The notes below the pieces were generated by a model. The model saw nothing but the letters and a program-made list of their open reading frames with translations, was not told the DNA's origin and searched no databases. DNA of 64,000 nucleotides. It comes from Sphingobacterium sp. BN32 (lineage in GTDB: Bacteria > Bacteroidota > Bacteroidia > Sphingobacteriales > Sphingobacteriaceae). How positions within the stretch are numbered: position 1 is the stretch's first letter; each line of letters opens with the position of its first letter. This document shows, in pieces, positions 1 to 64,000 of the stretch. The position numbers were made by a program, and so were the translations under genes. The stretch is taken from contig NZ_CP129963.1 of assembly GCF_030503615.1 (NCBI RefSeq), forward strand, positions 3,348,001 to 3,412,000, written 5' to 3'.

Positions 1-1794
1 AACCCCATTGCATCAGCAAAAGCATCCGGTGTATCAACGACTACCACACCCGAGCTCGCTATTAAAGGGTTCTTGTCATTGACGCCCCTGGAAGGTTTGG
101 AAATTTATACAAACTACAGTCAAAACCGATTGGAGAACAAAGCCGATCAATTCTTAAAACCTTACGACACCTATGAAACCGGCGTTTATAAAGTCACCTA
201 TCCGACTACCGGAAATGATAAATCCGAAAGCTGGGGACAAACGATTATCAATCAGTTCAATCTACAAGCATCCTATGAAAAAAATCTAGGTTCGCACTAT
301 TTGAAAGTATTAGGCGGTATGCAAACCGAAGAATTGCTCGGACGTTCATTCGCCGCAGGTAGAAAATTCTTTAAATATGCTGGCTTCGAAGACCTGAACA
401 ATGGCGATGTACTTTCTGCCACAAACTCCGGCTCGCACTACGAATGGGCGATGCTATCTTATTACGGTCGCTTAAATTATAACTATTTAGAACGTTATCT
501 TCTCGAGGTAAACAGTCGCTTTGACGCTTCCACGCGTTTCAAAGGAAAGAACCAATGGGGATACTTCCCATCGGTATCTGCCGGTTGGCGTATTTCGGAA
601 GAGCCATTCTTTCAAAATATCAAAAACAGCATCAACGACCTGAAACTCCGTGGATCCTACGGTACTTTAGGAAACCAAGCAATTGGGAGCTACTATCCTT
701 ACGCCGCAGCAATATATAGCGGACAGGGCTATTGGTTCGACTACAACCAAGGGACAGGGGTAGCACAAACGGAAGTTGCTAATGAAAATATCTCCTGGGA
801 AAAATCACGACAGTTCAACGTAGGCTTAGATGCCCAATTATTCAATTCCCGACTCGGATTAACCGTCGATGTTTTCCGCAGAAAGACATACGATATGCTT
901 CAACGGTTCCCGATTCCAAGTTATGTGGCATTGACTCCACCATGGGAGAACCGAGGAGATATAGAAAATAAGGGCTGGGAAGTTTCCGCAACCTGGAAAG
1001 ACCAAATAAACGACTTTAATTATTCGATTACCGCAAATGTAACCGATATACGAAATAAAGCGCTAAACCTTTATGGTAATGAATACATCGATGGCATCTA
1101 TACCACGAGAGAGGGCGAAGCGTTATCCTCTTTCTTCGGCTATGTTTCCGATGGGCTCTTCCAAACGCAAGAAGAAATCGACAACTCGCCGGTATATGGC
1201 ACTAAGGCAAACACCAAACCTGGATATGTGCGCTATGTGGATATCAGCGGACCAGATGGGGTTCCAGATGGCGTCATCGACACCTACGACCGGACTATAT
1301 TAGGTTCAAATATGCCGCGTTATGAGTATAGCTTAAACCTGTCTGCCGAATGGAAGGGCTTCGATTTAACACTCTTCTTTCAAGGGATAGGCAAGAAAGA
1401 CTTGTTTTATACCGGTTCGGGCGTTCGCCCCTTCTTGGTGGGCCGATCGATGTTTAAGTATCAGTTAGATTACTGGTCGGAGGAAAATCGGGATGCTGAA
1501 TTCCCTATTCTTTTGATTGATGGATCAGGCAACAACCCGAACAACATTGCTTCAGATTTCTGGATGAAGAGCGGTGCATTCATGCGGTTGAAAAACTTGA
1601 CGCTGGGCTACACCTTACCAAAAGCCTGGACAGAACGTATGCAGACCAAACAATTCCGCGTATACTTCAATGCGCAGAACCTGCTTACTTTCTCCAATGC
1701 CTATGAAGGTTATGACCCGGAGAATGCATTCTCCAGCGGTAGCTTCTATCCATTGATGAAAACATTCACCTTCGGACTAAATGTTAACTTCTAA
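1..1794 (+). CDS. SusC-like TonB-dependent outer-membrane transporter, C-terminal part (5' end outside window)
   Basis: The frame is open from base 1, so the gene begins before the window; the TTG at 73 is not its start. The visible 597 residues are the C-terminal half to two thirds of a SusC/RagA-type receptor: alternating aromatic beta-barrel strands, the typical segment SAGWRISEEPFF, a late DRTILGSNMPRYEYSLN-type motif, and a C-terminus ending in an aromatic residue after NVNF, as in barrel proteins recognised by BAM. The protein would import oligosaccharides or other bulky nutrients across the outer membrane using TonB energy. The SusD partner starts 7 bp after the stop. The STN and plug domains are not visible, so sigma-factor signalling cannot be judged. 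Confidence 0.93.
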   Translation, partial: NPIASAKASGVSTTTTPELAIKGFLSLTPLEGLEIYTNYSQNRLENKADQFLKPYDTYETGVYKVTYPTTGNDKSESWGQTIINQFNLQASYEKNLGSHYLKVLGGMQTEELLGRSFAAGRKFFKYAGFEDLNNGDVLSATNSGSHYEWAMLSYYGRLNYNYLERYLLEVNSRFDASTRFKGKNQWGYFPSVSAGWRISEEPFFQNIKNSINDLKLRGSYGTLGNQAIGSYYPYAAAIYSGQGYWFDYNQGTGVAQTEVANENISWEKSRQFNVGLDAQLFNSRLGLTVDVFRRKTYDMLQRFPIPSYVALTPPWENRGDIENKGWEVSATWKDQINDFNYSITANVTDIRNKALNLYGNEYIDGIYTTREGEALSSFFGYVSDGLFQTQEEIDNSPVYGTKANTKPGYVRYVDISGPDGVPDGVIDTYDRTILGSNMPRYEYSLNLSAEWKGFDLTLFFQGIGKKDLFYTGSGVRPFLVGRSMFKYQLDYWSEENRDAEFPILLIDGSGNNPNNIASDFWMKSGAFMRLKNLTLGYTLPKAWTERMQTKQFRVYFNAQNLLTFSNAYEGYDPENAFSSGSFYPLMKTFTFGLNVNF

Positions 1795-1801
1795 GCCTAT
1801 T

Positions 1802-3610
1802 ATGATGAAAAAGTCAACTCTATTTAAATCTATCGTCGGAGCATTTCTAGTCTCCACCACGCTTTCCTGTAAAGACTTTTTAGACCGGGAGCCAACGAGT
1901 TATTCTTCCGCAGGCTTCTACAAGTCTGAAGGCGCGGTGGAAGATGGCGTCTCGGGAATTTACGCAACGCTCAACTTCACTTTCGCAGCATCTTTACCTT
2001 TCCATATTATATATGACCATTGGACGGGTCTTGCTTTCGAACGTGCAGAAAACACGACCATTGGTGCTGGCGGATCTCTCAACCCGGAAAATGCAGTTAT
2101 AGCAACCGCCTGGACCAACTTCTACAAAATGATCGATCGTTCCAACGAAGTACTTACCGGTGCGGAACCCTACCTCGAGACTTTAACAGGAAAATCAAAA
2201 CAGTATCTAGCAGAAGCTAGGGTTTTACGCGCATTTGCATACAGCAATCTCCTAACGATGTACGGCAAAGTCCCGTTCTTCCAAAAACCAGTTACCCCAG
2301 AGGAATATAATGTGGAAAGAACCAATGAAGATGTCATCGTCGACTTCCTATTGGCTGATTTAGATGCTTGTCTAAATGATTTACCTTGGATAGCTGATAA
2401 TCGAGGCCGTGTAGACCGAGCGGTAGCTTACGGAATAAAAGCAAGATTGGCGCTATTGGGAGGCAGTTTGAATTATGGTGGAAAAGGCGCAGCCTATTAT
2501 AAAATAGCCGCCGAGTCGGCTAAAGCAGTCATCGGACAAAGACAACTCGCAGCGAAATTTGATGACCTATTCAATAAGACCGGGCAACAAAAGGCGGATG
2601 TAAGAAACGAGTCGCTTTTCGAAATCATCTATTCCGATAAGGGTATCAAAAAATCTCATTGGATTGCTTTCGGTCAGGTATCGAGAAATTATGGACAAAC
2701 AGGTAGACACCCCTCGCAATTACTCGCAGATACCTACGAGTGCAAAGATGGTCTTCGGATCGACGAGTCGCCTTTGTACGACCCGAAGAAACCATGGGCT
2801 AACCGCGACCCTCGATTCCGCTCTACGCTATGGATGCATAAAGACACGGTGGAAGGCAACACAAATGGTACATCGACCGGACTCATCAAATTTGTCCTTG
2901 ATCTCTATCAGCCTACCACGCAGTTCTACAATTACAACACGAAAACCTGGGCTAGCGGAACGAACGCCGATATCAACTCGGGTGCTGCATGGACCAGTTT
3001 CGCAAACGCGGGCGTAGGTTATATCTGGAAAAAATACAGCAATGAAACGGTGGAAGCCGTAGGTACGCAAACCTGTAACGCTATTATCATGCGCTATCCG
3101 GAAATCCTACTCACCTATGCAGAAGCAAAAATTGAGCTGAATGAGCTTGATGCATCGGTCTATGATGCCATCAATCAGGTTCGCAATCGGTCCAAAATGC
3201 CTAATGTTGCTGCGGATCGAATCGGTAACCAGCAAAGAATGCGTCAGCTCGTACGCCGCGAGCGTAAAGTCGAGTTCGCACTTGAGGGTTTACATTTTTC
3301 CGATATGCGCAGATGGAAAATCGGTGACCTAGAAAATGAAGGCCCATCCTATGGTTATCCGCTTCCTACTCGCGCAGCAAATGGCAGCATTCTTCAAGAA
3401 GGCTATGATTTGGTCACGCCGGACATGGTGCCTAACTTCAAGAAAACAGCACGGCATGACCTGAACGATATCGCAAATTACGATGCGTATAAATCAAAAC
3501 TTAAAGTTAGAGACTTGAACCGTTTCTGGGATGATAAATTCTATCTATTCCCTATTCCGCAGCGCGAGCTTGACTTGGCGCCTGCATTAGGACAGAACAA
3601 CGGTTACTAA
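1802..3610 (+). CDS. SusD/RagB-like nutrient-binding lipoprotein
   Basis: A protein of 602 residues that partners the SusC protein just upstream. The N-terminus MMKKSTLFKSIVG is followed by a hydrophobic stretch and a lipobox ending in LSC, so it should be lipidated and surface exposed. Tetratricopeptide-like helices follow (EARVLRAFAYSNLLTMYGKVP; later RYPEILLTYAEAKIELNE), and the C-terminal region has the RagB/SusD signature with RRERKVEFALEGLHFSDMRRW. An in-frame ATG at 1781 lies inside the susC 3' end and would put seven odd residues before the signal peptide, so 1802 is preferred. The spacing to susC implies one transcript. The ligand is unknown. Confidence 0.93.
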   Translation: MMKKSTLFKSIVGAFLVSTTLSCKDFLDREPTSYSSAGFYKSEGAVEDGVSGIYATLNFTFAASLPFHIIYDHWTGLAFERAENTTIGAGGSLNPENAVIATAWTNFYKMIDRSNEVLTGAEPYLETLTGKSKQYLAEARVLRAFAYSNLLTMYGKVPFFQKPVTPEEYNVERTNEDVIVDFLLADLDACLNDLPWIADNRGRVDRAVAYGIKARLALLGGSLNYGGKGAAYYKIAAESAKAVIGQRQLAAKFDDLFNKTGQQKADVRNESLFEIIYSDKGIKKSHWIAFGQVSRNYGQTGRHPSQLLADTYECKDGLRIDESPLYDPKKPWANRDPRFRSTLWMHKDTVEGNTNGTSTGLIKFVLDLYQPTTQFYNYNTKTWASGTNADINSGAAWTSFANAGVGYIWKKYSNETVEAVGTQTCNAIIMRYPEILLTYAEAKIELNELDASVYDAINQVRNRSKMPNVAADRIGNQQRMRQLVRRERKVEFALEGLHFSDMRRWKIGDLENEGPSYGYPLPTRAANGSILQEGYDLVTPDMVPNFKKTARHDLNDIANYDAYKSKLKVRDLNRFWDDKFYLFPIPQRELDLAPALGQNNGY

Positions 3611-3631
3611 TTTCATATACGACAGAGAAAC

Positions 3632-5347
3632 ATGAAGAGAAGAAATTTTTTACAATTAGCTGCCCTTACGGGGCTGGGCAGCTTAAATCTACCTATTGTA
3701 TCCGCAGGAAGTTTGGAAAGCGAGACCAGAGCAAAAGCACATGACGGATCCGATGAAATAAAAACCGACGTCTGCATTATCGGGGGCGGTCTGGGCGGAT
3801 GTGCTACGGCTTTGGCTGCTTGCAGAAATGGCCTTCGTGCAATCATGACCGAAGAGACCGACTGGATCGGCGGACAGATATCGCAACAAGGCGTTCCGCC
3901 AGATGAGCACCAATGGATAGAAACGCATGGAGCACCTAGCTCCTACCGCGATTACAGAACTCGCGTTCGCGATTTTTATCGACGCAACTATCCACTCACT
4001 CCGGAAGCTAAAAACAAAGTCAACTTAAATCCAGGAAACGGCTCGGTATCTCGAATATGCCATGAGCCCCATGTTTCCGTCGCTGTACTCTACGAAATGT
4101 TATTGCCCTACCTCAGCAATGGACAGCTACAGATATTCCTGGGATTCAAAGCCAACACGGCTCTAATTCAAGGCGACGATGTGAAAAGTGTCGCGATTCG
4201 CTCGGTCGACGAAGATACGACGATCAACGTACTGGCGAAAAACTTTGTGGATGCCACGGAATGTGGCGATCTGCTGCCGATTACCAAGACGGAGTACATC
4301 ACAGGAACGGAGTCAAAGAAAGAAACCAATGAACTGCATGCCTCCGAAACCAAAAGACCACAGAACCATCAAGCTTTCACGGTCTGTTTCGCGATGGACT
4401 ACCAAGAGGGCATCGATAATACGATCGATAAGCCTACGGACTACGATCGATGGAAAAACTACGTTCCTAAACTGAATCCGGCATGGTCGGGTAAGTTATT
4501 AGATCTATCCTACTCCAATCCGCGCGACCTCAAGCCTAAGCGATTGGGATTTGATCCGCGAGGCATAGATACGCCCGGTATGTTGAACTTATTCAATTAC
4601 CGCCGTTTGATTCATAAGGACAATTTTACGCCTGGTTTTTACGATGGCGATATCACCATTGTGAACTGGCCACAGAATGATTATATGATGGGCAATCTGA
4701 TTGATGTGTCGGAAGCGGAATTCAAGAAAACGGTGGAAGATGCAAAAAACCTGAGCCGTTCCCTATTCTACTGGCTACAAACAGAGGCCCCACGTGCTGA
4801 TGGCGGCATGGGCTGGAAAGGGCTACGCCTACGCGGGGATGTGATGGGCACCGTTGATGGTATGGCAAAATATCCTTATATACGCGAATCGCGAAGAATC
4901 AAAGCACAGTTTACGGTATTGGAAGAACATGTAGGCGCAGAGAACAGAAAGCTGGTAGCCGGCGAAAAAGAAGGAAAGAAAGCTTTTCAATTCTTTGATT
5001 CTGTGGGCGTAGGCTACTACCATATCGATCTTCACCCCAGCAATCAAGGCGATAACTACATAGACTTCGGATCCTTGCCATTCCAGATACCACTTGGCGC
5101 CTTATTACCGCAGCGCGTCAACAACTTGTTCCCTGCCAATAAGAACATCGGAACAACGCATATCACCAACGGCTGCTATCGCCTGCACCCCGTAGAATGG
5201 AGCATCGGCGAAGCCGTAGGCCTATTGATTGCCTACAGCACAAAAAATAAGGTCCATCCAAAACAAGTTAGAAGCAATAAAAATAATCTTAGCGCTTTCC
5301 AGAGCTTTATTCAGCAACAAGGAATAGAGCTAGTATGGAAGGTTTAG
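3632..5347 (+). CDS. FAD-dependent oxidoreductase with Tat-like signal
   Basis: A protein of 571 residues. It opens with MKRRNFLQLAALTGLGSL, a twin-arginine type signal, so it probably folds with its cofactor and is exported. Residues about 45-75 hold the dinucleotide-binding motif CIIGGGLGGCATALAA followed by an acidic strand end (TEETDWIGGQ), as in the FAD_oxidored (PF12831) family. The distal region ITNGCYRLHPVEWSIGEAVG fits the FAD-binding C-terminal part of that family. It starts 21 bp after susD, so it is probably co-expressed with the SusCD pair and acts on the imported compound or on a product of it. The substrate is not known. No other enzyme of the locus lies downstream within the window. 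Confidence 0.85.
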   Translation: MKRRNFLQLAALTGLGSLNLPIVSAGSLESETRAKAHDGSDEIKTDVCIIGGGLGGCATALAACRNGLRAIMTEETDWIGGQISQQGVPPDEHQWIETHGAPSSYRDYRTRVRDFYRRNYPLTPEAKNKVNLNPGNGSVSRICHEPHVSVAVLYEMLLPYLSNGQLQIFLGFKANTALIQGDDVKSVAIRSVDEDTTINVLAKNFVDATECGDLLPITKTEYITGTESKKETNELHASETKRPQNHQAFTVCFAMDYQEGIDNTIDKPTDYDRWKNYVPKLNPAWSGKLLDLSYSNPRDLKPKRLGFDPRGIDTPGMLNLFNYRRLIHKDNFTPGFYDGDITIVNWPQNDYMMGNLIDVSEAEFKKTVEDAKNLSRSLFYWLQTEAPRADGGMGWKGLRLRGDVMGTVDGMAKYPYIRESRRIKAQFTVLEEHVGAENRKLVAGEKEGKKAFQFFDSVGVGYYHIDLHPSNQGDNYIDFGSLPFQIPLGALLPQRVNNLFPANKNIGTTHITNGCYRLHPVEWSIGEAVGLLIAYSTKNKVHPKQVRSNKNNLSAFQSFIQQQGIELVWKV

Positions 5348-5376
5348 ATTTTAGATATTAGACATTAGATTTTAGA

Positions 5377-5398
5377 CCTGCAGCAATGCAGGTTTTTT
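5377..5398 (+). terminator. Rho-independent terminator after the FAD oxidoreductase
   Basis: Stem CCTGC / GCAGG with a six-base loop (AGCAAT), followed directly by six T. The stem is short, but the T run and the position 30 bp after the stop codon fit termination of the SusCD-oxidoreductase transcript. Confidence 0.6.
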
Positions 5399-5416
5399 GT
5401 ATTTGGGGGGACGATG

Positions 5417-5634
5417 TTTTGTCTGAACCAGGAAAGGAAGGATGTAGGGATGGGCAGGATCGGATATAGTGTTGGATATCGGTATGCATATCGCACATTT
5501 ACAGTATTTGTATCATACGTTACAGGAGACGTTTAGTGAAACGTCTCCTATAAAAAATACAATTCATCCCATTATTCGGCACAAAACCCGACCCTGCAAA
5601 TCCTAAAATCCTTCCTTTCTTGGTTCAGACAAAA
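5417..5634. repeat. MITE-like element, copy 1 (module A arms around a hairpin)
   Basis: The left arm (5417-5460) reads TTTTGTCTGAACCAGGAAAG then GAAGGATGTAGGGATGGGCAGGAT. The right arm (about 5590-5634) is its reverse complement with a few changes, giving imperfect terminal inverted repeats of about 45 bp. The interior holds the AGTG-loop hairpin at 5524-5549. A second copy with the same interior hairpin is at 59878-60204 and a collapsed form is at 25987-26113. No open reading frame is present, so any movement would need a transposase in trans. Confidence 0.7.
5524..5549. repeat. Perfect 11-bp hairpin with AGTG loop
   Basis: AGGAGACGTTT, loop AGTG, AAACGTCTCCT. It lies in the middle of MITE-like copy 1. 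The same hairpin, with one changed pair, is at 60091-60114 in copy 2, so it belongs to the element rather than to a neighbouring gene. Confidence 0.75.
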
Positions 5635-5759
5635 TCTCTTTAGACCACAAAATTCAGACAACTACCCCTTCCAATCTCACATCTAAAATTTAAAATCTTA
5701 TTTCTAAAACCTAGTAACCCACCCTAGGTCTAAATACTAACTACTAACTACTAAATACT

Positions 5760-5821
5760 ACCCCAATCAAAGCCCAATCAAACCCGCTTCGAAGCGGGTT
5801 TGATTGGGCTTTGATTGGGGT
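5760..5821. repeat. 62-bp perfect palindrome (module C)
   Basis: The two halves are exact reverse complements without a spacer; the axis lies between 5790 and 5791 in CCCGCTTCGAAGCGGG. The arms are made of AATCAAAGCCCAATCAAACC-type words. Related structures lie at 60284-60345 (30-bp arms, 2-nt loop) and, decayed, at 25831-25885. Confidence 0.9.
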
Positions 5822-5972
5822 TATCATTGGGTTTACAAGGGGACTGAGTCGAAGCAATTCCCTTCCATTCTCGAAGAGCTTTCGTAGGATCTCTGATGAG
5901 TTTTCTACTCAAAAACCTGTAACTTAGCAAGAATTGGATTTCAGATGCCTGCTATTCTTAGGATATTTGAGT

Positions 5973-6842
5973 ATGGTAAAGACACAACAAGCAATCAATT
6001 ACGCCCGTATCGCTCAGGCGATACAGTATATTCAGGATAACTTTCAGCATCAGCCGAGCCTGGAGGAAATTGCTGAGCATGTACATTTGAGTCCCTTTCA
6101 TTTTCAGCGGATGTTTTCTGAATGGGCTGGTACGAGTCCAAAGAAATTCTTGCAATATATTCAGATTGACTATGCCAAGAAATTATTAAAAGAAGAGCAA
6201 CGCACTTTGTTTGATACCCATATGCTGACCGGATTTAGCAGCACCAGTCGATTACATGATCTGTTTGTGCAGATTGAGGGCATGACGCCGGCAGAATACA
6301 AGCATGGCGCTGCAGGTTTAAGCATTGCTTATAGCTTTCAGGAAACGCCATTCGGCCGCTGCTTAGTCGCTTCGACCCATAAGGGGATATGCTACATGGC
6401 TTTCATCGATAATGAGGAGGATGCCTTGCGGACATTGAAATCTCAATTTGAACAGGCAGAGTTTGTCGCTGAAGAGAAGGAAAGCCATCGTCAGGCTTTA
6501 GCGATTTTCGATCCGGCGTCGGAGAATCCTGTGGACCGTATCAAGCTCCATTTAAAAGGTTCTCCTTTTCAACTGAAAGTATGGCAAGCCTTATTGGAAA
6601 TTCCTACAGGGAAACTGAAGACCTACAAAGAAATTGCGGAGGCAATCGAGCGCCCTACAGCATCGAGAGCGGTCGGTACCGCGATAGGACAGAATCCAAT
6701 CGCATATTTGATTCCCTGCCACCGTGTGATCCAGACTTCCGGAAAATTCGGTGGTTACCGCTGGGATCCTTTACGCAAAACAGCAATCATCGGTTGGGAA
6801 ATCGCGAAACAAAAACCAGCAATGAGCAATGAGATTATTTAA
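5973..6842 (+). CDS. AraC-type regulator fused to O6-methylguanine-DNA methyltransferase (Ada-like, short form)
   Basis: A protein of 289 residues from ATG 5973; an in-frame ATG at 5934 would add 13 poorly matching residues. Residues about 10-112 form an AraC-type double helix-turn-helix (PSLEEIAEHVHLSPFHFQRMF, then FSSTSRLHDLFVQIEGMTPAEY). Residues about 118-285 form the alkyltransferase domain, with acceptor Cys249 in IPCHRVIQ and the FGGYRW segment behind it. It removes methyl groups from O6-methylguanine by self-alkylation and probably regulates its own operon. The N-terminal zinc-binding domain that senses methyl-phosphotriesters in E. coli Ada is absent. It overlaps alkB by 14 bp, as in E. 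coli ada-alkB, so the two repair genes are translationally linked. Confidence 0.88.
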   Translation: MVKTQQAINYARIAQAIQYIQDNFQHQPSLEEIAEHVHLSPFHFQRMFSEWAGTSPKKFLQYIQIDYAKKLLKEEQRTLFDTHMLTGFSSTSRLHDLFVQIEGMTPAEYKHGAAGLSIAYSFQETPFGRCLVASTHKGICYMAFIDNEEDALRTLKSQFEQAEFVAEEKESHRQALAIFDPASENPVDRIKLHLKGSPFQLKVWQALLEIPTGKLKTYKEIAEAIERPTASRAVGTAIGQNPIAYLIPCHRVIQTSGKFGGYRWDPLRKTAIIGWEIAKQKPAMSNEII

Positions 6843-7431
6843 TTCTGCAGATCCGAAAAAAAATTGGCTTCCGTACGATGGTACGGTAAATTACTATGGT
6901 GTGGTAATCGAAGACAGCGCAGCATATTTTCAGAGTTTGATGCAGGATATTGCTTGGAAGAACGATGAGGCGATCATCTTTGGAAAACATATTTTAACCA
7001 AACGCAAGGTGGCATGGTATGGCGACACCGCTTTTGAGTACACTTATTCGGGAATTTTGAAGCGTGCCTTGCCTTGGAATGAAACACTCCTGCGTTTGAA
7101 GGAAATCGTCGAACAGGTTTCAGGTGAAACATTCAACTCCTGTCTATTGAATCTCTATCACGACGGCAGCGAGGGAATGGCATGGCATAGCGACGGGGAG
7201 AAAGACCTGAAAAAGAATGGCGCCATCGCATCCTTAACGTTCGGGGCAGAAAGGAAGTTTTCCTTTAAGCATAAAGACAGTAAAGAGAAAATCGATTTGC
7301 TGCTCGAAGATGGTAGCTTGTTGATCATGAAGGATACCACACAAACCCATTGGTTGCATAGACTCCCTCCAACAAAGGCCGCCCATGGGCCAAGAATTAA
7401 CCTAACGTTTAGGACAATTGAGGAAGTCTAG
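6829..7431 (+). CDS. alkB: AlkB-like 2-oxoglutarate/Fe(II) dioxygenase for alkylated DNA
   Basis: A protein of 200 residues. The iron ligands are visible as His120 and Asp122 in WHSDGE, with the distal His (probably His177) in THWLHRLP, and the 2-oxoglutarate-binding arginines lie in RINLTFR (189-195). The layout is closer to the ABH2/ABH3-like group than to long E. coli AlkB. It oxidatively removes methyl groups from N1-methyladenine and N3-methylcytosine. Its start lies inside the 3' end of the preceding methyltransferase gene, so the pair forms a compact alkylation-damage operon. Confidence 0.9.
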   Translation: MRLFNSADPKKNWLPYDGTVNYYGVVIEDSAAYFQSLMQDIAWKNDEAIIFGKHILTKRKVAWYGDTAFEYTYSGILKRALPWNETLLRLKEIVEQVSGETFNSCLLNLYHDGSEGMAWHSDGEKDLKKNGAIASLTFGAERKFSFKHKDSKEKIDLLLEDGSLLIMKDTTQTHWLHRLPPTKAAHGPRINLTFRTIEEV

Positions 7432-7572
7432 TTATTTTGTCACTGTTTTTTTCTTTCCTCCTGTTAGCATTTGCCTAGATTCATCTGATTTACAGTATCT
7501 CTCTATTTGTTTATAAAGAAATTAATTTTTATTTTAGAGAAACTAATTTTACCAACGCCTATTTTTTAGATT

Positions 7573-8073
7573 ATGAACAACTTTCAAAGATTCCTCTTGG
7601 CCCCGCTCATCTATACGGTCTTTATGTTCGTGTTTTTTTGGTTTGAATATGATCCTGTTAAAGCCATTTTGGGTGGATTAATGGCGGGTCTGATGTTCGG
7701 TATATTTTACTACTTCTATGAGACCCATAGAATGAAAAAACAATTGAGGGAGGACGGACTGGATAAAGAGCAAGTCAAGTTATTCAATGGTGCGAATTAT
7801 GTTACCAAAGAAGATTCGCAAGCCATTAGATTATACCTTCTTTCCGATCGATTGGTCTTTAAATTTCATAAGCCAAAGACAGCGGATGCCAAAAGAGAAA
7901 TCCCGCTTGAGCAGATTCAGTTAGTCGAAACGGATATGTCGAAGGGACTATTATTTAAAGGATTGGGCATAAAAACGAACAGTGGCGAGCTGCTGGATTT
8001 CCGAATATTCGCTCCGAAAAAATGGAAAGCGGAAATTGAAAGCGCAATGGCAAAGGATATGTCCGCTGGCTAA
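7573..8073 (+). CDS. Small membrane protein with cytoplasmic C-terminal domain, unknown function
   Basis: A protein of 166 residues. Two transmembrane helices (about 8-24 and 30-50, rich in Phe, Gly and Met) are followed by a basic turn HRMKKQLRED and a soluble domain of about 110 residues. The beta-rich pattern (IRLYLLSDRLVFKF ... REIPLEQIQLVETD ... LGIKTNSGELLDFRI) resembles a GRAM or PH-like fold, which is inference only. It has its own 141-bp upstream gap after alkB and no obvious operon partner. Confidence 0.7.
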   Translation: MNNFQRFLLAPLIYTVFMFVFFWFEYDPVKAILGGLMAGLMFGIFYYFYETHRMKKQLREDGLDKEQVKLFNGANYVTKEDSQAIRLYLLSDRLVFKFHKPKTADAKREIPLEQIQLVETDMSKGLLFKGLGIKTNSGELLDFRIFAPKKWKAEIESAMAKDMSAG

Positions 8074-8136
8074 GCGTAGTTCAACCGCGCGATTCCTCTT
8101 AACTCGTCAATAGTCGAATTGTGCGATTTTTTTCCT

Positions 8137-8144
8137 TATCTTTG
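8137..8144 (+). promoter_or_regulatory. Bacteroidota -7 box for the ABC-F gene
   Basis: TATCTTTG is an exact match to TAnnTTTG. The expected transcript start (about 8149) gives a leader of nearly 100 nt before the ABC-F ATG at 8246. A TTG at 8119-8121 is a weak -33 candidate with short spacing. Confidence 0.55.
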
Positions 8145-8167
8145 TATCAATCAAAATAAATAGCAGT

Positions 8168-8214
8168 ATGTAATACCCCTCTTTCTATCGTTTTATTCCT
8201 GCACCTAGGGGTGC
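8168..8214 (+). promoter_or_regulatory. Possible attenuator leader with start-stop codon pair
   Basis: The leader contains ATG directly followed by TAA (8168-8173), a minimal open reading frame. Downstream, GCACC (8201-8205) can pair with GGTGC (8210-8214), while ACCCCT (8175-8180) can pair with AGGGGT (8207-8212). The two pairings are mutually exclusive. This resembles ribosome-dependent leader switches of antibiotic-responsive ABC-F genes, but there is no terminator T run, so the reading is speculative. Confidence 0.3.
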
Positions 8215-8245
8215 GACTTATGGTTTCACAAACATTGAAAGAGCT

Positions 8246-9835
8246 ATGGTTATTTTACAGAACGCTACTTATATACATCCTAATAAAGATGTCCTATTTC
8301 AGGACCTTCAATTCACATTAAATAAACAAGAAAAGATCGCGCTCATTGGTCACAATGGTGTCGGCAAGTCTACCCTATTGAAAATTATCGCCGGACTTTT
8401 GACGTTGAATGGCGGTCTATTATCCGTTGAGGCAAGTCCCTATTATGTTCCGCAGCTATTTGATGCATACGAGCACTTTAGCATTGCGCAGGCATTGGGA
8501 ATTGCTGAGAAGCTCAAAGCTTTGCAAGGAATCACCGAGGGTGATGCATCGGTGGAAAACTTTGAGATTCTTAACGATGATTGGGATATTGACGAGCGAG
8601 CGACCTATGCACTTCAGGAATGGGGTTTGGCAGACTATGCATTATCAAATCCTTTGAGTTCCTTGAGTGGTGGGCAGAAGGTGAAGGTCTTTCTAGCAGG
8701 AATTTCCCTGCATCAGCCGGAATTGATATTGATGGATGAGCCTAGCAACCATTTGGATTTGGCGTCGCGCCGCAAACTTTACGACTTAATCGAGGATAGT
8801 AATGCGAGTATGCTGATCGTGAGCCATGATAGGACATTGCTGAATTTGTTGGACATGACGGCGGAGCTCAGTCCGAAAGGCATTCAGCGCTTCGGAGGAA
8901 ATTACACGGAATTTACCGAGCAAAAGGATGTGGAGAAGAACGCCTTGGACCAGCAGCTTCAAAATAAAGAAAAGGAGCTTCGCAAGGCGCGCGATAAGGA
9001 GCGGGACGCGGCGGAAAGGCAGAATAAGTTAAATGCCCGAGGTAAAAAGAAGCAAGAGAAGGCGGGCGTAGCGCGTATTATGATGAACACCTTGCGTAAT
9101 AAGGCTGAGGGAAGTAGTGCTAAATTGAAGTCTGTGCATCAGGAGAAGATTGGCGGTATCCGTCAGGAACTTCATAATCTACGGATGAACCTCTCCGAGC
9201 TGGATCAGATGAAGTTTGGTTTCGACAATTCAAACACCTACAGCGGGAAGAATCTTATCGATGCGCAGGGAATCAATTTCTCGTATGATCAAAAGATGTT
9301 ATGGTCGACCGACCTTTCCTTTAAAATATATCATGGCGATCGCGTTGGAATCTATGGCGATAATGGCGCTGGTAAATCGACCTTGATAAAATTATTATTG
9401 AATGAGCTGCAAGCGCATAAGGGAACTATTTATCGTGCGGATTTCACATACATTTATATCGACCAGGACTACTCGATCGTCCGCTCGGAAAAGAGTATTT
9501 ACGACATGGCGGAATCTTTCAACCAGTCCGGTCTTCAGGAGCATGAAATCAAGATTCGATTGAATAGATTTCTCTTTGGAAAGGAATCGTGGGGAAAATC
9601 CTGCGCTGTACTGAGCGGTGGCGAGCGCATGCGATTATTGCTATGTTGTTTGAACATCTCCAGCAAGGCTCCGGACATCATTATGCTCGATGAGCCGACG
9701 AACAACCTTGATATTCAAAACATTGAAATCCTAACCTCTGCGCTGAATGATTTTCAAGGTACGCTGTTGTTGATTTCGCACGACAAGGTATTTATGGAAG
9801 AGTTAAAAATCGACAAAAGCATAAATTTAAACTAG
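8246..9835 (+). CDS. ABC-F family ribosome-associated ATPase
   Basis: A protein of 529 residues with two ATP-binding cassettes and no membrane domain. The first cassette has Walker A GHNGVGKST (35-43), signature SSLSGGQKVKVF (about 140) and Walker B LILMDEPSNHLD. A charged, lysine-rich linker (about 225-330, KARDKERDAAERQNKLNARG) is the P-site tRNA interaction segment typical of ABC-F proteins. The second cassette has GDNGAGKST (about 371), LSGGERMRLLL and IIMLDEPTNNLD. Such proteins bind the ribosomal E site and either rescue stalled translation or protect against antibiotics. Which subtype this is cannot be told from sequence alone, but the long leader is compatible with drug-induced control. 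Confidence 0.9.
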   Translation: MVILQNATYIHPNKDVLFQDLQFTLNKQEKIALIGHNGVGKSTLLKIIAGLLTLNGGLLSVEASPYYVPQLFDAYEHFSIAQALGIAEKLKALQGITEGDASVENFEILNDDWDIDERATYALQEWGLADYALSNPLSSLSGGQKVKVFLAGISLHQPELILMDEPSNHLDLASRRKLYDLIEDSNASMLIVSHDRTLLNLLDMTAELSPKGIQRFGGNYTEFTEQKDVEKNALDQQLQNKEKELRKARDKERDAAERQNKLNARGKKKQEKAGVARIMMNTLRNKAEGSSAKLKSVHQEKIGGIRQELHNLRMNLSELDQMKFGFDNSNTYSGKNLIDAQGINFSYDQKMLWSTDLSFKIYHGDRVGIYGDNGAGKSTLIKLLLNELQAHKGTIYRADFTYIYIDQDYSIVRSEKSIYDMAESFNQSGLQEHEIKIRLNRFLFGKESWGKSCAVLSGGERMRLLLCCLNISSKAPDIIMLDEPTNNLDIQNIEILTSALNDFQGTLLLISHDKVFMEELKIDKSINLN

Positions 9836-9935
9836 AATTAAAGGATTTCTTTTTGATTTAAAATTTCTTTGATGTAAATTCACATGGTATTAAGGAATAT
9901 CCTTTTTAGCAAACCTCTCAAGACCATAAAGAACC

Positions 9936-10460
9936 ATGAGATTGACGCTGCTCTTTGTCTTTGCTTTTGGCTTACTCTTCGGATGTAAGGAGGATGATAT
10001 TGCGCCAGAAAACCGGACGCTAGATGTTACGCTATTGCAACAGTACAGCTGGGAAAACCGTTCGGAAGTGGAAGAGCAAGCTGTGGAACAACCTGTGGTT
10101 TACAAATACGCAAAAAGGATTACGCTCCTGTTCAACGAGATACAATTTGCTCATAAAACAGAGTCCTACTTTCTTACGAAGCCAGAGAAAATGGGAAACA
10201 TCAGTTTTTTGCCCGCTTTGGACAACGGAGAATTTTATGGGGACTATACGGTCTCGGCTCCCGACTCCATCCTGACTTTTAACTTTTCCTATAGCAACCC
10301 CGTCAATAACCGTTGGAATGCTCATGTGGATACGGTAAACTCGAGCATCAAATACAAGATTCTGCAGTTAGATCAACGGAAATTGGAAATAAAACCGCTG
10401 AGCGATATGCAAATTGATGGTACGCATCAAAGTATTATTTTTCAGCCAAGTGGAAAGTAA
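9936..10460 (+). CDS. Hypothetical lipoprotein
   Basis: A protein of 174 residues. MRLTLLFVFAFGLLFGCKED is a lipoprotein signal peptide with lipobox LFGC; acidic residues after the Cys fit surface or inner-leaflet export. The rest is a beta-rich domain (YSWENRSEVEEQ, ITLLFNEIQFAHKT, DSILTFNFSYSNP) that could be lipocalin-like, which is a guess. The gene is convergent with the GNAT gene, five bases away. No family recognised. Confidence 0.75.
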   Translation: MRLTLLFVFAFGLLFGCKEDDIAPENRTLDVTLLQQYSWENRSEVEEQAVEQPVVYKYAKRITLLFNEIQFAHKTESYFLTKPEKMGNISFLPALDNGEFYGDYTVSAPDSILTFNFSYSNPVNNRWNAHVDTVNSSIKYKILQLDQRKLEIKPLSDMQIDGTHQSIIFQPSGK

Positions 10461-10465
10461 TGTCT

Positions 10466-10756
10466 TTATAGATTGGGGTGATATTCTCGATTAATCTGTT
10501 CCCGAAGTTCCGGATGCTTCTTGACATACTTAGAAACAAAGGGACAGTATACCATGACCTTCTTTTTCTTTTCTTTGGCAAATGCAAAGGCTTTTTCGGC
10601 TAAAGCAGACGCCACCCCTCGCCCCTTCATACGCTCAGGCACTACCGTATGCATCATCGCGATATTGTTTTTATAGAAACGATACTCTAGCCGTGCAACC
10701 TCCTCGTTATCATGATATTCAAATTGTAGATTATTTTCGTTATTGATGATGTCCAT
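10466..10756 (-). CDS. Small GNAT-type N-acetyltransferase (YjdJ/Gcn5-related)
   Basis: A protein of 96 residues, the length of the single-domain GNAT group (PF14542). The acetyl-CoA binding turn is visible as VVPERMKGRGVASALAEKAF, followed by KVMVYCPFVSKYVKKHPEL, a very common ending in this family. Acetyl acceptor unknown. It is transcribed toward the lipoprotein gene on the other strand and lies 53 bp after the end of the TonB receptor on its own strand. Confidence 0.85.
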   Translation of the reverse strand: MDIINNENNLQFEYHDNEEVARLEYRFYKNNIAMMHTVVPERMKGRGVASALAEKAFAFAKEKKKKVMVYCPFVSKYVKKHPELREQINREYHPNL

Positions 10757-10809
10757 AATGTGATATTGTACTAGTATAACGCTGGATTGTGGGCGGATGT
10801 TTTGAGCTC

Positions 10810-13206
10810 CTATATGTTTATTCTAAGTCCTGCGGACAGGTTTCTCCCCGGTAGAGGAGTGAGGTATTTTAATGGAGAGTTTTGCGGCCTAGCCTCTACG
10901 TTCAAGAGATTGTTTCCCGATACGAATGCGACAACTTGATATCGTCGAAGTGGAAAAAGATAACCGATTTGAGCCGATAGCATAGCGTAGGCAGGCATTG
11001 CCTTTTCCAGATTGATATTTTTTCCCAGGTATTTTTGTTTCATAAACTGTGTAAATGATGCATTAAGATTAAGCCTTTTTATGTCCGCACGTGCTTGCAT
11101 TCCGTATCGGCTAGTTGGAAGATTCGGCATATAATCTCCTTCTGCCCATTTCCGCATCTCGTCATCGGAGGTGTTTTTGTTTTTCACCAAGTCGGCAAAC
11201 CCTTCGATCTGAATGCGATGCTGTTCGTTCAAACGTTTTAGATACTGTAGCGTCATTTCAAATCCCGAGATTTCTGTATCGGAAGCTCGCCACTCCTTTT
11301 TGACAAATCCTCCCGGATTCGACAGGCCCGTATGCGCTAAATAGATATAATTGTTGAAGTGACTATGATAAATATTAGCGACTAGAGAAAACCCCAGGTA
11401 ATTAAGCTTTGCTTCGGCTTCAACACTATTTGCTATTTCTGGGTTAAGTCTATCATCCCCATTCTCTTCGGTAATAATCGCGAAGTGGTTATTGCCGGCG
11501 TATAATTCATTGACACCCGGCGCCCGCTCGGCATGGTTATAGGAAAGTCTAATCTGCAATAAGCTGTTATGCTGCCATTGTAAAGCACTGGTGAACTGAT
11601 TAAGTTGGAATGATCTAGGGCGCAGATTACCACCCGCTAGTCCTCGCGAGGTTTTGTAATCTGCATCAGCATGAGCGCTTCGATCGGTCCAGTCGCTTCT
11701 GTAGCCTAGATCTATCTGAAAAGCATGATACTTGAATTGATGTAGCGTAAAGATCCCCGTCTCCCGGCTTTCCACATTCGGCAGATAGCGCATCAGACCT
11801 TCGCTGAGCATCGATAGGTCCATATATTCGATTCCTGATGTACTCTTCCAAAATTCGCGGGACTGCAGTTCGAGTTCAGATCGAATAGCATGCCGACGGC
11901 TATTGAACTGATTGACCTTATAGATATCAAGCAATTCGCGGTTATCGCCATAATGAAAGCTGTAATTGACTGTGACTTTCTTTATCAATTTATGAATCGG
12001 TTGATAGGCGGATTCAAATAATCCCTCATAATTCAAGCTTCGGGTATTGATGGGTGAATAAATCGCTGCTTTCGCAGGGGCGTCATGATCGTGATTGTGT
12101 GCTGCTTGCTCAATTTTCGCAAATGCAGGAACTCCGAAATATCCTTCATTTGCCTTTAGCCCCAATCCTATTCTAAAATTATCGTAAATGAAACTTGTTC
12201 CTAGGTTGATGGCTTTACTTTCACCATGGCTATTAGGCATCATCCCTTTTTCTACCGGATGATAATCCCGAATTCCATAGACTTCCCGCACATAGCGCGG
12301 TGTATTTTCCGGTTGACCGGCAATAAATTTATCATTATTTGGATTCTGCACATTCACTCCGCCAATGACCGAGTAAGGTCTGTCGGTATAGAGATCTTCT
12401 TCCGACAAACCGTGATCGGGTTCCTTCATTTTTTCTATTACGTATTGGCTCAAATAGGGATACAGGCTCACGTTCTGAACATTCTTTGCATTCACAATTA
12501 CCTGTGCCAGGTTTTCTGTACCCGGATCGATATCGGAATCATAGACTAACGCTGGCTTTGGGTTTCCCGGGATTTTAAAGCGATCATTCTTGTAGTTCAT
12601 CCCTCCGAAATGCCAGCCCCAGTGCTTTCCGATTTGTCCAGTGAGCCTTACGGACTGCTTATGGCCCTCATTCGTTCCAGCCTCAACATGGAGGCTACCC
12701 TTTATTTTAGCCCCATTTAGATATTTCGGAATGGTCTGATCGATTAAGTTGACCGCCCCTCCTATCGCCTTTCCCCCATAGAGCACATTCGCGCCGGATT
12801 TGTATAATGTGATGCTTTCAATGTTATCAAAATCTACTTGAACGCCCAGGTTGGGTGAGATGCCCGATAAATCGTTGGCAGCAACGCCATTGTGTAAAAT
12901 GCCAACTCGATTGCCACTTAAACTTCGAATGCTAGGCATACCGATATAGGGTCCATAATTTGAATTGTGAATTCCAGGGATATTGTCTAGGGTTTCCCCC
13001 AGCGAGCGTGACTGCATGCTCCTTAGCTTCAAACTGTCGATATACAGGACCTCTGCATATCTTGTTAGTCTTTTTTCCACACGAATTTCCTCAAGGCTTA
13101 TTCTTTTTATAGAATCCGGAGTCGGCGGTTTCTGGGCAATCAATTTAAAGGAAATAAATACAAAGAGCAATAATAAGTATTTGCTTAAACCTAGCTTGAG
13201 TATCAT
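10810..13206 (-). CDS. TonB-dependent receptor, probable metal (zinc-type) importer
   Basis: A protein of 798 residues with signal peptide (MILKLGLSKYLLLLFVFISF..), a TonB-box region, a plug domain (about 45-165, LGETLDNIPGIHNSNYGPYIG .. NVLYGGKAIGGAVNLID) and a 22-strand type barrel with aromatic C-terminus. It has no CarboxypepD or STN domain, unlike SusC proteins. A histidine/aspartate cluster AAHNHDHDAP near residue 370, in an external loop, is what ZnuD-like zinc receptors show. The 5' end is divergent to a lipoprotein gene, and the shared 110-bp gap is almost one palindrome with a Fur/Zur-like core. Zinc as substrate is inference; haem or another metal is possible. Confidence 0.85.
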   Translation of the reverse strand: MILKLGLSKYLLLLFVFISFKLIAQKPPTPDSIKRISLEEIRVEKRLTRYAEVLYIDSLKLRSMQSRSLGETLDNIPGIHNSNYGPYIGMPSIRSLSGNRVGILHNGVAANDLSGISPNLGVQVDFDNIESITLYKSGANVLYGGKAIGGAVNLIDQTIPKYLNGAKIKGSLHVEAGTNEGHKQSVRLTGQIGKHWGWHFGGMNYKNDRFKIPGNPKPALVYDSDIDPGTENLAQVIVNAKNVQNVSLYPYLSQYVIEKMKEPDHGLSEEDLYTDRPYSVIGGVNVQNPNNDKFIAGQPENTPRYVREVYGIRDYHPVEKGMMPNSHGESKAINLGTSFIYDNFRIGLGLKANEGYFGVPAFAKIEQAAHNHDHDAPAKAAIYSPINTRSLNYEGLFESAYQPIHKLIKKVTVNYSFHYGDNRELLDIYKVNQFNSRRHAIRSELELQSREFWKSTSGIEYMDLSMLSEGLMRYLPNVESRETGIFTLHQFKYHAFQIDLGYRSDWTDRSAHADADYKTSRGLAGGNLRPRSFQLNQFTSALQWQHNSLLQIRLSYNHAERAPGVNELYAGNNHFAIITEENGDDRLNPEIANSVEAEAKLNYLGFSLVANIYHSHFNNYIYLAHTGLSNPGGFVKKEWRASDTEISGFEMTLQYLKRLNEQHRIQIEGFADLVKNKNTSDDEMRKWAEGDYMPNLPTSRYGMQARADIKRLNLNASFTQFMKQKYLGKNINLEKAMPAYAMLSAQIGYLFPLRRYQVVAFVSGNNLLNVEARPQNSPLKYLTPLPGRNLSAGLRINI

Positions 13207-13223
13207 TTTAACTATTGTTTAGT

Positions 13224-13300
13224 GCGGTAAAAGTAAAAATTATTCTTTAGATAATGCAACATTATTGCATTTACTAAATAATAATTTTTACTTTTACCGC
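13224..13300. promoter_or_regulatory. 77-bp near-palindromic divergent promoter/operator
   Basis: The arms 13224-13244 and 13280-13300 are perfect 21-bp inverted repeats, and pairing continues inward with only a few mismatches around an axis at 13262. The centre is AATGCAA-N5-TTGCATT (13253-13271), the 7-5-7 form typical of Fur-family metal regulators. Each arm read outward contains TACTTTTA, one base from the TAnnTTTG -7 box, and each half-site of the core supplies a TTG about 21 bp upstream as -33 element. A dimer on the core would therefore block both divergent promoters. Confidence 0.7.
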
Positions 13301-13316
13301 AATCAAATACACATAC

Positions 13317-14408
13317 ATGAAAATTATTATGAAACCAACTTTCACCTTTTCCTGCTTTATCATCTTGCTAACTCTTTTATTTTCATCATGTAAAAAGGAC
13401 AGCCCATCGGATCAGCAGATGATTCAGGAGGAAGCCTCCGACTTTAAATTAGTATTCGGCCAGGATACAACATTGGCATTTACATCCCTTGGAAATATAA
13501 AGGATCCTGTGGATTATGTTTTGTCTTTTGACGGGACAGCGGACATCAAGATATCGACGTCTATAAACCTACATGATCGGCTAAAAGATGCCATACAAAT
13601 CGATAGGGAGAACAAAAAAATTGTCATTAAAAGCGGATTACTCTATCCCAACTCGGAGGTGTCTACCATCAATGGGGTCGCAATCCCACCGATATATAAA
13701 GTGGCACTACGTGCGGTAGCAAAGGATGGCAAGCTGCTGGCTGAAAAACTGATCAGTTTTGTTTTGCAAAAGTCATCGGTTCACTTACTGCGCTCAAATG
13801 CTGAGTCATCAGACTTCATTTATACCCTCTTTAGCGATAAAGCAAGTTCTTTCGAACTCCATAGCGAAGCGGCGAGAATTGCCGGCACGAGTTGGAATGT
13901 AAATTCCAAAGGAACTGACGGGGAAACGGTCAAGATTGAGGCCAATAGCGTTGTTTTCGCCGGGACCTCCGGGAGTTTGACACAAAAGGATGAGAAATCC
14001 TATGACCTAGAGCCTCAGTTATTAAAGGACGGCTTCCCAGTAGCTTCCGGTAAAATTAAGTTTATTTTTATCCCCGCAATTCAGTTTGTGTATGGCACAT
14101 ATTATCCGGACTTGAATTTAACGGTAAAATACAATTACCTTTTTGTTGATCTGCAAGCAGGCTATGTCTCGAAAGCTCCGGCATTTTATCCTGAATCCTA
14201 CAAGGGGAAATTCAGTATTGACAAAATCGAGTGGAACAACAAGCCGTACGACAACAGCAATAGCATATTTTCGATTAATGAAGAAACAGGTATCATCTCG
14301 ACGAAGGCTAAGAATGATTTACCGAAGGGAAGTTATAAATTGACTGTGAAAGCAACGGCGAAACATGGATTAGAATTTACGACGCCTCTTACTTTGGTAT
14401 TGGAGTAG
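13317..14408 (+). CDS. Hypothetical lipoprotein paired with the metal-type TonB receptor
   Basis: A protein of 363 residues. MKIIMKPTFTFSCFIILLTL leads to lipobox LFSSC, then KKDSPSDQQ. An alternative ATG at 13329 (MKPTFTFSCF) would keep the signal peptide. The mature part looks like two or three beta-sandwich repeats (FKLVFGQDTTLAFTSLGNIK; later NKPYDNSNSIFSINEETGII, which resembles a cadherin/SBD-like strand pattern). No conserved enzyme motif seen. It shares the palindromic control region with the receptor gene and so probably belongs to the same regulon, perhaps as a surface metal- or ligand-binding partner. That role is inference. Confidence 0.75.
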   Translation: MKIIMKPTFTFSCFIILLTLLFSSCKKDSPSDQQMIQEEASDFKLVFGQDTTLAFTSLGNIKDPVDYVLSFDGTADIKISTSINLHDRLKDAIQIDRENKKIVIKSGLLYPNSEVSTINGVAIPPIYKVALRAVAKDGKLLAEKLISFVLQKSSVHLLRSNAESSDFIYTLFSDKASSFELHSEAARIAGTSWNVNSKGTDGETVKIEANSVVFAGTSGSLTQKDEKSYDLEPQLLKDGFPVASGKIKFIFIPAIQFVYGTYYPDLNLTVKYNYLFVDLQAGYVSKAPAFYPESYKGKFSIDKIEWNNKPYDNSNSIFSINEETGIISTKAKNDLPKGSYKLTVKATAKHGLEFTTPLTLVLE

Positions 14409-14464
14409 CAATGTAGGCGGACGGCAAACCGAACTATAGTATTATTGTTTTAAACTATAGGACA

Positions 14465-14501
14465 GTCACTTTCGAATCGCTAACCTTTTCGAAAGTGACT
14501 A
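14465..14501. terminator. Hairpin, possible terminator
   Basis: Stem AGTCACTTTCG / CGAAAGTGACT (11 bp perfect) with a 15-nt loop, 57 bp after the lipoprotein stop. The following sequence is only mildly T-rich, so it may be a terminator or an mRNA-end stabiliser. Confidence 0.45.
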
Positions 14502-14531
14502 CTTATTTCTGTTAATAAGCACGATTGATAT

Positions 14532-15248
14532 ATGGACAAGAAAAAACAAATTTTTGAAATCATTAGTTTCACAGCTGATGATAGAGAATACTATCCGGCA
14601 TCTATGGAACACGAAAATTGGATGCCAGATAACTTTGTAAAGCATACGGAAATTGACATTGCTTTAGGTCAGTCTCGATACGGCGGACCAATAGTAGATT
14701 TACCTCCGGGAGTTCAATATCCGGAAAATCTAAGATTTGCAGCACAGCTTGACTTATCCAAATTCTCACCCTATGATAAAACAGGGTTATTACCCAAGAA
14801 AGGACAGCTTATTTTCTTTGCAGAAATAATGAACGACACGGGAAAGGTGATTTATGCCGATGTTGCTAACGAAGAACTAGTTCGAACGACCAAAGAACAT
14901 GAAGACAATTTCTACACTGGAATATTAATCGATAAAATATATGCTGACACCGAAACACTAGAAGAACGCTATGAAGAACCGGAAGATGATGAAGAAGAGC
15001 TAAATGAACAAGATGAGGTTTGGGGCTATTTTTCTGGTTGTGAAAAGTCAAAAATATTCGGGATTTATACGAATTGCCAGTTGCAGGAAGAAGAGATTGA
15101 GGAAGTTGCTTTTTCAGATAAGGTTGTACTGTTGCAGATCGGTGAGAATGGATTCAATGATGAAGGAGTTTTTAGCGTATTGATCCCAAAAGAAGATCTA
15201 AAAAATTTGAACTTCGATAATTGCGAATTTATTTGGGCCCAATCTTAA
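14532..15248 (+). CDS. YwqG-like DUF1963 protein
   Basis: A protein of 238 residues. The middle part GPIVDLPPGVQYP .. LRFAAQLDLSKFSPYDKTGLLPKKGQLIFFAE is the DUF1963/YwqG signature (substrate-like pocket with FxxQ[LI]xL and GxLxFF). A strongly acidic insertion (ETLEERYEEPEDDEEELNEQ, about 139-158) is unusual and probably a disordered loop. The family has no established biochemical role; members are often near toxin or immunity genes, but nothing of that kind is adjacent here. Confidence 0.8.
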   Translation: MDKKKQIFEIISFTADDREYYPASMEHENWMPDNFVKHTEIDIALGQSRYGGPIVDLPPGVQYPENLRFAAQLDLSKFSPYDKTGLLPKKGQLIFFAEIMNDTGKVIYADVANEELVRTTKEHEDNFYTGILIDKIYADTETLEERYEEPEDDEEELNEQDEVWGYFSGCEKSKIFGIYTNCQLQEEEIEEVAFSDKVVLLQIGENGFNDEGVFSVLIPKEDLKNLNFDNCEFIWAQS

Positions 15249-15285
15249 GAAAGATTGGGATACCTCTTGGAGGATTATTTATACT

Positions 15286-15315
15286 AAAAAAGCTCATCTT
15301 TCGATGAGCTTTTTT
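15286..15315. terminator. Bidirectional rho-independent terminator
   Basis: AAAAAAGCTCATC, loop TTTC, GATGAGCTTTTTT: a 13-bp symmetric stem with A/T tails. It sits between the YwqG gene (plus) and the 3' end of the tRNA (minus) and can serve both. Confidence 0.85.
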
Positions 15316-15319
15316 CTAG

Positions 15320-15393
15320 TAGCGGGGAGCAGGATCGAACTGCCGACCTCAGGGTTATGAATCCTGCGCTCTAACCATCTGAGCTACCCCGCC
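15320..15393 (-). tRNA. tRNA with CAT anticodon, most likely tRNA-Met (elongator)
   Basis: On the minus strand the sequence folds as a cloverleaf: acceptor GGCGGGG / CCCCGCT with G1-T72 wobble, D arm GCTC..GAGC, anticodon loop TTCATAA, variable loop AGGTC, T arm GGCAG TTCGATC CTGCT, discriminator A. The anticodon is CAT. The anticodon stem has an A-C mismatch at its loop end and lacks the three G-C pairs of initiator tRNA, so it is elongator Met or the lysidine-modified Ile2 type; the overall sequence favours Met. CCA is not encoded. Confidence 0.88.
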
Positions 15394-15717
15394 GTTTTTC
15401 GGTATGCAAAGATAGCAATAAGGAATAAGTTTCAAAGAAATTTTGAATAAAATAATTCAAATTCTCTACTTTATTTTCTCCTGCCGGCACAACGGTTTTA
15501 TAATCAAAAAGATAGAATCTAGCATCTGGGTCGCTATTTTGAATAGCGTATAAAAAACAGCTCTCCGCGTCCGTGTTGATAACCGTTCTAATGTGTAAAA
15601 AAAGATACTGCCTTGCTTTTGGATTACAGTTTTATTCGCTATTATTACAAAAAGTAGGTATGCAAACATACCCACTTGAATAACTTAAATTGTTAGAGAC
15701 TTCTACTTTGAATAAAT
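15394..15717. other. Intergenic region upstream of the START-like gene and tRNA
   Basis: It holds the tRNA promoter near its left end; nothing else clear was seen. A 69-codon minus-strand frame at 15466-15675 has no recognisable features and is not called. Confidence 0.6.
15407..15436 (-). promoter_or_regulatory. Promoter of the tRNA gene
   Basis: On the minus strand: TTTG (15436-15433), 18 bp, TATCTTTG (15414-15407), an excellent match to the Bacteroidota TTTG-N(about 19)-TAnnTTTG promoter. The tRNA 5' end is 13 bp further on. Confidence 0.75.
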
Positions 15718-16095
15718 ATGTCGGAAAAAATTAAACTAGATTTAGAATATGTACTAAATTCTTCTCCTCGAATTTTATTTCCTTACTTGCAGGAGCCAAA
15801 TGAGCTGGCACAATGGTTTGCTGACGATGTAAACTATCATGATGGTATATACGAATTTGTATGGGATAATGAGTCGCATCGCGCGAAGCTAGTCGCTGTC
15901 AAAGAAAATAAAAGCGTAAAATTCAAATGGATCGATGATGATCCTTATTTTTTCGAAATCGAAATCGTGCAAGATGAGTTGACAAACGATGTCGCACTTA
16001 GCATCACGGATTACGTCAAGGAAGACAACTTGGACGATCGTAAGAAAATCTGGGATAATTCAATAGGATACTTACAAAGCGTTATTGGCGCATAA
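15718..16095 (+). CDS. START-like domain protein
   Basis: A protein of 125 residues matching the small Bacteroidota START-like (Bet v1-type) group: KIKLDLEYVLNSSPRILFPYLQEPNELAQWFADDV at the start, a beta-sheet core with FVWDNESHRAKLV and VKFKWIDDDPYFFEIEI, and a C-terminal helix WDNSIGYLQSVIGA. The fold forms a hydrophobic pocket, suggesting binding of a lipid-like or other hydrophobic ligand. It stands before the LptF/G gene, but a terminator separates them, so co-transcription is doubtful. Confidence 0.8.
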   Translation: MSEKIKLDLEYVLNSSPRILFPYLQEPNELAQWFADDVNYHDGIYEFVWDNESHRAKLVAVKENKSVKFKWIDDDPYFFEIEIVQDELTNDVALSITDYVKEDNLDDRKKIWDNSIGYLQSVIGA

Positions 16096-16103
16096 AACAT
16101 TCG

Positions 16104-16140
16104 GTGCACCCCGGCAACTCCTTGGGGTGCACTTCTTTTT
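16104..16140 (+). terminator. Rho-independent terminator after the START-like gene
   Basis: GTGCACCCC (16104-16112) and GGGGTGCAC (16124-16132) form a 9-bp perfect stem, followed by TTCTTTTT. Confidence 0.85.
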
Positions 16141-16231
16141 CCCTCTCCTTTCCAACATCTTTTACATTAACAATTGCGATTCTCGATTGATCATTAACGT
16201 TTTTCTAACACATTTCAAGACGTAAAAATTG

Positions 16232-16239
16232 TATCTTTG
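16232..16239 (+). promoter_or_regulatory. -7 box upstream of lptF/G
   Basis: TATCTTTG, an exact TAnnTTTG match, 56 bp before the ATG at 16296. No clear -33 element seen. Confidence 0.5.
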
Positions 16240-16295
16240 CGGATAAACTAGGATGGATAATCTTTTGACTTTCTCCCTAGAAGGCATAGGTTTAT

Positions 16296-17759
16296 ATGAA
16301 GAAAATACATTTATTAATTCTACAAGCATTTATTAAACCGTTCTTGGTCACATTTTTCATTGTGATGTTTGTATTATTGATGCTTTTCTTGTTTAAGTAT
16401 ATCGATGACTTAATTGGAAAAGGCTTCCAATGGTATGTGATTTTAGAGCTACTGAGCTACCAATGCGCCGTGCAGTTGGCAATGGCTTTGCCACTATCCA
16501 TGCTACTATCTTCTATTATGACGTTCGGGAATCTGGGCGAAAGCTATGAGCTCGTAGCGATCAAAGCTGCAGGGGTTTCTTTAAGGAAAGCAATGACACC
16601 GCTTTTCGTCGTGGTAGCACTTTTCAGTGCCGGATCATTTTTCTTCTCAGATTATATATTGCCAGTGGTAAACCTCAAGATGGGTTCACTGCTGTATGAT
16701 GTTCGTAAGAAAAAAGCCGACTTCTTCATCAAACCGGGTGTATTCAATAGTACTATCCCGGGTTATTCTATTCGTGCGAAAGCAAAGAGCGAAGACGGTA
16801 CGACGCTTTATGATATGATGATCTATCAACATCAATCAGGCGGTACAGCAGATAATGTCACCTTCGCTAAAGAAGGCTATGTACAGAACTCTCCCGATAA
16901 CCGCTACATGGTATTAAAACTGATCGATGGAGTTCGTTATGAAGATGCCCGGGTGAAGAACGCGAAGCGTTATGACCCGAGGCAGCAGTTTACCCGTTTC
17001 AGATTCAAGGAAACAACGACTAAGTTCGACATGAGTTCCTTTGATATGAACCGTACAGATCAGGATCTCTTTAAGTCACATCATCAGATGTTGAACTTGA
17101 AGCAACTACGTTTATATTCTGATTCCAATCACGTTTACATCGACAGCTTAAAACATGTTAATGCCGTTGAAGCGAAACGTTATATCAATCTTTATTCAAC
17201 CTACTTTCAAAATGGAAAACCACCTGCAAGGAAAACAAACGTTCATCTAGACGATATTGCAACTAAAGAGCAGTATAGGATGGCATTAAATAATGCATTG
17301 AATCAGGCACGTCAGGTGAAAGATCTTGCTGTGAATAAGCAGATGGAATATGCTCCTTATCGAGAGAAAGACATTCGCTATGATATAGAATGGCACCGTA
17401 AGTTTACATTGGCGGTATCCTGCTTGCTATTGTTTGGTATTGGAGCACCATTAGGAGCTATTATCCGTAAAGGAGGTCTCGGCCTCCCTGTGGTTATGGC
17501 GATTATCTTCTTCCTGATCTACCACGTTATTGCGACCCTGGCAGAAAAAGCAGCGAAAGATGCAAGCTTAACACCTATGTGGGGTATGTGGATGGCTATT
17601 ATTGTACTTACGCCACTAGCTATCTTCCTGACTTACAAATCAACTACCGACTCCAAACTATTCGATGCCGATCAGTATAAGCTGAAAGCCGAAGCCCTAT
17701 GGAAACGTATTGTCGCATTTTTTAATAGAAAAAAGAAAACCGATTATAGCAAAGGCTAG
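16296..17759 (+). CDS. LptF/LptG (YjgP/YjgQ) family lipopolysaccharide export permease
   Basis: A protein of 487 residues with the family layout: N-terminal helices (MKKIHLLILQAFIKPFLVTF .. MLFLFKYIDDLIGKG .. SYQCAVQLAMALPLSMLLS), the conserved GNLGESYELVAIKAAGVSL coupling segment, a large periplasmic jellyroll domain (about 130-350), and three C-terminal helices starting WHRKFTLAVSCLLLFGIGAPLGAIIRKGGLGLPV. It forms the transmembrane part of LptB2FG that extracts LPS from the inner membrane. Bacteroidota often carry such proteins singly. It is followed by ribBA with its own promoter. Confidence 0.92.
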   Translation: MKKIHLLILQAFIKPFLVTFFIVMFVLLMLFLFKYIDDLIGKGFQWYVILELLSYQCAVQLAMALPLSMLLSSIMTFGNLGESYELVAIKAAGVSLRKAMTPLFVVVALFSAGSFFFSDYILPVVNLKMGSLLYDVRKKKADFFIKPGVFNSTIPGYSIRAKAKSEDGTTLYDMMIYQHQSGGTADNVTFAKEGYVQNSPDNRYMVLKLIDGVRYEDARVKNAKRYDPRQQFTRFRFKETTTKFDMSSFDMNRTDQDLFKSHHQMLNLKQLRLYSDSNHVYIDSLKHVNAVEAKRYINLYSTYFQNGKPPARKTNVHLDDIATKEQYRMALNNALNQARQVKDLAVNKQMEYAPYREKDIRYDIEWHRKFTLAVSCLLLFGIGAPLGAIIRKGGLGLPVVMAIIFFLIYHVIATLAEKAAKDASLTPMWGMWMAIIVLTPLAIFLTYKSTTDSKLFDADQYKLKAEALWKRIVAFFNRKKKTDYSKG

Positions 17760-17802
17760 GATATTATGACAGCATATTAATAAATTAATGCATGATATGC
17801 CC

Positions 17803-17810
17803 TACCTTTG
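17803..17810 (+). promoter_or_regulatory. -7 box that decides the ribBA start
   Basis: TACCTTTG, an exact match. The transcript should start near 17815, which excludes the in-frame ATG at 17788 and leaves the ATG at 17830 as the real start. Confidence 0.65.
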
Positions 17811-17829
17811 TACTGATATTTACTACAGA

Positions 17830-19041
17830 ATGGAAATTAAATTAAACACGATAGAGGAAGCTATTGAGGATATCAAAGCTGGAAAAGTCATAATCGTCGT
17901 AGATGATGAAGATCGTGAAAACGAAGGCGACTTCGTAACTGCTGCGCGCAATGCGACGCCAGAAATTATCAACTTTATGGCCACTCACGGACGTGGGCTT
18001 GTATGTGCTCCACTGACGGAAGAGCGTTGTCGTGAGCTGAACTTAGGCCTAATGGTCAACAACAACACGGCTGTTTATGAAACAAATTTTACCGTATCTG
18101 TCGATCTACAGGGTTATGGATGTACTACGGGTATCTCCGCATCCGATCGTTCAAAAACTATCAAAGCATTAATTGATCCTAATATCCGTCCTGAGGAGTT
18201 AGGACGTCCGGGACATATCTTTCCATTGATTGCTAAAGATGGTGGTGTTCTTCGTAGAACAGGCCATACCGAAGCATCAGTAGACTTAGCGCGCCTAGCG
18301 GGGTTTGAACCTGCAGGTGTATTGGTCGAGATCTTGAAGGATGACGGAGAAATGGCTCGCCTACCGGACTTGATTAAAGTAGCAGAACGTTTCGATCTGA
18401 AAATCATCAGTATTGAAGACCTGATCGAATACCGTTTGAAGCATGACACATTAATCAAAGAAGAGGTTACTGTGGAAATGCCGACCGAATGGGGTGATTT
18501 CAAAATGAAAGCATTTACACAAAAAAACACGGGTGAGCAGCACCTAGCCTTATACAAAGGCGAATGGAATGAGGATGAACCTGTCCTAGTCCGCGTTCAT
18601 AGCTCATGTGTTACAGGTGATATATTCGGTTCTTGCCGTTGTGACTGTGGACCACAGTTACACAAATCAATGGAGATTATCCAGAAAGAAGGTAAGGGGA
18701 TTATCGTTTATATGAACCAAGAAGGTAGAGGAATCGGCCTGGTAAACAAGCTTCATGCTTACAAACTACAAGAGCAGGGTTCCGATACGGTAGATGCTAA
18801 TATCGAATTGGGCTTCAAACCCGATTTAAGAGATTATGGCGTCGGAGCGCAAATCCTTCGTTATATGGGAGTTACAAAGATGCGTTTGTTATCTAATAAC
18901 CCAAGCAAACGCGCTGGACTAATCGGATACGGACTAGAAGTGGTAGAAAATGTGCCCATTGAAATCCAACCCAATGAGTTCAACGAAAACTACTTGAAAA
19001 CAAAAAGAGACCGCATGGGTCACACCCTAAGCAACTTATAA
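17830..19041 (+). CDS. ribBA: Bifunctional 3,4-dihydroxy-2-butanone 4-phosphate synthase / GTP cyclohydrolase II
   Basis: A protein of 403 residues with the two riboflavin-entry enzymes fused. The N-terminal half (about 1-200) is RibB, with [12 protein letters not shown], the T-HGRGL segment ([14 protein letters not shown]) and [14 protein letters not shown]. The C-terminal half (about 205-400) is RibA, with zinc ligands in [20 protein letters not shown], the [11 protein letters not shown] motif and the [12 protein letters not shown] ending. RibB converts ribulose 5-phosphate; RibA converts GTP. No FMN riboswitch was recognised in the short leader. Terminator directly after the gene. Confidence 0.97.
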
Positions 19042-19052
19042 GAATAGCAAGA

Positions 19053-19080
19053 GGAGGATTGAACATCCTCCTTTTCTTTT
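19053..19080 (+). terminator. Rho-independent terminator of ribBA
   Basis: GGAGGAT, loop TGAAC, ATCCTCC, then TTTTCTTTT. Confidence 0.85.
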
Positions 19081-19163
19081 CGTATCTTATGCTAAGCTTT
19101 ATTTCAAATCAGCAGCGGAAATGAACAAAACCCTGATTCATACGTTGCTAAGAAAAAGAGATC

Positions 19164-20600
19164 ATGAAAAACACCCTATTGATAGAGAAGGCCTATCTCA
19201 ATGGTGCCTTTATTACAGCCGATAAGACTTTTGAAATCATCAATCCCTCCACGCAGAAACCCGTAGGCGTTCTACCGGATCTGTCGGTAAAGGATGCAAA
19301 GAAATATATCAAGGCCGCGCATGACGCTTGGCCAACATGGCGTAATACCGCCGTTGGAGAGCGTTCGAGAATACTGCGACGCTTATTTGACCTCATCAAC
19401 GAAAACCGCGACGAGCTCGCAGAAATCATGACCTTGGAAAGCGGCAAGCCGATCAAGGAATCACAAACCGAAGTGGATTATGCCAATTCATTCGTTGAAT
19501 GGTTTTCGGAGGAAGCGAAGCGCGCTTATGGCGAAACGATCCCCTCGACAGCGGGAAACAACAGAATGCAGACAATTAAGCAAGGCGTTGGTGTTGTTGC
19601 GGCTATCACCCCCTGGAACTTCCCATTGGCGATGATTACGCGCAAGGTCGCTCCTGCCCTAGCCGCAGGATGCACCGTAGTGCTTAAACCAGCCTCTCAG
19701 ACTCCTTTCTCTGCTATCGCTTTCGCTAAGTTAGCCGAAGAAGCCGGAGTGCATAAGGGCGTCCTCAATGTGATTACATCGAAAGATAGTCGTGGACTGG
19801 GTGAGGAAATGGCAACCAATCCGCTAGTCCGCAAGATATCATTCACCGGATCTACGGCCGTAGGGAAAACCCTGATGTCGCAGGCTGCATCCACAATTAA
19901 ACGTATCTCTTTAGAGTTAGGCGGCAATGCCCCATTTATCGTCTTTGATGATGCGGATATCGATAAAGCTGTCGAAGGTGCTATTGCAGGTAAATTCCGC
20001 AATACCGGACAAACCTGCGTTTCCATCAACCGATTCTATGTGCAAGATGCCGTTTATGATGAATTTGCAAAGAAATTGACAGCCGCGGTTAAGAAGCTAG
20101 AAGTTGGAGATGGCTTAAAGAAGACCACACAAGTCGGTCCACTCATCAATCCTGAAGGCTTGGAAAAAGTAATACATCATGTGAAAGATGCCACGGAAAA
20201 AGGTGCAAGCATTGCAACCGGTGGCAAAGCCATCAAAGGAAACTTCTTCGAACCAACAGTTTTATTGGATGTTCCTCATGATAGCATCATCGCAGAAGAA
20301 GAAACTTTTGGACCCATCTGTGCGCTGTTCAGGTTTAAGACAGAAAAAGAAGTGATTAAACTAGCTAATGATACTCCATTTGGCTTAGCATCCTATTTCT
20401 ACAGCGATAATGTAACCCGCTGTTTTCGTGTTGCCGAGCAATTGGAAGCCGGAATGGTAGGAATCAATGCCGGGCTGATATCGAATGCAGCAGCACCTTT
20501 CGGTGGAGTGAAAGAGTCAGGATTAGGAAGAGAAGGATCGAAATACGGTTTAGACGAGTATATCGAAGTAAAATATATGTGCTTCGGTTACCAGATATGA
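19164..20600 (+). CDS. gabD: NAD(P)-dependent succinate-semialdehyde dehydrogenase
   Basis: A protein of 478 residues of the aldehyde dehydrogenase superfamily. Visible are ITPWNFPLAMITRKVAPALAAGCTVVLKPA (cofactor site), SFTGSTAVGKTL, catalytic Glu in SLELGGNAPFIVFDDADID, and catalytic Cys in RNTGQTCVSINRFYV. The APFGGVKESGLGREGSKYGLDEY ending is that of the GabD subgroup, so succinate semialdehyde is the likely substrate, although wider aldehyde use is common. No GABA transaminase gene is adjacent. Its 3' end overlaps the convergent porin-like gene by 13 bp. Confidence 0.9.
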   Translation: MKNTLLIEKAYLNGAFITADKTFEIINPSTQKPVGVLPDLSVKDAKKYIKAAHDAWPTWRNTAVGERSRILRRLFDLINENRDELAEIMTLESGKPIKESQTEVDYANSFVEWFSEEAKRAYGETIPSTAGNNRMQTIKQGVGVVAAITPWNFPLAMITRKVAPALAAGCTVVLKPASQTPFSAIAFAKLAEEAGVHKGVLNVITSKDSRGLGEEMATNPLVRKISFTGSTAVGKTLMSQAASTIKRISLELGGNAPFIVFDDADIDKAVEGAIAGKFRNTGQTCVSINRFYVQDAVYDEFAKKLTAAVKKLEVGDGLKKTTQVGPLINPEGLEKVIHHVKDATEKGASIATGGKAIKGNFFEPTVLLDVPHDSIIAEEETFGPICALFRFKTEKEVIKLANDTPFGLASYFYSDNVTRCFRVAEQLEAGMVGINAGLISNAAAPFGGVKESGLGREGSKYGLDEYIEVKYMCFGYQI

Positions 20601-21094
20601 TAGCGTAATCCGAGCATCACATAATTCGGCTCCGTAGCTTCGTTCTTGAACTGATACTTCAGCTTGTATCCCGCATAGAGCGATAGCTGAACTGGAGCAA
20701 AATAATAACTCAAACCAGCTTGTCCATTCGCAACGGAAAAATTGTCCTTCGTACGGACAGGCTGTGTTTCCCCTTCAACCACGGTCATGTCATAAGTATA
20801 AAACTCTTGACTGAATCCCCCACCTAGGAACACATTGAAATTAGATTTCCTTTTATTTAGCAAGTTGAAAAGGTAGTCCGCGCCTACCCCTACAAAATCC
20901 CCTCGCCCATGTACCTGCGCCTGCAGCGCCTGGTAATTTCCGATATCGTATTTTCCCTGAACACCAAAACTGCCATTGTAGGAAGGATCCTCCAATTGGA
21001 CATCGCCATAAAATCCAAAGGCCCAATTATGGTCCTGCGCATGCACGGAACTTAGGCCAAGTAAACTGCAAATAAATATAAGTAAATATCTCAT
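20588..21094 (-). CDS. Small outer-membrane beta-barrel protein, hypothetical
   Basis: A protein of 168 residues. The signal peptide MRYLLIFICSLLGLSSVHAQ is followed by alternating beta strands (DHNWAFGFYGDVQLEDP, YDIGNYQALQAQVHG, VQLSLYAGYKLKYQF), ending in LGLRYHIW with a terminal aromatic. An 8-strand barrel of the OmpA/OmpX type is likely; there is no peptidoglycan domain. It lies 9 bp after the HemJ-like gene on the same strand, so it may share its transcript. Confidence 0.72.
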   Translation of the reverse strand: MRYLLIFICSLLGLSSVHAQDHNWAFGFYGDVQLEDPSYNGSFGVQGKYDIGNYQALQAQVHGRGDFVGVGADYLFNLLNKRKSNFNVFLGGGFSQEFYTYDMTVVEGETQPVRTKDNFSVANGQAGLSYYFAPVQLSLYAGYKLKYQFKNEATEPNYVMLGLRYHIW

Positions 21095-21103
21095 ATGACT
21101 GTT

Positions 21104-21655
21104 TTAATCAACTTTTTCACCCTTCGACTTGCGATACTTCTTGTATAGCTTGATCAATATCATCAATAATATGCTTAAGCCCAAGAGCCCCGCCACTCCA
21201 AACACCCAGTTTAGCGACGATTTAAGCACCACTAAAAACACAATAGCAAAGAGTATCAAAGTAGACACTTCGTTCCACATACGAAGCTTATTTGACGTCC
21301 AGCTAAGCTTCTCGTCACGAAGCTTGTACATCATCTGCTGGCTGATGAAATGATAAGCAATCAATCCTGCAACAAAAGTTAACTTAATATGCATCCATCC
21401 CATCGACAATAATCCGGGATTGATATAAAGCATCAAAAGCGCGGAAGCCACGGTAATATACATCGCAGGCGTCGTAATAACCCACCACAGCCTGTTTTCC
21501 ATCAGCGTAAATTGCTTATGCAGGATTTGATATTCTACGGGAGATTTAGATTTCGCTTCGGTATGATAGATAAACAAACGCGGCATGTAGAACAATCCCG
21601 CCATCCAGCAAACAACAAAAATAATATGTATCGCTTTTGCGTATAGATAGAGCAT
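21104..21655 (-). CDS. hemJ: HemJ-type protoporphyrinogen IX oxidase (UPF0093 membrane protein)
   Basis: A protein of 183 residues with four to five hydrophobic segments. Typical HemJ features are His10 in AKAIHIIFVVCWMAGLFYMPRLFIYH, the ENRLWWVITTPAMYITV segment, and WMHIKLTFVAGLIAYH. The family oxidises protoporphyrinogen IX to protoporphyrin IX in the cytoplasmic membrane in bacteria lacking HemG and HemY. It lies about 125 bp after hemE on the same strand, which supports the haem assignment, although a terminator hairpin lies between them. Confidence 0.88.
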   Translation of the reverse strand: MLYLYAKAIHIIFVVCWMAGLFYMPRLFIYHTEAKSKSPVEYQILHKQFTLMENRLWWVITTPAMYITVASALLMLYINPGLLSMGWMHIKLTFVAGLIAYHFISQQMMYKLRDEKLSWTSNKLRMWNEVSTLILFAIVFLVVLKSSLNWVFGVAGLLGLSILLMILIKLYKKYRKSKGEKVD

Positions 21656-21727
21656 ATTAAAATAATATCTTCAAAAATAACAATTAATCAGCCAATAAAT
21701 AACAGGCGAAGGTAAGGAATAAAGACA

Positions 21728-21760
21728 AAGAGGAGCTGCATATACACACAGCTCCTCTTT
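21728..21760 (-). terminator. Bidirectional hairpin terminator after hemE
   Basis: AAGAGGAGCTG and CAGCTCCTCTT form an 11-bp stem with a short loop, 20 bp beyond the hemE stop on the minus strand. T-rich sequence follows on the minus strand. Confidence 0.7.
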
Positions 21761-21779
21761 CTATCTAAAATGGAGATAA

Positions 21780-22814
21780 TTAATAGCGATATTCTTTAAT
21801 CGTTTCCACCGCGAATTTGACATTATCAAATGGGATATCCGGCATGATACCGTGGCCCAAGTTGAAAATAAAGCCGTCTTCACCGCGCATACGCTCAAAC
21901 AGGTCAAGAATCTTTTTCTTGATAACCGGCTTGTCAGCATATAATACAAACGGGTCTAAGTTACCTTGAACCGCCATACCTGCTGGAAGCGATTTTTTGA
22001 TGTTCAATAAGTCTGCATTCCAATCTACGGATACGACATCCGGCTGTGCTTCAGCCATCAATGGCGCAAAAACAGAACTTCCTTTACAGAAAGAAATGAC
22101 CGGAACCGTTCTTTTCAATTTAGAAAGAATGTACTTGTTATATTTGTGCGAAAACTCTTGGTAGTCATTCCATGAAAGAGCCAGAGCCCAGCTATCGAAC
22201 AACTGCAAAGCATTTACACCCGCATCAACTTGCATATTTAAGTATTCGATGGTCACATCAGCAATCTTTTGCAAAATGTAATGTGCCAACTCAGGTTGGT
22301 TGTTCAACAAGGTTTTCGTCAATTTGAAATCCTTAGATGATCCACCTTCAACTAAATAACTTAAGATAGTGAAAGGCGCACCAGCGAAACCGATCAATGG
22401 CACTTTACCATCCAAACGTTGTTGGATAACCTTAATCGCGTCGCCCACATATTGCAAGCGATCTAAACAATCTACCGAAAGTTTTTCTGCGTCCTGTTGA
22501 TTTCTAACCGGGTTAGCGAATCGAGGTCCCACGCCTTGCTCGAAAGATAAGTCGCCACCCATTGCCTCCGCTGTAACGAGGATATCGGAGAATAAAATCG
22601 CCGCATCCACATCTAGCAGATCAATCGGCAACATGGTTACATCCGCCGCAATTTCAGGCGTTTTGCACATCTCTAGGAAAGAATATTTGTTCTTAATTTC
22701 CCAATACTCTTTCATAAATCTGCCTGCCTGTCTCATCATCCACACAGGAGGTCTTTCCGTAGGCTGCGATAATGCAGCACGAATCAAAAGATCGTTCTTC
22801 AATGAATTGTTCAC
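21780..22814 (-). CDS. hemE: Uroporphyrinogen decarboxylase
   Basis: A protein of 344 residues. The signature RPPVWMMRQAGRFMKEY (about 21-37) carries the substrate-binding arginines; further family blocks are AILFSDILVTAEAMG, GFAGAPFTILSYLVEGG, LQLFDSWALALSW and NLGHGIMPD. It decarboxylates the four acetate side chains of uroporphyrinogen III to give coproporphyrinogen III. The start codon is GTG at 22814: the in-frame codon two before it is a stop and there is no upstream ATG. Its first base overlaps the TAG of the preceding gene, so translation is probably coupled. Confidence 0.96.
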   Translation of the reverse strand: MNNSLKNDLLIRAALSQPTERPPVWMMRQAGRFMKEYWEIKNKYSFLEMCKTPEIAADVTMLPIDLLDVDAAILFSDILVTAEAMGGDLSFEQGVGPRFANPVRNQQDAEKLSVDCLDRLQYVGDAIKVIQQRLDGKVPLIGFAGAPFTILSYLVEGGSSKDFKLTKTLLNNQPELAHYILQKIADVTIEYLNMQVDAGVNALQLFDSWALALSWNDYQEFSHKYNKYILSKLKRTVPVISFCKGSSVFAPLMAEAQPDVVSVDWNADLLNIKKSLPAGMAVQGNLDPFVLYADKPVIKKKILDLFERMRGEDGFIFNLGHGIMPDIPFDNVKFAVETIKEYRY

Positions 22815-23329
22815 TATTTATGTTTATTTACTTCGTTTTTTATTTTCTCTAGAATAGACTCTTGTCTTGCAGTCAGCTTCAACTTCTCTGCAGCATCCAC
22901 ATAACCTTCGACCCTGTCGTATTCTTTCTTGCGCAGATTGATGCTTGCCAAATTAATAAGCACCATCCCCTTTTCATGATCGCGACGCCAAGGCAGGCGC
23001 GATGCTAATTGAAAATGATACTCCGCTTCTTCAATCTTCTCCTCCTTCAGTAAAATATTGCCCATCATAAACTCGTAGAAGTTTCTGCGCCCCTTCCGTA
23101 GCCTATCAGGGTTCTTGATCTCGGCTAGAAGACGTTTTGTTTTTTCATAATCTTGCTTATGAAATGCCTGCGTAGCCAAATATACGGTACCCTCCTTCAG
23201 GTAACTCCATACCAGGTAGGCGATACCTCCGAAGATATAAACCGCGATATTATAATGCTTTGCAAAGACAGCATACAAGAGAAATGCGATCGCAATTGCG
23301 ATAACTATTTTTCTAGCTCTATTGGTCAT
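22814..23329 (-). CDS. Membrane-anchored tetratricopeptide-like protein, unknown function
   Basis: A protein of 171 residues. Two hydrophobic helices (about 8-25 and 27-44) are followed by helical pairs with TPR-type spacing (YFATQAF-like helix, FYEFMMGNILLKEEKIEEAEYHFQLASRLPW, HEKGMVLINLASINLRKKEYDRVEGYVDAAEKL). It sits between a two-component regulator and hemE, with 6 bp before it and a 1-bp overlap after it, so it is translated as part of that operon. The role is unknown; a scaffold at the membrane is possible. Confidence 0.75.
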   Translation of the reverse strand: MTNRARKIVIAIAIAFLLYAVFAKHYNIAVYIFGGIAYLVWSYLKEGTVYLATQAFHKQDYEKTKRLLAEIKNPDRLRKGRRNFYEFMMGNILLKEEKIEEAEYHFQLASRLPWRRDHEKGMVLINLASINLRKKEYDRVEGYVDAAEKLKLTARQESILEKIKNEVNKHK

Positions 23330-23335
23330 CCTTAC

Positions 23336-24043
23336 CTAGTTCTGGTTATCGGTAAACTTATACCCCACACCGCGGATCGAATGGAAATAGATCGGATGTT
23401 TTTGATCAGGTTCAAAATACTTTCTAAAGGTCAAGATGAAATTATCGATGGTACGTGTTGAAGGGTAAACATCATAATTCCAAACCGTTTCAAGAATCTG
23501 CTCACGAGAAACTGCTTCATTACGACGCTCGATTAAAAGCTTCAACAACATAGTTTCTTTCTTTGTAAGCGAAGTGATTGTTCCATCCGCCTGATGCAGC
23601 TCGAAGGAGTTGAAATAAATCGTCTTATCACCGATTGTGTAAGAGTTCAATTCTTTCAAGTCATCGCCTTTCATTCCTCTACGGATCAAATTGCTCACGC
23701 GAAGGATCAGCTCTTCCAAGTTGAATGGTTTCACTAAGTAATCATCGGCGCCTTTTTTCAATCCCGTAATGCGATCTTCACTGCTATTCTTAGCCGTCAA
23801 GAACATAATAGGAACCTCAGAATTCTGCAAACGGATAGTTTCTGCTACCTGGAATCCATCGATTTCAGGAATCATTACATCAAGAATAATTAAGTTAAAA
23901 CGTTCTTCCTTAAATATTTTCAATGCTTTTTTACCGTCTGTTGCTGTTGTTACGCGATAGCCCTCAAGTTCTAGGTTTAACTTGATAGCCTCTAATAGAT
24001 GTTCTTCATCTTCAACTAAAAGTATACGTTGTTTACTTTGCAT
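23336..24043 (-). CDS. OmpR-family response regulator (RprY-like)
   Basis: A protein of 235 residues from ATG 24043; the longer frame to 24052 would need a TTG and adds three residues. The receiver domain has EDEEH, phospho-acceptor Asp55 in LIILDVMIPEIDGF, a conserved Thr in MFLTAKN and Lys in DDYLVKPFN. The C-terminal winged helix (about 135-233) ends RTIDNFILTFRKYFEPD .. YFHSIRGVGYKF. The start overlaps the 3' end of the histidine kinase gene by 11 bp. Target genes unknown; overlap with hemE downstream suggests at least co-expression with haem synthesis. Confidence 0.92.
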   Translation of the reverse strand: MQSKQRILLVEDEEHLLEAIKLNLELEGYRVTTATDGKKALKIFKEERFNLIILDVMIPEIDGFQVAETIRLQNSEVPIMFLTAKNSSEDRITGLKKGADDYLVKPFNLEELILRVSNLIRRGMKGDDLKELNSYTIGDKTIYFNSFELHQADGTITSLTKKETMLLKLLIERRNEAVSREQILETVWNYDVYPSTRTIDNFILTFRKYFEPDQKHPIYFHSIRGVGYKFTDNQN

Positions 24044-24908
24044 AATTTTCAAAAGTTACTTCAAAGATACTACCGGATGGCTTGTTATCTTTCACCCGGA
24101 TGGAGGCATTATGTTTCTGTAGAACAGTCCTCACAATATATAACCCCAAACCTGTACCCTTGGTTTTACGAGTTGCTTCACTCCCCACTCGATAAAATTT
24201 ATTAAATATAAGTCTTTTTTCCTCGTCTGGGATACCGATGCCATGATCGGCGACAGAAAATATCAGATTTCCACCCTCTTCTTTCAGTTTCACATAGATC
24301 ATCCCACAGGCTGGAGAATACTTTACCGCATTCTCAACAAGGTTGGTAATTACATTGGTAATCGCGAATTTATCCGCTTTCAGCTTGATATGCTCGTCTA
24401 AATCGGCTTTAATAACCTGCGTTTTACATGCATTTTTCTGCAATCGATCGATGATCTGCTCCACCAAGTCCGACATATCAAATACTTCCTTCGGCAATTG
24501 ATAAGCACGATTTTCTAATTTGGTTGATAGCAAAACATTCTCCACCAAATCGTCCAAACGTTCGATATCTTTCAACGAATTAGATAAAAAAACCTTTTGC
24601 TGTTCTCTATCCAACTCTCTTTTCAAAATCGTTTGAATGTACAATTTAACAGATGCTAAGGGCGATTTTAGTTCATGCGTTACAGCAAGCAGGAAATTTT
24701 GCTGTTGCAAATTGATTTCATGGTCGCGCTTGACTTGCTTCTTCAGCTTCAAAGCACCCCAAATAAAAATGAGCATAAAAATCAAGCCTTCACCGATAAT
24801 CATGCCTTTTCTTTCCGGCTCGAATTTAATCAAAATATAACCCCACCACAGCAGCTGTGTAATGGCGTAAAAAATCAGAAAGTAAAATAGAAATAAGGCT
24901 TTTCTCAT
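24033..24908 (-). CDS. Sensor histidine kinase (RprX-like, short)
   Basis: A protein of 291 residues. Two N-terminal transmembrane helices (about 4-24 and 38-54) with almost no periplasmic loop imply sensing in or near the membrane. The H box has His78 in FLLAVTHELKSPLASVKLY. The ATPase domain shows N box NLVENAVKYSP, G1 DHGIGIPDE, and G2 GTGLGLYIV. It phosphorylates the regulator encoded directly downstream. It is first in an operon that runs on to hemE. Confidence 0.92.
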   Translation of the reverse strand: MRKALFLFYFLIFYAITQLLWWGYILIKFEPERKGMIIGEGLIFMLIFIWGALKLKKQVKRDHEINLQQQNFLLAVTHELKSPLASVKLYIQTILKRELDREQQKVFLSNSLKDIERLDDLVENVLLSTKLENRAYQLPKEVFDMSDLVEQIIDRLQKNACKTQVIKADLDEHIKLKADKFAITNVITNLVENAVKYSPACGMIYVKLKEEGGNLIFSVADHGIGIPDEEKRLIFNKFYRVGSEATRKTKGTGLGLYIVRTVLQKHNASIRVKDNKPSGSIFEVTFENYAK

Positions 24909-24925
24909 ATGCTATGTTTCCCGTG

Positions 24926-24933
24926 CAAATGTA
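24926..24933 (-). promoter_or_regulatory. -7 box of the histidine kinase-hemE operon
   Basis: TACATTTG on the minus strand, an exact TAnnTTTG match, 17 bp before the ATG at 24908. Confidence 0.5.
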
Positions 24934-24994
24934 CTTAAATAGCCTTTCAATAGGAAATACCCCAGACATTATGACAATAAAGCGAGAATCAAAA

Positions 24995-25025
24995 TTGCGT
25001 TGCCAAGCAGCGCGCTGTATATTTG
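24995..25025 (+). promoter_or_regulatory. Promoter of the HAD gene overlapping its start region
   Basis: TTG (24995-24997), 20 bp, TATATTTG (25018-25025). The predicted transcript start is within a few bases of the ATG at 25029, so the mRNA may be leaderless. Confidence 0.55.
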
Positions 25026-25028
25026 CAT

Positions 25029-25730
25029 ATGTTCAACGACAAAAAGCATCTATTCTTCGATTTAGACCACACCATTTGGGATTTTGATAAAAACGCCGAG
25101 GAAACCCTCCACGATTTGTATTTCAAATATAAGTTTGACGATCTTTTCAATATCCCAACTTCTGACAGTTTTATCGAAACCTACACCGTCAATAATCACC
25201 GCGTTTGGGGATTATATCACCATGGAAAAATAGATAAGCCTACCTTGCGCTATTTGCGCTTCGCCGATACCTTTACCCAACTCGGCGTTGACCCCAGCAT
25301 GTTTCCAACAGAATTTGAGGAAGAATACCTCGCCATCTGTCCAACGAAAACAAATCTTTTCCCGAATGCTCACGAAACCTTAGCCTATCTAAAGGATAAA
25401 TATACGCTCCACCTAATTTCCAATGGTTTTAAAGAGGCCTGCGAAAAGAAGCTGGAACATAGCAAGCTCGCCCCATACTTCAACACCATTGTGATCTCCG
25501 AGATTGTCGGCATCAACAAACCGGACCCTCGCATTTTTGAACACGCCCTACAAAATGGGCAGGCACAACGTGAACAGGCAGTTATGATCGGTGATAACAT
25601 CGATGCTGATGTGCGTGGCGCACAGAATGCCGGAATTGAAGCGATTTTCTTCAATCCACTGGAAGTCGAGAAACCCGGCGATGTGAATTACATGATCAAA
25701 GATCTGAAGGAACTGCAGGAGATGTTCTAA
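25029..25730 (+). CDS. yjjG: YjjG-like HAD-family noncanonical pyrimidine nucleotidase
   Basis: A protein of 233 residues. HAD motif I is LFFDLDHTIWDFD with nucleophile Asp11 and acid/base Asp13; motif II is HLISNGF, motif III the Lys in NKPDPRIFEHAL, and motif IV MIGDNIDADVRGAQNAGI. The DHTIWDFD variant and the alpha-helical cap after it are those of YjjG, which dephosphorylates nucleoside monophosphates, including damaged pyrimidines. The start is ATG 25029; a TTG six bases earlier lies inside the promoter. Confidence 0.87.
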   Translation: MFNDKKHLFFDLDHTIWDFDKNAEETLHDLYFKYKFDDLFNIPTSDSFIETYTVNNHRVWGLYHHGKIDKPTLRYLRFADTFTQLGVDPSMFPTEFEEEYLAICPTKTNLFPNAHETLAYLKDKYTLHLISNGFKEACEKKLEHSKLAPYFNTIVISEIVGINKPDPRIFEHALQNGQAQREQAVMIGDNIDADVRGAQNAGIEAIFFNPLEVEKPGDVNYMIKDLKELQEMF

Positions 25731-25830
25731 CGAAATTCCTATACTCTTTCCTTTTTTTAGATGGCTTGCCGAGCGACGATTTAGGCTCGCTCTGGATTGC
25801 TACAACTATATCCCAATGATAAAGCGTATC

Positions 25831-25885
25831 AAACCCAATGTATACCCCTTTCCAAGCGGCTATGATTGGGTTATACATTGGGTTT
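25831..25885. repeat. Decayed module C palindrome
   Basis: AAACCCAATGTATA (25831-25844) and TATACATTGGGTTT (25872-25885) are exact inverted repeats. The centre, unlike the copies at 5.8 and 60.3 kb, no longer pairs well. Confidence 0.75.
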
Positions 25886-25986
25886 GAAAGGGGTTTGAAA
25901 GGGGTTTGAGTGGTGCTTAGTATTTAGTAGTTAGTAGTTAGTATTTAGACCTATGGCGGCTATAGATTTTAGATGTTAGATTGTAT

Positions 25987-26113
25987 TGTCTTTGAACCAG
26001 GAAAGAAAGGATAAAAGGATTGGCAGGATGTTTTGTCTTGAACCAGGAAAGAAAGGATTAAAGGATTGGCAGGATCATGGTCATCCTAAAAACCTTCCTT
26101 TCCTGGTTCAGAC
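25987..26113. repeat. Module A cluster (two direct, one inverted)
   Basis: Two direct copies of GAACCAGGAAAGAAAGGAT plus AAAGGATTGGCAGGAT (about 25987-26029 and 26031-26075) are followed by an inverted copy (26082-26113, ending TTTCCTGGTTCAGAC). This is a compact relative of the MITE-like element at 5417-5634 without the AGTG hairpin. Confidence 0.75.
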
Positions 26114-26135
26114 GAATCCTCTTTTTTCAAAGACG

Positions 26136-26231
26136 AATCATCCCTCCCCTCTCTGCAACAAATAATCGATAACCCTTAATTTTCGCACAAAAAAAGGCGA
26201 CCAATATTGGCCGCCATAGGTCTTTATACTA
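26136..26231. repeat. Repeat block E, copy 1
   Basis: About 96 bp nearly identical to 40673-40767, including AACCCTTAATTTTCGCACAA and GGCGACCAATATTGGCCGCC. The block carries a terminator active on the minus strand. Confidence 0.8.
26189..26215 (-). terminator. Rho-independent terminator after the sigma-factor gene
   Basis: On the minus strand GGCGGCCAAT / ATTGGTCGCC pair over 10 positions with one G-T wobble, followed by seven T. It belongs to repeat block E. Confidence 0.7.
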
Positions 26232-26400
26232 AGTACTAACTACTAAATACTATTTAAGGCCGCCCTAGGTCTTTATACTAAGTACTAACTACTAAATACT
26301 ACTTAATGCCGCCATAGGTCTTTATACTAAGTACGAACTACTAAATACTATTTAAGGCCGCCATAGGTCTTTATACTAAGTACTAACTACTAAATACTAT
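26209..26400. repeat. Four 49-bp tandem repeats
   Basis: Units start at 26209, 26258, 26307 and 26356. Each begins GGCCGCCATAGGTC (or a one- or two-base variant) and continues TTTATACTAAGTACTAACTA; the last unit is 45 bp. The units differ by only a few substitutions. Confidence 0.9.
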
Positions 26401-26401
26401 C

Positions 26402-26983
26402 TTATTTATTCAACATAAAAAACAAAAATAGACTATAGTATTTAAGATTTTTCTCTTTAAATATTTCCTTTAGCGTTTGAATAGCTTTTGATTTTGCGAA
26501 GTAAACTGTACTCGGCGTTGTATTGAGCATTTCACATATTTCGTTGGTTTCCAGCCCCTCGAAAAAAGACATTTTGAAAACCTTAGCTTGTGTCGCAGGC
26601 AATTTCTCTAACTCCTTTGAAATCGCATTTAATAATTCATTATAGATTATTTGAGCTTCGAAATCCTGATCAGGTTGGATTAACAAGTCAAGCGCGTCAG
26701 AATCGTGCTTCATGCGATTTACATTTAAATCCACGTAATCATAACAAGCATTTCTGGTAGAAAGGTAAAGAAATGCCCTTACATTCGCCTCCGTTTTTGT
26801 TCTTGCTCTACCATTCCATAGCTTATAGAAACTATCCGAAACAATCTCCTCTGCTGCTCCTTTATCCTTCACAATTGAATACGCAAAGAATCGTAGCGAA
26901 CTTCCATATTTCGACATGTAAAAGGTAAGTCCAGCTTCCTTTCCATTTCTCAAATCTGATAATGGCACTGATGAAGGTATCAT
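26402..26983 (-). CDS. ECF (FecI-like) RNA polymerase sigma factor
   Basis: A protein of 193 residues. Sigma region 2 is visible in LRFFAYSIVKDKGAAEEIVSDSFYKLWNGR, and region 4 in LEKLPATQAKVFKMSFFEGLETNEICEMLNTTPSTVYFAKSKAIQTLKEIF. It belongs to the Bacteroidota group that works with FecR anti-sigma factors and STN-containing SusC receptors. Normally it is encoded beside the anti-sigma gene; here the only anti-sigma gene in reach is 12 kb upstream at the other end of the same-strand locus. A hairpin before it suggests its own promoter. Confidence 0.92.
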   Translation of the reverse strand: MIPSSVPLSDLRNGKEAGLTFYMSKYGSSLRFFAYSIVKDKGAAEEIVSDSFYKLWNGRARTKTEANVRAFLYLSTRNACYDYVDLNVNRMKHDSDALDLLIQPDQDFEAQIIYNELLNAISKELEKLPATQAKVFKMSFFEGLETNEICEMLNTTPSTVYFAKSKAIQTLKEIFKEKNLKYYSLFLFFMLNK

Positions 26984-27040
26984 AAATTAGTGCTTAGGTT
27001 TATCTTTGAAATTACTAAATAGTTTTAATACTATAAAACA

Positions 27041-27069
27041 AATAGCGTCATTTTGACAATGACGCTATT
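27041..27069 (-). terminator. Hairpin terminator between the catabolic operon and the sigma gene
   Basis: AATAGCGTCATT and AATGACGCTATT form a perfect 12-bp stem with a 5-nt loop, 22 bp past the stop of the preceding gene. The minus strand continues TGTTTTATAG, only moderately T-rich. Confidence 0.65.
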
Positions 27070-27091
27070 CCGTGTAAAAATACGTCAAGAG

Positions 27092-29401
27092 TTAGGAATA
27101 CTCCTCAATTAACTTTGAACAATTCAACGCCTTCTCAAATAAATCCTGAGGGACGTAGAAGTAATGGTTCGAAGCTTCAAAGCCGATGCGAGAATCTCCC
27201 CCCTGAACCGACGCCAAACGTAGAGCCAAATCAATTTCCGATTTCAATATATTTTTCAGCTGCGCTTTGATATCATTAGCATTTGACGATTGAAGTTCCC
27301 GTCTAGCCATAATAAACTTTGCCTGATTAACGATGCTTGCGTAGTGTAAATATAGCGCTTCGGCAACATTGATCTCCTGCTGCATCACTTTGCTAATATT
27401 TTTGTTCTTCGTTGTAGATTTTAACAGTTCTATCCCTTTTGAAAACCCGTCGCATACCTTCTGAAGTTGGCTTACAAAAACATCTTCAGGGTAAATACTT
27501 CGCCAGCTTTTCAAATCATCATAAGGCAATCCTACCATGGTAGCTTTATAATTTGTTTCGTTCTTCCATAAAAGATTGGAAGGACCGGCTTGTAATGGCG
27601 CAGTATATACTACACTGATATTGTAAGGAAACTCCCTAAAAGCCATACTAAAAATCTTCCAGGCCTCAGCGACTTTAGCGCCGTACTCTCCATAACGATT
27701 ATCTGCGACTTTCAATATAGCTTCCTCGAAAGGCATCGATTTGTTTTTGCCTAGCATATCGACTAATTCCAGGTTCGGAGATGGATATCCTCCCAAGCTC
27801 CAACCTAACATTAATCCCGTTACTCCGGCATTCCTTAAGTTTGAAATATGTTGTCCAACGTTGTACAATGCAGGGATATATGGTATTGCTCCTATTTCCC
27901 AGCTATTGTTGGCTTGAATTTTTGCCATACAGGCTATATCGTTCTCCTTAGCTATTTTCCAATGCTTTGTGGCTCTTGGGCCAGGACCGATGCTGCTTAT
28001 CGAATACTCGCCTACTTGGCTTTTTATTCCTCCTCGTTCAATGGGCAAACTCCATTCACTCACGCTCATAAAACTCAGCGACTCGTTCTTCAGACTCGGC
28101 AATACAACTTCCGCAATACCGTCCTGCCAACCCCAGTCCCAAACAATTAGACGAGGTTTAATAGAATGTTCTTCCTGTGTTTTCTTCGCTTTGGCGTATC
28201 CTTGTCCGATGGCGTCAATATATAGATTATTCAACTCCGCGATTACTTTTCCTGGCCCTTTGGGTCCGCAATTTGGACATAAATCTCCTCGATAATGCGA
28301 CCAACAATGTGTCGGATTCTCGGAGGCACTGATAGAGAAAAAACCACCTAGACCAGGTACGCGTTCCGCTATTACGGAAAGCGAATTTTTTAAATATTCT
28401 TGGACTTCTGGTTTACTTGTACATAATGAATTCCCACTACCCTTTAACTGGGGATATTTATCAAAAAATTCTTTCGTTTGATTTCGAGGCTCGTTGAGAT
28501 ACAAATAAATCTTTATACCCTTCTCACCCGCACGATCAACAAGCTTTGCCATATTAGACAATCGCTTTTCCCAGTTCTTGCTTTGTTTCATATCCCAAGG
28601 GAAAGGCGATATTTTGCTCAACACAATATGCATCCATATACTGTCGACACCTTTAGCGTGCATTTTCTCTAAATAGGCATCTGGATAAGACTCTGTACTC
28701 TCCGACAATAAGGGATCTCCAAATAATGCGAAATAGGGGTAAGCTATTCTTGGACTAAACATGGAATCTCCTTCTTCGACTTTCGTCGGGCTTGCGGCCG
28801 ATAGCTCTTCGACAAAATGGAAGAAAGGTTCCTCTTGCTTTGGTAATCCATTTGGAAACACGGATTGCAAGCGCTTCTTAAATTTCACCAATTCTGCTTT
28901 ATCCAAGCTCTTCATACCCTCGGTATAATTCAAAATTTTACATTTAGGCTTTAGATTGCCTAGCTTTACGTAGAAAAAGTCATCTTCAATAAGCGTAAAT
29001 TCCAAATGTTCACTCGTCCAGTCCATTAAGAGCAAAAGCTGAGATTTCGGCAATAAATGCCAATTTCTTCGTATGACAGTTAGATAACTACGCTCCCACT
29101 GCGAATTGCTAACCGCTTGCTCCTTTGGGAGCATCATTTCCCGGGCAAGTCCTCTTATTTGCGACGTTGTTGCGCCTATTGTCTTTGCCATGCGTTCGGT
29201 GGGTACCAAGTTCCAATTTCGCCACACAAAAGCATGTATTAAACTGGGAAAATGCGTTGGAATTAAGGCTAGAGGACCGTCGGTGTCAGGCTCTATATGT
29301 TGAAACTCATAAGGTATCATTCCTAGGCCAAGAAAGGCTCCAACTGCCAATCCACTACTTGCTAAAAACTGACGTCTATTTATAGATGATGTTAAGGTCA
29401 T
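27092..29401 (-). CDS. Tat-exported TIM-barrel-like protein, possible glycoside hydrolase
   Basis: A protein of 769 residues. MTLTSSINRRQFLASSGLAV is a twin-arginine signal. ATG 29401 is preferred because the longer frame to 29425 would overlap ridA. After an N-terminal region, residues about 230-560 look like a barrel: DSIWMHIVLSKISPFPWD, GEKGIKIYLYLNEPRNQ, FFSISASENPTHCWSHYRGDLCPNC, LIVWDWGWQDG, GVTGLMLGWSLGGYPSPNLEL. SASENP may hold a catalytic Glu, and the paired cysteines C-PNC with the nearby THC could bind a metal or form disulfides. It probably cleaves or processes the imported ligand outside the inner membrane. I cannot name the family. Last gene before a terminator. Confidence 0.7.
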   Translation of the reverse strand: MTLTSSINRRQFLASSGLAVGAFLGLGMIPYEFQHIEPDTDGPLALIPTHFPSLIHAFVWRNWNLVPTERMAKTIGATTSQIRGLAREMMLPKEQAVSNSQWERSYLTVIRRNWHLLPKSQLLLLMDWTSEHLEFTLIEDDFFYVKLGNLKPKCKILNYTEGMKSLDKAELVKFKKRLQSVFPNGLPKQEEPFFHFVEELSAASPTKVEEGDSMFSPRIAYPYFALFGDPLLSESTESYPDAYLEKMHAKGVDSIWMHIVLSKISPFPWDMKQSKNWEKRLSNMAKLVDRAGEKGIKIYLYLNEPRNQTKEFFDKYPQLKGSGNSLCTSKPEVQEYLKNSLSVIAERVPGLGGFFSISASENPTHCWSHYRGDLCPNCGPKGPGKVIAELNNLYIDAIGQGYAKAKKTQEEHSIKPRLIVWDWGWQDGIAEVVLPSLKNESLSFMSVSEWSLPIERGGIKSQVGEYSISSIGPGPRATKHWKIAKENDIACMAKIQANNSWEIGAIPYIPALYNVGQHISNLRNAGVTGLMLGWSLGGYPSPNLELVDMLGKNKSMPFEEAILKVADNRYGEYGAKVAEAWKIFSMAFREFPYNISVVYTAPLQAGPSNLLWKNETNYKATMVGLPYDDLKSWRSIYPEDVFVSQLQKVCDGFSKGIELLKSTTKNKNISKVMQQEINVAEALYLHYASIVNQAKFIMARRELQSSNANDIKAQLKNILKSEIDLALRLASVQGGDSRIGFEASNHYFYVPQDLFEKALNCSKLIEEYS

Positions 29402-29406
29402 AATAT

Positions 29407-29784
29407 TTACTTTTTTGCAACACAATCAATTTCTACTTTTATCCCCCGCATAAGAACAGACTGTACAGTCGTTCGTGCAGGCTTAATATTTGGAAAATAG
29501 GTTCGATAAACGGCGTTAAAGGCGTCGAAATCTTCCATATCCGCTAGATGAACATTACATTTTACGATGTTGTGGAACCCCATTTCTTCTTGCGATAAGA
29601 TTAGTCTAATGTTTTCCATCGTTTGTCTAGTTTCCTCTTCTATCGTACTTAGCAGAAAAGTTCCCGTTGAAACATCAACAGAGCCTTGACCGCTTACATA
29701 CATCCAATTATCATCTAATATTGCATCGCTTAAAGGAGGGTCGGATTCTAGCATCCTCATTGGGTGTTTTATACTTTTCATCAT
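29407..29784 (-). CDS. RidA-family protein
   Basis: A protein of 125 residues with the Rid layout: YVSGQGSVDVSTG, EEETRQTMENIRLIL, CNVHLADMEDFDAFNAVYRTYFPNIKPARTTVQSV and final VEIDCVAKK. The arginine in KPARTTV is the conserved imine/enamine-binding residue. Rid proteins hydrolyse reactive enamines or imines, or, in catabolic clusters, related intermediates. Here it lies 5 bp after the amidohydrolase gene, so it is likely to be a pathway-specific member rather than housekeeping RidA. Confidence 0.9.
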   Translation of the reverse strand: MMKSIKHPMRMLESDPPLSDAILDDNWMYVSGQGSVDVSTGTFLLSTIEEETRQTMENIRLILSQEEMGFHNIVKCNVHLADMEDFDAFNAVYRTYFPNIKPARTTVQSVLMRGIKVEIDCVAKK

Positions 29785-29789
29785 TTGGT

Positions 29790-30626
29790 TTATGGTTTAA
29801 TATTGTAAAAATCTCTGCATGTGTTCCCCCAGATTGCTGCCTGTTCTACCTCGGTAAGCTTTGAAATATGTTGTTCGACGATAGCACACACTTCCGCATA
29901 AGACCCGCCAAGCTTACATACTGGCCAGTCACTTCCAAACATCATTCTATGGGGGCCAAAAACCGATAAGCAAAAATCAATGACTTCCTTAAAATCATCA
30001 ACTTGCCAACGATTCCAATCCGCTTCAGTAACGAGACCTGCTAATTTGCAGCCTACATGATCCATCGACTTAAACTCACTTATCTCCTTTTTCCAGTCCG
30101 TGAAATTTCTATTCTTAATGTCCGGCTTACCAATATGGTCTATTATTAATTTCTGATCAGAAAATGTCTTACAAAATTCTAAAGCTATCTCTAGGTGTTT
30201 CGGGTAAATCAATACATCGTAGGTAAAATTGTACTTCTTCAACAGAGCGATTCCATTCATAAAAGATGGTTTCAATAAAAAGTTTAGATCAGGCTCAGAT
30301 TGAACAATATGTCTAAATCCCTTCATCAGGTTATCCTCCGCGTAGAAAGCAAGTCTTTCTTCGATGTTGTTGCTCCGAAAATCGACCCAGCCAACGACCG
30401 CAACGAAGGAAGGGTGCTGTTTAGCGAGTGTCAATAGAAAATAGTTCTCCTTTTCACTCTGATCCGCTTGCACTAAAATGCCTTGTTCGATGCCTGCATC
30501 GTTCATCTGATGCAATAAATCATCGGGCATATAGTCAGACTTTAAGACTTCCATCTCGTCGGTAATCCAAGCATCTTTTATCGGATGGTATTTCCAGAAA
30601 TGGATATGGCTATCTATTTTCATCAT
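29790..30626 (-). CDS. Amidohydrolase-2 family, lactonase-like (COG3618)
   Basis: A protein of 278 residues. MMKIDSHIHFWKY has the H-x-H metal site; later ligands are in LIIDHIGKPD and MMFGSDWPVCKLGG (Asp). The ending WGNTCRDFYNI is typical of the L-fuconolactonase, L-rhamnonolactonase and related sugar-lactone hydrolase group. In this operon a lactonase would open a sugar lactone before the UxaA-type dehydratase acts on the resulting aldonate. It sits 5 bp after the large dehydratase subunit gene. Confidence 0.87.
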   Translation of the reverse strand: MMKIDSHIHFWKYHPIKDAWITDEMEVLKSDYMPDDLLHQMNDAGIEQGILVQADQSEKENYFLLTLAKQHPSFVAVVGWVDFRSNNIEERLAFYAEDNLMKGFRHIVQSEPDLNFLLKPSFMNGIALLKKYNFTYDVLIYPKHLEIALEFCKTFSDQKLIIDHIGKPDIKNRNFTDWKKEISEFKSMDHVGCKLAGLVTEADWNRWQVDDFKEVIDFCLSVFGPHRMMFGSDWPVCKLGGSYAEVCAIVEQHISKLTEVEQAAIWGNTCRDFYNIKP

Positions 30627-30631
30627 AATAT

Positions 30632-31852
30632 TCAGGCTAAACAGGAAGGTCCTGCCGGTTCAAAAAACTTATAGCCAAGCGAAAACTCAAAGTGCCCTAA
30701 TTCTTCTGCTTTTGTTCGTTTGCCACCTGCTGCTTCGGCAATACGAAGAATGATCTCATTCGCAATATCGTCCAAACTGCTCTCTCCCAATAGTATTTTT
30801 CCAGCATTCACATCCATGTTTTCCTCCAAACGCACATAATTCTCCGGATTTGCCATAATTTTTATAACGGGCGATATTGCAGAACCAGCAACTGAGCCCC
30901 TTCCGGTGGTAAATAAAATACAATGAGCACCCGAAGCGATCAATTCATTCATTTCCGAGATATCATTTGGATTTGGAAAACCGAATGTAGGCTCACCATC
31001 AGGTACAATATCCATTAGATATAATCCAGGAACCGTCGGTAGGTCGCAAGGCTTTAATACTCCAACTATTGCTGATGATCCGCTCTTACAGTAGGCTCCG
31101 ATAGATTTTTCCTCCAATGTGGTCAGACCGCCTTCGGCATTTCCAGGCGCAAAACTTCCATGCCCCATTTTCGCATAATAAGATGCGGCCTTTAGTATCG
31201 TGTTTTTTAATTCCTCACCTAGGTCTGGACGACTTGCTCTACGTTTCAAATCGTCCTCTAATCCAATCATTTCGCCTGTATTTTCAAAAATACAGGTACT
31301 CTCAAGCGTTTGTAATTTATCAAATGCTAATCCCGTAGCCGGATTGGCAGTTAGTCCACTTGTCGCGTCGCTTCCTCCGGAAACCACGCCTATAATCATA
31401 TCTTTCCAATAAATATCAGTTCGAGGAACTTGCTCTAATTGCGCTAATGCAAACGTGATAAACTGCTTACCCTCCTCGATGGCCATTTTCGTACCTCCAG
31501 TCTGTTGAATACCTACTAGCTTTACCGGTCTGCTGGAAGCCTCCACATGCTTGAACAGTGAGCTTCCGTTAAAACTCTCACATCCCAGAGAAACCAATAA
31601 CACGGCTCCGACATTTGGTTGGGTACAAAGCGAATGCATCATTCGCTCGGCGTAGCTATTCGGATAACAGCCACTAAATCCAATCATTTGAACTTGTTGT
31701 TCATCAAATTGTAGCGCTATTTTTTGAGCGACATGCCTAGCACACTCTACTAAATAAACAATTAGAACAATGTTTCTAATTCCTTTCCTACCATCCGCGC
31801 GTAAATAACCACTGCCTAGACTGTTGTTTTTACTTGTTATCAAATCGTTCAT
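30632..31852 (-). CDS. UxaA-family dehydratase/lyase, large subunit
   Basis: A protein of 406 residues corresponding to the C-terminal part of altronate/galactarate-type dehydratases: GYLRADGRKGIRNIVLIVYLVECARHVA, GCYPNSYAERMM, GCESFNGSSLF, QQTGGT, GVVSGGSDATSGLTANPATGLAFD, ENTGEMIGLEDDL and FTTGRGSVAGSAISPVIKI. The family binds iron and dehydrates hexonates or, in the SuyB branch, eliminates sulfite from sulfolactate. Its start overlaps the small-subunit gene by 23 bp. The substrate is unclear; the lactonase neighbour argues for an aldonate. Confidence 0.9.
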   Translation of the reverse strand: MNDLITSKNNSLGSGYLRADGRKGIRNIVLIVYLVECARHVAQKIALQFDEQQVQMIGFSGCYPNSYAERMMHSLCTQPNVGAVLLVSLGCESFNGSSLFKHVEASSRPVKLVGIQQTGGTKMAIEEGKQFITFALAQLEQVPRTDIYWKDMIIGVVSGGSDATSGLTANPATGLAFDKLQTLESTCIFENTGEMIGLEDDLKRRASRPDLGEELKNTILKAASYYAKMGHGSFAPGNAEGGLTTLEEKSIGAYCKSGSSAIVGVLKPCDLPTVPGLYLMDIVPDGEPTFGFPNPNDISEMNELIASGAHCILFTTGRGSVAGSAISPVIKIMANPENYVRLEENMDVNAGKILLGESSLDDIANEIILRIAEAAGGKRTKAEELGHFEFSLGYKFFEPAGPSCLA

Positions 31853-32126
31853 CCTTAGAATATGTTGGTAAATAATCGCTTTTCAAATTATGTAAATGCA
31901 CATGTTCTCCAAGTTGGATTTTCTTCGTGGCAGAACCGATCTTCATACCAAACTTGATGACTTTCTCACCTATTTGGATGTTACAGGCAGCGATTTTATG
32001 CCCTCGCCCCAAATCATAGGGAATTTTAATCGGGTTGCCATTAATCTCAATGATTTCACCTGATACAACAGGCTCTTTCAGAACATAGACATTATCGTCA
32101 TCATTAATCTTATATAACTTTTCCAT
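31830..32126 (-). CDS. UxaA-family dehydratase, small SAF-domain subunit
   Basis: A protein of 98 residues forming the SAF domain that in E. coli UxaA is the N-terminal part of one chain: YKINDDDNVYVLKEPVVSGEIIEINGNPIKIPYDLGRGHKIAACNIQIGEKVIKFGMKIGSATKKIQLGEHVHLHNLKSDY. His43 in GRGHKIA and the HVHLHN ending are the usual conserved sites. The split into two overlapping genes is known for SuyA/SuyB and some UxaA relatives. It is preceded by the MFS permease gene with an 11-bp gap. Confidence 0.9.
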   Translation of the reverse strand: MEKLYKINDDDNVYVLKEPVVSGEIIEINGNPIKIPYDLGRGHKIAACNIQIGEKVIKFGMKIGSATKKIQLGEHVHLHNLKSDYLPTYSKDERFDNK

Positions 32127-32137
32127 CGATTTAAACG

Positions 32138-33346
32138 TTAATGTGGTCTCAGTTTACTGCCTATTAAAGCATAGAATAACAGATATAGATATGCTGGAAT
32201 ACAGACTGAATAGGCGATTTGATGTCCATACAGATCCGCCAAATAACCGAAGATTAAAGGAAGAATTGCCCCCCCAATAATACCCATCACCAATACAGAA
32301 GCTCCTTTTTTAGTAAATCGTCCTAGGTCACGTAATGCTAAAGGAAATACCGTCGGCCATAGTAGGGAGTTTGCGAACCCCAGAGCGGCGACGAAATAGA
32401 TGGACATGATTGGTTCTACAATCAATATGACTATTGTAGTTACTATACCCAAAAGTGTGCATATAACTAATCCTTGTCTTTGTGAGAGTCGCTTTGGGAT
32501 TAGGCTTACGCCACACAAATAGCCAAACACCATTCCAAAGGTCGTATACCAAACATAGTGTTCAGGATGTTCGAGATTTAAGCTTTTAGCATAATCATTG
32601 ATTGATCCAAGAGCGATTATTTCCACTCCGACATCAAAGAATATTGCAATGGCACCGAGATATAGGTGTGGGATTTGAAATATGGATGATTTTGTATTCC
32701 CATAAACACTTGTATCAAGTTCGTCGATTGCGCTGTCTTCACCAGGTGCTGAAATTTCCGGTAATGGAGAAAAGTAGATAGCAATACCCACTAAAATGGC
32801 AATGACAGCAATACTGTAAAAAGGAATCTTTAGGTGGTTGATATCTACATCTTGCAAGTCTAAGAACAGGGCTAATATAAAGGACGCACCTGCGAGTGCC
32901 AGCTTATCCGCTATTCCCATGATACTGATTCGTTTGGCTGCAGAATCCGGTGATCCAAGTATTGTTACGTAAGAATTGATGGAATCCGTGAGCAAGGTCT
33001 GAGCAATTCCCAATACAAAAAGGCCGAAAAGGAATAATTCAAAACTAGCTGACTGGGAAGAAAAGGCTATTAATGTGAATCCAACCGCCAATATGAAAAA
33101 TGAGGTACAAATAGAATTACGGTATCCAATCTTTTTTAGCAACATCGCCGAGGGAATGGCAAACAGCACGTAAGCCGAAAAGGTAGCCGTCATAATCAGA
33201 TAGGAGGTTGCTCTTTTTAAGGCAAATGCTTCCTGTACAAAAGGTATGAAATAGGCATTTATGCCTATAGAAAAGCCCAATACCGCATACATACACCCGA
33301 TAATGATCAAATAAAGCCTAACATTTGTAGATGACAATGTCTTCAT
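32138..33346 (-). CDS. MFS transporter (FucP-like sugar permease group)
   Basis: A protein of 402 residues with 12 predicted helices. Helix 1 reads LYLIIIGCMYAVLGFSIGINAYFIPFVQEAF, and a late segment is ASVLVMGIIGGAILPLIFGYLADLYG, which resembles the C-terminal ITGGAxxPxxxGxxxD motif of FucP-type H+ symporters. It would carry the product released in the periplasm across the inner membrane. It lies between the creatininase-family gene (10 bp) and the UxaA small subunit gene (11 bp), so it is within one operon. Confidence 0.88.
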   Translation of the reverse strand: MKTLSSTNVRLYLIIIGCMYAVLGFSIGINAYFIPFVQEAFALKRATSYLIMTATFSAYVLFAIPSAMLLKKIGYRNSICTSFFILAVGFTLIAFSSQSASFELFLFGLFVLGIAQTLLTDSINSYVTILGSPDSAAKRISIMGIADKLALAGASFILALFLDLQDVDINHLKIPFYSIAVIAILVGIAIYFSPLPEISAPGEDSAIDELDTSVYGNTKSSIFQIPHLYLGAIAIFFDVGVEIIALGSINDYAKSLNLEHPEHYVWYTTFGMVFGYLCGVSLIPKRLSQRQGLVICTLLGIVTTIVILIVEPIMSIYFVAALGFANSLLWPTVFPLALRDLGRFTKKGASVLVMGIIGGAILPLIFGYLADLYGHQIAYSVCIPAYLYLLFYALIGSKLRPH

Positions 33347-33356
33347 AATCTTGATA

Positions 33357-34103
33357 TTAGGATTTCGGCTTCAATTTATCTTTCAAATGATCCTTAACTC
33401 TGGCTAGTACAGCTTCACCATATTCCAAGCTGGCGTCTTTTGCAGTCTGCGTGTACCATTTATCCTCCGAGAAATGATCCATATACACCCCTTCAGGACA
33501 AACAGCCATCATTAATGCTGTTTCTAGTTTCCCGGCATGATCTATAGGATAATCCTTCTGAATAGAATCGGACAATAATGGATAAGCTTGAATCCAATTA
33601 AATGGATTATCGCCTTCCTCATGGCCTTCATAATAATTTGCAGATTCTGCTTTACCCCACCAACCTTCACCAAATTGGCGCTCAATAAAATCGAACAAGG
33701 TTTGCCGTGCTGCTAATTTGAAAGATAGATCAGTTGGCATCCCTGCTGCAAAGTTTTCACTCTGATGATGCACAATGACATGGATATTTCGAAAACCAAT
33801 CCTTAGCAAGTTCATAAATAATGAACTTGCAAAAGGATAAAGTATATCTGGCCGATTATGTATACTACCATTTGCTTCAGGCCCTTCGACCGCGTAGCTT
33901 GCAGCGCCATAATAAAAGGCTGGTAAAATAATAAAGGGAACTTCGTTTTCTAATTGTGCTAACGTTTCCGTAATCACCAAAGTGTCTACTCCTGTGCATA
34001 AATGCTCTCCATGATATTCCAACACACCTAATGGAAGAACGACCGGAATGTTGTCAGCTATCGCCTTACGAATCTGTGTCGGAATCATTAATTCGTATCT
34101 CAT
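33357..34103 (-). CDS. Creatininase-family hydrolase
   Basis: A protein of 248 residues. The family signature is LPLGVLEYHGEHLCTGVDTLVITETL, with metal-binding Glu and His (EYHGEH, D-x-L), followed by YGAASYAVEGPEANGSIHN and NIHVIVHHQSENFAAGM; EGHEEG and HAGKLETALMMAVCPE supply the later metal ligand. Members open cyclic amides or, in IolN of the Thermotoga inositol pathway, cleave a cyclic diketo-inositol. In this sugar-acid context an IolN-like ring opening is attractive, but the sequence does not prove it. It lies 25 bp after susD. Confidence 0.88.
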   Translation of the reverse strand: MRYELMIPTQIRKAIADNIPVVLPLGVLEYHGEHLCTGVDTLVITETLAQLENEVPFIILPAFYYGAASYAVEGPEANGSIHNRPDILYPFASSLFMNLLRIGFRNIHVIVHHQSENFAAGMPTDLSFKLAARQTLFDFIERQFGEGWWGKAESANYYEGHEEGDNPFNWIQAYPLLSDSIQKDYPIDHAGKLETALMMAVCPEGVYMDHFSEDKWYTQTAKDASLEYGEAVLARVKDHLKDKLKPKS

Positions 34104-34128
34104 ATTAAATTAGTTTTAGCGTTCATAA

Positions 34129-35775
34129 CTACCAACCTTGGTTCTGTTCTAGGTTTCCATTTTTATCAATTTCGCCTTGTGGAATCGGCATAAAATACAT
34201 TTTGCTTTCAAACACGATCGGTGTTGGATCGACTTCAGGATAAGCATATGTGAAGCTGCCGTCAGCATGCTTTGTTATTAAGGCTCCGTGATATTTTTTC
34301 CCGTTCAAAAATGTTTCTGCCAATTTCCATCGTCTTAGATCCCAATATCTCTTTTTCTCAAAGCACATTTCCACGTAACGTTCGTTACGAATCAAATCGC
34401 GCATCTGTACTTTATTTAGTGATCCTACCGCCAAATCTGTTGTTATACCTGCGCGTTTTCGAAGTGTATTCAACGCTTGATAGACGGAAGCATCTGGCGC
34501 GGAAAGCGCCTCATTCTGAGCCTCTGCATAATTCAACAACACCTCTGCATAGCGCAGTTCTATCCATGGCTGGTCACTTCCTGTGCTTCCGGTATAGATT
34601 GTATTATCCGGATTGATAGCTTTTCGCGTATAGTAGCTCGTTATGGTGTTATAGATCGTGTTCTCTTTTGAGGCATCATAATCTCTACCACCTGAGTATG
34701 TTTCCAACGTGATTTCACGAACCGGCGGACCGGAAGTTGTTCCCTTGACTTTAGACCCATTAAATGCGATGAATGCATAAAATCGATCGTCGCGACCGAC
34801 ATAGGGATCATTCGGATTATAATTCGATCCTGCTTCTTTGATTCCTTTTCCGTTCTTCATCGGAAATGCATCTACCAACTCCTGCAATGGAGATAGTTGA
34901 CCAGCATTGTTATTGGCAAGGATTAGGGGTCTTAAACCGGCATCCCAACTGTGTTGCTTTTCTGGCAACTTGTATTGGATTTCAAAGATTGACTCTACAT
35001 GATTATTTGCTTTATCTAACCATATTTTATTCAAGTCGGGATACAAACTATATCTGTTCAAATCCATCAATTCTTTATTTGCTTTTGCAGCGTCTGCCCA
35101 GAGCGCGTTGTTATTTTCCTGATTATAGAGGGGACTCGCATGATACAACAAAACCCTTCCCAACAGGGCCATGGCCGAGCCTTGCGATGCTCTTCCTCTT
35201 GGGGCTGAAGCAGGTAATTCGTCCGTAGCCAGTTTTAATTCAGTAGCGATGAACTCGAACGTTTCCTTAACGCCTGCTCTTTTTACCATTAAATCATCTG
35301 AGATATTTTGTGCTGTTGTAATAATTGGAACTCCGCCATAACGCTTGACCATATCAAAATATAGAAATGCTCTTAGAAAGCGTGCTTCGCCTTTCAGGCG
35401 TTTTCGCGTATCCTCGTCAAGTGTAGCGGCATCTATTTTCGACAGAAACTCATTTGCACGACGAACCTGTTGATAGGCCCAAAAACCGAGAGGATTATAT
35501 GTTTGATCCCATTGGCCACGAAGTATTTGGTTTGGCGCATCCCCTGTATAATTGCATCGTCCTTCGTCAACTATGTTGTCTTGCGTATTTGAATACTCGT
35601 ATCCTTGTCGGTCATTATACATTTGATTGACTAATAGTTCAATCAATTTGCCATCTGACCATACGTCTTCTTCCGAAATAGCCGATGGATTCTTGGGGTC
35701 TAAAAAGTCTGACTCGCAGGAAGAAAAGGCGAAAGTAAAGAAAGCGACTATTGCTATATATTTTGTGAATTTCAT
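34129..35775 (-). CDS. SusD/RagB-like lipoprotein
   Basis: A protein of 548 residues. MKFTKYIAIVAFFTFAFSSC is a lipoprotein signal with lipobox FSSC followed by ESDFLDPKNPSAISEEDVW, the usual SusD opening. TPR-like helices follow (EARFLRAFLYFDMVKRYGGVPIIT; ELRYAEVLLNYAEAQNEAL), and the C-terminus has LIRNERYVEMCFEKKRYWDLRRWK. It caps the SusC barrel encoded 11 bp upstream and captures the ligand at the cell surface. Confidence 0.95.
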   Translation of the reverse strand: MKFTKYIAIVAFFTFAFSSCESDFLDPKNPSAISEEDVWSDGKLIELLVNQMYNDRQGYEYSNTQDNIVDEGRCNYTGDAPNQILRGQWDQTYNPLGFWAYQQVRRANEFLSKIDAATLDEDTRKRLKGEARFLRAFLYFDMVKRYGGVPIITTAQNISDDLMVKRAGVKETFEFIATELKLATDELPASAPRGRASQGSAMALLGRVLLYHASPLYNQENNNALWADAAKANKELMDLNRYSLYPDLNKIWLDKANNHVESIFEIQYKLPEKQHSWDAGLRPLILANNNAGQLSPLQELVDAFPMKNGKGIKEAGSNYNPNDPYVGRDDRFYAFIAFNGSKVKGTTSGPPVREITLETYSGGRDYDASKENTIYNTITSYYTRKAINPDNTIYTGSTGSDQPWIELRYAEVLLNYAEAQNEALSAPDASVYQALNTLRKRAGITTDLAVGSLNKVQMRDLIRNERYVEMCFEKKRYWDLRRWKLAETFLNGKKYHGALITKHADGSFTYAYPEVDPTPIVFESKMYFMPIPQGEIDKNGNLEQNQGW

Positions 35776-35786
35776 AACGTTAATAA

Positions 35787-38700
35787 TTAAAATGAAAGCA
35801 TAACACCTAGGTTGTAATTACGTTGTTGCGGATAGTAGTTTCCTGCACCGGTTGCAGCTTCAGGATCTAACTCATCGATTTGGCTAATCGTGAATAGATT
35901 AAATCCGGAAACATAAATTCTCATCTTATTGACTTTGATTTTATCGAGCCAATCACCAGAGAAATTATAGCCTAAGTCCAACGATTTTAAGCGAACATAA
36001 CCCGCTTTGCGCAGCCAGAAATTAGAATCGCGATTATTTATCGATCGAGAGTCAACCCATGCAAGCGGATATTTCGCGTCGGTATTCTCAGGAGACCATG
36101 AATCAGCAAAATAAGCGAAGTTATTACTTGACCCGCCGTTCAAATACATCACTCGTCCAGCGGCAGTCAACATCATATTACGTTGTGACGCACCTTGGAA
36201 AAAGAAATTCATATCTACGTTCTTCCAGGATAGCGATCCATTAAAGCCATACATTATACGTGGTTCACTTCCATAGTTGGCAATGACTTTTTGATCTTGA
36301 ATAGTAATTGCGCCATCGCCATCAATATCCGCATATTTGATATCGCCTGGAAGACTTTGCAATCCAAACTGCTTGCCGCCAAACCATGAATTAGCTTCTT
36401 CTTTTGATCGAAATAAACCCAATGCTTCGTATCCTGCACGGTAACCAATAGGGCGTCCTAGTTGTTTATTAAAATCCATCGCATTCGCAGGATCGTCTAT
36501 TTGCGTTACTTCATTTGTCGCATAAGAACCCACTAGCCTAAAATTGTAACTCCAGTCATTAACAGCGTTCTGATGGCCGATAGTGAATTCGACACCCTTA
36601 CTTTTAACTTTGGCATAATTCTCATTTGGCAATTGGCGGCCAAAAGTTCCAGGCACCGATCTATCCTTGCTCCAAAGGATGTCGCGGGTGTGTCGGAAGA
36701 AATAGTCGACTTCGAAGTTCAGCATAGAATTCCATAAGCTCCATTCCAATCCAATGTTGGTGTTATCTTGTTTTTCCCAAGTGATATTGTAATTCGGATA
36801 TACGCCGTATCCGACCTGCGGCACAGCTTTTCCATCGACCACAGGGCCAGCCCCAGTGATGATCGAATAACTTTCCAAAAACTGATAGGCATTCACTCGA
36901 TCATTTCCAATCAGACCTTTAGAAACGCGTAGCTTTAGGTTATTGATAAAGTTCAAACTTTCATTGTTCTTGAAAAAGGGTTCTTCCGAAATTCTCCATC
37001 CAGCAGAAACTGCGGGGAAGAATCCGAAGCGACTCTCTGTTGGAAAACGATAAGAGCCATCATATCTAAATGTCCCCTCAAACAAATATTTCCCTGCGTA
37101 AGCATAATTTACACGTCCCACAAGCGAACGTCGCGCATCGTTGATATATCCACGTCCATCAATCGATTGGTTAGTTGGTCCACTCGCAAAAAATTCATCT
37201 TTGATATTAGATATAAAATCTTCCTTTCTAGCGGTAAAGTTTTTACCTTTTGCGCCATATTGCTCATACAACAACATACCGCCAAGGCTATGATTATTAA
37301 AATCTCGGGCGTAGTTCAAGGAAATATTGTAAGTCGTATTAGTCAAGGCATCAAAACCTTCTGTTAAAGACGTTTTACTACCGACCATTTTTTCATTCGT
37401 TACATTTCCCTGCGCATCCTCATCGTACATCGTATAGGGCATTGCAAACACCTTATTGAAATAATGTTGTTTGTAATACGAGAAATTTCCATTGAGAGCG
37501 AGCCCTTCAGTAAGTACATCTAGCTTTTGATTGAAGAATAAAGTCCCTTGAAAAATGTCGTATTCTTGATCCTTGTATCCAGAGTTTTTTATCATCTCTA
37601 CAGGATGGGAGCCCGTAGTATTAGCCGCTCTACCACTTGGGTGGTATGCTAAGCGGGTTGGTGAAGCGTTGATAACACGGTGAAAGATTTCCGAAGCGTC
37701 CCAACTTGGGGATTCAAAAAGCTCTTGTCGTGCTTCTAGGTTTAACCCAACGGTTAGACTATTTGTTATCGAGGCATCGATATTCGAACGAATATTATAT
37801 CGTTTGAAACCAATATTATCGTATAGCCCGGTTTGATTCAAATAACCAAGCGAACCGAAATATCGAACAGATTCACTACCGCCCTGGAGACTTAAATTAT
37901 GTTGATTTTGAGGGCTACGATCTTTAAATGTCTCAGCATACCAATCAGTTCCGTTTTCCTTAAATTTCTGTAATTCCGCGTCAGTATAGAAGTTATTTGC
38001 CTGTGCGGGATTATTTGGGTCGTATCCTTGATTATAGAATGCCTGATTGCGCGTAACGCCATAGTCGTAAGCGGTCATTAACGTTGGATATTGGGTTGGC
38101 TCCTGCAGGCCCACCATACCTGAATATGTCAAAACAGGTTTTCCGACTTTTCCTCTCTTTGTGGTTATCAAGATAACCCCGTTTGCTGCACGAGCGCCAT
38201 AGACTGCCGCGGCTGATGCGTCTTTCAAAACGGAGATGCTAGCGACTTCATTTGGATCGATATTTCCAAAGCCATCGGAACGAACAACCCCATCGACTAC
38301 AACCAGTGGGTTATTATCGTTCAATGTACTCAATCCACGAACACGAATAGTGGATCCGCTTCCCGGGCGACCATCAGAGTTCACAGAGGAAACCCCAGGC
38401 ATACGCCCCCCGATGGCATTCGATAGGTTATTTGTTGGTGTTTTTGCGATTTCATCCCCACTAACCGTGGCGACAGAACCTGTTAAATTGATTTTCTTCT
38501 GCGTACCATATCCAACTACGACAACCTCATCAATATCATCGACAACCTCCAATAAGGTAATATTTACATTTGATCGATTGCCAATTGCAACTTCTTTACT
38601 CGAAAACCCCATCAAACTAACAACTAGGACAGGGTTTTGGATAGCATAGGATAATGAATACTCACCTCTTTCATTAGTTGAAACAGCCGCAGGAGTTCCT

Positions 38701-39188
38701 TTTATCGTCACGGTAGCCCCTGCTAAAGGCTCTCCTGAATCTTTGCTAACAACGCCTTGAACGGTGCTTTGTTGATTCCAACCGTTAAGACTCTCGGTAT
38801 GAATTTGCAATTTTTGAGGCTTCAGATATCCATTCTGCTCTTGCTTAATTACGATGATGTCATCTTGCATTTCCCATGAAACTGGTTTCCCTTTCAAGAG
38901 CGACTCCAAAGCGAGCGATAAATCCATCGACTTCACATTAATATTCACCTTAAGCTCAGCTAGTTTTCTCCCGTTTAGAAAAAACTGTTTGCCGGTCTGC
39001 TGTTGAATGCTCCGCATCGCCTGTACCAAAGTAATGCCCTCCCCCTTCAGGGTGACCTGCTGCGCAATTCCATTCCCTAGAACGGTGCAGATATTTAAGA
39101 AAGTTAATAAGACTATTAATTTCATGGCTAGTAAAAATGGCTTCCCTAAAGACCTGATTCGGTCTTTAACAATTGAATAAAAAATCAT
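35787..39188 (-). CDS. SusC/RagA TonB-dependent transporter with STN signalling domain
   Basis: A protein of 1133 residues. After the signal segment, an STN domain (about 45-115, VTLKGEGITLVQAMRSIQQQ .. DDIIVIKQ) is present; it contacts a FecR-type anti-sigma factor. Next are a CarboxypepD_reg-like domain (about 138-215, VQGVVSKDSGEPLAGATVTI), the TonB box region with DEVVVVGYGTQKKINLTGSV, the plug and the barrel ending YNLGVMLSF. The STN domain and the fecR gene just upstream show ligand-induced, ECF-sigma controlled expression of the locus. The imported compound is unknown. Confidence 0.95.
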   Translation of the reverse strand: MIFYSIVKDRIRSLGKPFLLAMKLIVLLTFLNICTVLGNGIAQQVTLKGEGITLVQAMRSIQQQTGKQFFLNGRKLAELKVNINVKSMDLSLALESLLKGKPVSWEMQDDIIVIKQEQNGYLKPQKLQIHTESLNGWNQQSTVQGVVSKDSGEPLAGATVTIKGTPAAVSTNERGEYSLSYAIQNPVLVVSLMGFSSKEVAIGNRSNVNITLLEVVDDIDEVVVVGYGTQKKINLTGSVATVSGDEIAKTPTNNLSNAIGGRMPGVSSVNSDGRPGSGSTIRVRGLSTLNDNNPLVVVDGVVRSDGFGNIDPNEVASISVLKDASAAAVYGARAANGVILITTKRGKVGKPVLTYSGMVGLQEPTQYPTLMTAYDYGVTRNQAFYNQGYDPNNPAQANNFYTDAELQKFKENGTDWYAETFKDRSPQNQHNLSLQGGSESVRYFGSLGYLNQTGLYDNIGFKRYNIRSNIDASITNSLTVGLNLEARQELFESPSWDASEIFHRVINASPTRLAYHPSGRAANTTGSHPVEMIKNSGYKDQEYDIFQGTLFFNQKLDVLTEGLALNGNFSYYKQHYFNKVFAMPYTMYDEDAQGNVTNEKMVGSKTSLTEGFDALTNTTYNISLNYARDFNNHSLGGMLLYEQYGAKGKNFTARKEDFISNIKDEFFASGPTNQSIDGRGYINDARRSLVGRVNYAYAGKYLFEGTFRYDGSYRFPTESRFGFFPAVSAGWRISEEPFFKNNESLNFINNLKLRVSKGLIGNDRVNAYQFLESYSIITGAGPVVDGKAVPQVGYGVYPNYNITWEKQDNTNIGLEWSLWNSMLNFEVDYFFRHTRDILWSKDRSVPGTFGRQLPNENYAKVKSKGVEFTIGHQNAVNDWSYNFRLVGSYATNEVTQIDDPANAMDFNKQLGRPIGYRAGYEALGLFRSKEEANSWFGGKQFGLQSLPGDIKYADIDGDGAITIQDQKVIANYGSEPRIMYGFNGSLSWKNVDMNFFFQGASQRNMMLTAAGRVMYLNGGSSNNFAYFADSWSPENTDAKYPLAWVDSRSINNRDSNFWLRKAGYVRLKSLDLGYNFSGDWLDKIKVNKMRIYVSGFNLFTISQIDELDPEAATGAGNYYPQQRNYNLGVMLSF

Positions 39189-39315
39189 AATTTTAAGTGG
39201 TTTAAATTGTTTCTGTTGCTTTTAATTGGCCTTCCTATTGTTCAATTGATGTAATAATCGATTTAAATCACGTCCAAATAGTGTAGCAGCACTATTTGGA
39301 CTCCTTTTGAATCCA

Positions 39316-40536
39316 TTATTTCTTGACTACTAACCGAAAACGGTTATCTTGTTTTTCCATTCTGAATTTTACACCTCCTTTTTCTAGTGTTTTTAGTACT
39401 GTGGTTAATTTGTTGGAACGATTTATTTCCGCATAAAATTGAGATTGTGGGATCTCTCCTTCGTAGCGAACATCGAAATCATACCATCTACTCAATACGT
39501 TCAATGCTTGGCTTAGGTCAGTATTGTTGAAAATGAACTTATTATCTTTCCATCCTAAAACGTCGTCAGTGTTAAACTGTGTCTTCTCGATAGCTGAATT
39601 GCTAATGATCGACTGTTCTCCTGGATTTAGATTTAATTTTCCCGCAGGTCTGTGTGCTTCCCTCACACGGACTTTACCATGTACTAAACTTGTTTTCTCA
39701 ACCTTATCGTCAGCGTAAGCTTCTACATTAAATGCAGTGCCTAACACTTCTATAATTTGTCTTTTAGTATGTATTAAAAACGGTGTCCGAACCTGCTCTT
39801 GATCTGCATGGTCCTGATGATATCTTGTGGAAACTTCGAAATATCCTTCGCCTGACAGCTCTACCAATCGCTCATTGTTTTTAAACTTCAGAGGATATTT
39901 CAACACAGATCCAGAGTTTAACCAAACCTTCGTTCCGTCGCCTAAAACGAGATGATAATTACCCCCTTTCGGAACCTCCAAACTAAGCATCTCAATATTG
40001 GATAGTTCAGAGTCATTGCCAACGGATGTTCCATCAACATAGGATAAACCGTTATCTATTAGAAGTCCAGACTTTGCGGAGTTAAGCTCGATAACTTTCC
40101 CATTATCGAGTCGCAGAATTGCTTTAGAAGATGGTGTTGGAATTTCACTAACAATCTCGATATTAGAACTATTTCGACTTTGTTGATATAAAATAAATAA
40201 AGTAGAAATGGAGAGTGTGATCAGTAATAGACTCGCTATACGAAGCCAGGACATTCGTTTTAGTTTAACTGGAGGAATGTTAATTTCATGATCTCGAATC
40301 TTTCGAATGGTTTGAATCTTCAACCTTTCCTCCCAGGAATCATTATCTGATTTTTCTAATTCTAGTTTTTCAACTAAATCATCCCACAGCACACCATCCT
40401 CTCCAATTTTTTCCAATAGCTGGTGGAAATAAGGGTTTGCGGAAGCATAGTTTTCCAGAATAGTTAATTCTTCTTCGCTAATACTACCATCGATTCGCTT
40501 CTGTAAAAGCGATAATATTTCATCGAGATTATACAT
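39316..40536 (-). CDS. FecR-family anti-sigma factor
   Basis: A protein of 406 residues. The N-terminal cytoplasmic part (about 1-93) with a helical sigma-binding region is followed by one transmembrane helix (WLRIASLLLITLSISTLFILY, about 95-115), a periplasmic FecR domain (about 180-290, VPKGGNYHLVLGDGTKVWLNSGS; EVLGTAFNVEAYADD) and a C-terminal DUF4974 domain (FIFNNTDLSQALNVLSRWYDFDV). It keeps an ECF sigma factor inactive until the STN domain of the SusC receptor signals. No sigma gene lies upstream of it; the only one in the locus is at 26402-26983. Confidence 0.94.
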   Translation of the reverse strand: MYNLDEILSLLQKRIDGSISEEELTILENYASANPYFHQLLEKIGEDGVLWDDLVEKLELEKSDNDSWEERLKIQTIRKIRDHEINIPPVKLKRMSWLRIASLLLITLSISTLFILYQQSRNSSNIEIVSEIPTPSSKAILRLDNGKVIELNSAKSGLLIDNGLSYVDGTSVGNDSELSNIEMLSLEVPKGGNYHLVLGDGTKVWLNSGSVLKYPLKFKNNERLVELSGEGYFEVSTRYHQDHADQEQVRTPFLIHTKRQIIEVLGTAFNVEAYADDKVEKTSLVHGKVRVREAHRPAGKLNLNPGEQSIISNSAIEKTQFNTDDVLGWKDNKFIFNNTDLSQALNVLSRWYDFDVRYEGEIPQSQFYAEINRSNKLTTVLKTLEKGGVKFRMEKQDNRFRLVVKK

Positions 40537-40672
40537 TGGTTATTGACAATTTCACTAGAAACGGAAAACTGTATTAAACCTTAGCAAAAAGTGTCATTTT
40601 TTTTCATGGAGAAACAAACATCATAAATCGAAGCTGCGAGACGAATCGGATATTGCCATCCGTGACTATTCA

Positions 40673-40767
40673 AATCATCCCTCCTTCCCTTCAACAAATA
40701 GTAGATAACCCTTAATTTTCGCACAAAAAAAGGCGACCAATATTGGCCGCCATAGGTCTTTATACTA
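40673..40767. repeat. Repeat block E, copy 2
   Basis: Nearly identical to 26136-26231: AATCATCCCTCC, then CAACAAATA, AACCCTTAATTTTCGCACAA and GGCGACCAATATTGGCCGCC, then GGTCTTTATACTAA. Confidence 0.8.
40725..40751 (-). terminator. Rho-independent terminator after the SGNH gene
   Basis: On the minus strand GGCGGCCAAT / ATTGGTCGCC then seven T, 34 bp after the stop codon. It is the same hairpin as at 26189-26215. Confidence 0.75.
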
Positions 40768-40784
40768 ATACTAAGTACTAAATT

Positions 40785-41903
40785 CTACTTCAATATTTTC
40801 TTCAGCACTTTCGTATAAGCATCCGAAATCTTCTTCATGCCGATATCGTTAGGATGTGCATAATCCACGGTCGATTCGATATCAAAGCCAATATCTTGAC
40901 TTGACACCCAATACAAATTCTTGTCGCCTTTCGCTTTGATCTCTTTAAAAGTCTCGAATGCAACCACCGAAGAGGAGCCATATTCTGAAAGGTTGGTTTT
41001 GCTCATAATACCCGGCACTTCGCTGGAGCTGTGTGCCATCAGCATAATGGGCGTCGTGGGATGCTTTTTACGCAAGGTCGAAACCGCATTGATTATTAAC
41101 TTTTTCAAGTCATCGGCAGAACGATCTTTGGTAAGTGCAAGATTAGGAATACAATCCAGCAGATATGCAGCAGCATCGACCTCATTGATGAGGTCGAGAA
41201 TAGGCTGTTCCAGTCTTCCATTTCCGGAGAATGCCAGATTGATGACCGGTTGGCTAAAATTACGACCAAGCATATTTGTCCATCCTAAGCCTGGGCGTGT
41301 CGCGCATGCTCCTTGGGCAATCGAAGTACCATAAACGATAATTGGCTTTTCAGTATTCTTTGTGAACTCAAAGCTCGCCCCCTCCTTAACGCCGATTTCC
41401 ATCCAATCAACCGCATTATACAAGGGAAGATAAAGCCTGTACTGGTTTCCTCTCCCCGTTGGCACTGCAAGGTTTACATAGTCGTAAGTAATGGTGTCAG
41501 CGAACTTATACTTGCCAAAAGACCACTTCCAGTCGCCTGCTTTCTCACCTTTTGCATATAAATCAACGCCGCTCACACCTGTAGTCGGCATATGGGGCAT
41601 ATTTAAGGCATTACGCACCTTATAGCGCACGGCCACTTCGGGTGAGTTTGAAATAAACTCCACATAGATACCTGCCGCTTGCTGACCTAGGTGCCACACC
41701 GGTTCACGAACTTCGGTTTTTAAATTCAAAGGCAAACGAGCATAGGCATCTTCTGCTTTTAAAGCTGCTGTACGCCCCTGCAAAGCTGATTCTTTTAGTG
41801 GGTTATGCCAAGAAATATTCTGCGCGAACAGACTCCCTGTTGCTACAAGCAAGAAAAGAGAGCTTAATAAGCTCTCTTTCCAGTTATGAAGTGTTTTCTT
41901 CAT
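40785..41903 (-). CDS. SGNH/GDSL-type hydrolase, secreted
   Basis: A protein of 372 residues from ATG 41903 (the longer frame to 41936 precedes the signal peptide). The signal peptide runs LLSSLFLLVATGSLFAQ. An N-terminal beta-sandwich (about 20-160) of the type found before SGNH domains in carbohydrate esterases is followed by the SGNH domain: block I VYGTSIAQGACATRPGLGW (Ser in GTS rather than GDS), block II with NLAFSGNGR and block V VDYAHPNDIGM supplying Asp and His. Likely an esterase on glycans or a related deacylase. The start overlaps the stop of the DUF1080 gene by one base. Confidence 0.85.
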   Translation of the reverse strand: MKKTLHNWKESLLSSLFLLVATGSLFAQNISWHNPLKESALQGRTAALKAEDAYARLPLNLKTEVREPVWHLGQQAAGIYVEFISNSPEVAVRYKVRNALNMPHMPTTGVSGVDLYAKGEKAGDWKWSFGKYKFADTITYDYVNLAVPTGRGNQYRLYLPLYNAVDWMEIGVKEGASFEFTKNTEKPIIVYGTSIAQGACATRPGLGWTNMLGRNFSQPVINLAFSGNGRLEQPILDLINEVDAAAYLLDCIPNLALTKDRSADDLKKLIINAVSTLRKKHPTTPIMLMAHSSSEVPGIMSKTNLSEYGSSSVVAFETFKEIKAKGDKNLYWVSSQDIGFDIESTVDYAHPNDIGMKKISDAYTKVLKKILK

Positions 41904-42724
41904 TATAATACTTTTACCGTTACATTCCTCAACCAAATATCGTCGCCGTGGTCTTGGAATCCAATAACCCCCGCCTTCTCTTTGCCACCTACGGTGCTTA
42001 ATAACTCAAACGCCAAAGGCCATTTTTCCTTGCTGAATTTGCTGGCTTGTAGCAATTCGATCCAAGATGGAGTCCATAATTCATATTCCACCACTTTCTC
42101 GTCGTTCTGATAGTGCGTTACTTTCCCTTTGTTCACCACAATCTTCGCTCTATTCCACTGCCCGGCAGGGAAAGCATTTTGCGGTTTCGCCGGAATCATA
42201 TCATACAGCGATGCAGATTTACGGTTACCATCAACCCCCTGCTTGGCATCCGGGTGATTTTGATTATCCAGTAATTGGTATTCTGGAGATGAAATATAGA
42301 TTGGTTGGTTTTTAACCTCTTTGGCTAAGAAAAATACACCCGAGTTTCCTGCCTGTGAGATTTTCCATTCGAACTCTAGTTCAAAGTTTTTGAAATCGTG
42401 AGCAAAAATAATATCGCCACCCTCCGCCTTGGCATTGCCTCCCGGTGCTTTCGAGAATTTTAATGTACCATTGTCGATTGCCCATTTTGCAGGCACATGG
42501 TCTTTATTGTATCCTCTCCATCCATTTAAGGAAGAACCATCAAACAATACATAAGCTCCCGCAGAATTCTTTTTGAAATCCTTTAAGTTGACCTTCGGAA
42601 GTTTATTTAATTCGTATACAGGCTGCGCTTGAGGCGCGGTAGTAGATGATTTTGTTGCACATGATCCTAATGTTAATCCAAATGCAACAATTAATCCATA
42701 CCCAAAATTTCTTTTCATAGTCAT
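41903..42724 (-). CDS. DUF1080 (3-keto-disaccharide hydrolase-like) lipoprotein
   Basis: A protein of 273 residues from ATG 42724 or two codons later at 42718 (MKRNFGYG); the longer frame to 42775 adds residues before the signal peptide. Lipobox LGSC follows a glycine-rich hydrophobic stretch. The jellyroll domain has FDGSSLNGWRGYN, FELEFEWKISQAGNSGVFF, PEYQLLDNQNHPDAKQG and the ending DIWLRNVTVKVL. Relatives cleave 3-keto-glucosides or bind polysaccharides. It is translationally joined to the SGNH gene and 54 bp from the receptor gene upstream. Confidence 0.88.
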   Translation of the reverse strand: MTMKRNFGYGLIVAFGLTLGSCATKSSTTAPQAQPVYELNKLPKVNLKDFKKNSAGAYVLFDGSSLNGWRGYNKDHVPAKWAIDNGTLKFSKAPGGNAKAEGGDIIFAHDFKNFELEFEWKISQAGNSGVFFLAKEVKNQPIYISSPEYQLLDNQNHPDAKQGVDGNRKSASLYDMIPAKPQNAFPAGQWNRAKIVVNKGKVTHYQNDEKVVEYELWTPSWIELLQASKFSKEKWPLAFELLSTVGGKEKAGVIGFQDHGDDIWLRNVTVKVL

Positions 42725-42778
42725 TAGTCGATTAAGTTGAAAGATTAAATTTAATGAAACAAATTGTAAATGCAAGGT

Positions 42779-45265
42779 TTAAAATTGTTGTCCTTCCATG
42801 TCGCCCATATCATTCTGTTCTCTTTTTTCTTTCTTATTTAAGTCTTGAATACCGAAACGGTAAGAGAATGAGAGAGTCACCATTCGGCGCATCCATCGAT
42901 GCGAGAAATGCATTTGGCGATCGGCTAAATAGTTCTTCATCTCAAATTTGCGGGTGTTGAACACATCTCTAGCGTTCAAACTCAAGGTTCCCTTTTTCTT
43001 TAAGATATCTTTCTTCAGCGCCACATCTACTCCTTTCATCGGTTCCATCTGCCCCTGCATGGTCTTCATGCCGCTGCGATAATCACCGCGAACCTGAGCA
43101 GAGAATGTAGGCGTAAATTTCAGGTTCGTCGTCAAGTTTCCATTCCAGTTGAATGATTCGCGCTCGTTCAACCCCAATCCCGGTTTTGGATTAAATTTGA
43201 TTGAAGATAAGTTTAAGTTTCCTGTAACATCCCACCAGCTAAATAGATTGACTTTCGAGATTAACTCGAAACCGGCAACATCCATATCAGAAGCATTTTC
43301 CCATTTCGAATAATTTACATTGGTGCGGTCACCAACAATCTCCGAAATCATCGATGGATCGTATAGGACGGGTTGTACTTCATCGTTTACTCGACGATAG
43401 AAAGCTGAAGCTACAAAGTTCCATTTCTCATAGAATTTGGAGAAGCCGAGCTCCATAGCATGGATATCCTCCGGCAATAGGTTCGGATTACCCTGCATAA
43501 AATTCTGTTCATCCGACATGTTGATAAATGGATTCACCTGCCAACCCCTAGGGCGTTGTACGCGTCGAGAATAGCTTAACTGAATCTTATCCGTCTTAGC
43601 CTCTCCTACTCCATAACTCAGGAATACACTTGGGTATAAGCGGAAATAATCTAACTTACCATCCGCGCGGATAGGAACAGTGGGTGCATCCTCATCATAA
43701 GAATAGATGCTGGTATTTAAATAAGCTTGCTCAGCACGCAAACCGAACTGTGCCCCTAATCGGTGAGTCAATTTACGTTGATAATTGGCGTATAGCGCAT
43801 GTACGGCACTGCTCATATCGAAATCATTCGTCACAGAAAAATCTGTTGCAAATTCATTTGTAAGGGTGTCTAATAATTCGGAATACTGGCTTTCATCAGC
43901 ATAGCGCAAGATCGAGCGGTATCCAGCTTCAAACTTATGGTCCTCGCCTAATGGGAGTGTATAATCCAATTGAAAGTTCCAGTTTCTACCCAGTTCAGAA
44001 GTCGTATTCTGACGTCTTAAATCGGCAATACCGCTGGCATAGGTCTGATGAAAATCGTTGGTACCATCTTCCGTGTCATAACCAAAAGAAACATTAGCCA
44101 TCAGCTCCTCGCCTTGTCGTTTAAAGGTGCGCTTATAGTCCAATTGTGCATCAACTCCAAAGTCCTGCTCTTCCTGCATCGCGTTTCTAAAACTGCTCGC
44201 ACCGTATTCCGGTATATTCCAATATTGATAGTTGATTTTACGTCCGCGTTCATTGTCACGAATACTAAAGTTCCCCGCAATGCTCAGTGAGTTTTTATCA
44301 TTGATATAATAATCGGATCCTAAACGTATCGTATGGTTATAGCCCAAACGAGAACTCTCATCTTCACTGCGCGTGCGCGGGCTTAAATCCGTAACCTGTC
44401 TGTTGATATACTCCGTATTATCGTTGAAGCCATCACCCATAGAGTTTCTTCTGGCAAAGTTGTAGCTACCGAAGTAATTTATCTTGCCAGGTCGGTAGTT
44501 TAGTGTAACCCCGCCGTTTGCATTTTCATAATTTCCTACAGATGCATTGACCGAACCGTTCAGTCCTAGTCGTGCATTCTTCTTCAAGATAATATTCACG
44601 ATACCCGACTGCCCTTCGGCATCATAGCGAGCGGATGGATTGGTGATAATTTCCACCTTATCAATCGCCTCAGCAGGCAAAGATTGCAAGAAGGCATTGA
44701 TGTCGGAACCAGCCATAGCCGACTCCTTGCCATCCACTAGAATGCGTACGGATGTAGATCCCCGAAGACTGATTGCCCCATCAGACTCAACCTGCAAGGT
44801 TGGTACATTGCCCAACAATTCTTGCGCACTCCCTCCAATGCTTATGGTGCTCTGCGACACATCGAACACCTTTTTGTCGATACCAATCTGTAAGTCAGGC
44901 ACCCTTCCTTGCACCACAACTTCTTCAATTTGCTTTCCGTCTTCTAGAAGCGTGATTTTTCCAAGATTGAGATCCTGATTCGCTGTAATGCTAATATTGC
45001 CTCTATTATACGTTTCATGACCGAGAAAACTTATTTGAATACGATAGGTTCCTGCCGATAGGTCTTCAAATCTGAATGTTCCAGCATTGCTTGTTTGTTG
45101 ACCTTTCTGAGCGCCCTGCGAAGCCGCAGGAATCAGATTTACGCTAGCACCAACGGCTAAAGTTGTCCCGTCTTGTTCATAGACAGTTCCACGGATAATA
45201 CCTTTTTGAGCAAATAAAATAAATGGAAATAGGAATAGGATGAGGAGTAGTTGATTCTTCTGCAT
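42779..45265 (-). CDS. TonB-dependent/outer-membrane barrel receptor with carboxypeptidase-like N-domain
   Basis: A protein of 828 residues. Signal peptide MQKNQLLLILFLFPFILFAQ, CarboxypepD_reg-like domain (about 20-110, GIIRGTVYEQDGTTLAVGASV), a plug (about 125-230, LQVESDGAISLRGSTSVRILVDGK) and a barrel of the OMP_b-brl_3 group (YSRRVQRPRGWQVNPFINMSD is its usual conserved patch). This group lacks SusD partners. The C-terminus is hydrophilic (KREQNDMGDMEGQQF) instead of ending on a final barrel strand aromatic. The ligand is unknown. Confidence 0.9.
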   Translation of the reverse strand: MQKNQLLLILFLFPFILFAQKGIIRGTVYEQDGTTLAVGASVNLIPAASQGAQKGQQTSNAGTFRFEDLSAGTYRIQISFLGHETYNRGNISITANQDLNLGKITLLEDGKQIEEVVVQGRVPDLQIGIDKKVFDVSQSTISIGGSAQELLGNVPTLQVESDGAISLRGSTSVRILVDGKESAMAGSDINAFLQSLPAEAIDKVEIITNPSARYDAEGQSGIVNIILKKNARLGLNGSVNASVGNYENANGGVTLNYRPGKINYFGSYNFARRNSMGDGFNDNTEYINRQVTDLSPRTRSEDESSRLGYNHTIRLGSDYYINDKNSLSIAGNFSIRDNERGRKINYQYWNIPEYGASSFRNAMQEEQDFGVDAQLDYKRTFKRQGEELMANVSFGYDTEDGTNDFHQTYASGIADLRRQNTTSELGRNWNFQLDYTLPLGEDHKFEAGYRSILRYADESQYSELLDTLTNEFATDFSVTNDFDMSSAVHALYANYQRKLTHRLGAQFGLRAEQAYLNTSIYSYDEDAPTVPIRADGKLDYFRLYPSVFLSYGVGEAKTDKIQLSYSRRVQRPRGWQVNPFINMSDEQNFMQGNPNLLPEDIHAMELGFSKFYEKWNFVASAFYRRVNDEVQPVLYDPSMISEIVGDRTNVNYSKWENASDMDVAGFELISKVNLFSWWDVTGNLNLSSIKFNPKPGLGLNERESFNWNGNLTTNLKFTPTFSAQVRGDYRSGMKTMQGQMEPMKGVDVALKKDILKKKGTLSLNARDVFNTRKFEMKNYLADRQMHFSHRWMRRMVTLSFSYRFGIQDLNKKEKREQNDMGDMEGQQF

Positions 45266-45360
45266 GCAATATCTTCGTTTCTAGTGATAAGATGCAAAAT
45301 TGCAGAATAAAGAGGGAAGTAAACCCATCGTAACTGCATTATTACGTGTATTTTAGACCC

Positions 45361-45642
45361 TTACTCTATACTAACGGTAAGTCCCTCAGACTTTAAGATC
45401 TTCCGATAGACTTCCATTTCCGTATAGGAGCCTTCGAGAATCGCGCATTTTCCTTTGGTATGAACAGTCCAAGCTATTCTTGCCGCTTCTTCCTCACCGT
45501 ATTGCAGATAATGCATCAAACATTCGATCACATGATCAAAGGTATTGATATCATCATTCCATAAAATCAATCGATTGGACTCCTTCGTTACGGCTAGTAT
45601 TTCTTCAAGTGTAAATGCCTCGGTTTCTACCTCTACGCTCAT
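45361..45642 (-). CDS. clpS: ATP-dependent Clp protease adaptor ClpS
   Basis: A protein of 93 residues. LILWNDDINTFDHVIECLMHYLQYGEEEAARIAWTVHTKGKCAILEGSYTEMEVYRKIL matches ClpS: the NDD..TFD hairpin, the second acidic pair, and the HxxGK motif that binds N-degron residues and ClpA/ClpC. It delivers N-end-rule substrates to the Clp protease. No clpA/C gene is adjacent; fabH is divergent. Confidence 0.93.
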   Translation of the reverse strand: MSVEVETEAFTLEEILAVTKESNRLILWNDDINTFDHVIECLMHYLQYGEEEAARIAWTVHTKGKCAILEGSYTEMEVYRKILKSEGLTVSIE

Positions 45643-45646
45643 AAAG

Positions 45647-45654
45647 CAAAAATA
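45647..45654 (-). promoter_or_regulatory. Candidate -7 box of clpS
   Basis: TATTTTTG on the minus strand ends five bases before the clpS ATG, so transcription would begin at or near the start codon. Confidence 0.4.
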
Positions 45655-45676
45655 GCTTATTTTTCAAATAATTCCT

Positions 45677-45684
45677 TAATTTTG
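45677..45684 (+). promoter_or_regulatory. -7 box of fabH
   Basis: TAATTTTG, an exact TAnnTTTG match, 26 bp before the ATG at 45711. It argues against the in-frame TTG at 45690 as the start. Confidence 0.55.
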
Positions 45685-45710
45685 GCGAATTGTTTACTAA
45701 TAAAGACCCT

Positions 45711-46757
45711 ATGTTTCAATCGAAAATAGCTGGACTAGGCTACTATGTCCCTAAGAATGTATATACCAACAACGATATGACACGTTTTATGGAGACCTCT
45801 GATGAATGGATCCAGGAACGTACGGGTATCAAGGAAAGACGATTTGCAGATCGCGTTGGAGAGACAACGACTAGCATGGCGGTAGAGGCTTCTAAAATTG
45901 CTATCGAGCGAGCAAACACAACCGCTGAAGAAATCGACTTTATTATTTTCGCAACATTATCTCCCGATTATTATTTCCCTGGCTGCGGCGTTTTGTTACA
46001 AAGAGAGATGGGAATGAAAGAAGTCGGTGCATTGGATGTCAGAAATCAATGCTCAGGCTTTGTATATGCATTATCTATTGCCGATCAGTTTATTAAGACC
46101 GGCATGTACAAGAACATCCTTGTTGTAGGATCGGAGAAGCATTCCTTCGCCTTAGACTTTTCTACGCGCGGACGTGCGGTATCTGTTATCTTCGGAGACG
46201 GCGCTGGAGCGGTTGTATTGCAACCGACTACAGAGCCTGGAAAAGGTATTCTTAGCACGCATCTTCATTCTGATGGTGCAGAAGCTGAAAAACTAGCAAT
46301 GTATTATCCTGGGGCTTCTGCGGGATGCTATTTGGAAAACCCACCTACATGGCCAGATCAAGAGCTTGGCGGTATGTTGATGACGAAAGAAATGCTGGAA
46401 GATGGTTCTGCTTTCCCCTATATGGACGGACAAGCAGTATTCAAAAAAGCAGTCGTAAAATTTCCTGAAGTGATCGGCGAAGCCTTAGCTAAAAATAACT
46501 TAAAACCAACGGATATTGACATGTTGATTCCGCATCAGGCAAACTTACGTATCTCGCAATTTGTGCAGAAGACGATGGGATTGCCGGATGAGAAGATCTT
46601 CAACAACATACAAAAATATGGCAATACAACAGCTGCATCGGTGCCAATCGCCCTTTGTGAGGCTTGGGAGCAAGGAAAGATTAAGGATGGTGACCTAGTA
46701 TGTCTAGCAGCTTTCGGTGCTGGCTTCACCTGGGGATCTGCATTAATTCGCTGGTAA
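45711..46757 (+). CDS. fabH: 3-oxoacyl-ACP synthase III (KAS III)
   Basis: A protein of 348 residues from ATG 45711. The catalytic triad is visible: Cys114 in RNQCSGFVYAL, His near 274 in IPHQANLRI and Asn near 304 in YGNTTAAS. Also typical are TSDEWIQERTGIKERR at the N-terminus and AFGAGFTWGSALIRW at the end. It starts fatty-acid synthesis by condensing an acyl-CoA with malonyl-ACP; branched primers are common in this phylum. Standing alone, it may be one of several fabH copies. Confidence 0.93.
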   Translation: MFQSKIAGLGYYVPKNVYTNNDMTRFMETSDEWIQERTGIKERRFADRVGETTTSMAVEASKIAIERANTTAEEIDFIIFATLSPDYYFPGCGVLLQREMGMKEVGALDVRNQCSGFVYALSIADQFIKTGMYKNILVVGSEKHSFALDFSTRGRAVSVIFGDGAGAVVLQPTTEPGKGILSTHLHSDGAEAEKLAMYYPGASAGCYLENPPTWPDQELGGMLMTKEMLEDGSAFPYMDGQAVFKKAVVKFPEVIGEALAKNNLKPTDIDMLIPHQANLRISQFVQKTMGLPDEKIFNNIQKYGNTTAASVPIALCEAWEQGKIKDGDLVCLAAFGAGFTWGSALIRW

Positions 46758-46841
46758 GAAATTAAAAATACTTCCAGGTATCTGTGGAAAAAGCCACAGG
46801 AATGAAAGTTCTTGATGGCCATTGAAAACAGATACTTCCAG

Positions 46842-46885
46842 AAAAAAAAAGAGCGGGCTATCGATAACGATAGCCCGCTCTTTTT
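46842..46885. terminator. Bidirectional terminator between fabH and the fatty-acid hydroxylase gene
   Basis: Nine A, then GAGCGGGCTATCG, loop ATAA, CGATAGCCCGCTC, then five T. The 13-bp GC-rich perfect stem serves both convergent genes; it touches the stop codon of the minus-strand gene. Confidence 0.9.
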
Positions 46886-47573
46886 ATACATTTTCAACAG
46901 TTTCTTGCGATAGTTTCTCTGTCTTCACGCTCTTGGCTGGTTTCTTCTTAGGGAATCCGGAATTAAAAAATACATCCCATATAGACGAACTTACACCAAA
47001 ACCCTTATCTGGATCCGAGTAATGATGTAACATATGGTGATCTTTTATTCTTTTGAAGATTCCAGACTTGAAATTTGCATGATGCATCGCATAATGGCTC
47101 TCGTCATAGATCAAGTATCCTAAGAGAAATCCAGCAAAGAACGCTGCCAAGGTAAACTCGGCAAAGAAAAAACTAAATAGAATATAAATTATGGTAGCCA
47201 TTGGAATGCTGGCTGATAATGGCATTACTAAACGCAATCTATCCTTCGGAAAGTCATGATGCACGCCGTGGAAGATGAAGTGGATCCGCTGTCCGAACTT
47301 TGAGCTAGGCTCATAATGAAACACCCATCGATGGAGTACATATTCTGCAAGCGTCCAAAAAGCTAGTCCGAAGAGAAACCACAGTGCAATTTCCCCTGCT
47401 GTCATCCCTCCTTGAGCAGACGCTTTCCAAATAAAATAAATGATGACAGGAATCCAAAAAATAAGTGGAACAGTAAAGTGAACCTTGGTTAATGACTCCA
47501 AAAAATCATTCTTAAACATACGTGAAGATTCCGTAGAATTGGAAACATATAACTTCTTCGCCATAGCACTCAT
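46884..47573 (-). CDS. Sterol desaturase/fatty-acid 2-hydroxylase family protein
   Basis: A protein of 229 residues with four hydrophobic helices and the di-iron histidine clusters HRWVFH, HFIFHGVHHDFP, HYAMHH and HHMLHH, in the order of the FA2H/Scs7 group. Such enzymes hydroxylate the acyl chain of sphingolipids or related lipids. That fits a Sphingobacterium-like cell, whose membranes contain 2-hydroxy fatty acids. An internal Met four codons in is an alternative start. It is convergent with fabH. Confidence 0.88.
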   Translation of the reverse strand: MSAMAKKLYVSNSTESSRMFKNDFLESLTKVHFTVPLIFWIPVIIYFIWKASAQGGMTAGEIALWFLFGLAFWTLAEYVLHRWVFHYEPSSKFGQRIHFIFHGVHHDFPKDRLRLVMPLSASIPMATIIYILFSFFFAEFTLAAFFAGFLLGYLIYDESHYAMHHANFKSGIFKRIKDHHMLHHYSDPDKGFGVSSSIWDVFFNSGFPKKKPAKSVKTEKLSQETVENV

Positions 47574-47717
47574 TCTAAAAAGTAAACCCTAATAGTTAAT
47601 AATCTAGCCATAATAGCAAAAGGCTAGCATAATTGAATTAGAACAAATGTAATTAAAATTGGTTCGGACTTACTTTATTTACTGATATTTTGACAATTTT
47701 TAGATAAAAGTCAGAAT

Positions 47718-47945
47718 AGTAGTTAGTATTTAGTAGTTAGTAGGTAGACGCAGGGTTGGAATTAGCTTCTATGTATGAGAGAATAGGTGTAATACAATAA
47801 ATAAAAGACACCTCCTACGATCTCTCCTCTCCTAGATACCTTTTCGCAGAAATACATATCCACAATCCTTAATAACTTACATCTGATATCTAAAATATAA
47901 TATCAGCCTTAGGTCTAAATACTAACTACTATATACTAAATACTA
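47718..47945. repeat. Module B strings in inverted orientation
   Basis: The left arm 47718-47749 (AGTAGTTAGTATTTAGTAGT...) and the right arm 47912-47945 (GGTCTAAATACTAACTAC...) are inverted copies of the same word set seen at about 5724, 25918, 59717 and 60251. Between them lies non-repetitive A/T-rich sequence. Confidence 0.7.
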
Positions 47946-47971
47946 AAAAAGCCACTGACTACGTCAGTGGC
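47945..47971 (-). terminator. Terminator of the atp operon
   Basis: On the minus strand GCCACTGAC, loop GTA, GTCAGTGGC, then six T, 26 bp after the atpG stop. Confidence 0.88.
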
Positions 47972-47997
47972 TTTCCTTATACAAATATTTTTTATGC

Positions 47998-48876
47998 TTA
48001 TCCGTTTGATAGCGCTGCAGCACCGGAAACAATTTCTGTTAACTCGGTTGTAATAGCAGCTTGACGAGCCTGGTTGTACGACAATTTCAATGAACGTAAT
48101 AAATCACCTGCGTTTTCAGTTGCTTTATCCATTGCAGTCATACGAGCACCATGTTCTGAAGCATTAGAATCTAGAACAGCTTTATAAAGCTGAATCTTGA
48201 TTGCTTTAGGAATTAGCTCTTCAATAATCTTCTCTTTAGAAGGTTCGATAATGTAATCAAGTTCTGCAACATTCTCTTCTTTCTCCTCAGGAAGCAGAGG
48301 TAAGATTTGCTCTGAAGTAAGGATTTGAACTGCAGCATTACGGAATTGGTTATAAACAACCTCAACGCGGTCGATATTACCTTCCTTGAACTGATCCATA
48401 ACATACTCTGTAACTTTAGACACGTTTTCGAAGTCTAGGTTATTGAATAGTTCATTATGGTTACCAATTACATTAAAGTTGCGTCTGCTAAAGAAATCAT
48501 GACCTCTCTTACCGATAGCAATAATACTAACATCACCTCTTGCAAATTGATCCGCATATTTATCAGCGATCAAGTTGTTGGCAGTCTTAATCGCATTCGC
48601 GTTGAATGCACCAGCCAAACCTCTGTTCGAGGTAACCACAATAACCAAAACCTTTGTAGGAATACGATCTTGTGTATAAGGCGAATTATTACCCTCTACA
48701 GATGCCGATACTTGTGCTAAAATGTCTCTTAACTTGTTAGCATAAGGACGTAATTGCACAATAGCATTTGTCGCACGCTTCAACTTCGCAGCAGAAACCA
48801 TTTTCATAGCTTTCGTAATCTGCTGAGTCGATGTTACGGAGGTAATACGATTTCTAACTTCTTTTAAGTTTGCCAT
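47998..48876 (-). CDS. atpG: ATP synthase F1 subunit gamma
   Basis: A protein of 292 residues. N-terminal helix MANLKEVRNRITSVTSTQQITKAMKMVSAAKLKRA and C-terminal helix ASEHGARMTAMDKATENAGDLLRSLKLSYNQARQAAITTELTEIVSGAAAL are the coiled-coil rotor shaft that turns inside the alpha/beta ring. Last gene of the operon, with a terminator just after. atpD and atpC do not follow. Confidence 0.97.
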   Translation of the reverse strand: MANLKEVRNRITSVTSTQQITKAMKMVSAAKLKRATNAIVQLRPYANKLRDILAQVSASVEGNNSPYTQDRIPTKVLVIVVTSNRGLAGAFNANAIKTANNLIADKYADQFARGDVSIIAIGKRGHDFFSRRNFNVIGNHNELFNNLDFENVSKVTEYVMDQFKEGNIDRVEVVYNQFRNAAVQILTSEQILPLLPEEKEENVAELDYIIEPSKEKIIEELIPKAIKIQLYKAVLDSNASEHGARMTAMDKATENAGDLLRSLKLSYNQARQAAITTELTEIVSGAAALSNG

Positions 48877-48984
48877 ATTTCTTTTTTAGATATAGGATCT
48901 CAGATTTCAGATGAGTGAACTATCCTCAAAAGAATAAATCACCCATCCTACTCTATGATCTAATGTCTATACTCTAATGTCTAA

Positions 48985-50559
48985 TTAATATTTAGAAGCT
49001 AATTCTTTAGCTACCTTTTCTAATACATCAGTCAACTCATCGGAGAATTTACCAGCTTTTAATGCTGACAAAACTTCTGGATGACGTTGTTCCAATTGAG
49101 TTAAGAACTCCTCTTCGAATTGTCTTACTTTATTTACCGGAACAGCACGCAATAAGCCTTTTGTACCTGCGTAAATAATAGCAACTTGTTTCTCTACAGC
49201 AACTGGTGAATATTGACCTTGTTTAAGGATTTCCACGTTGCGAACCCCTTTATCCAATACTGCTTTCGTTGCAGCATCTAGATCAGATCCGAATTTCGCG
49301 AAAGCCTCAAGCTCACGGTATTGTGCTTGGTCTAGTTTCAATGTACCAGCAACTTTCTTCATCGATTTAATCTGCGCATTACCACCAACACGTGATACCG
49401 AAATACCTACGTTGATCGCCGGACGGATACCTGCGTTGAATAAGTTAGACTCTAAAAAGATCTGACCGTCAGTAATCGAAATTACGTTAGTCGGGATATA
49501 AGCTGATACGTCACCCGCTTGTGTCTCGATAATCGGAAGAGCTGTTAATGAACCACCACCCTTTACTAAGTGTTTGATAGACTCTGGAAGGTCGTTCATG
49601 TTGCGAGCGATCTCATCAGAAGAGTTGATCTTCGCAGCACGCTCTAATAAACGAGAGTGAAGGTAGAATACGTCTCCTGGGTATGCCTCACGGCCTGGAG
49701 GACGTTTCAATAATAAAGACACCTCACGGTAAGCCACAGCCTGTTTAGATAAATCATCATAAACGATTAATGCAGGGCGACCTGTATCACGGAAGAACTC
49801 GCCGATTGCAGCACCCGCCATTGGCGCATAGAACTGCATTGGAGCTGGATCAGCTGCAGATGCAGACACGATCACAGTGTAAGGCATTGCACCTCTTTCT
49901 TCCAAGGTACGAACGATGTTCGCTACTGTAGAGTTCTTTTGACCTACAGCAACATATATACAGAATACTGGTTGACCAGCATCATAGAATTCTTTTTGAT
50001 TTAAGATCGTATCGATACATACCGCAGTTTTACCTGTCTGACGGTCACCGATTACTAACTCACGTTGTCCACGACCAATTGGAATCATCGCATCGATTGC
50101 TTTGATACCTGTTTGTAATGGCTCAGTTACCGGCTGACGGTAGATAACACCTGGAGCTTTACGCTCGATAGGCATTTCGTATGTCTCACCAGCGATAGGT
50201 CCTTTACCATCGATTGGCTGACCTAAAGTATTTACTACACGGCCTAACATACCTTCACCTACTTTAATAGATGCGATACGGTTAGTACGTTTGATAGTAT
50301 CACCTTCTTTGATTTCATCTGAAGAACCTAAGATTACGACACCCACGTTGTCTTCTTCTAAGTTCATCACAATACCTTGTAATCCGTTTGCAAACTCAAC
50401 CAACTCGCCTGATTGAACTTTTGTTAAGCCGTAAATACGTGCAATACCGTCACCTACTTGTAATACGGTACCCACTTCTTCTAACTCGGCCTCTGACTTA
50501 AAGCCTGACAATTGCTCTCTAAGAATTGCCGAAACTTCATCTGGTCTTACCTCTATCAT
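48985..50559 (-). CDS. atpA: ATP synthase F1 subunit alpha
   Basis: A protein of 524 residues. Walker [11 protein letters not shown] (about 173), the region [43 protein letters not shown] and the arginine finger segment in [27 protein letters not shown] are characteristic. It forms the non-catalytic nucleotide sites of the F1 hexamer. Encoded 57 bp after atpH. Confidence 0.98.
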
Positions 50560-50616
50560 TGTTTAAATTCGTATAAGGGGTTTTTATTCTATTATTTCTA
50601 TGACTCGCTAGGCGGA

Positions 50617-51156
50617 TTAGTGCCCTGCGAAATGTCTTTCTAATTTCTCTAATTTACCGTTGATGCTTGCATCAATTTGTCTATCACCAACGCGAACAAC
50701 AAAACCACCAATCAAAGATTTATCAACCTTGTTAGACAAGATCACTTCTTTATTGATTTGTTGAGCGATAGCCGTGCGCAAAGCTTGTAAATTATCTTCC
50801 GATAGCGGAGCTGCTGAAGTAACTTCTGCTTTCACAATTCCCTTCACCTCGTTATACTCAGCGATGAACTCTTGCGCAGTAGCATATACCAATTCAGCAC
50901 GTCCTTTTTTCACCATGATATTGAAGAAACCGATAATCTCTGGCTTCACCTTACCCTGGAATAATGCGTTCAAGATCGCCAATTTCTTATCTGTTTTGAT
51001 AATTGGGTTCTTTAAAACAGCTTGCAACTCCGTACTCGACTTCAGAATCGCCACGATTTCCTCCATGTCGACCTTAATTTCGTCTAAGTTGTTATGCTCT
51101 TTTGACAAATCAATTAATGATTTGGCATATCTTGAAGCTACTTTGAAAACTGACAT
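50617..51156 (-). CDS. atpH: ATP synthase F1 subunit delta
   Basis: A protein of 179 residues, all-helical N-terminal domain (VASRYAKSLIDLSKEHNNLDEIKVDMEEI) and C-terminal IGGFVVRVGDRQIDASINGKLEKLERHF, the usual delta ending. It links F1 to the b-subunit stalk. Position between atpF and atpA is standard. Confidence 0.96.
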   Translation of the reverse strand: MSVFKVASRYAKSLIDLSKEHNNLDEIKVDMEEIVAILKSSTELQAVLKNPIIKTDKKLAILNALFQGKVKPEIIGFFNIMVKKGRAELVYATAQEFIAEYNEVKGIVKAEVTSAAPLSEDNLQALRTAIAQQINKEVILSNKVDKSLIGGFVVRVGDRQIDASINGKLEKLERHFAGH

Positions 51157-51182
51157 ACGTTAATTCTTAATTTGGTAAGCAA

Positions 51183-51683
51183 TTAGTTTAATTTCACATC
51201 TTTCAACAAATCAGAAACTAATGCTTCTTGTTTGTTTTGATCTTCAAACTCTTTGCTTAATACTTTACGAGCAATATCCAAAGATAATGCAGACACTTGA
51301 TTTTTAACCTCAGCTAAAGCTTTTTGTTTTTGGTCTTCGATCTCACGTTTTGCTTGCTCGATGATTTTACCACCTTCAGCTTGAGCTACTTCTTTCGCCT
51401 CAGCAACAATCTTATCTTTCAACTCCTTTGCTTCTTTTAAGATGATATCACGTTCCTCACGAGCTTGCTTTAATAAAGCCTCATTCTCGTTCGTTAAACG
51501 CGCCATCTCTAACTTCGCTTTCTCAGCAGAAGCTAAAGCATCAGAAATACCTTTTTCGCGCTCTTCTAAAGCGTTTACAATAGGTTTCCAAGCAAACTTA
51601 CCTAGGATAAAGATAACGATCAATAAGATGATCAATTGCCAGAAGAACAGACCGTACGAAAACTGATTAATTAATGCGTCCAT
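51183..51683 (-). CDS. atpF: ATP synthase Fo subunit b
   Basis: A protein of 166 residues: one N-terminal membrane helix (FFWQLIILLIVIFILGKFAWKPI) followed by a long charged coiled coil (REKGISDALASAEKAKLEMARLTNENEAL...). It forms the peripheral stator stalk. 26 bp before atpH. Confidence 0.97.
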   Translation of the reverse strand: MDALINQFSYGLFFWQLIILLIVIFILGKFAWKPIVNALEEREKGISDALASAEKAKLEMARLTNENEALLKQAREERDIILKEAKELKDKIVAEAKEVAQAEGGKIIEQAKREIEDQKQKALAEVKNQVSALSLDIARKVLSKEFEDQNKQEALVSDLLKDVKLN

Positions 51684-51787
51684 TTATGTATGTATAAAAT
51701 ATAGATTTTAAGTTCTTTTTTTTTTGTTAAAACATAACTTGCAACCAACCGTTACAAGTTATGCTTATTTTTTTCAAATCTTGGCGC

Positions 51788-51979
51788 TTATTTACCTAAG
51801 ATTAAAGCACCGAATGCTAAACCTTCAACAAGGGCACCGATGATGATCATTGCAGTTTGAATTTTTGATGCTGCTTCTGGTTGACGAGCGATAGCTTCCA
51901 TTGCAGAACCACCGATTTTACCTAAACCTAAACCTGCACCAATTACGATTAAACCTGCACCTACTAAATTTGGGATCAT
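51788..51979 (-). CDS. atpE: ATP synthase Fo subunit c
   Basis: A protein of 63 residues, two helices with the GxGxG-type first helix (GAGLIVIGAGLGLGKIGGSAMEAIARQPEA) and the conserved Arg-Gln-Pro loop. The ion-binding carboxylate is Glu in IIGALVEGLAFGAL. The residues around it look proton-type; no clear sodium-binding Gln/Ser set was seen. It is slightly shorter than many c subunits. Confidence 0.97.
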   Translation of the reverse strand: MIPNLVGAGLIVIGAGLGLGKIGGSAMEAIARQPEAASKIQTAMIIIGALVEGLAFGALILGK

Positions 51980-52017
51980 AATAATTATTATTTATATAAT
52001 TTAACAAAAAAATTCTA

Positions 52018-53106
52018 CTAGTGATGAGCGTGTTCTTCTACCGCCATACCGATAAACAGGGATGACAACATCGTAAAGATAAACGCCTGTAAAAATGCAA
52101 CCAATAACTCAAGGAAGAATAAGATCAATGTTAATAACATCGACACACCGATACTTCCAGGGATAGTCAATTGATGTTGGAATAAGTAAACGATTGCAAT
52201 TAATCCCATTACCACAGAGTGACCTGCTGTAATGTTTGCAAACAAACGTAGCATTAACGAGAAAGGCTTAGTAAACATACCTAGAACCTCGATTGGCGCT
52301 AATACGAATTTAAAAGGAACCGGTACACCTGGCATCCAAAAGATGTGCTTCCAATAGTCTTTGTTTGCTTTGAATGTCGTGATGACGAACGTAAATAAAG
52401 CTAAACACAAAGTGATGGAGATATTACCTGTAACGTTGAATCCTAGTGGAGTCAATCCTAATAAGTTTAAAGTGAAGATCAAGAAGAATACCGAAAGCAA
52501 ATACGGCATAAATTCTTTGTAACGGTGGCCGATGTTGGGAATCGCCATCTCGTCACGTACGTAAAGCACTAAAGGCTCTAATACACGTGCGAAACCTTTA
52601 GGGATAGCGTTCGCACCGTTTTTATAAGTTTTTGCTAAACCGATGAAACCGATAAACAACAATAATGCTGTCAACATTAAACCTAAAACGTTCTTTGTAA
52701 TCGAGAAATCTAAAGGTTTTGCATTCGTTGCATGATGCTTATCATCATAGGTAATTGTGCCGGCAGCATCTGTTTTATAGATTTTACCGTGGTATAGTTT
52801 GTAATAATTTCCAGCCTTTTCAACTACTTTATCGCCATGTTCAAATTCAGCAGCTGAAAACACATGAAGACCGTTGTCAATCAAAATTACAGGAAGAGCG
52901 AAGCCATAATGCTTGTTTGCTTCTTTATCCACGAAGAACGTCCAATAGTAATCATCCTGTAAGTGATGATCAATGTGTTCTTTGATTTCTTGGTCTTTTG
53001 TTTTCCCCTCAGTTCCATGTGCTTCCTCAGCAGCGAACGAGCGAAATGGGCTTACAGCGATAAATAATACTGCGATAAATAAAAGTACTCTTCTCAGACT
53101 CACCAT
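52018..53106 (-). CDS. atpB: ATP synthase Fo subunit a
   Basis: A protein of 362 residues from ATG 53106; the longer frame to 53250 would overlap the preceding gene and hides the signal peptide MVSLRRVLLFIAVLFIAVSP. As in other Bacteroidota, there is a signal peptide and a long periplasmic N-terminal domain with many His and Asp (about 25-150) before the membrane part. The essential Arg is in MLRLFANITAGHSVVMG, and the last helices end in MLSSLFIGMAVEEHAHH. It provides the proton half-channels. Confidence 0.95.
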   Translation of the reverse strand: MVSLRRVLLFIAVLFIAVSPFRSFAAEEAHGTEGKTKDQEIKEHIDHHLQDDYYWTFFVDKEANKHYGFALPVILIDNGLHVFSAAEFEHGDKVVEKAGNYYKLYHGKIYKTDAAGTITYDDKHHATNAKPLDFSITKNVLGLMLTALLLFIGFIGLAKTYKNGANAIPKGFARVLEPLVLYVRDEMAIPNIGHRYKEFMPYLLSVFFLIFTLNLLGLTPLGFNVTGNISITLCLALFTFVITTFKANKDYWKHIFWMPGVPVPFKFVLAPIEVLGMFTKPFSLMLRLFANITAGHSVVMGLIAIVYLFQHQLTIPGSIGVSMLLTLILFFLELLVAFLQAFIFTMLSSLFIGMAVEEHAHH

Positions 53107-53194
53107 TTTAACTAGTGTTGAATTATGACAAATTTTGCGCAAAAATACAATTTTATTTGGCATTAGTTCATATTTATGAAAACTTTTTGAAAAT

Positions 53195-53599
53195 TTACTT
53201 TTCCACATTGCGACCTTCCGTGTTGAGTAAACGAAATGCAATATAGACATCGAAAAAAAGATATAAAAAGAATACGCCTAAGAAATTCAATTCAATGAAA
53301 TTATTCTCCAATAAATCTAGGCCAGAATGAATAAAAATATAACTCGCAACAGACTTCAATAACATGGCTCCCAGGAATACAAAACCCAATTGCTTAGGCA
53401 TCGCATATTCGGCGCCATACAGGAATAAAATCATCACTAAAGAAGACACTGCACCGAAGGTATACATGCTCGCCAAACTATAGTCCGTTCCAATCCACCA
53501 GTGGTCCTGGTCATTAATCTTAAGGATAAAATAATGAAGCCCGTAGGCAATACCCGTCAGAACAACCAAGTAGATTAAGAATTCGAAAATTTTATTCAT
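53195..53599 (-). CDS. Small membrane protein of the atp operon, unknown function
   Basis: A protein of 134 residues with four hydrophobic helices (FLIYLVVLTGIAYGLHYFIL; YTFGAVSSLVMILFLY; LGFVFLGAMLLKSVASYIFI; FLGVFFLYLFFDVYIAFRLL). Its place between the AtpZ-like gene and atpB, overlapping the former by 8 bp, is that of AtpI-like assembly or ion-supply proteins. Similarity is too low for a firm name. Confidence 0.75.
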   Translation of the reverse strand: MNKIFEFLIYLVVLTGIAYGLHYFILKINDQDHWWIGTDYSLASMYTFGAVSSLVMILFLYGAEYAMPKQLGFVFLGAMLLKSVASYIFIHSGLDLLENNFIELNFLGVFFLYLFFDVYIAFRLLNTEGRNVEK

Positions 53600-53819
53600 T
53601 TTTATTGATATAGTTTACCTGTCTAATAAATTGGTACATCGAAACCAATACACCCAGCATCGTCAATCCCTTCATCCACCACTCTCCCTCAACTTGATAT
53701 TTGCCGTCAAGCCAAGTTCCAACCCAATAGAAAGCATAAATAGTCACGCCCATTTGAAAAGGCATACTCGTGAAAACCAACCACTTATTTACTTTCTTGT
53801 TTGATTTCTCTTCTTTCAA
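53592..53819 (-). CDS. AtpZ/AtpI-family small membrane protein
   Basis: A protein of 75 residues with two helices (WLVFTSMPFQMGVTIYAFYWVGTWLDGKYQ; WMKGLTMLGVLVSMYQFIRQVNYINK), matching the PF09527 type encoded first in many atp operons and thought to help c-ring assembly or Mg/Ca supply. The start appears to be TTG at 53819; the first ATG is 18 codons in and would cut the first helix. It sits about 10 nt behind the predicted transcript start. Confidence 0.8.
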   Translation of the reverse strand: MKEEKSNKKVNKWLVFTSMPFQMGVTIYAFYWVGTWLDGKYQVEGEWWMKGLTMLGVLVSMYQFIRQVNYINKNE

Positions 53820-53835
53820 AGGTATTCGATTTCAG

Positions 53836-53843
53836 CAAATATA
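53836..53843 (-). promoter_or_regulatory. -7 box of the atp operon
   Basis: TATATTTG on the minus strand, an exact TAnnTTTG match, 16 bp before the first gene and just after the helicase stop codon. No clear -33 element was found. Confidence 0.5.
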
Positions 53844-53859
53844 ATTATTTATACCTACG

Positions 53860-56076
53860 CTAGGGCTTCTCAGCCAATATTTCCACATGCCTTTGTGCTA
53901 TCCGAATTGCCGGATAATCCACATCAGGCCCTAACATCGTCTTCAACTCTAATGTTGTCGCTTCGGGGTTCTTTTCTATCAGTGTAACAATCTGGCTTAG
54001 CTCCTGTTCTGTCATCAAATCCGTAGCTTCCAATTCTGTCCCCATGAAATTGATTAAATGTCCATAAATGGTGCCGGCAACCATATTGCGTTTCTCCGCA
54101 ATCTCCGCAATCTCCATTCCATCCTGAAACATTTCTAAAGTAATCGACTTCGTATCCTTTTCTTTTTCATTCTCGGACTCCTTTGGAAGATCATCCTTTG
54201 GCTTCGCCCAGGTTAACAATTCCTCCGAAACCTGATCATTCGACTTCGTTAATGCCTCCGCAATCGTCAAGCTGTGTTTCAATTGCTCGAACTTGCGTTT
54301 AAAATCTAACAACAAGCCTTTCAGCAAAGTCACATACTTCTTCGTACGTTTCTTTACCTTCCATGCTTCTAAATGGGCTTCTAGAGCCTGTAGACAGTCC
54401 TTTTCAAAGGTTGGCAAAAACCAATTCACCGCGGCCTTTGAGCGATCGCAGATTAAATCATAATCGATCTCATCTCGCTTGCTCAATAATCCATGCAGTT
54501 GGCTCATAAACTTATTCGCCACCTGCTCCTGTTTCTTCAACGAATCTAAAATACCGGTCAATACCGTAATCGCCTCTTCCTTCTGCTCCATCTTCTTATC
54601 GCGGTATTCCTCAACAAGTTTTTCGAATTCATCCGTCAACTGATGCCAACGGAACGAGTGCAAAAGAATTTGTCCTAAATAATTCTGTCTGCTCTTTTGC
54701 AGGATATCATCTAGATTACCCATAGCGGCCATCTGCTTCATAAAGTTCACCACCTGATGATCCGTGCGAATAGCAAATGGAGAAATCTTAGATCGCAATA
54801 CCAAACCCTCTAAGCCTGTCAGTCTACTCAGCGCGACATAAACCTGTCCCGCAGCGAATGAAGTACCAGCATCAACGATGGCCTTTTCAAAGGTCAATCC
54901 CTGACTCTTATGGATGGTGATTGCCCATGCCAATCGCAAAGGGAATTGCGAAAAGGTACCTAATACCTCTTCTTCTATCTTATCATCGCCTTTATTGTAG
55001 GAATAACGGATATTCTCCCAAGTTTCCCGCTTCACCACCACATCTTCCTCATCATTTGGAAAAGAAACGATCACTTGGTGCTTATCCAAATTAATATCCT
55101 TAACCGTCCCGATCTTCCCGTTATAATAACGTCGATCCTCCCCTGTGTCATTTTTGATGAACATCACCTGTGCACCGATTCGCAAACTCAGATTCTCGTC
55201 TGCCGGGAACATCGATTGACCAAAATCATCCTTAATCAGCGATTTAATCTGATGCAGCTTCGTATCTAAGCTCATCAGCTTCTCCTGATTGATCTGATCA
55301 GCAAGACGATTATGAGAGGTTAAGGTAATGTACTGCTCGTCTTTTTCCGGAATAAAATCCGGCTTATAATGTGCATTCAGTTCTTCCAACTCTTCAGCAC
55401 TCGTTTCATTATTACGGATGCTATTCAGGACGCGAATAAAAGCATCGTCCTGTTGTCTATAGATCTTTTTTAATTCGATCAATATTGGAGGATGCTGCTT
55501 GAATACCTTGGCATCGAAAAAAAACATACTGCTATAGTAATCTCTCAACACCTGCCACTCACGATCTTGTACGACCGGCGGCAGCTGATATAAGTCGCCG
55601 ATAAACAAAACTTGCACACCACCAAAGGGGCGCATATCCCGACGCACACTCTTCAGTATGACATCGATTGCATCCAAGGTATCTGCGCGTACCATCGAAA
55701 CCTCATCAATCACCAGCAACTCCAACTCTTGAAGAATGGCACGACGTTGCTTCGTCAGCTTAATGGTGCTGAACAGACGATGTTTATTGTAGATAAACTG
55801 ATCAGTTTCACCCCATTGCAAAGGATAATCCTCGATAAAAACACCAAAGGGCAACCAAAACAATGCATGCAGGGTTGTACCTCCGGCATTCATCGCCGCC
55901 ACACCGGTAGGCGCCGTAATTGCCATCTTCTTATAACTATTTTCCCGAATAAACTTCAGGAAGGTGGTCTTACCGGTACCGGCCTTACCTGTTAAAAAGA
56001 TGGGTTGTTGTGTCTGATTGACGAAAGCAACGGCTTGAGCAAAAACATCATTATCAGTATCGAAATTCTGAGACAT
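53860..56076 (-). CDS. PIF1-like/RecD2-type helicase with C-terminal helix-turn-helix
   Basis: A protein of 738 residues. Superfamily 1B motifs: I GKAGTGKTT (30-38), Ia TGVAAMNAGGTTLHALFWLP, II LLVIDEVSMVRADTLD, III LFIGDLYQLPPVV, later SHNRLADQIN and the UvrD-C2-like end AWAITIHKSQGLTFEKAIVDAG .. GQVYVALSRLTGLEGL. The C-terminal 250 residues include a charged coiled region and a RQC-like HTH_40 domain (SITLEMFQDGMEIAEIAEKRNMVAGTIYGHL). A 5'-3' DNA helicase, perhaps acting on G-quadruplex or replication intermediates. Its own promoter box is 21 bp upstream. Confidence 0.9.
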   Translation of the reverse strand: MSQNFDTDNDVFAQAVAFVNQTQQPIFLTGKAGTGKTTFLKFIRENSYKKMAITAPTGVAAMNAGGTTLHALFWLPFGVFIEDYPLQWGETDQFIYNKHRLFSTIKLTKQRRAILQELELLVIDEVSMVRADTLDAIDVILKSVRRDMRPFGGVQVLFIGDLYQLPPVVQDREWQVLRDYYSSMFFFDAKVFKQHPPILIELKKIYRQQDDAFIRVLNSIRNNETSAEELEELNAHYKPDFIPEKDEQYITLTSHNRLADQINQEKLMSLDTKLHQIKSLIKDDFGQSMFPADENLSLRIGAQVMFIKNDTGEDRRYYNGKIGTVKDINLDKHQVIVSFPNDEEDVVVKRETWENIRYSYNKGDDKIEEEVLGTFSQFPLRLAWAITIHKSQGLTFEKAIVDAGTSFAAGQVYVALSRLTGLEGLVLRSKISPFAIRTDHQVVNFMKQMAAMGNLDDILQKSRQNYLGQILLHSFRWHQLTDEFEKLVEEYRDKKMEQKEEAITVLTGILDSLKKQEQVANKFMSQLHGLLSKRDEIDYDLICDRSKAAVNWFLPTFEKDCLQALEAHLEAWKVKKRTKKYVTLLKGLLLDFKRKFEQLKHSLTIAEALTKSNDQVSEELLTWAKPKDDLPKESENEKEKDTKSITLEMFQDGMEIAEIAEKRNMVAGTIYGHLINFMGTELEATDLMTEQELSQIVTLIEKNPEATTLELKTMLGPDVDYPAIRIAQRHVEILAEKP

Positions 56077-56096
56077 AGCAAGTAAAATTACAATGG

Positions 56097-56104
56097 CAAA
56101 TATA
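56097..56104 (-). promoter_or_regulatory. -7 box of the helicase gene
   Basis: TATATTTG on the minus strand, an exact match, 20 bp before the ATG at 56076. Confidence 0.5.
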
Positions 56105-56187
56105 CGTCAATTCGGGCTAAGGACTTCGAAATATGCTTGTATTAATACAAAAGTTATATTATCTTCACCATGTAAACGTAAATAACC

Positions 56188-56694
56188 ATGGCATATATTG
56201 ATAAAAATGATTTGTTCCAAGAGGTTGAAACAAAGTTGACCGAGAAAGGCTTCAAGATTGAGAATGTTGACCAAAACAGACCGTGGGGTGGTTTCTTTGT
56301 TATCAATGAGGATCAAGCACAGGAGTTTGCCAATGCATACTTCGAAGGACTTGACGTTCAAGATTTAAAAATATCCGGCAAACTGAGCCCAAAGATTCTT
56401 ATTGTTGGACCTAACAAACGTCTTTCTTGGCAGTACCATCATCGCAGAGCAGAAATTTGGCGCGTTATTCGCGGCGAAGTGGGCGTAGTAACAAGTCCGA
56501 ACGATGAGGAGCATGAATTAAAAATCTTGAAAGAAGGCGATTCTATCCGCCTTAGTCAAGGAGAGAGACACCGACTGGTAGGTATGGAATCCTATGGCGT
56601 GGTTGCGGAAATCTGGCAACATACCGACGCAGGAAATCCATCGGATGAAGAAGATATTGTACGCGTACAGGATGATTTCGGTCGCGGAGAATAA
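56188..56694 (+). CDS. Cupin, mannose-6-phosphate isomerase type II-like
   Basis: A protein of 168 residues. The cupin metal site is in GPNKRLSWQYHHRRAEIWRVIRGEVGVV and SIRLSQGERHRLVGMESYGVVAEIWQH, as in the C-terminal domain of ManC-type enzymes. The front part RPWGGFFVINEDQAQEFANAYF has the WGxF motif of phosphomannose isomerases. It probably isomerises a sugar phosphate. Many databases label such short proteins phosphoheptose isomerase; I do not see proof. Terminator after the gene. Confidence 0.82.
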   Translation: MAYIDKNDLFQEVETKLTEKGFKIENVDQNRPWGGFFVINEDQAQEFANAYFEGLDVQDLKISGKLSPKILIVGPNKRLSWQYHHRRAEIWRVIRGEVGVVTSPNDEEHELKILKEGDSIRLSQGERHRLVGMESYGVVAEIWQHTDAGNPSDEEDIVRVQDDFGRGE

Positions 56695-56714
56695 TAAACG
56701 ATATTTTAAGGAGA

Positions 56715-56748
56715 AGAGCTGTTCGTTGTGAACAGCTCTTTTTTTTTA
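56715..56748 (+). terminator. Terminator after the cupin gene
   Basis: AGAGCTGTTC, loop GTTGT, GAACAGCTCT, followed by about nine T. Confidence 0.92.
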
Positions 56749-56933
56749 ATGCCGGCTTTTTGAAGGCCATCCAGAAGGTTAATTCCAGCCAGCATTCAAT
56801 CGCAACACGGAGGCATATATACCCTGAAATCTCCCATTTCTTATTGCTTAAGGCTACAGATTATTCGACATCAGCCTTGTCGATCTTAGCAACTGCATCA
56901 AAGCATGATTGCGTTTACTGTTAAGTTTTTTTA

Positions 56934-56941
56934 TATTTTTG
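56934..56941 (+). promoter_or_regulatory. -7 box of parE
   Basis: TATTTTTG, an exact match, 29 bp before the parE ATG. Confidence 0.5.
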
Positions 56942-56970
56942 CAATGGTTCATTCATATCTAGTATAAATT

Positions 56971-58824
56971 ATGACAGCATATAACGAAGACAGTATACGA
57001 TCGCTCGATTGGAAAGAGCATATCCGGTTAAGACCAGGTATGTATATCGGTAAATTGGGAGATGGATCTGCTTACGACGATGGGATTTATGTTTTGCTAA
57101 AAGAAGTCGTGGACAACTCGATTGATGAGTTCGTGATGGGCGCTGGCAAGACGATCGATATTTCAGTCAATGACAATAAGGTTTCCGTGCGTGACTATGG
57201 CCGCGGTATTCCAATCGGTTCTGTTGTCGATGTTGTTTCCAAAATCAATACCGGTGGTAAGTATGATAGCAAGGCCTTTCAAAAATCGGTCGGTTTAAAT
57301 GGTGTGGGTACTAAGGCGGTAAATGCTTTGTCCAATCAATTCACCGTACAGTCCTACCGCCAAGGTCAAACGCGTATTGCGCAGTTCAGTAAAGGCGAAT
57401 TATTAACCGATGAACAAAAAGAAACGACGCAAAGAAACGGCACATCCGTAACTTTCTACCCCGACGACTCTATTTTCAAGAACTATAAATACCGTCTAGA
57501 GTTTGTGGAGAATATGATCTGGAATTATGTTTTCCTTAACTCCGGGTTGACTATTAACTTCAACGGCGAGAAATTCGTTTCAGAAAATGGTCTAAAGGAT
57601 CTATTAGAGCGCAATGTGGACACCGAAGGCATGCGCTATCCTATTATCCATTTACGTGGTGAGGATATCGAAATCGCATTGACCCACGGCCAACAATATG
57701 GCGAGGAATATTACTCCTTCGTCAACGGGCAACATACAACACAAGGCGGAACGCATCAAGCGGCATTCCGCGAAGCCGTTGTAAAAACCATCCGCGAATT
57801 CTATAAAAAAGAGTTTGATGCTTCCGATGTACGTGCTTCTATCATTGGCGCTATCGCCATCAAAGTTCAGGAACCGGTTTTCGAATCGCAGACAAAGACA
57901 AAATTAGGCTCCCAAAGCGTTGGACCCGAAGGACCAACGGTAAGAACTTTCATCAATGACTTCGTGAAAAAAGCATTGGATGACTACCTGCATAAAGACG
58001 CTGCAACGGCAGACGCTTTACTAAAACGTATCATGCAGTCGGAACGCGAGCGCAAAGATATTGCAGGCATCAAGAAGTTGGCCAATGAGCGCGCGAAGAA
58101 AGCCTCGCTACACAACCGAAAACTAAGAGATTGCAAAATTCACTTCAGCGATAAACATGAACGCAATCTAGAAACTACGTTATTCATTACCGAGGGGGAC
58201 TCTGCGAGTGGATCGATCACCAAATCTCGCGATGTACAGACACAAGCAGTTTTCAGCTTAAAGGGTAAGCCTTTGAACTCCTATGGGCTGACTAAGAAGA
58301 TTGTCTACGAAAATGAAGAGTTCAATTTATTGCAGCATGCATTGAATATTGAAGACGGTATCGAAGGACTACGTTACAACAATATCGTCATCGCAACGGA
58401 TGCCGATGTCGACGGGATGCACATTCGCTTACTCCTAATGACGTTTTTCTTGCAGTTCTTCCCCGACTTAGTGAAAGCAGGCCATGTTTCCATTTTACAA
58501 ACGCCATTATTCCGCGTAAGAAATAAGAAAGAAACGATATACTGCTATTCTGACGAGGAAAGACAGCGTGCAATCGCTAAATTGGGAGGTAAGCCGGAGA
58601 TTACCCGATTCAAAGGTCTTGGTGAGATTTCACCTTCCGAGTTCGGTTTGTTTATCGGGAATGACATGCGCTTAGACCCTGTTATTCTTTCAAAAGACAA
58701 TAAGCTTCCACAGTTGCTCGAATACTACATGGGTAAGAATACCCCAGATCGTCAGCAGCACATTGTCAACAACCTTCGGATAGAAGTTGATCTTGAGGAA
58801 GAACTGGCTAAAGAAGCTGTATAA
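56971..58824 (+). CDS. parE: DNA topoisomerase IV subunit B
   Basis: A protein of 617 residues with the GHKL ATPase first: [38 protein letters not shown] (Glu and Asn of the N box), [11 protein letters not shown] and [29 protein letters not shown]. The transducer and Toprim domains follow, with [54 protein letters not shown] and [16 protein letters not shown]. Length and the short C-terminus fit ParE-like proteins of this phylum. It decatenates daughter chromosomes. parC is not within the window. Confidence 0.95.
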
Positions 58825-58831
58825 CCTTAAT

Positions 58832-58859
58832 GGGGAGGTTTTCCTCCCCTATTTTTTTA
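58832..58859 (+). terminator. Terminator of parE
   Basis: GGGGAGG, short loop, CCTCCCC, then TATTTTTTT. It lies 15 bp before purU. Confidence 0.85.
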
Positions 58860-58873
58860 CAACCTAACCTAAC

Positions 58874-59716
58874 ATGCATAATCAAACCTTAATTCTCATC
58901 CAGTGCAAGGATGCCGTTGGCCTCGTGGCCATCATTTCCAATGTTTTGGCACAGCACCATCTCAACATCGTTGCGATGCGCGAATTTGTCGATGAAGTCG
59001 ATCGTAAGTTCTTTGTACGCGTCGTTTGTAGCGGAACACTGCACAATAAGAGCAAACTTCAAGAAGATCTCTCCGCGCAGCTTCCCGCGAGCACCCAACT
59101 GACAATCAATCCGGATATTCAAAAGAAGCTTGTTATTCTGGTTACGAAAGAGCATCATTGCCTCGCAGATATCCTGGTTCGTTATTATTTTAAGACCTTA
59201 CAGGCCGACGTTGCCGCCGTTATCGGAAATTACGATACCCTTCAGCATTTTACCGAGAAATTCGATATCCCTTTCCATTATATCTCGCATGAAGGCATAT
59301 CAAAGGAAGCATTTGAATTCGAACTTGCCGAAGCGATAAAACCATACCAGCCGGATTATGTCATCCTAGCCAAGTTTATGCGTATTTTATCGCCGACATT
59401 CGTAAGCCAGTTTCAAGGTAAACTTGTCAACATCCACCATTCCTTTTTGCCTGCCTTCATTGGTGCTAACCCCTATCAGCAAGCACACGACCGCGGTGTA
59501 AAAATTATCGGTGCAACCGCCCACTATGTAACCGATGATCTGGACGAAGGCCCCATTATCGTGCAAAACACCAAATCTATTGACCATAGCTATGACGTGA
59601 CACGCATGCGAACAGCAGGAAAAGAAATCGAAAAAGCAGTACTCGTAAGAGCAATACAGCTACTGACTGAAGATCGCGTGATGCTGAATGGAAATAGGAC
59701 CATTGTGTTCAAGTAG
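58874..59716 (+). CDS. purU: Formyltetrahydrofolate deformylase
   Basis: A protein of 280 residues. N-terminal ACT domain (LILIQCKDAVGLVAIISNVLAQHHLNIVAMREFVDEVDRKFFVRV) and C-terminal formyltransferase fold with YVILAKFMRILSPTFVSQFQGKLVNIHHSFLPAFIGANPYQQAHDRGVKIIGATAHYV and DLDEGPIIVQ. The HHSFLPAF histidine and the downstream Asp are the catalytic set. It hydrolyses 10-formyl-THF to THF and formate, balancing one-carbon pools. Directly after the gene the DNA becomes repeat island 5. Confidence 0.95.
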   Translation: MHNQTLILIQCKDAVGLVAIISNVLAQHHLNIVAMREFVDEVDRKFFVRVVCSGTLHNKSKLQEDLSAQLPASTQLTINPDIQKKLVILVTKEHHCLADILVRYYFKTLQADVAAVIGNYDTLQHFTEKFDIPFHYISHEGISKEAFEFELAEAIKPYQPDYVILAKFMRILSPTFVSQFQGKLVNIHHSFLPAFIGANPYQQAHDRGVKIIGATAHYVTDDLDEGPIIVQNTKSIDHSYDVTRMRTAGKEIEKAVLVRAIQLLTEDRVMLNGNRTIVFK

Positions 59717-59805
59717 TATTTAGTAGTTAGTAGTTAGTATTTAGACCTAGGGCTGCTATAGACATTAGATTTTAGATATTAGAGTATAGTCTTTGAACTT
59801 TTTTA

Positions 59806-59889
59806 TTTAGAAGGGAAATTTGTCTTGAACCGGTTTAGAGGGGAAATTTGTCCTGAACTGGTTTAGAAGGAAAATTTGTCTTGAACCAG
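59806..59889. repeat. Three 28-bp tandem repeats
   Basis: Units start at 59806, 59834 and 59862: TTTAGAAGGGAAATTTGTCT plus TGAACCGG and variants. The third unit merges into the GAACCAGG arm of module A. Confidence 0.85.
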
Positions 59890-60204
59890 GAAAGGAAGGA
59901 TGCAAGGATGAACAGGATATTACGCCATAGGTCTTTATACTAAGTACTAACTACTAAATACTATTGGAAGGATGAACAGGATATTACGCCATAGGTCTTT
60001 ATACTAAGTACTAACTACTAAATACTATTGCAAGGATGAACAGGATCGGGTATAACGTCATTTTAGGGTATGGAGATCGTACGTTTAAAAGGAGACGTTT
60101 AGTGAAACATCTCCAACATTACCAGACCGCTGATCCTGTGCTTCATCGCACACAAAACCCGATCCTGTCAATCCTTAAATCCTTCCTTTCCTGGTTCAAG
60201 ACAA
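59878..60204. repeat. MITE-like element, copy 2, interrupted
   Basis: The left arm starts at 59878 (GTCTTGAACCAGGAAAGGAA) and the right arm is 60161-60204 (GATCCTGTCAATCCTTAAAT plus CCTTCCTTTCCTGGTTCAAG). The AGTG-loop hairpin is at 60091-60114. It shares order and interior with copy 1 at 5417-5634 but carries an insertion of repeated sequence near the left arm. Confidence 0.7.
59904..60046. repeat. 64-bp tandem repeat inside MITE-like copy 2
   Basis: AAGGATGAACAGGAT recurs at 59904, 59968 and 60032, giving two full 64-bp units and a partial third. Each full unit carries the string TACGCCATAGGTCTTTATAC and the CTAACTACTAAATACTATTG end seen in island 2. The flanking words belong to module A, so module B/D was inserted into module A and then duplicated. 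Confidence 0.85.
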
Positions 60205-60283
60205 GCGACTAATCTCTAAAATCTAATATCTAATGTCTATAGCAGCCCTAGGTCTAAATACTAACTACTAAATACTAAATACT

Positions 60284-60345
60284 ACCCAATGTATAACCCA
60301 ATCAAACCCGCTCGAGAGCGGGTTTGATTGGGTTATACATTGGGT
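60284..60345. repeat. Module C palindrome with 30-bp perfect arms
   Basis: ACCCAATGTATAACCCAATC plus AAACCCGCTC pairs exactly with its reverse complement after a 2-nt GA loop. It shares the AATCAAACCCGCT core with 5760-5821. Confidence 0.9.
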
Positions 60346-60487
60346 TTACATTGGGTTTTAAAGGGGACTGAATCGAAGGAGGTCGGATGTATCCAAGACG
60401 TCTGTGTGATTTATATCACTTTTCCCCCCTACCCCTCATTACTTTTTATTTGCTTAAATATTTGCTATTTGCGATGCACAGATAAAG

Positions 60488-62272
60488 ATGATGACCCATA
60501 CATTTCACATTCCTGTATTAGGATTAGCCTTTTCCGTCGACACTCCACTTAAAGTAGCTCAATACGGCATTTCCTCGGTAATGTCTATTGTAGACGATGA
60601 GCTTGTCGAAAGATTAAGAGCATATTATTCTAAACAGCACAATCTACCCTACCAAGAAATTGAAAAATATAGCCCTGATGCTCGTGCAAACCGCATCAGC
60701 GCCTATTTGAACATGGTTAAATATTTGGTCGATCAACAAATTCGACATATAAAGCGCGCGAATTGGCTAGAAGATGAGCACGCTATTCAGTATTTTCGAT
60801 TATTACCCGAAGGGGAATTGAAGCAGCTATTCAACACTTGGCTTGCACTAAATCCTAGCAAAGAAAAGGACTCCCTTACAGAAATTATTAAAGAACAGAT
60901 TGTCCCTGGCGACATCGATGTGAACATAATGTCTAAAGTCGATAAGATCAATCACGCTAAGAATGGTGAGATGCTGCCGGAACAATTCTCGGATGCATCG
61001 GCTGCCTTACGTGGATTTGCAAACAGCGATTTGCAATCTTCGGTGATTTTATCTGCCGGGATGAATCCTAGATTATACAGTTACCTCGCAGAGTTTCCAG
61101 CCTTTATGCCGAATAGTGCTGGAACGTTCGATAAGAAGATTACATTAAAAGTATCAGATTATCGTTCTGCTCTTATTCAAGCTAAATTTTTAGCGAAGAA
61201 GGGTATTTGGATTTCCGAATACCGTATCGAATCGGGCTTAAACTGTGGAGGACATGCGTTTGCCACCGAAGGCTTCCTTTTGGGCCCGATTCTAGAAGAG
61301 TTTAAAACAAATAAACTTAATATGATTCAGGAGGTTCTGCCGTTGTACCAACAAGCATTGGCAGAAAAAGGGATAACTTTTAATGAGACACCCCTCCTAA
61401 AAATCACCGTTCAAGGCGGTGTAGGAACAAATCGGGAACACCAGTTTTTGATGAACCACTATGGTGTTGATCAGGTAGGCTGGGGTTCCCCTTTTCTATT
61501 GGTACCGGAAGCAACGACCGTCGACGAAGAAACCTTACAGAATTTAGCCAATGCTGAGGCTGCTGATTTTTATATAAGCGAAGCGTCACCATTGGGGGTA
61601 CCTTTCAACAACTTCAGAAAGAGCAGCGCAGAGATCAATCGTCTACAGCGCATTGAGCAGGGCAAACCTGGCTTTCCATGCACTAAGAAATACCTTGTTT
61701 CTAGCAACGTATGCGGCGAGGAATTAATCTGTACAGCATCCCGACAGTATCAAAACCTGAAGATTAAGGAATTGAAAGCACAGGATTTAACAGAAGCAGC
61801 ATATCAGCAGGCCTTTAATAAAATCGTGGAAAAGCAATGTCTTTGTGAAGGATTAGCTGCTCCGGCTTATTTAAAATATAATATTTTAAAACCTAGAGAG
61901 CGTAAGGCCGTTGCGATCTGTCCAGGCCCGAATACGGCTTACTTTAAGAAGGTCTACAGCTTAAAGGAGATGGTAGATCATATTTATGGTCGTATAAATG
62001 TATTAAAAAACGTGGAACGTCCATCGCTTTTTGTCAATGAGTTAGAGCTCTATGTAAAACATCTTGCGGCTTACATCAACAATAACGTGGCAGACCTAGA
62101 CAATAAGAAAAAGAAATATATCAATAAATTCAACGCACAATTGTTGGATGGGATTAGCTATTACCGCGGATTGCAAGAACAATTGCAACAAGCATTCGGT
62201 GAATCAAAGGCGAACTTCCTGGAACAATTAAATCGTTATGAATTGCAATTGAAACCGCTAGTGGTTGAGTAA
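60488..62272 (+). CDS. Conserved-looking protein of unknown function, possible flavin-type barrel with cysteine cluster
   Basis: A protein of 594 residues (ATG 60491 is an equal alternative). No family recognised. The first 30 residues (HIPVLGLAFSVDTPLKVAQYGISSVMS) and ITVQGGVGTNREHQFLMNHYGVDQVGWGSPFLLVPEAT (about 306-342) look like strand-and-glycine-loop parts of FMN-binding TIM barrels such as nitronate monooxygenase or glutamate synthase types. Seven cysteines (253, 398, 409, 415, 451, 453, 478) cluster mostly in the C-terminal third (FPCTKKYLVSSNVCGEELIC .. KQCLCEG .. AICPGP) and could hold a metal or iron-sulfur site. No signal peptide. It stands alone after repeat island 5. Confidence 0.75.
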   Translation: MMTHTFHIPVLGLAFSVDTPLKVAQYGISSVMSIVDDELVERLRAYYSKQHNLPYQEIEKYSPDARANRISAYLNMVKYLVDQQIRHIKRANWLEDEHAIQYFRLLPEGELKQLFNTWLALNPSKEKDSLTEIIKEQIVPGDIDVNIMSKVDKINHAKNGEMLPEQFSDASAALRGFANSDLQSSVILSAGMNPRLYSYLAEFPAFMPNSAGTFDKKITLKVSDYRSALIQAKFLAKKGIWISEYRIESGLNCGGHAFATEGFLLGPILEEFKTNKLNMIQEVLPLYQQALAEKGITFNETPLLKITVQGGVGTNREHQFLMNHYGVDQVGWGSPFLLVPEATTVDEETLQNLANAEAADFYISEASPLGVPFNNFRKSSAEINRLQRIEQGKPGFPCTKKYLVSSNVCGEELICTASRQYQNLKIKELKAQDLTEAAYQQAFNKIVEKQCLCEGLAAPAYLKYNILKPRERKAVAICPGPNTAYFKKVYSLKEMVDHIYGRINVLKNVERPSLFVNELELYVKHLAAYINNNVADLDNKKKKYINKFNAQLLDGISYYRGLQEQLQQAFGESKANFLEQLNRYELQLKPLVVE

Positions 62273-62317
62273 AGCGGCTAGATGGAGAAGATACTTATTA
62301 CCTATGAAAAAGGAATT

Positions 62318-62340
62318 GGCCATCGATTGATGGCCTTTTC
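62318..62340. terminator. Bidirectional terminator
   Basis: GGCCATC, loop GATT, GATGGCC, then TTTTC; an A-rich flank on the other side serves the convergent minus-strand gene. Confidence 0.75.
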
Positions 62341-63260
62341 TATTTTGCTATTTTTCTGAACTTTCCAAAGACTCCTAATGGCAGTTTCGGGCCAGCAGTC
62401 GCCTGTAGAAAAAGTTCTCCAATTTCAAGATTTTCAACCTTAGGATAGGCTGTTTTGATCAGGTTCTCCACAATTACCGACGAGAAACCTAATGAATAGG
62501 TATTCAGGATAAGGAAATGCTCGTTTGGATCAAGTAGCTGTACAACATCGCGCATCATTTCCATGATATGATCTTCGAGCTTCCATTTTTCGCCTTTTGG
62601 ACCATGCCCATAAGCTGGAGGGTCCAGGATAATACCATTGTAGGTGTTTCCACGCTTCAGCTCTCTTTTCACAAACTTCAACGCATCTTCGACAACCCAA
62701 CGAATGTCCTGTAATTCCGACAGTTCCTGATTCTCGTTTGCCCATGTTACTACTTGTTTGATCGAGTCAACATGCGTTGTATCGGCACCCGCTGCCTTCG
62801 CAATCAAAGATGCACCGCCAGTATAAGCAAATAGATTTAGTACTTTGGGTTTTGGAGTTTTGAAAGATTTGATGGAATTAGAAATATAATCCCAATTTAC
62901 AGCTTGCTCCGGGAATATGCCGACATGCTTGAAAGAAGTAAGTCCCAGACGGAAGCGGATAGCGACATCGGAATTTTTATATTCGATATGCCAACGGTCT
63001 GCTGCCTTTGGGTTCTTCTTTAACCACTCACCGCTTGTAGCCGAGCGACCTTTAAATTTAATATGATAACGCTTATTCCATTCCCCTTCGGAAAGGCTTT
63101 TCGGCCATACCGCTTGAGGTTCCGGACGAATAAGAATCAAATCACCGAAGCGTTCTAGTTTTTCAAAATCGCCACAGTCTATTAATTCATAGTCTTTCCA
63201 ATGTTGTGGAGTAAGTAGTTGTATTTGCGTTGAATTATTCAAAGTGATATTTTTCTGCAA
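62340..63260 (-). CDS. Class I SAM-dependent methyltransferase, RlmI/RlmK-like rRNA type
   Basis: A protein of about 301-306 residues. The SAM site is VLNLFAYTGGASLIAKAAGADTTHVD, the catalytic motif GIILDPPAYGHGPKGEKWKLEDH (DPPxYG), and FLILNTYSLGFSS follows, as in the RlmI/RlmL-type cytosine or guanine 23S rRNA methyltransferases. It lacks the PUA domain of RlmI; the front 100 residues are a separate small domain. There is no ATG at the beginning: TTG 63260 lies in a -7 box, so TTG 63245 is an alternative start. Confidence 0.85.
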   Translation of the reverse strand: MQKNITLNNSTQIQLLTPQHWKDYELIDCGDFEKLERFGDLILIRPEPQAVWPKSLSEGEWNKRYHIKFKGRSATSGEWLKKNPKAADRWHIEYKNSDVAIRFRLGLTSFKHVGIFPEQAVNWDYISNSIKSFKTPKPKVLNLFAYTGGASLIAKAAGADTTHVDSIKQVVTWANENQELSELQDIRWVVEDALKFVKRELKRGNTYNGIILDPPAYGHGPKGEKWKLEDHIMEMMRDVVQLLDPNEHFLILNTYSLGFSSVIVENLIKTAYPKVENLEIGELFLQATAGPKLPLGVFGKFRKIAK

Positions 63261-63265
63261 AGATA
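63258..63265 (-). promoter_or_regulatory. -7 box overlapping the methyltransferase start
   Basis: TATCTTTG on the minus strand, an exact TAnnTTTG match, at the TTG proposed as start. Transcription from it would begin near 63253, favouring the TTG at 63245. Confidence 0.45.
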
Positions 63266-63297
63266 GAAAATTAGCGCAAAGATTGGGGATACCCCGA

Positions 63298-63999
63298 TTA
63301 TTGCTTGATGGTATCTCTAGCGGCTTTCATTAAAGGACTAGCGAATACAAAGTCATTGAGTTCCTTGTTATCAGACTTCAACATATCCTGATTCGAGCCT
63401 TCCCAGTATTTCTGCCCTTTAAATAGGAATAGAATATAGTCGCCAATTCCCATCACCGAGTTCATATCATGCGTTACGACTACCGTGGTACACTTGAACT
63501 CGTCTGTTAGTTCCTGAATCAATTCATCGATAAGGATGGACGTTGCAGGATCAAGTCCGGAGTTAGGCTCATCGCAGAATAAATACTTCGGGTTCATGCT
63601 GATTGCACGGGCAATACCGACCCTTTTCTTCATACCTCCCGAAAGCTCAGATGGGTAAAGGTCATTCTTTCCGGCAAGATTCACCCGCTCTAGACAAAAA
63701 TTTGCTCGTTCTACCTTTTCCGCCTTGCTCATATCAGAGAACATGTCCAGAGTAAAGACAATATTCTGTTCGACCGTCATGGAATCAAATAAGGCGGAGT
63801 TTTGGAATAGCATCCCAATTTCCTTGCGGATAGGGACTTTCTCTTCGAAATTCATCTTCGTAAACTCCTGTCCATCAAAAAACACCTTGCCTTCTGTCGG
63901 TTCGTGAAGACCGACAATACATTTCAGGAGCGTACTTTTTCCGGATCCCGATCCACCAATGATCAAACTTACTTTTCCAGGCTCGAATACAGCATCAAT
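63298..63999 (-). CDS. MlaF-like ABC transporter ATPase (5' end outside window)
   Basis: The frame stays open to the window edge (visible beginning IDAVFEPGKVSLIIGGSGSGKST), so the real start is beyond 64000. The Walker A motif is GGSGSGKST, the signature PSELSGGMKKRVGIARAIS, Walker B YLFCDEPNSGLDP, and the switch histidine lies in VVVTHDMNSV. The PTEGKVFFDGQEF and LFQNSALFDSMTVEQNI segments match MlaF/Ttg2A, the ATPase of the phospholipid-trafficking Mla system. Its permease (MlaE) is expected just outside the window. It is 37 bp before the methyltransferase gene. Confidence 0.9.
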   Translation of the reverse strand: MDAVFEPGKVSLIIGGSGSGKSTLLKCIVGLHEPTEGKVFFDGQEFTKMNFEEKVPIRKEIGMLFQNSALFDSMTVEQNIVFTLDMFSDMSKAEKVERANFCLERVNLAGKNDLYPSELSGGMKKRVGIARAISMNPKYLFCDEPNSGLDPATSILIDELIQELTDEFKCTTVVVTHDMNSVMGIGDYILFLFKGQKYWEGSNQDMLKSDNKELNDFVFASPLMKAARDTIKQ

Positions 64000-64000
64000 A

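What the first reader, a model, noticed from the sequence alone, without database searches (positions are those of the whole stretch)
26402..40536. Uncharacterised uptake-and-catabolism locus combining SusCD, creatininase-family hydrolase, split UxaA dehydratase, lactonase and RidA
Eight genes with gaps of mostly 5-26 bp run on one strand from susC to the Tat-exported barrel protein. Established knowledge: SusCD imports across the outer membrane, FucP-like MFS carries sugars inward, COG3618 proteins open sugar lactones, UxaA-type enzymes dehydrate aldonates or release sulfite (SuyAB), and creatininase-family IolN cleaves a cyclic diketo-inositol. The combination suggests degradation of a cyclic polyol, an unusual sugar acid or a lactam/sulfonate. 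No aldolase, kinase or dehydrogenase is in the locus, so the end of the pathway must lie elsewhere. The substrate and chemistry are inference.
Basis: partly seen in the sequence, partly recalled or inferred. Interest (0 to 1): 0.62.

Follow-up and report, generated by a model that had tools for sequence, protein, structure and literature searches.

The report
Probable amino-fucose uptake and breakdown locus
A rare, conserved gene set in soil-type Bacteroidota appears to import and break down a fucose-like sugar, most likely one carrying an acetylated amino group, by a modified version of a known fucose pathway; the substrate is predicted, not shown.

Summary
Nine genes run on the minus strand (susC, susD, creatininase-family, MFS, small and large UxaA subunits, COG3618 lactonase, RidA, exported barrel protein), bracketed by a FecR anti-sigma gene and an ECF sigma gene. 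The set recurs in 8 genomes of 3 genera of the family, a core of it also in Dyadobacter, and is otherwise rare.

It is not an inositol (IolN) locus, and nothing supports a sulfonate. Its lactonase and split UxaA belong with non-phosphorylating L-fucose pathways. The large subunit is 54-60% identical to split UxaA beside fucP/lactonase/SDR/FAH genes in Proteobacteria, but about 31% to this genome's own fused UxaA. The missing dehydrogenases and final hydrolase lie in a canonical fucose cluster 0.9 Mb away; in one relative (G168) equivalents are joined to the locus.

New are the creatininase, RidA, a transporter nearer NagP (GlcNAc) than FucP, and a dehydratase that lost a superfamily-invariant Glu (Asn in 10/10, Glu in 34/34 others) and mostly a conserved Cys. 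I propose an N-acetyl-fucosamine-type sugar: oxidation, lactone opening, deacetylation, dehydration to an imine, RidA hydrolysis, then the fucose route. Fucose-type framework about 0.8; amino-sugar reading, inferred, about 0.4.

The parts
39316..40536 (-). FecR-type anti-sigma factor, first gene of the set
   Evidence: Pfam FecR 43.7 and FecR_C 54.0 bits; same place in 5 other genomes of the genus
35787..39188 (-). SusC/RagA TonB-dependent outer-membrane transporter with N-terminal STN domain
   Evidence: TIGR04056 914.6 bits, cut-off 368; STN
34129..35775 (-). SusD-like outer-membrane substrate-binding lipoprotein
   Evidence: SusD_RagB 198.5 bits
33357..34103 (-). Creatininase-family metal hydrolase; proposed N-deacylase of the 2-amino aldonate
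   Evidence: Creatininase 96.4 bits; far below the creatininase, IolN and MftE equivalog cut-offs; motifs E29-x-H31, D40, HHQ(S/C)E, H189, E194 conserved in 9 homologues
32138..33346 (-). Inner-membrane MFS sugar symporter, nearer to NagP (GlcNAc) than to FucP
   Evidence: NagP 242.6, gluP 208.9, fucP 126.8 bits; same order in four homologues
31830..32126 (-). Small (SAF-like) subunit of split UxaA-type dehydratase
   Evidence: no Pfam hit; 33-38% identical, E 1e-18 to 1e-22, to annotated small UxaA subunits in L071/L072
30632..31852 (-). Large subunit of split UxaA-type dehydratase with altered active-site residues (S158 for Cys, N191 for Glu)
   Evidence: GD_AH_second 93, GD_AH_C 231.8 bits
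29790..30626 (-). COG3618 lactonase of the L-fucono-1,5-lactonase type
   Evidence: NF052480 292.4 bits, cut-off 400; closest solved structure 4dlf, E 2.7e-60
29407..29784 (-). RidA-type enamine/imine hydrolase; catalytic Arg in PARTTV kept
   Evidence: PF01042 95.5 bits; 98.7 bits to TIGR00004, cut-off 106; homologues
27092..29401 (-). Tat-exported protein, very distantly DUF4838-like; proposed periplasmic glycosidase (ATG start at 29401; listed ORF starts at TTG 29425)
   Evidence: no Pfam at cut-off; hhalign of 8 homologues to DUF4838 E=5e-5, probability 68, against 0.06-0.7 in ten controls
27040..27070 (-). 13-bp-stem hairpin after the barrel gene, probable end of the operon transcript
26402..26983 (-). 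ECF sigma factor, last gene of the set, presumed partner of the FecR gene 12 kb away
   Evidence: Sigma70_r2, r4_2; same place in 5 relatives
26147..26232 (.). Left copy of an 86-bp direct repeat containing a terminator-like hairpin
40683..40768 (.). Right copy of the same 86-bp direct repeat (94% identical)
   Evidence: no third full-length copy in the genome

Best explanation
The locus takes up a glycan or glycoside through SusCD, cuts it in the periplasm with the exported barrel protein, and imports a fucose-type 6-deoxyhexose through a NagP-like symporter. The sugar is broken down by a modified non-phosphorylating L-fucose route. Most likely it is N-acetylated at C2 (N-acetyl-fucosamine-like). 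Proposed order: (1) L-fucose-dehydrogenase-type oxidation of C1, enzyme supplied from the fucose cluster; (2) lactone opened by the COG3618 lactonase; (3) N-acetyl group removed by the creatininase-family hydrolase; (4) the split UxaA enzyme removes water across C2-C3, giving a 2-enamine/2-imine instead of an enol; (5) RidA hydrolyses the imine to 2-keto-3-deoxyfuconate plus ammonia; (6) the KDF dehydrogenase and FAH-type hydrolase of the fucose cluster give pyruvate and lactate. Supported by sequence and gene context: gene content, conservation, family membership, the fucose-type framework, location of the missing steps, residue changes. Inferred: the amino group, step order, stereochemistry, and the roles of creatininase, RidA and barrel.
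For: Framework: large UxaA subunit 54-60% identical to split UxaA beside fucP, SDR, amidohydrolase, aldo-keto reductase and mutarotase (Sphingomonas L072) or mutarotase, SDR and FAH (Ponticoccus L071), but 30-31% to this genome's two fused UxaA. A paralogous lineage in G072 sits with an FucP equivalog, an RraA-type aldolase and two GH29 fucosidases. The lactonase scores higher on the L-fuconolactonase model (292 bits) than the lactonase of the genome's own fucose cluster (246). In G168 the locus is joined to L-fucose dehydrogenase (400 bits, cut-off 300), an SDR 65% identical to that of the fucose cluster, FAH (67%) and a NagP-like MFS. All nine locus-bearing genomes tested carry the FAH hydrolase. 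Published precedents: heteromeric UxaA-type L-fuconate dehydratase (PMC6336799), the C. jejuni fucose locus with split uxaA, amidohydrolase and fucP (PMC12566272), a verified KDF dehydrogenase from Sphingobacterium mizutaii (PMC11199699). Amino group: MFS scores NagP 243-259 against fucP 104-129 in five homologues, the reverse of the canonical FucP; creatininase in every locus of this clade that was read in full and absent from the G072 fucose-type locus; RidA in 6 of 8 family loci, and a RidA (OngD) is essential in the oxidative GlcNAc1A pathway (PMC9537276); E191N in 10/10 against Glu in 34/34 and in GarD; C158S in 9/10.
Against: No biochemical or expression data. No creatininase-family sugar deacetylase and no amino-acid substrate for a UxaA-type enzyme is known to me. 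RidA is absent from the G240 and Dyadobacter loci (a copy could act from elsewhere). Dyadobacter has an NCS1 (nucleobase/allantoin-type) permease directly upstream of the creatininase, which could point to a nitrogen heterocycle. NagP and lactonase scores are far below equivalog cut-offs. L-fucose dehydrogenase is near-universal in the family (241/301), so its presence in the genome alone is not evidence; only the G168 linkage is. The Cys/Glu changes could also mean a different leaving group or metal site.
Confidence: 0.42

Rival explanations
1. A second locus for plain L-fucose (or L-galactose/D-arabinose) from fucosylated glycans: SusCD and the barrel protein free the sugar, the MFS imports it, lactonase and split UxaA duplicate the fucose cluster, and creatininase and RidA are accessory.
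For: Every recognisable catabolic relative lies in fucose-type loci; UxaA-type enzymes of this branch include L-fuconate dehydratase and act on substrates sharing C2-C4 configuration (PMC6336799).
Against: The genome already has a complete fucose cluster with FucP and fused UxaA; the locus MFS is not FucP-like; creatininase is kept in every locus of this clade read in full; an otherwise invariant Glu is changed in all 10 dehydratases.
Confidence: 0.2
2. A fucose-type sugar with another modification (3-amino or 4-amino-6-deoxyhexose, or an O-substituted one): the creatininase opens a lactam formed from the amino aldonate, or UxaA removes a C3 substituent other than water.
For: Creatininase-family enzymes hydrolyse cyclic amides (family knowledge); loss of C158 and E191 allows a changed leaving group; sulfolactate sulfo-lyase, which does not eliminate water, is the published exception to the conserved cysteines (PMC6336799); NCS1 permease in Dyadobacter.
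Against: RidA is then unexplained for a C3 amine; nothing positive identifies the position.
Confidence: 0.18
3. The creatininase is an IolN-like beta-diketone hydrolase that replaces the FAH enzyme and cleaves 2,4-diketo-3-deoxyfuconate.
For: IolN, a creatininase-family protein, cleaves a diketo-inositol (model named); the window locus itself lacks FAH.
Against: In G168 the same locus has FAH and the SDR adjacent as well as the creatininase, and all nine genomes tested have FAH; IolN score only 36.9 bits.
Confidence: 0.08
4. One reading: a cyclic polyol (inositol) or a sulfonate.
For: Family names only.
Against: No inositol dehydrogenase, isomerase or sulfonate genes recognised in any of the loci read; IolN far below cut-off; UxaA branch belongs to fucose-type loci.
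Confidence: 0.04

Closest known systems
Non-phosphorylating L-fucose pathway, KDF dehydrogenase/FAH branch (route 3; FucM/A/B/C/F/G in PMC11199699)
   Same: fuconolactonase-type lactonase, UxaA-type dehydratase and a sugar symporter; dehydrogenases and FAH hydrolase present in the same genome and, in G168, adjacent
   Different: window locus lacks both dehydrogenases, mutarotase and FAH; adds SusCD, creatininase, RidA, exported barrel protein; symporter NagP-like; dehydratase residues 158 and 191 changed
Campylobacter jejuni fucose locus (PR2, cj0480c-cj0490)
   Same: uxaA in two genes, amidohydrolase, MFS permease (PMC12566272)
   Different: C. jejuni has dehydrogenase and dapA-type aldolase in the locus; no SusCD, creatininase, RidA or sigma/anti-sigma reported
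Oxidative chitin (ong) pathway of Pseudoalteromonas
   Same: outer-membrane import, periplasmic hydrolase, N-deacetylation and deamination of a 2-acetamido aldonate, an essential RidA protein (PMC9537276)
   Different: ong uses a D-aminoacylase-type deacetylase, a PLP deaminase and a KDG kinase; here creatininase and UxaA families would do these steps
Creatininase family (creatininase, IolN, MftE)
   Same: Pfam PF02633 and metal/catalytic motifs
   Different: below every NCBIfam equivalog cut-off matched; a branch without a characterised member in the searches made here

Membership tests
Non-phosphorylating L-fucose pathway locus | L-fucose 1-dehydrogenase in the locus | tested here: not met
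   absent from the window locus; 67% homologue of the G168 enzyme at 2.4418 Mb; adjacent in G168
Non-phosphorylating L-fucose pathway locus | L-fucono-1,5-lactonase | tested here: inconclusive
   292 bits against a cut-off of 400, best model by far
Non-phosphorylating L-fucose pathway locus | KDF dehydrogenase and FAH-type hydrolase, or KDF aldolase | tested here: not met
   not in the window locus; in the genome's fucose cluster and adjacent in G168
UxaA/GarD dehydratase superfamily | GD_AH_second and GD_AH_C domains | tested here: met
   93 and 231.8 bits
UxaA/GarD dehydratase superfamily | four conserved cysteines (PMC6336799) | tested here: not met
   three of four; the fourth is Ser158 here, Ser in 9 of 10 of the clade, Cys in 34/34 others
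Sulfolactate sulfo-lyase SuyAB | sequence match to SuyA/SuyB | not tested
   no Suy reference compared; no such NCBIfam model listed for the large subunit
IolN 3-dehydro-scyllo-inosose hydrolase | NF041098 cut-off 245 bits | tested here: not met
   36.9 bits
Creatininase (creatinine amidohydrolase) | TIGR04448 cut-off 235 bits | tested here: not met
   70.8 bits; Pfam family membership itself met
NagP GlcNAc transporter | NF046060 cut-off 625 bits | tested here: not met
   242.6 bits, yet the best model
RidA imine deaminase | PF01042 match and catalytic Arg | tested here: met
   95.5 bits; Arg in PARTTV kept in 5 homologues; TIGR00004 just below cut-off
Polysaccharide utilisation locus | SusC/SusD pair plus carbohydrate-active enzyme | tested here: inconclusive
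   SusCD met; barrel protein only distantly DUF4838-like
Oxidative amino-sugar (ong-type) pathway | activity on a 2-acetamido aldonate | not testable with these tools
   needs enzyme assays

The most novel reading that the evidence does not exclude
A previously undescribed oxidative pathway for N-acetyl-fucosamine-type sugars in which a creatininase-family enzyme is the sugar-acid deacetylase, a residue-switched heteromeric UxaA enzyme dehydrates a 2-amino aldonate, and RidA completes the deamination, all without PLP or phosphorylation.
Probability: 0.38. Interest if true: 0.74.

Novelty: new variant of a known kind. Interest (0 to 1): 0.6.

Why it matters
Deoxy-amino sugars such as FucNAc are common in bacterial capsules and O-antigens, yet the paper searches made here found no description of how FucNAc is broken down. 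If right, this gives a route for recycling such sugars, a first sugar deacetylase in the creatininase family, an iron-type dehydratase doing work otherwise done by PLP enzymes, and a concrete role for a RidA protein in sugar catabolism, an issue left open for OngD in PMC9537276. The residue switch (E191N, C158S) makes it testable with two or three purified proteins.

Tried and rejected
Inositol/IolN and sulfonate readings: not supported (and gene contexts). Presence of L-fucose dehydrogenase in the genome as evidence of linkage: rejected because it is near-universal in the family (241/301). Creatininase as a replacement for FAH: disfavoured because G168 has both side by side. Profile search of the barrel alignment against PDB sequences: nothing. 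Plasmid searches for the creatininase and the barrel protein: no match. A class-wide sample of 395 genomes found the creatininase only in the window's own genome. The GarD structure paper was not held, so the function of Glu191 could not be read from it. Paper searches for FucNAc catabolism and for a creatininase-family sugar deacetylase found none.
Full report
OBSERVATION. The operon is real. On the minus strand, from 39188 down to 27092, nine genes follow one another with gaps of 5-25 bp or a short overlap: susC, susD, creatininase-family gene, MFS symporter, small and large UxaA subunits, COG3618 lactonase, ridA, and a 777-aa exported protein with an RR-x-F-L signal. A FecR anti-sigma gene precedes it and an ECF sigma gene follows it, both on the same strand.

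CONSERVATION. The full set including FecR and sigma is syntenic in G077, G013, G088 and G019 and G382. It recurs in two other genera of the family with altered order (G240 without nearby homologous SusCD or RidA; G168 complete). Creatininase, MFS, both UxaA subunits and lactonase also occur together in Dyadobacter bucti; a Dyadobacter MAG contig of 4.2 kb carries the MFS end, both UxaA subunits and the lactonase, the contig starting inside the MFS gene. Only 8 of 301 family genomes and none but the window's own in a class-wide sample of 395 carry the creatininase, so the locus is rare and patchy.

WHERE THE PATHWAY ENDS. The same genome has a canonical oxidative fucose cluster at about 2.4418-2.4486 Mb: L-fucose dehydrogenase, lactonase, FAH hydrolase, SDR, fused UxaA, a mutarotase-like gene, FucP and a divergent regulator. 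A KDF dehydrogenase from Sphingobacterium mizutaii has been verified (PMC11199699). In G168 the window-type locus is physically joined to a second L-fucose dehydrogenase (400 bits, cut-off 300), an SDR 65% and an FAH enzyme 67% identical to those of the fucose cluster, and a NagP-like symporter. All nine locus-bearing genomes tested have the FAH enzyme. Because L-fucose dehydrogenase is near-universal in the family (241/301), only the physical linkage in G168 counts as evidence.

WHICH UXAA. The large subunit is 54-60% identical to split UxaA of Proteobacteria and 62% to one in G072, against 30-31% to this genome's own fused UxaA of the fucose and altronate clusters. Those relatives sit with fucP, SDR, amidohydrolase, aldo-keto reductase and mutarotase (Sphingomonas), with mutarotase, SDR and FAH (Ponticoccus), or with an FucP equivalog, an RraA-type aldolase and GH29 fucosidases (G072). 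Published precedents are the heteromeric L-fuconate dehydratase of Paraburkholderia mimosarum (PMC6336799) and the C. jejuni fucose locus with uxaA in two pieces (PMC12566272). So the framework is fucose-type; I put this at about 0.8.

WHAT IS DIFFERENT. (a) The ten dehydratases of this clade (support 0.99) carry Asn at position 191 where 34 of 34 other UxaA-family proteins aligned, and GarD (6u7l), carry Glu. They also carry Ser for a universal Cys at 158 in nine of ten, the exception being G168, which branches first in the clade. By spacing, Cys158 matches the fourth of four superfamily-conserved cysteines proposed to bind iron (PMC6336799; mapping is my inference). (b) The symporter scores NagP 243-259 and fucP 104-129 in five homologues, while the genome's canonical FucP scores fucP 387 and NagP 159. 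(c) A creatininase-family gene is in every locus of this clade that was read in full, and none lies in the G072 fucose-type locus. (d) RidA, with its catalytic arginine, is in seven of the eight family loci counting the window (all but G240), and is absent from the Dyadobacter bucti locus; the figure of six given elsewhere in this report is a conservative undercount.

MECHANISM PROPOSED. An amidohydrolase-type enzyme, an imine hydrolase and a GlcNAc-transporter-like symporter added to a fucose-type dehydration module are most simply explained by a 2-acetamido-2,6-dideoxyhexose. After oxidation and lactone opening, deacetylation gives a 2-amino aldonate; loss of water across C2-C3 gives an enamine/imine, which RidA hydrolyses to 2-keto-3-deoxyfuconate, the substrate of the fucose-cluster enzymes. 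The ong pathway for GlcNAc1A is a precedent for the logic (deacetylation, deamination, essential RidA) with unrelated deacetylase and deaminase families (PMC9537276). The amino group, the step order and the stereochemistry are inference; about 0.4.

BARREL PROTEIN. No Pfam family reaches its cut-off. A profile of eight homologues aligns to DUF4838 proteins over 290 columns with E=5e-5 and probability 68, against 0.06-0.7 for one reversed, eight column-shuffled and one unrelated control. The shared motif is 'LCTS-P-V...F-I-ASEN...C...C-C'. A periplasmic glycosidase is likely but not shown; single-sequence structure prediction failed. In G168 the homologue has an ordinary (non-RR) signal-like N-terminus.

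WEAK POINTS. RidA is missing near the G240 and Dyadobacter loci. Dyadobacter has an NCS1 nucleobase-type permease upstream of the creatininase, which could point to a nitrogen heterocycle or lactam. Lactonase and NagP scores are below equivalog cut-offs. No activity is known to me for a UxaA enzyme on an amino acid or for a creatininase-family sugar deacetylase.

VERDICT.

Noticed in passing
26147-26232 and 40683-40768: An 86-bp direct repeat (94% identical) holding an identical terminator-like hairpin brackets the 14.5-kb locus; no other full-length copy exists in the genome, though its right half belongs to a dispersed intergenic repeat. It may be a scar of cassette exchange.
   Followed up: partly
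26210-26399: Tandem 49-bp repeats (GCCGCCATAGGTCTTTATACTAAGTACTAACTACTAAATACTA...) downstream of the sigma gene, related to the dispersed intergenic repeat.
   Followed up: no
26402-26983 and 39316-40536: ECF sigma and FecR anti-sigma genes, usually adjacent, sit at opposite ends of the operon; this separation is conserved in five relatives.
   Followed up: partly
L032:6322-7713: Dyadobacter bucti has an NCS1 (cytosine/allantoin-type) permease 5 bp upstream of the locus creatininase gene and a GHL6/fucosidase-like 672-aa protein at the far end.
   Followed up: partly
L038:1-17158: G072 carries another SusCD locus with split UxaA of the fucose type, RraA-like aldolase, FucP, GH29 enzymes, a GH43-like protein and a SASA esterase: probably a fucoside locus with aldolase-type cleavage.
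   Followed up: partly
L033:595-6419: A Bacillota MAG contig has split UxaA with a DctM TRAP transporter, a lactate-racemase-like protein and a 2-hydroxyacid dehydrogenase.
   Followed up: no
40785-45265: Upstream genes encode an SGNH/GDSL esterase, a 3-keto-disaccharide hydrolase-like protein and a TonB receptor; the esterase is conserved beside the locus only in the nearest relatives and the genes are probably not part of it.
   Followed up: partly
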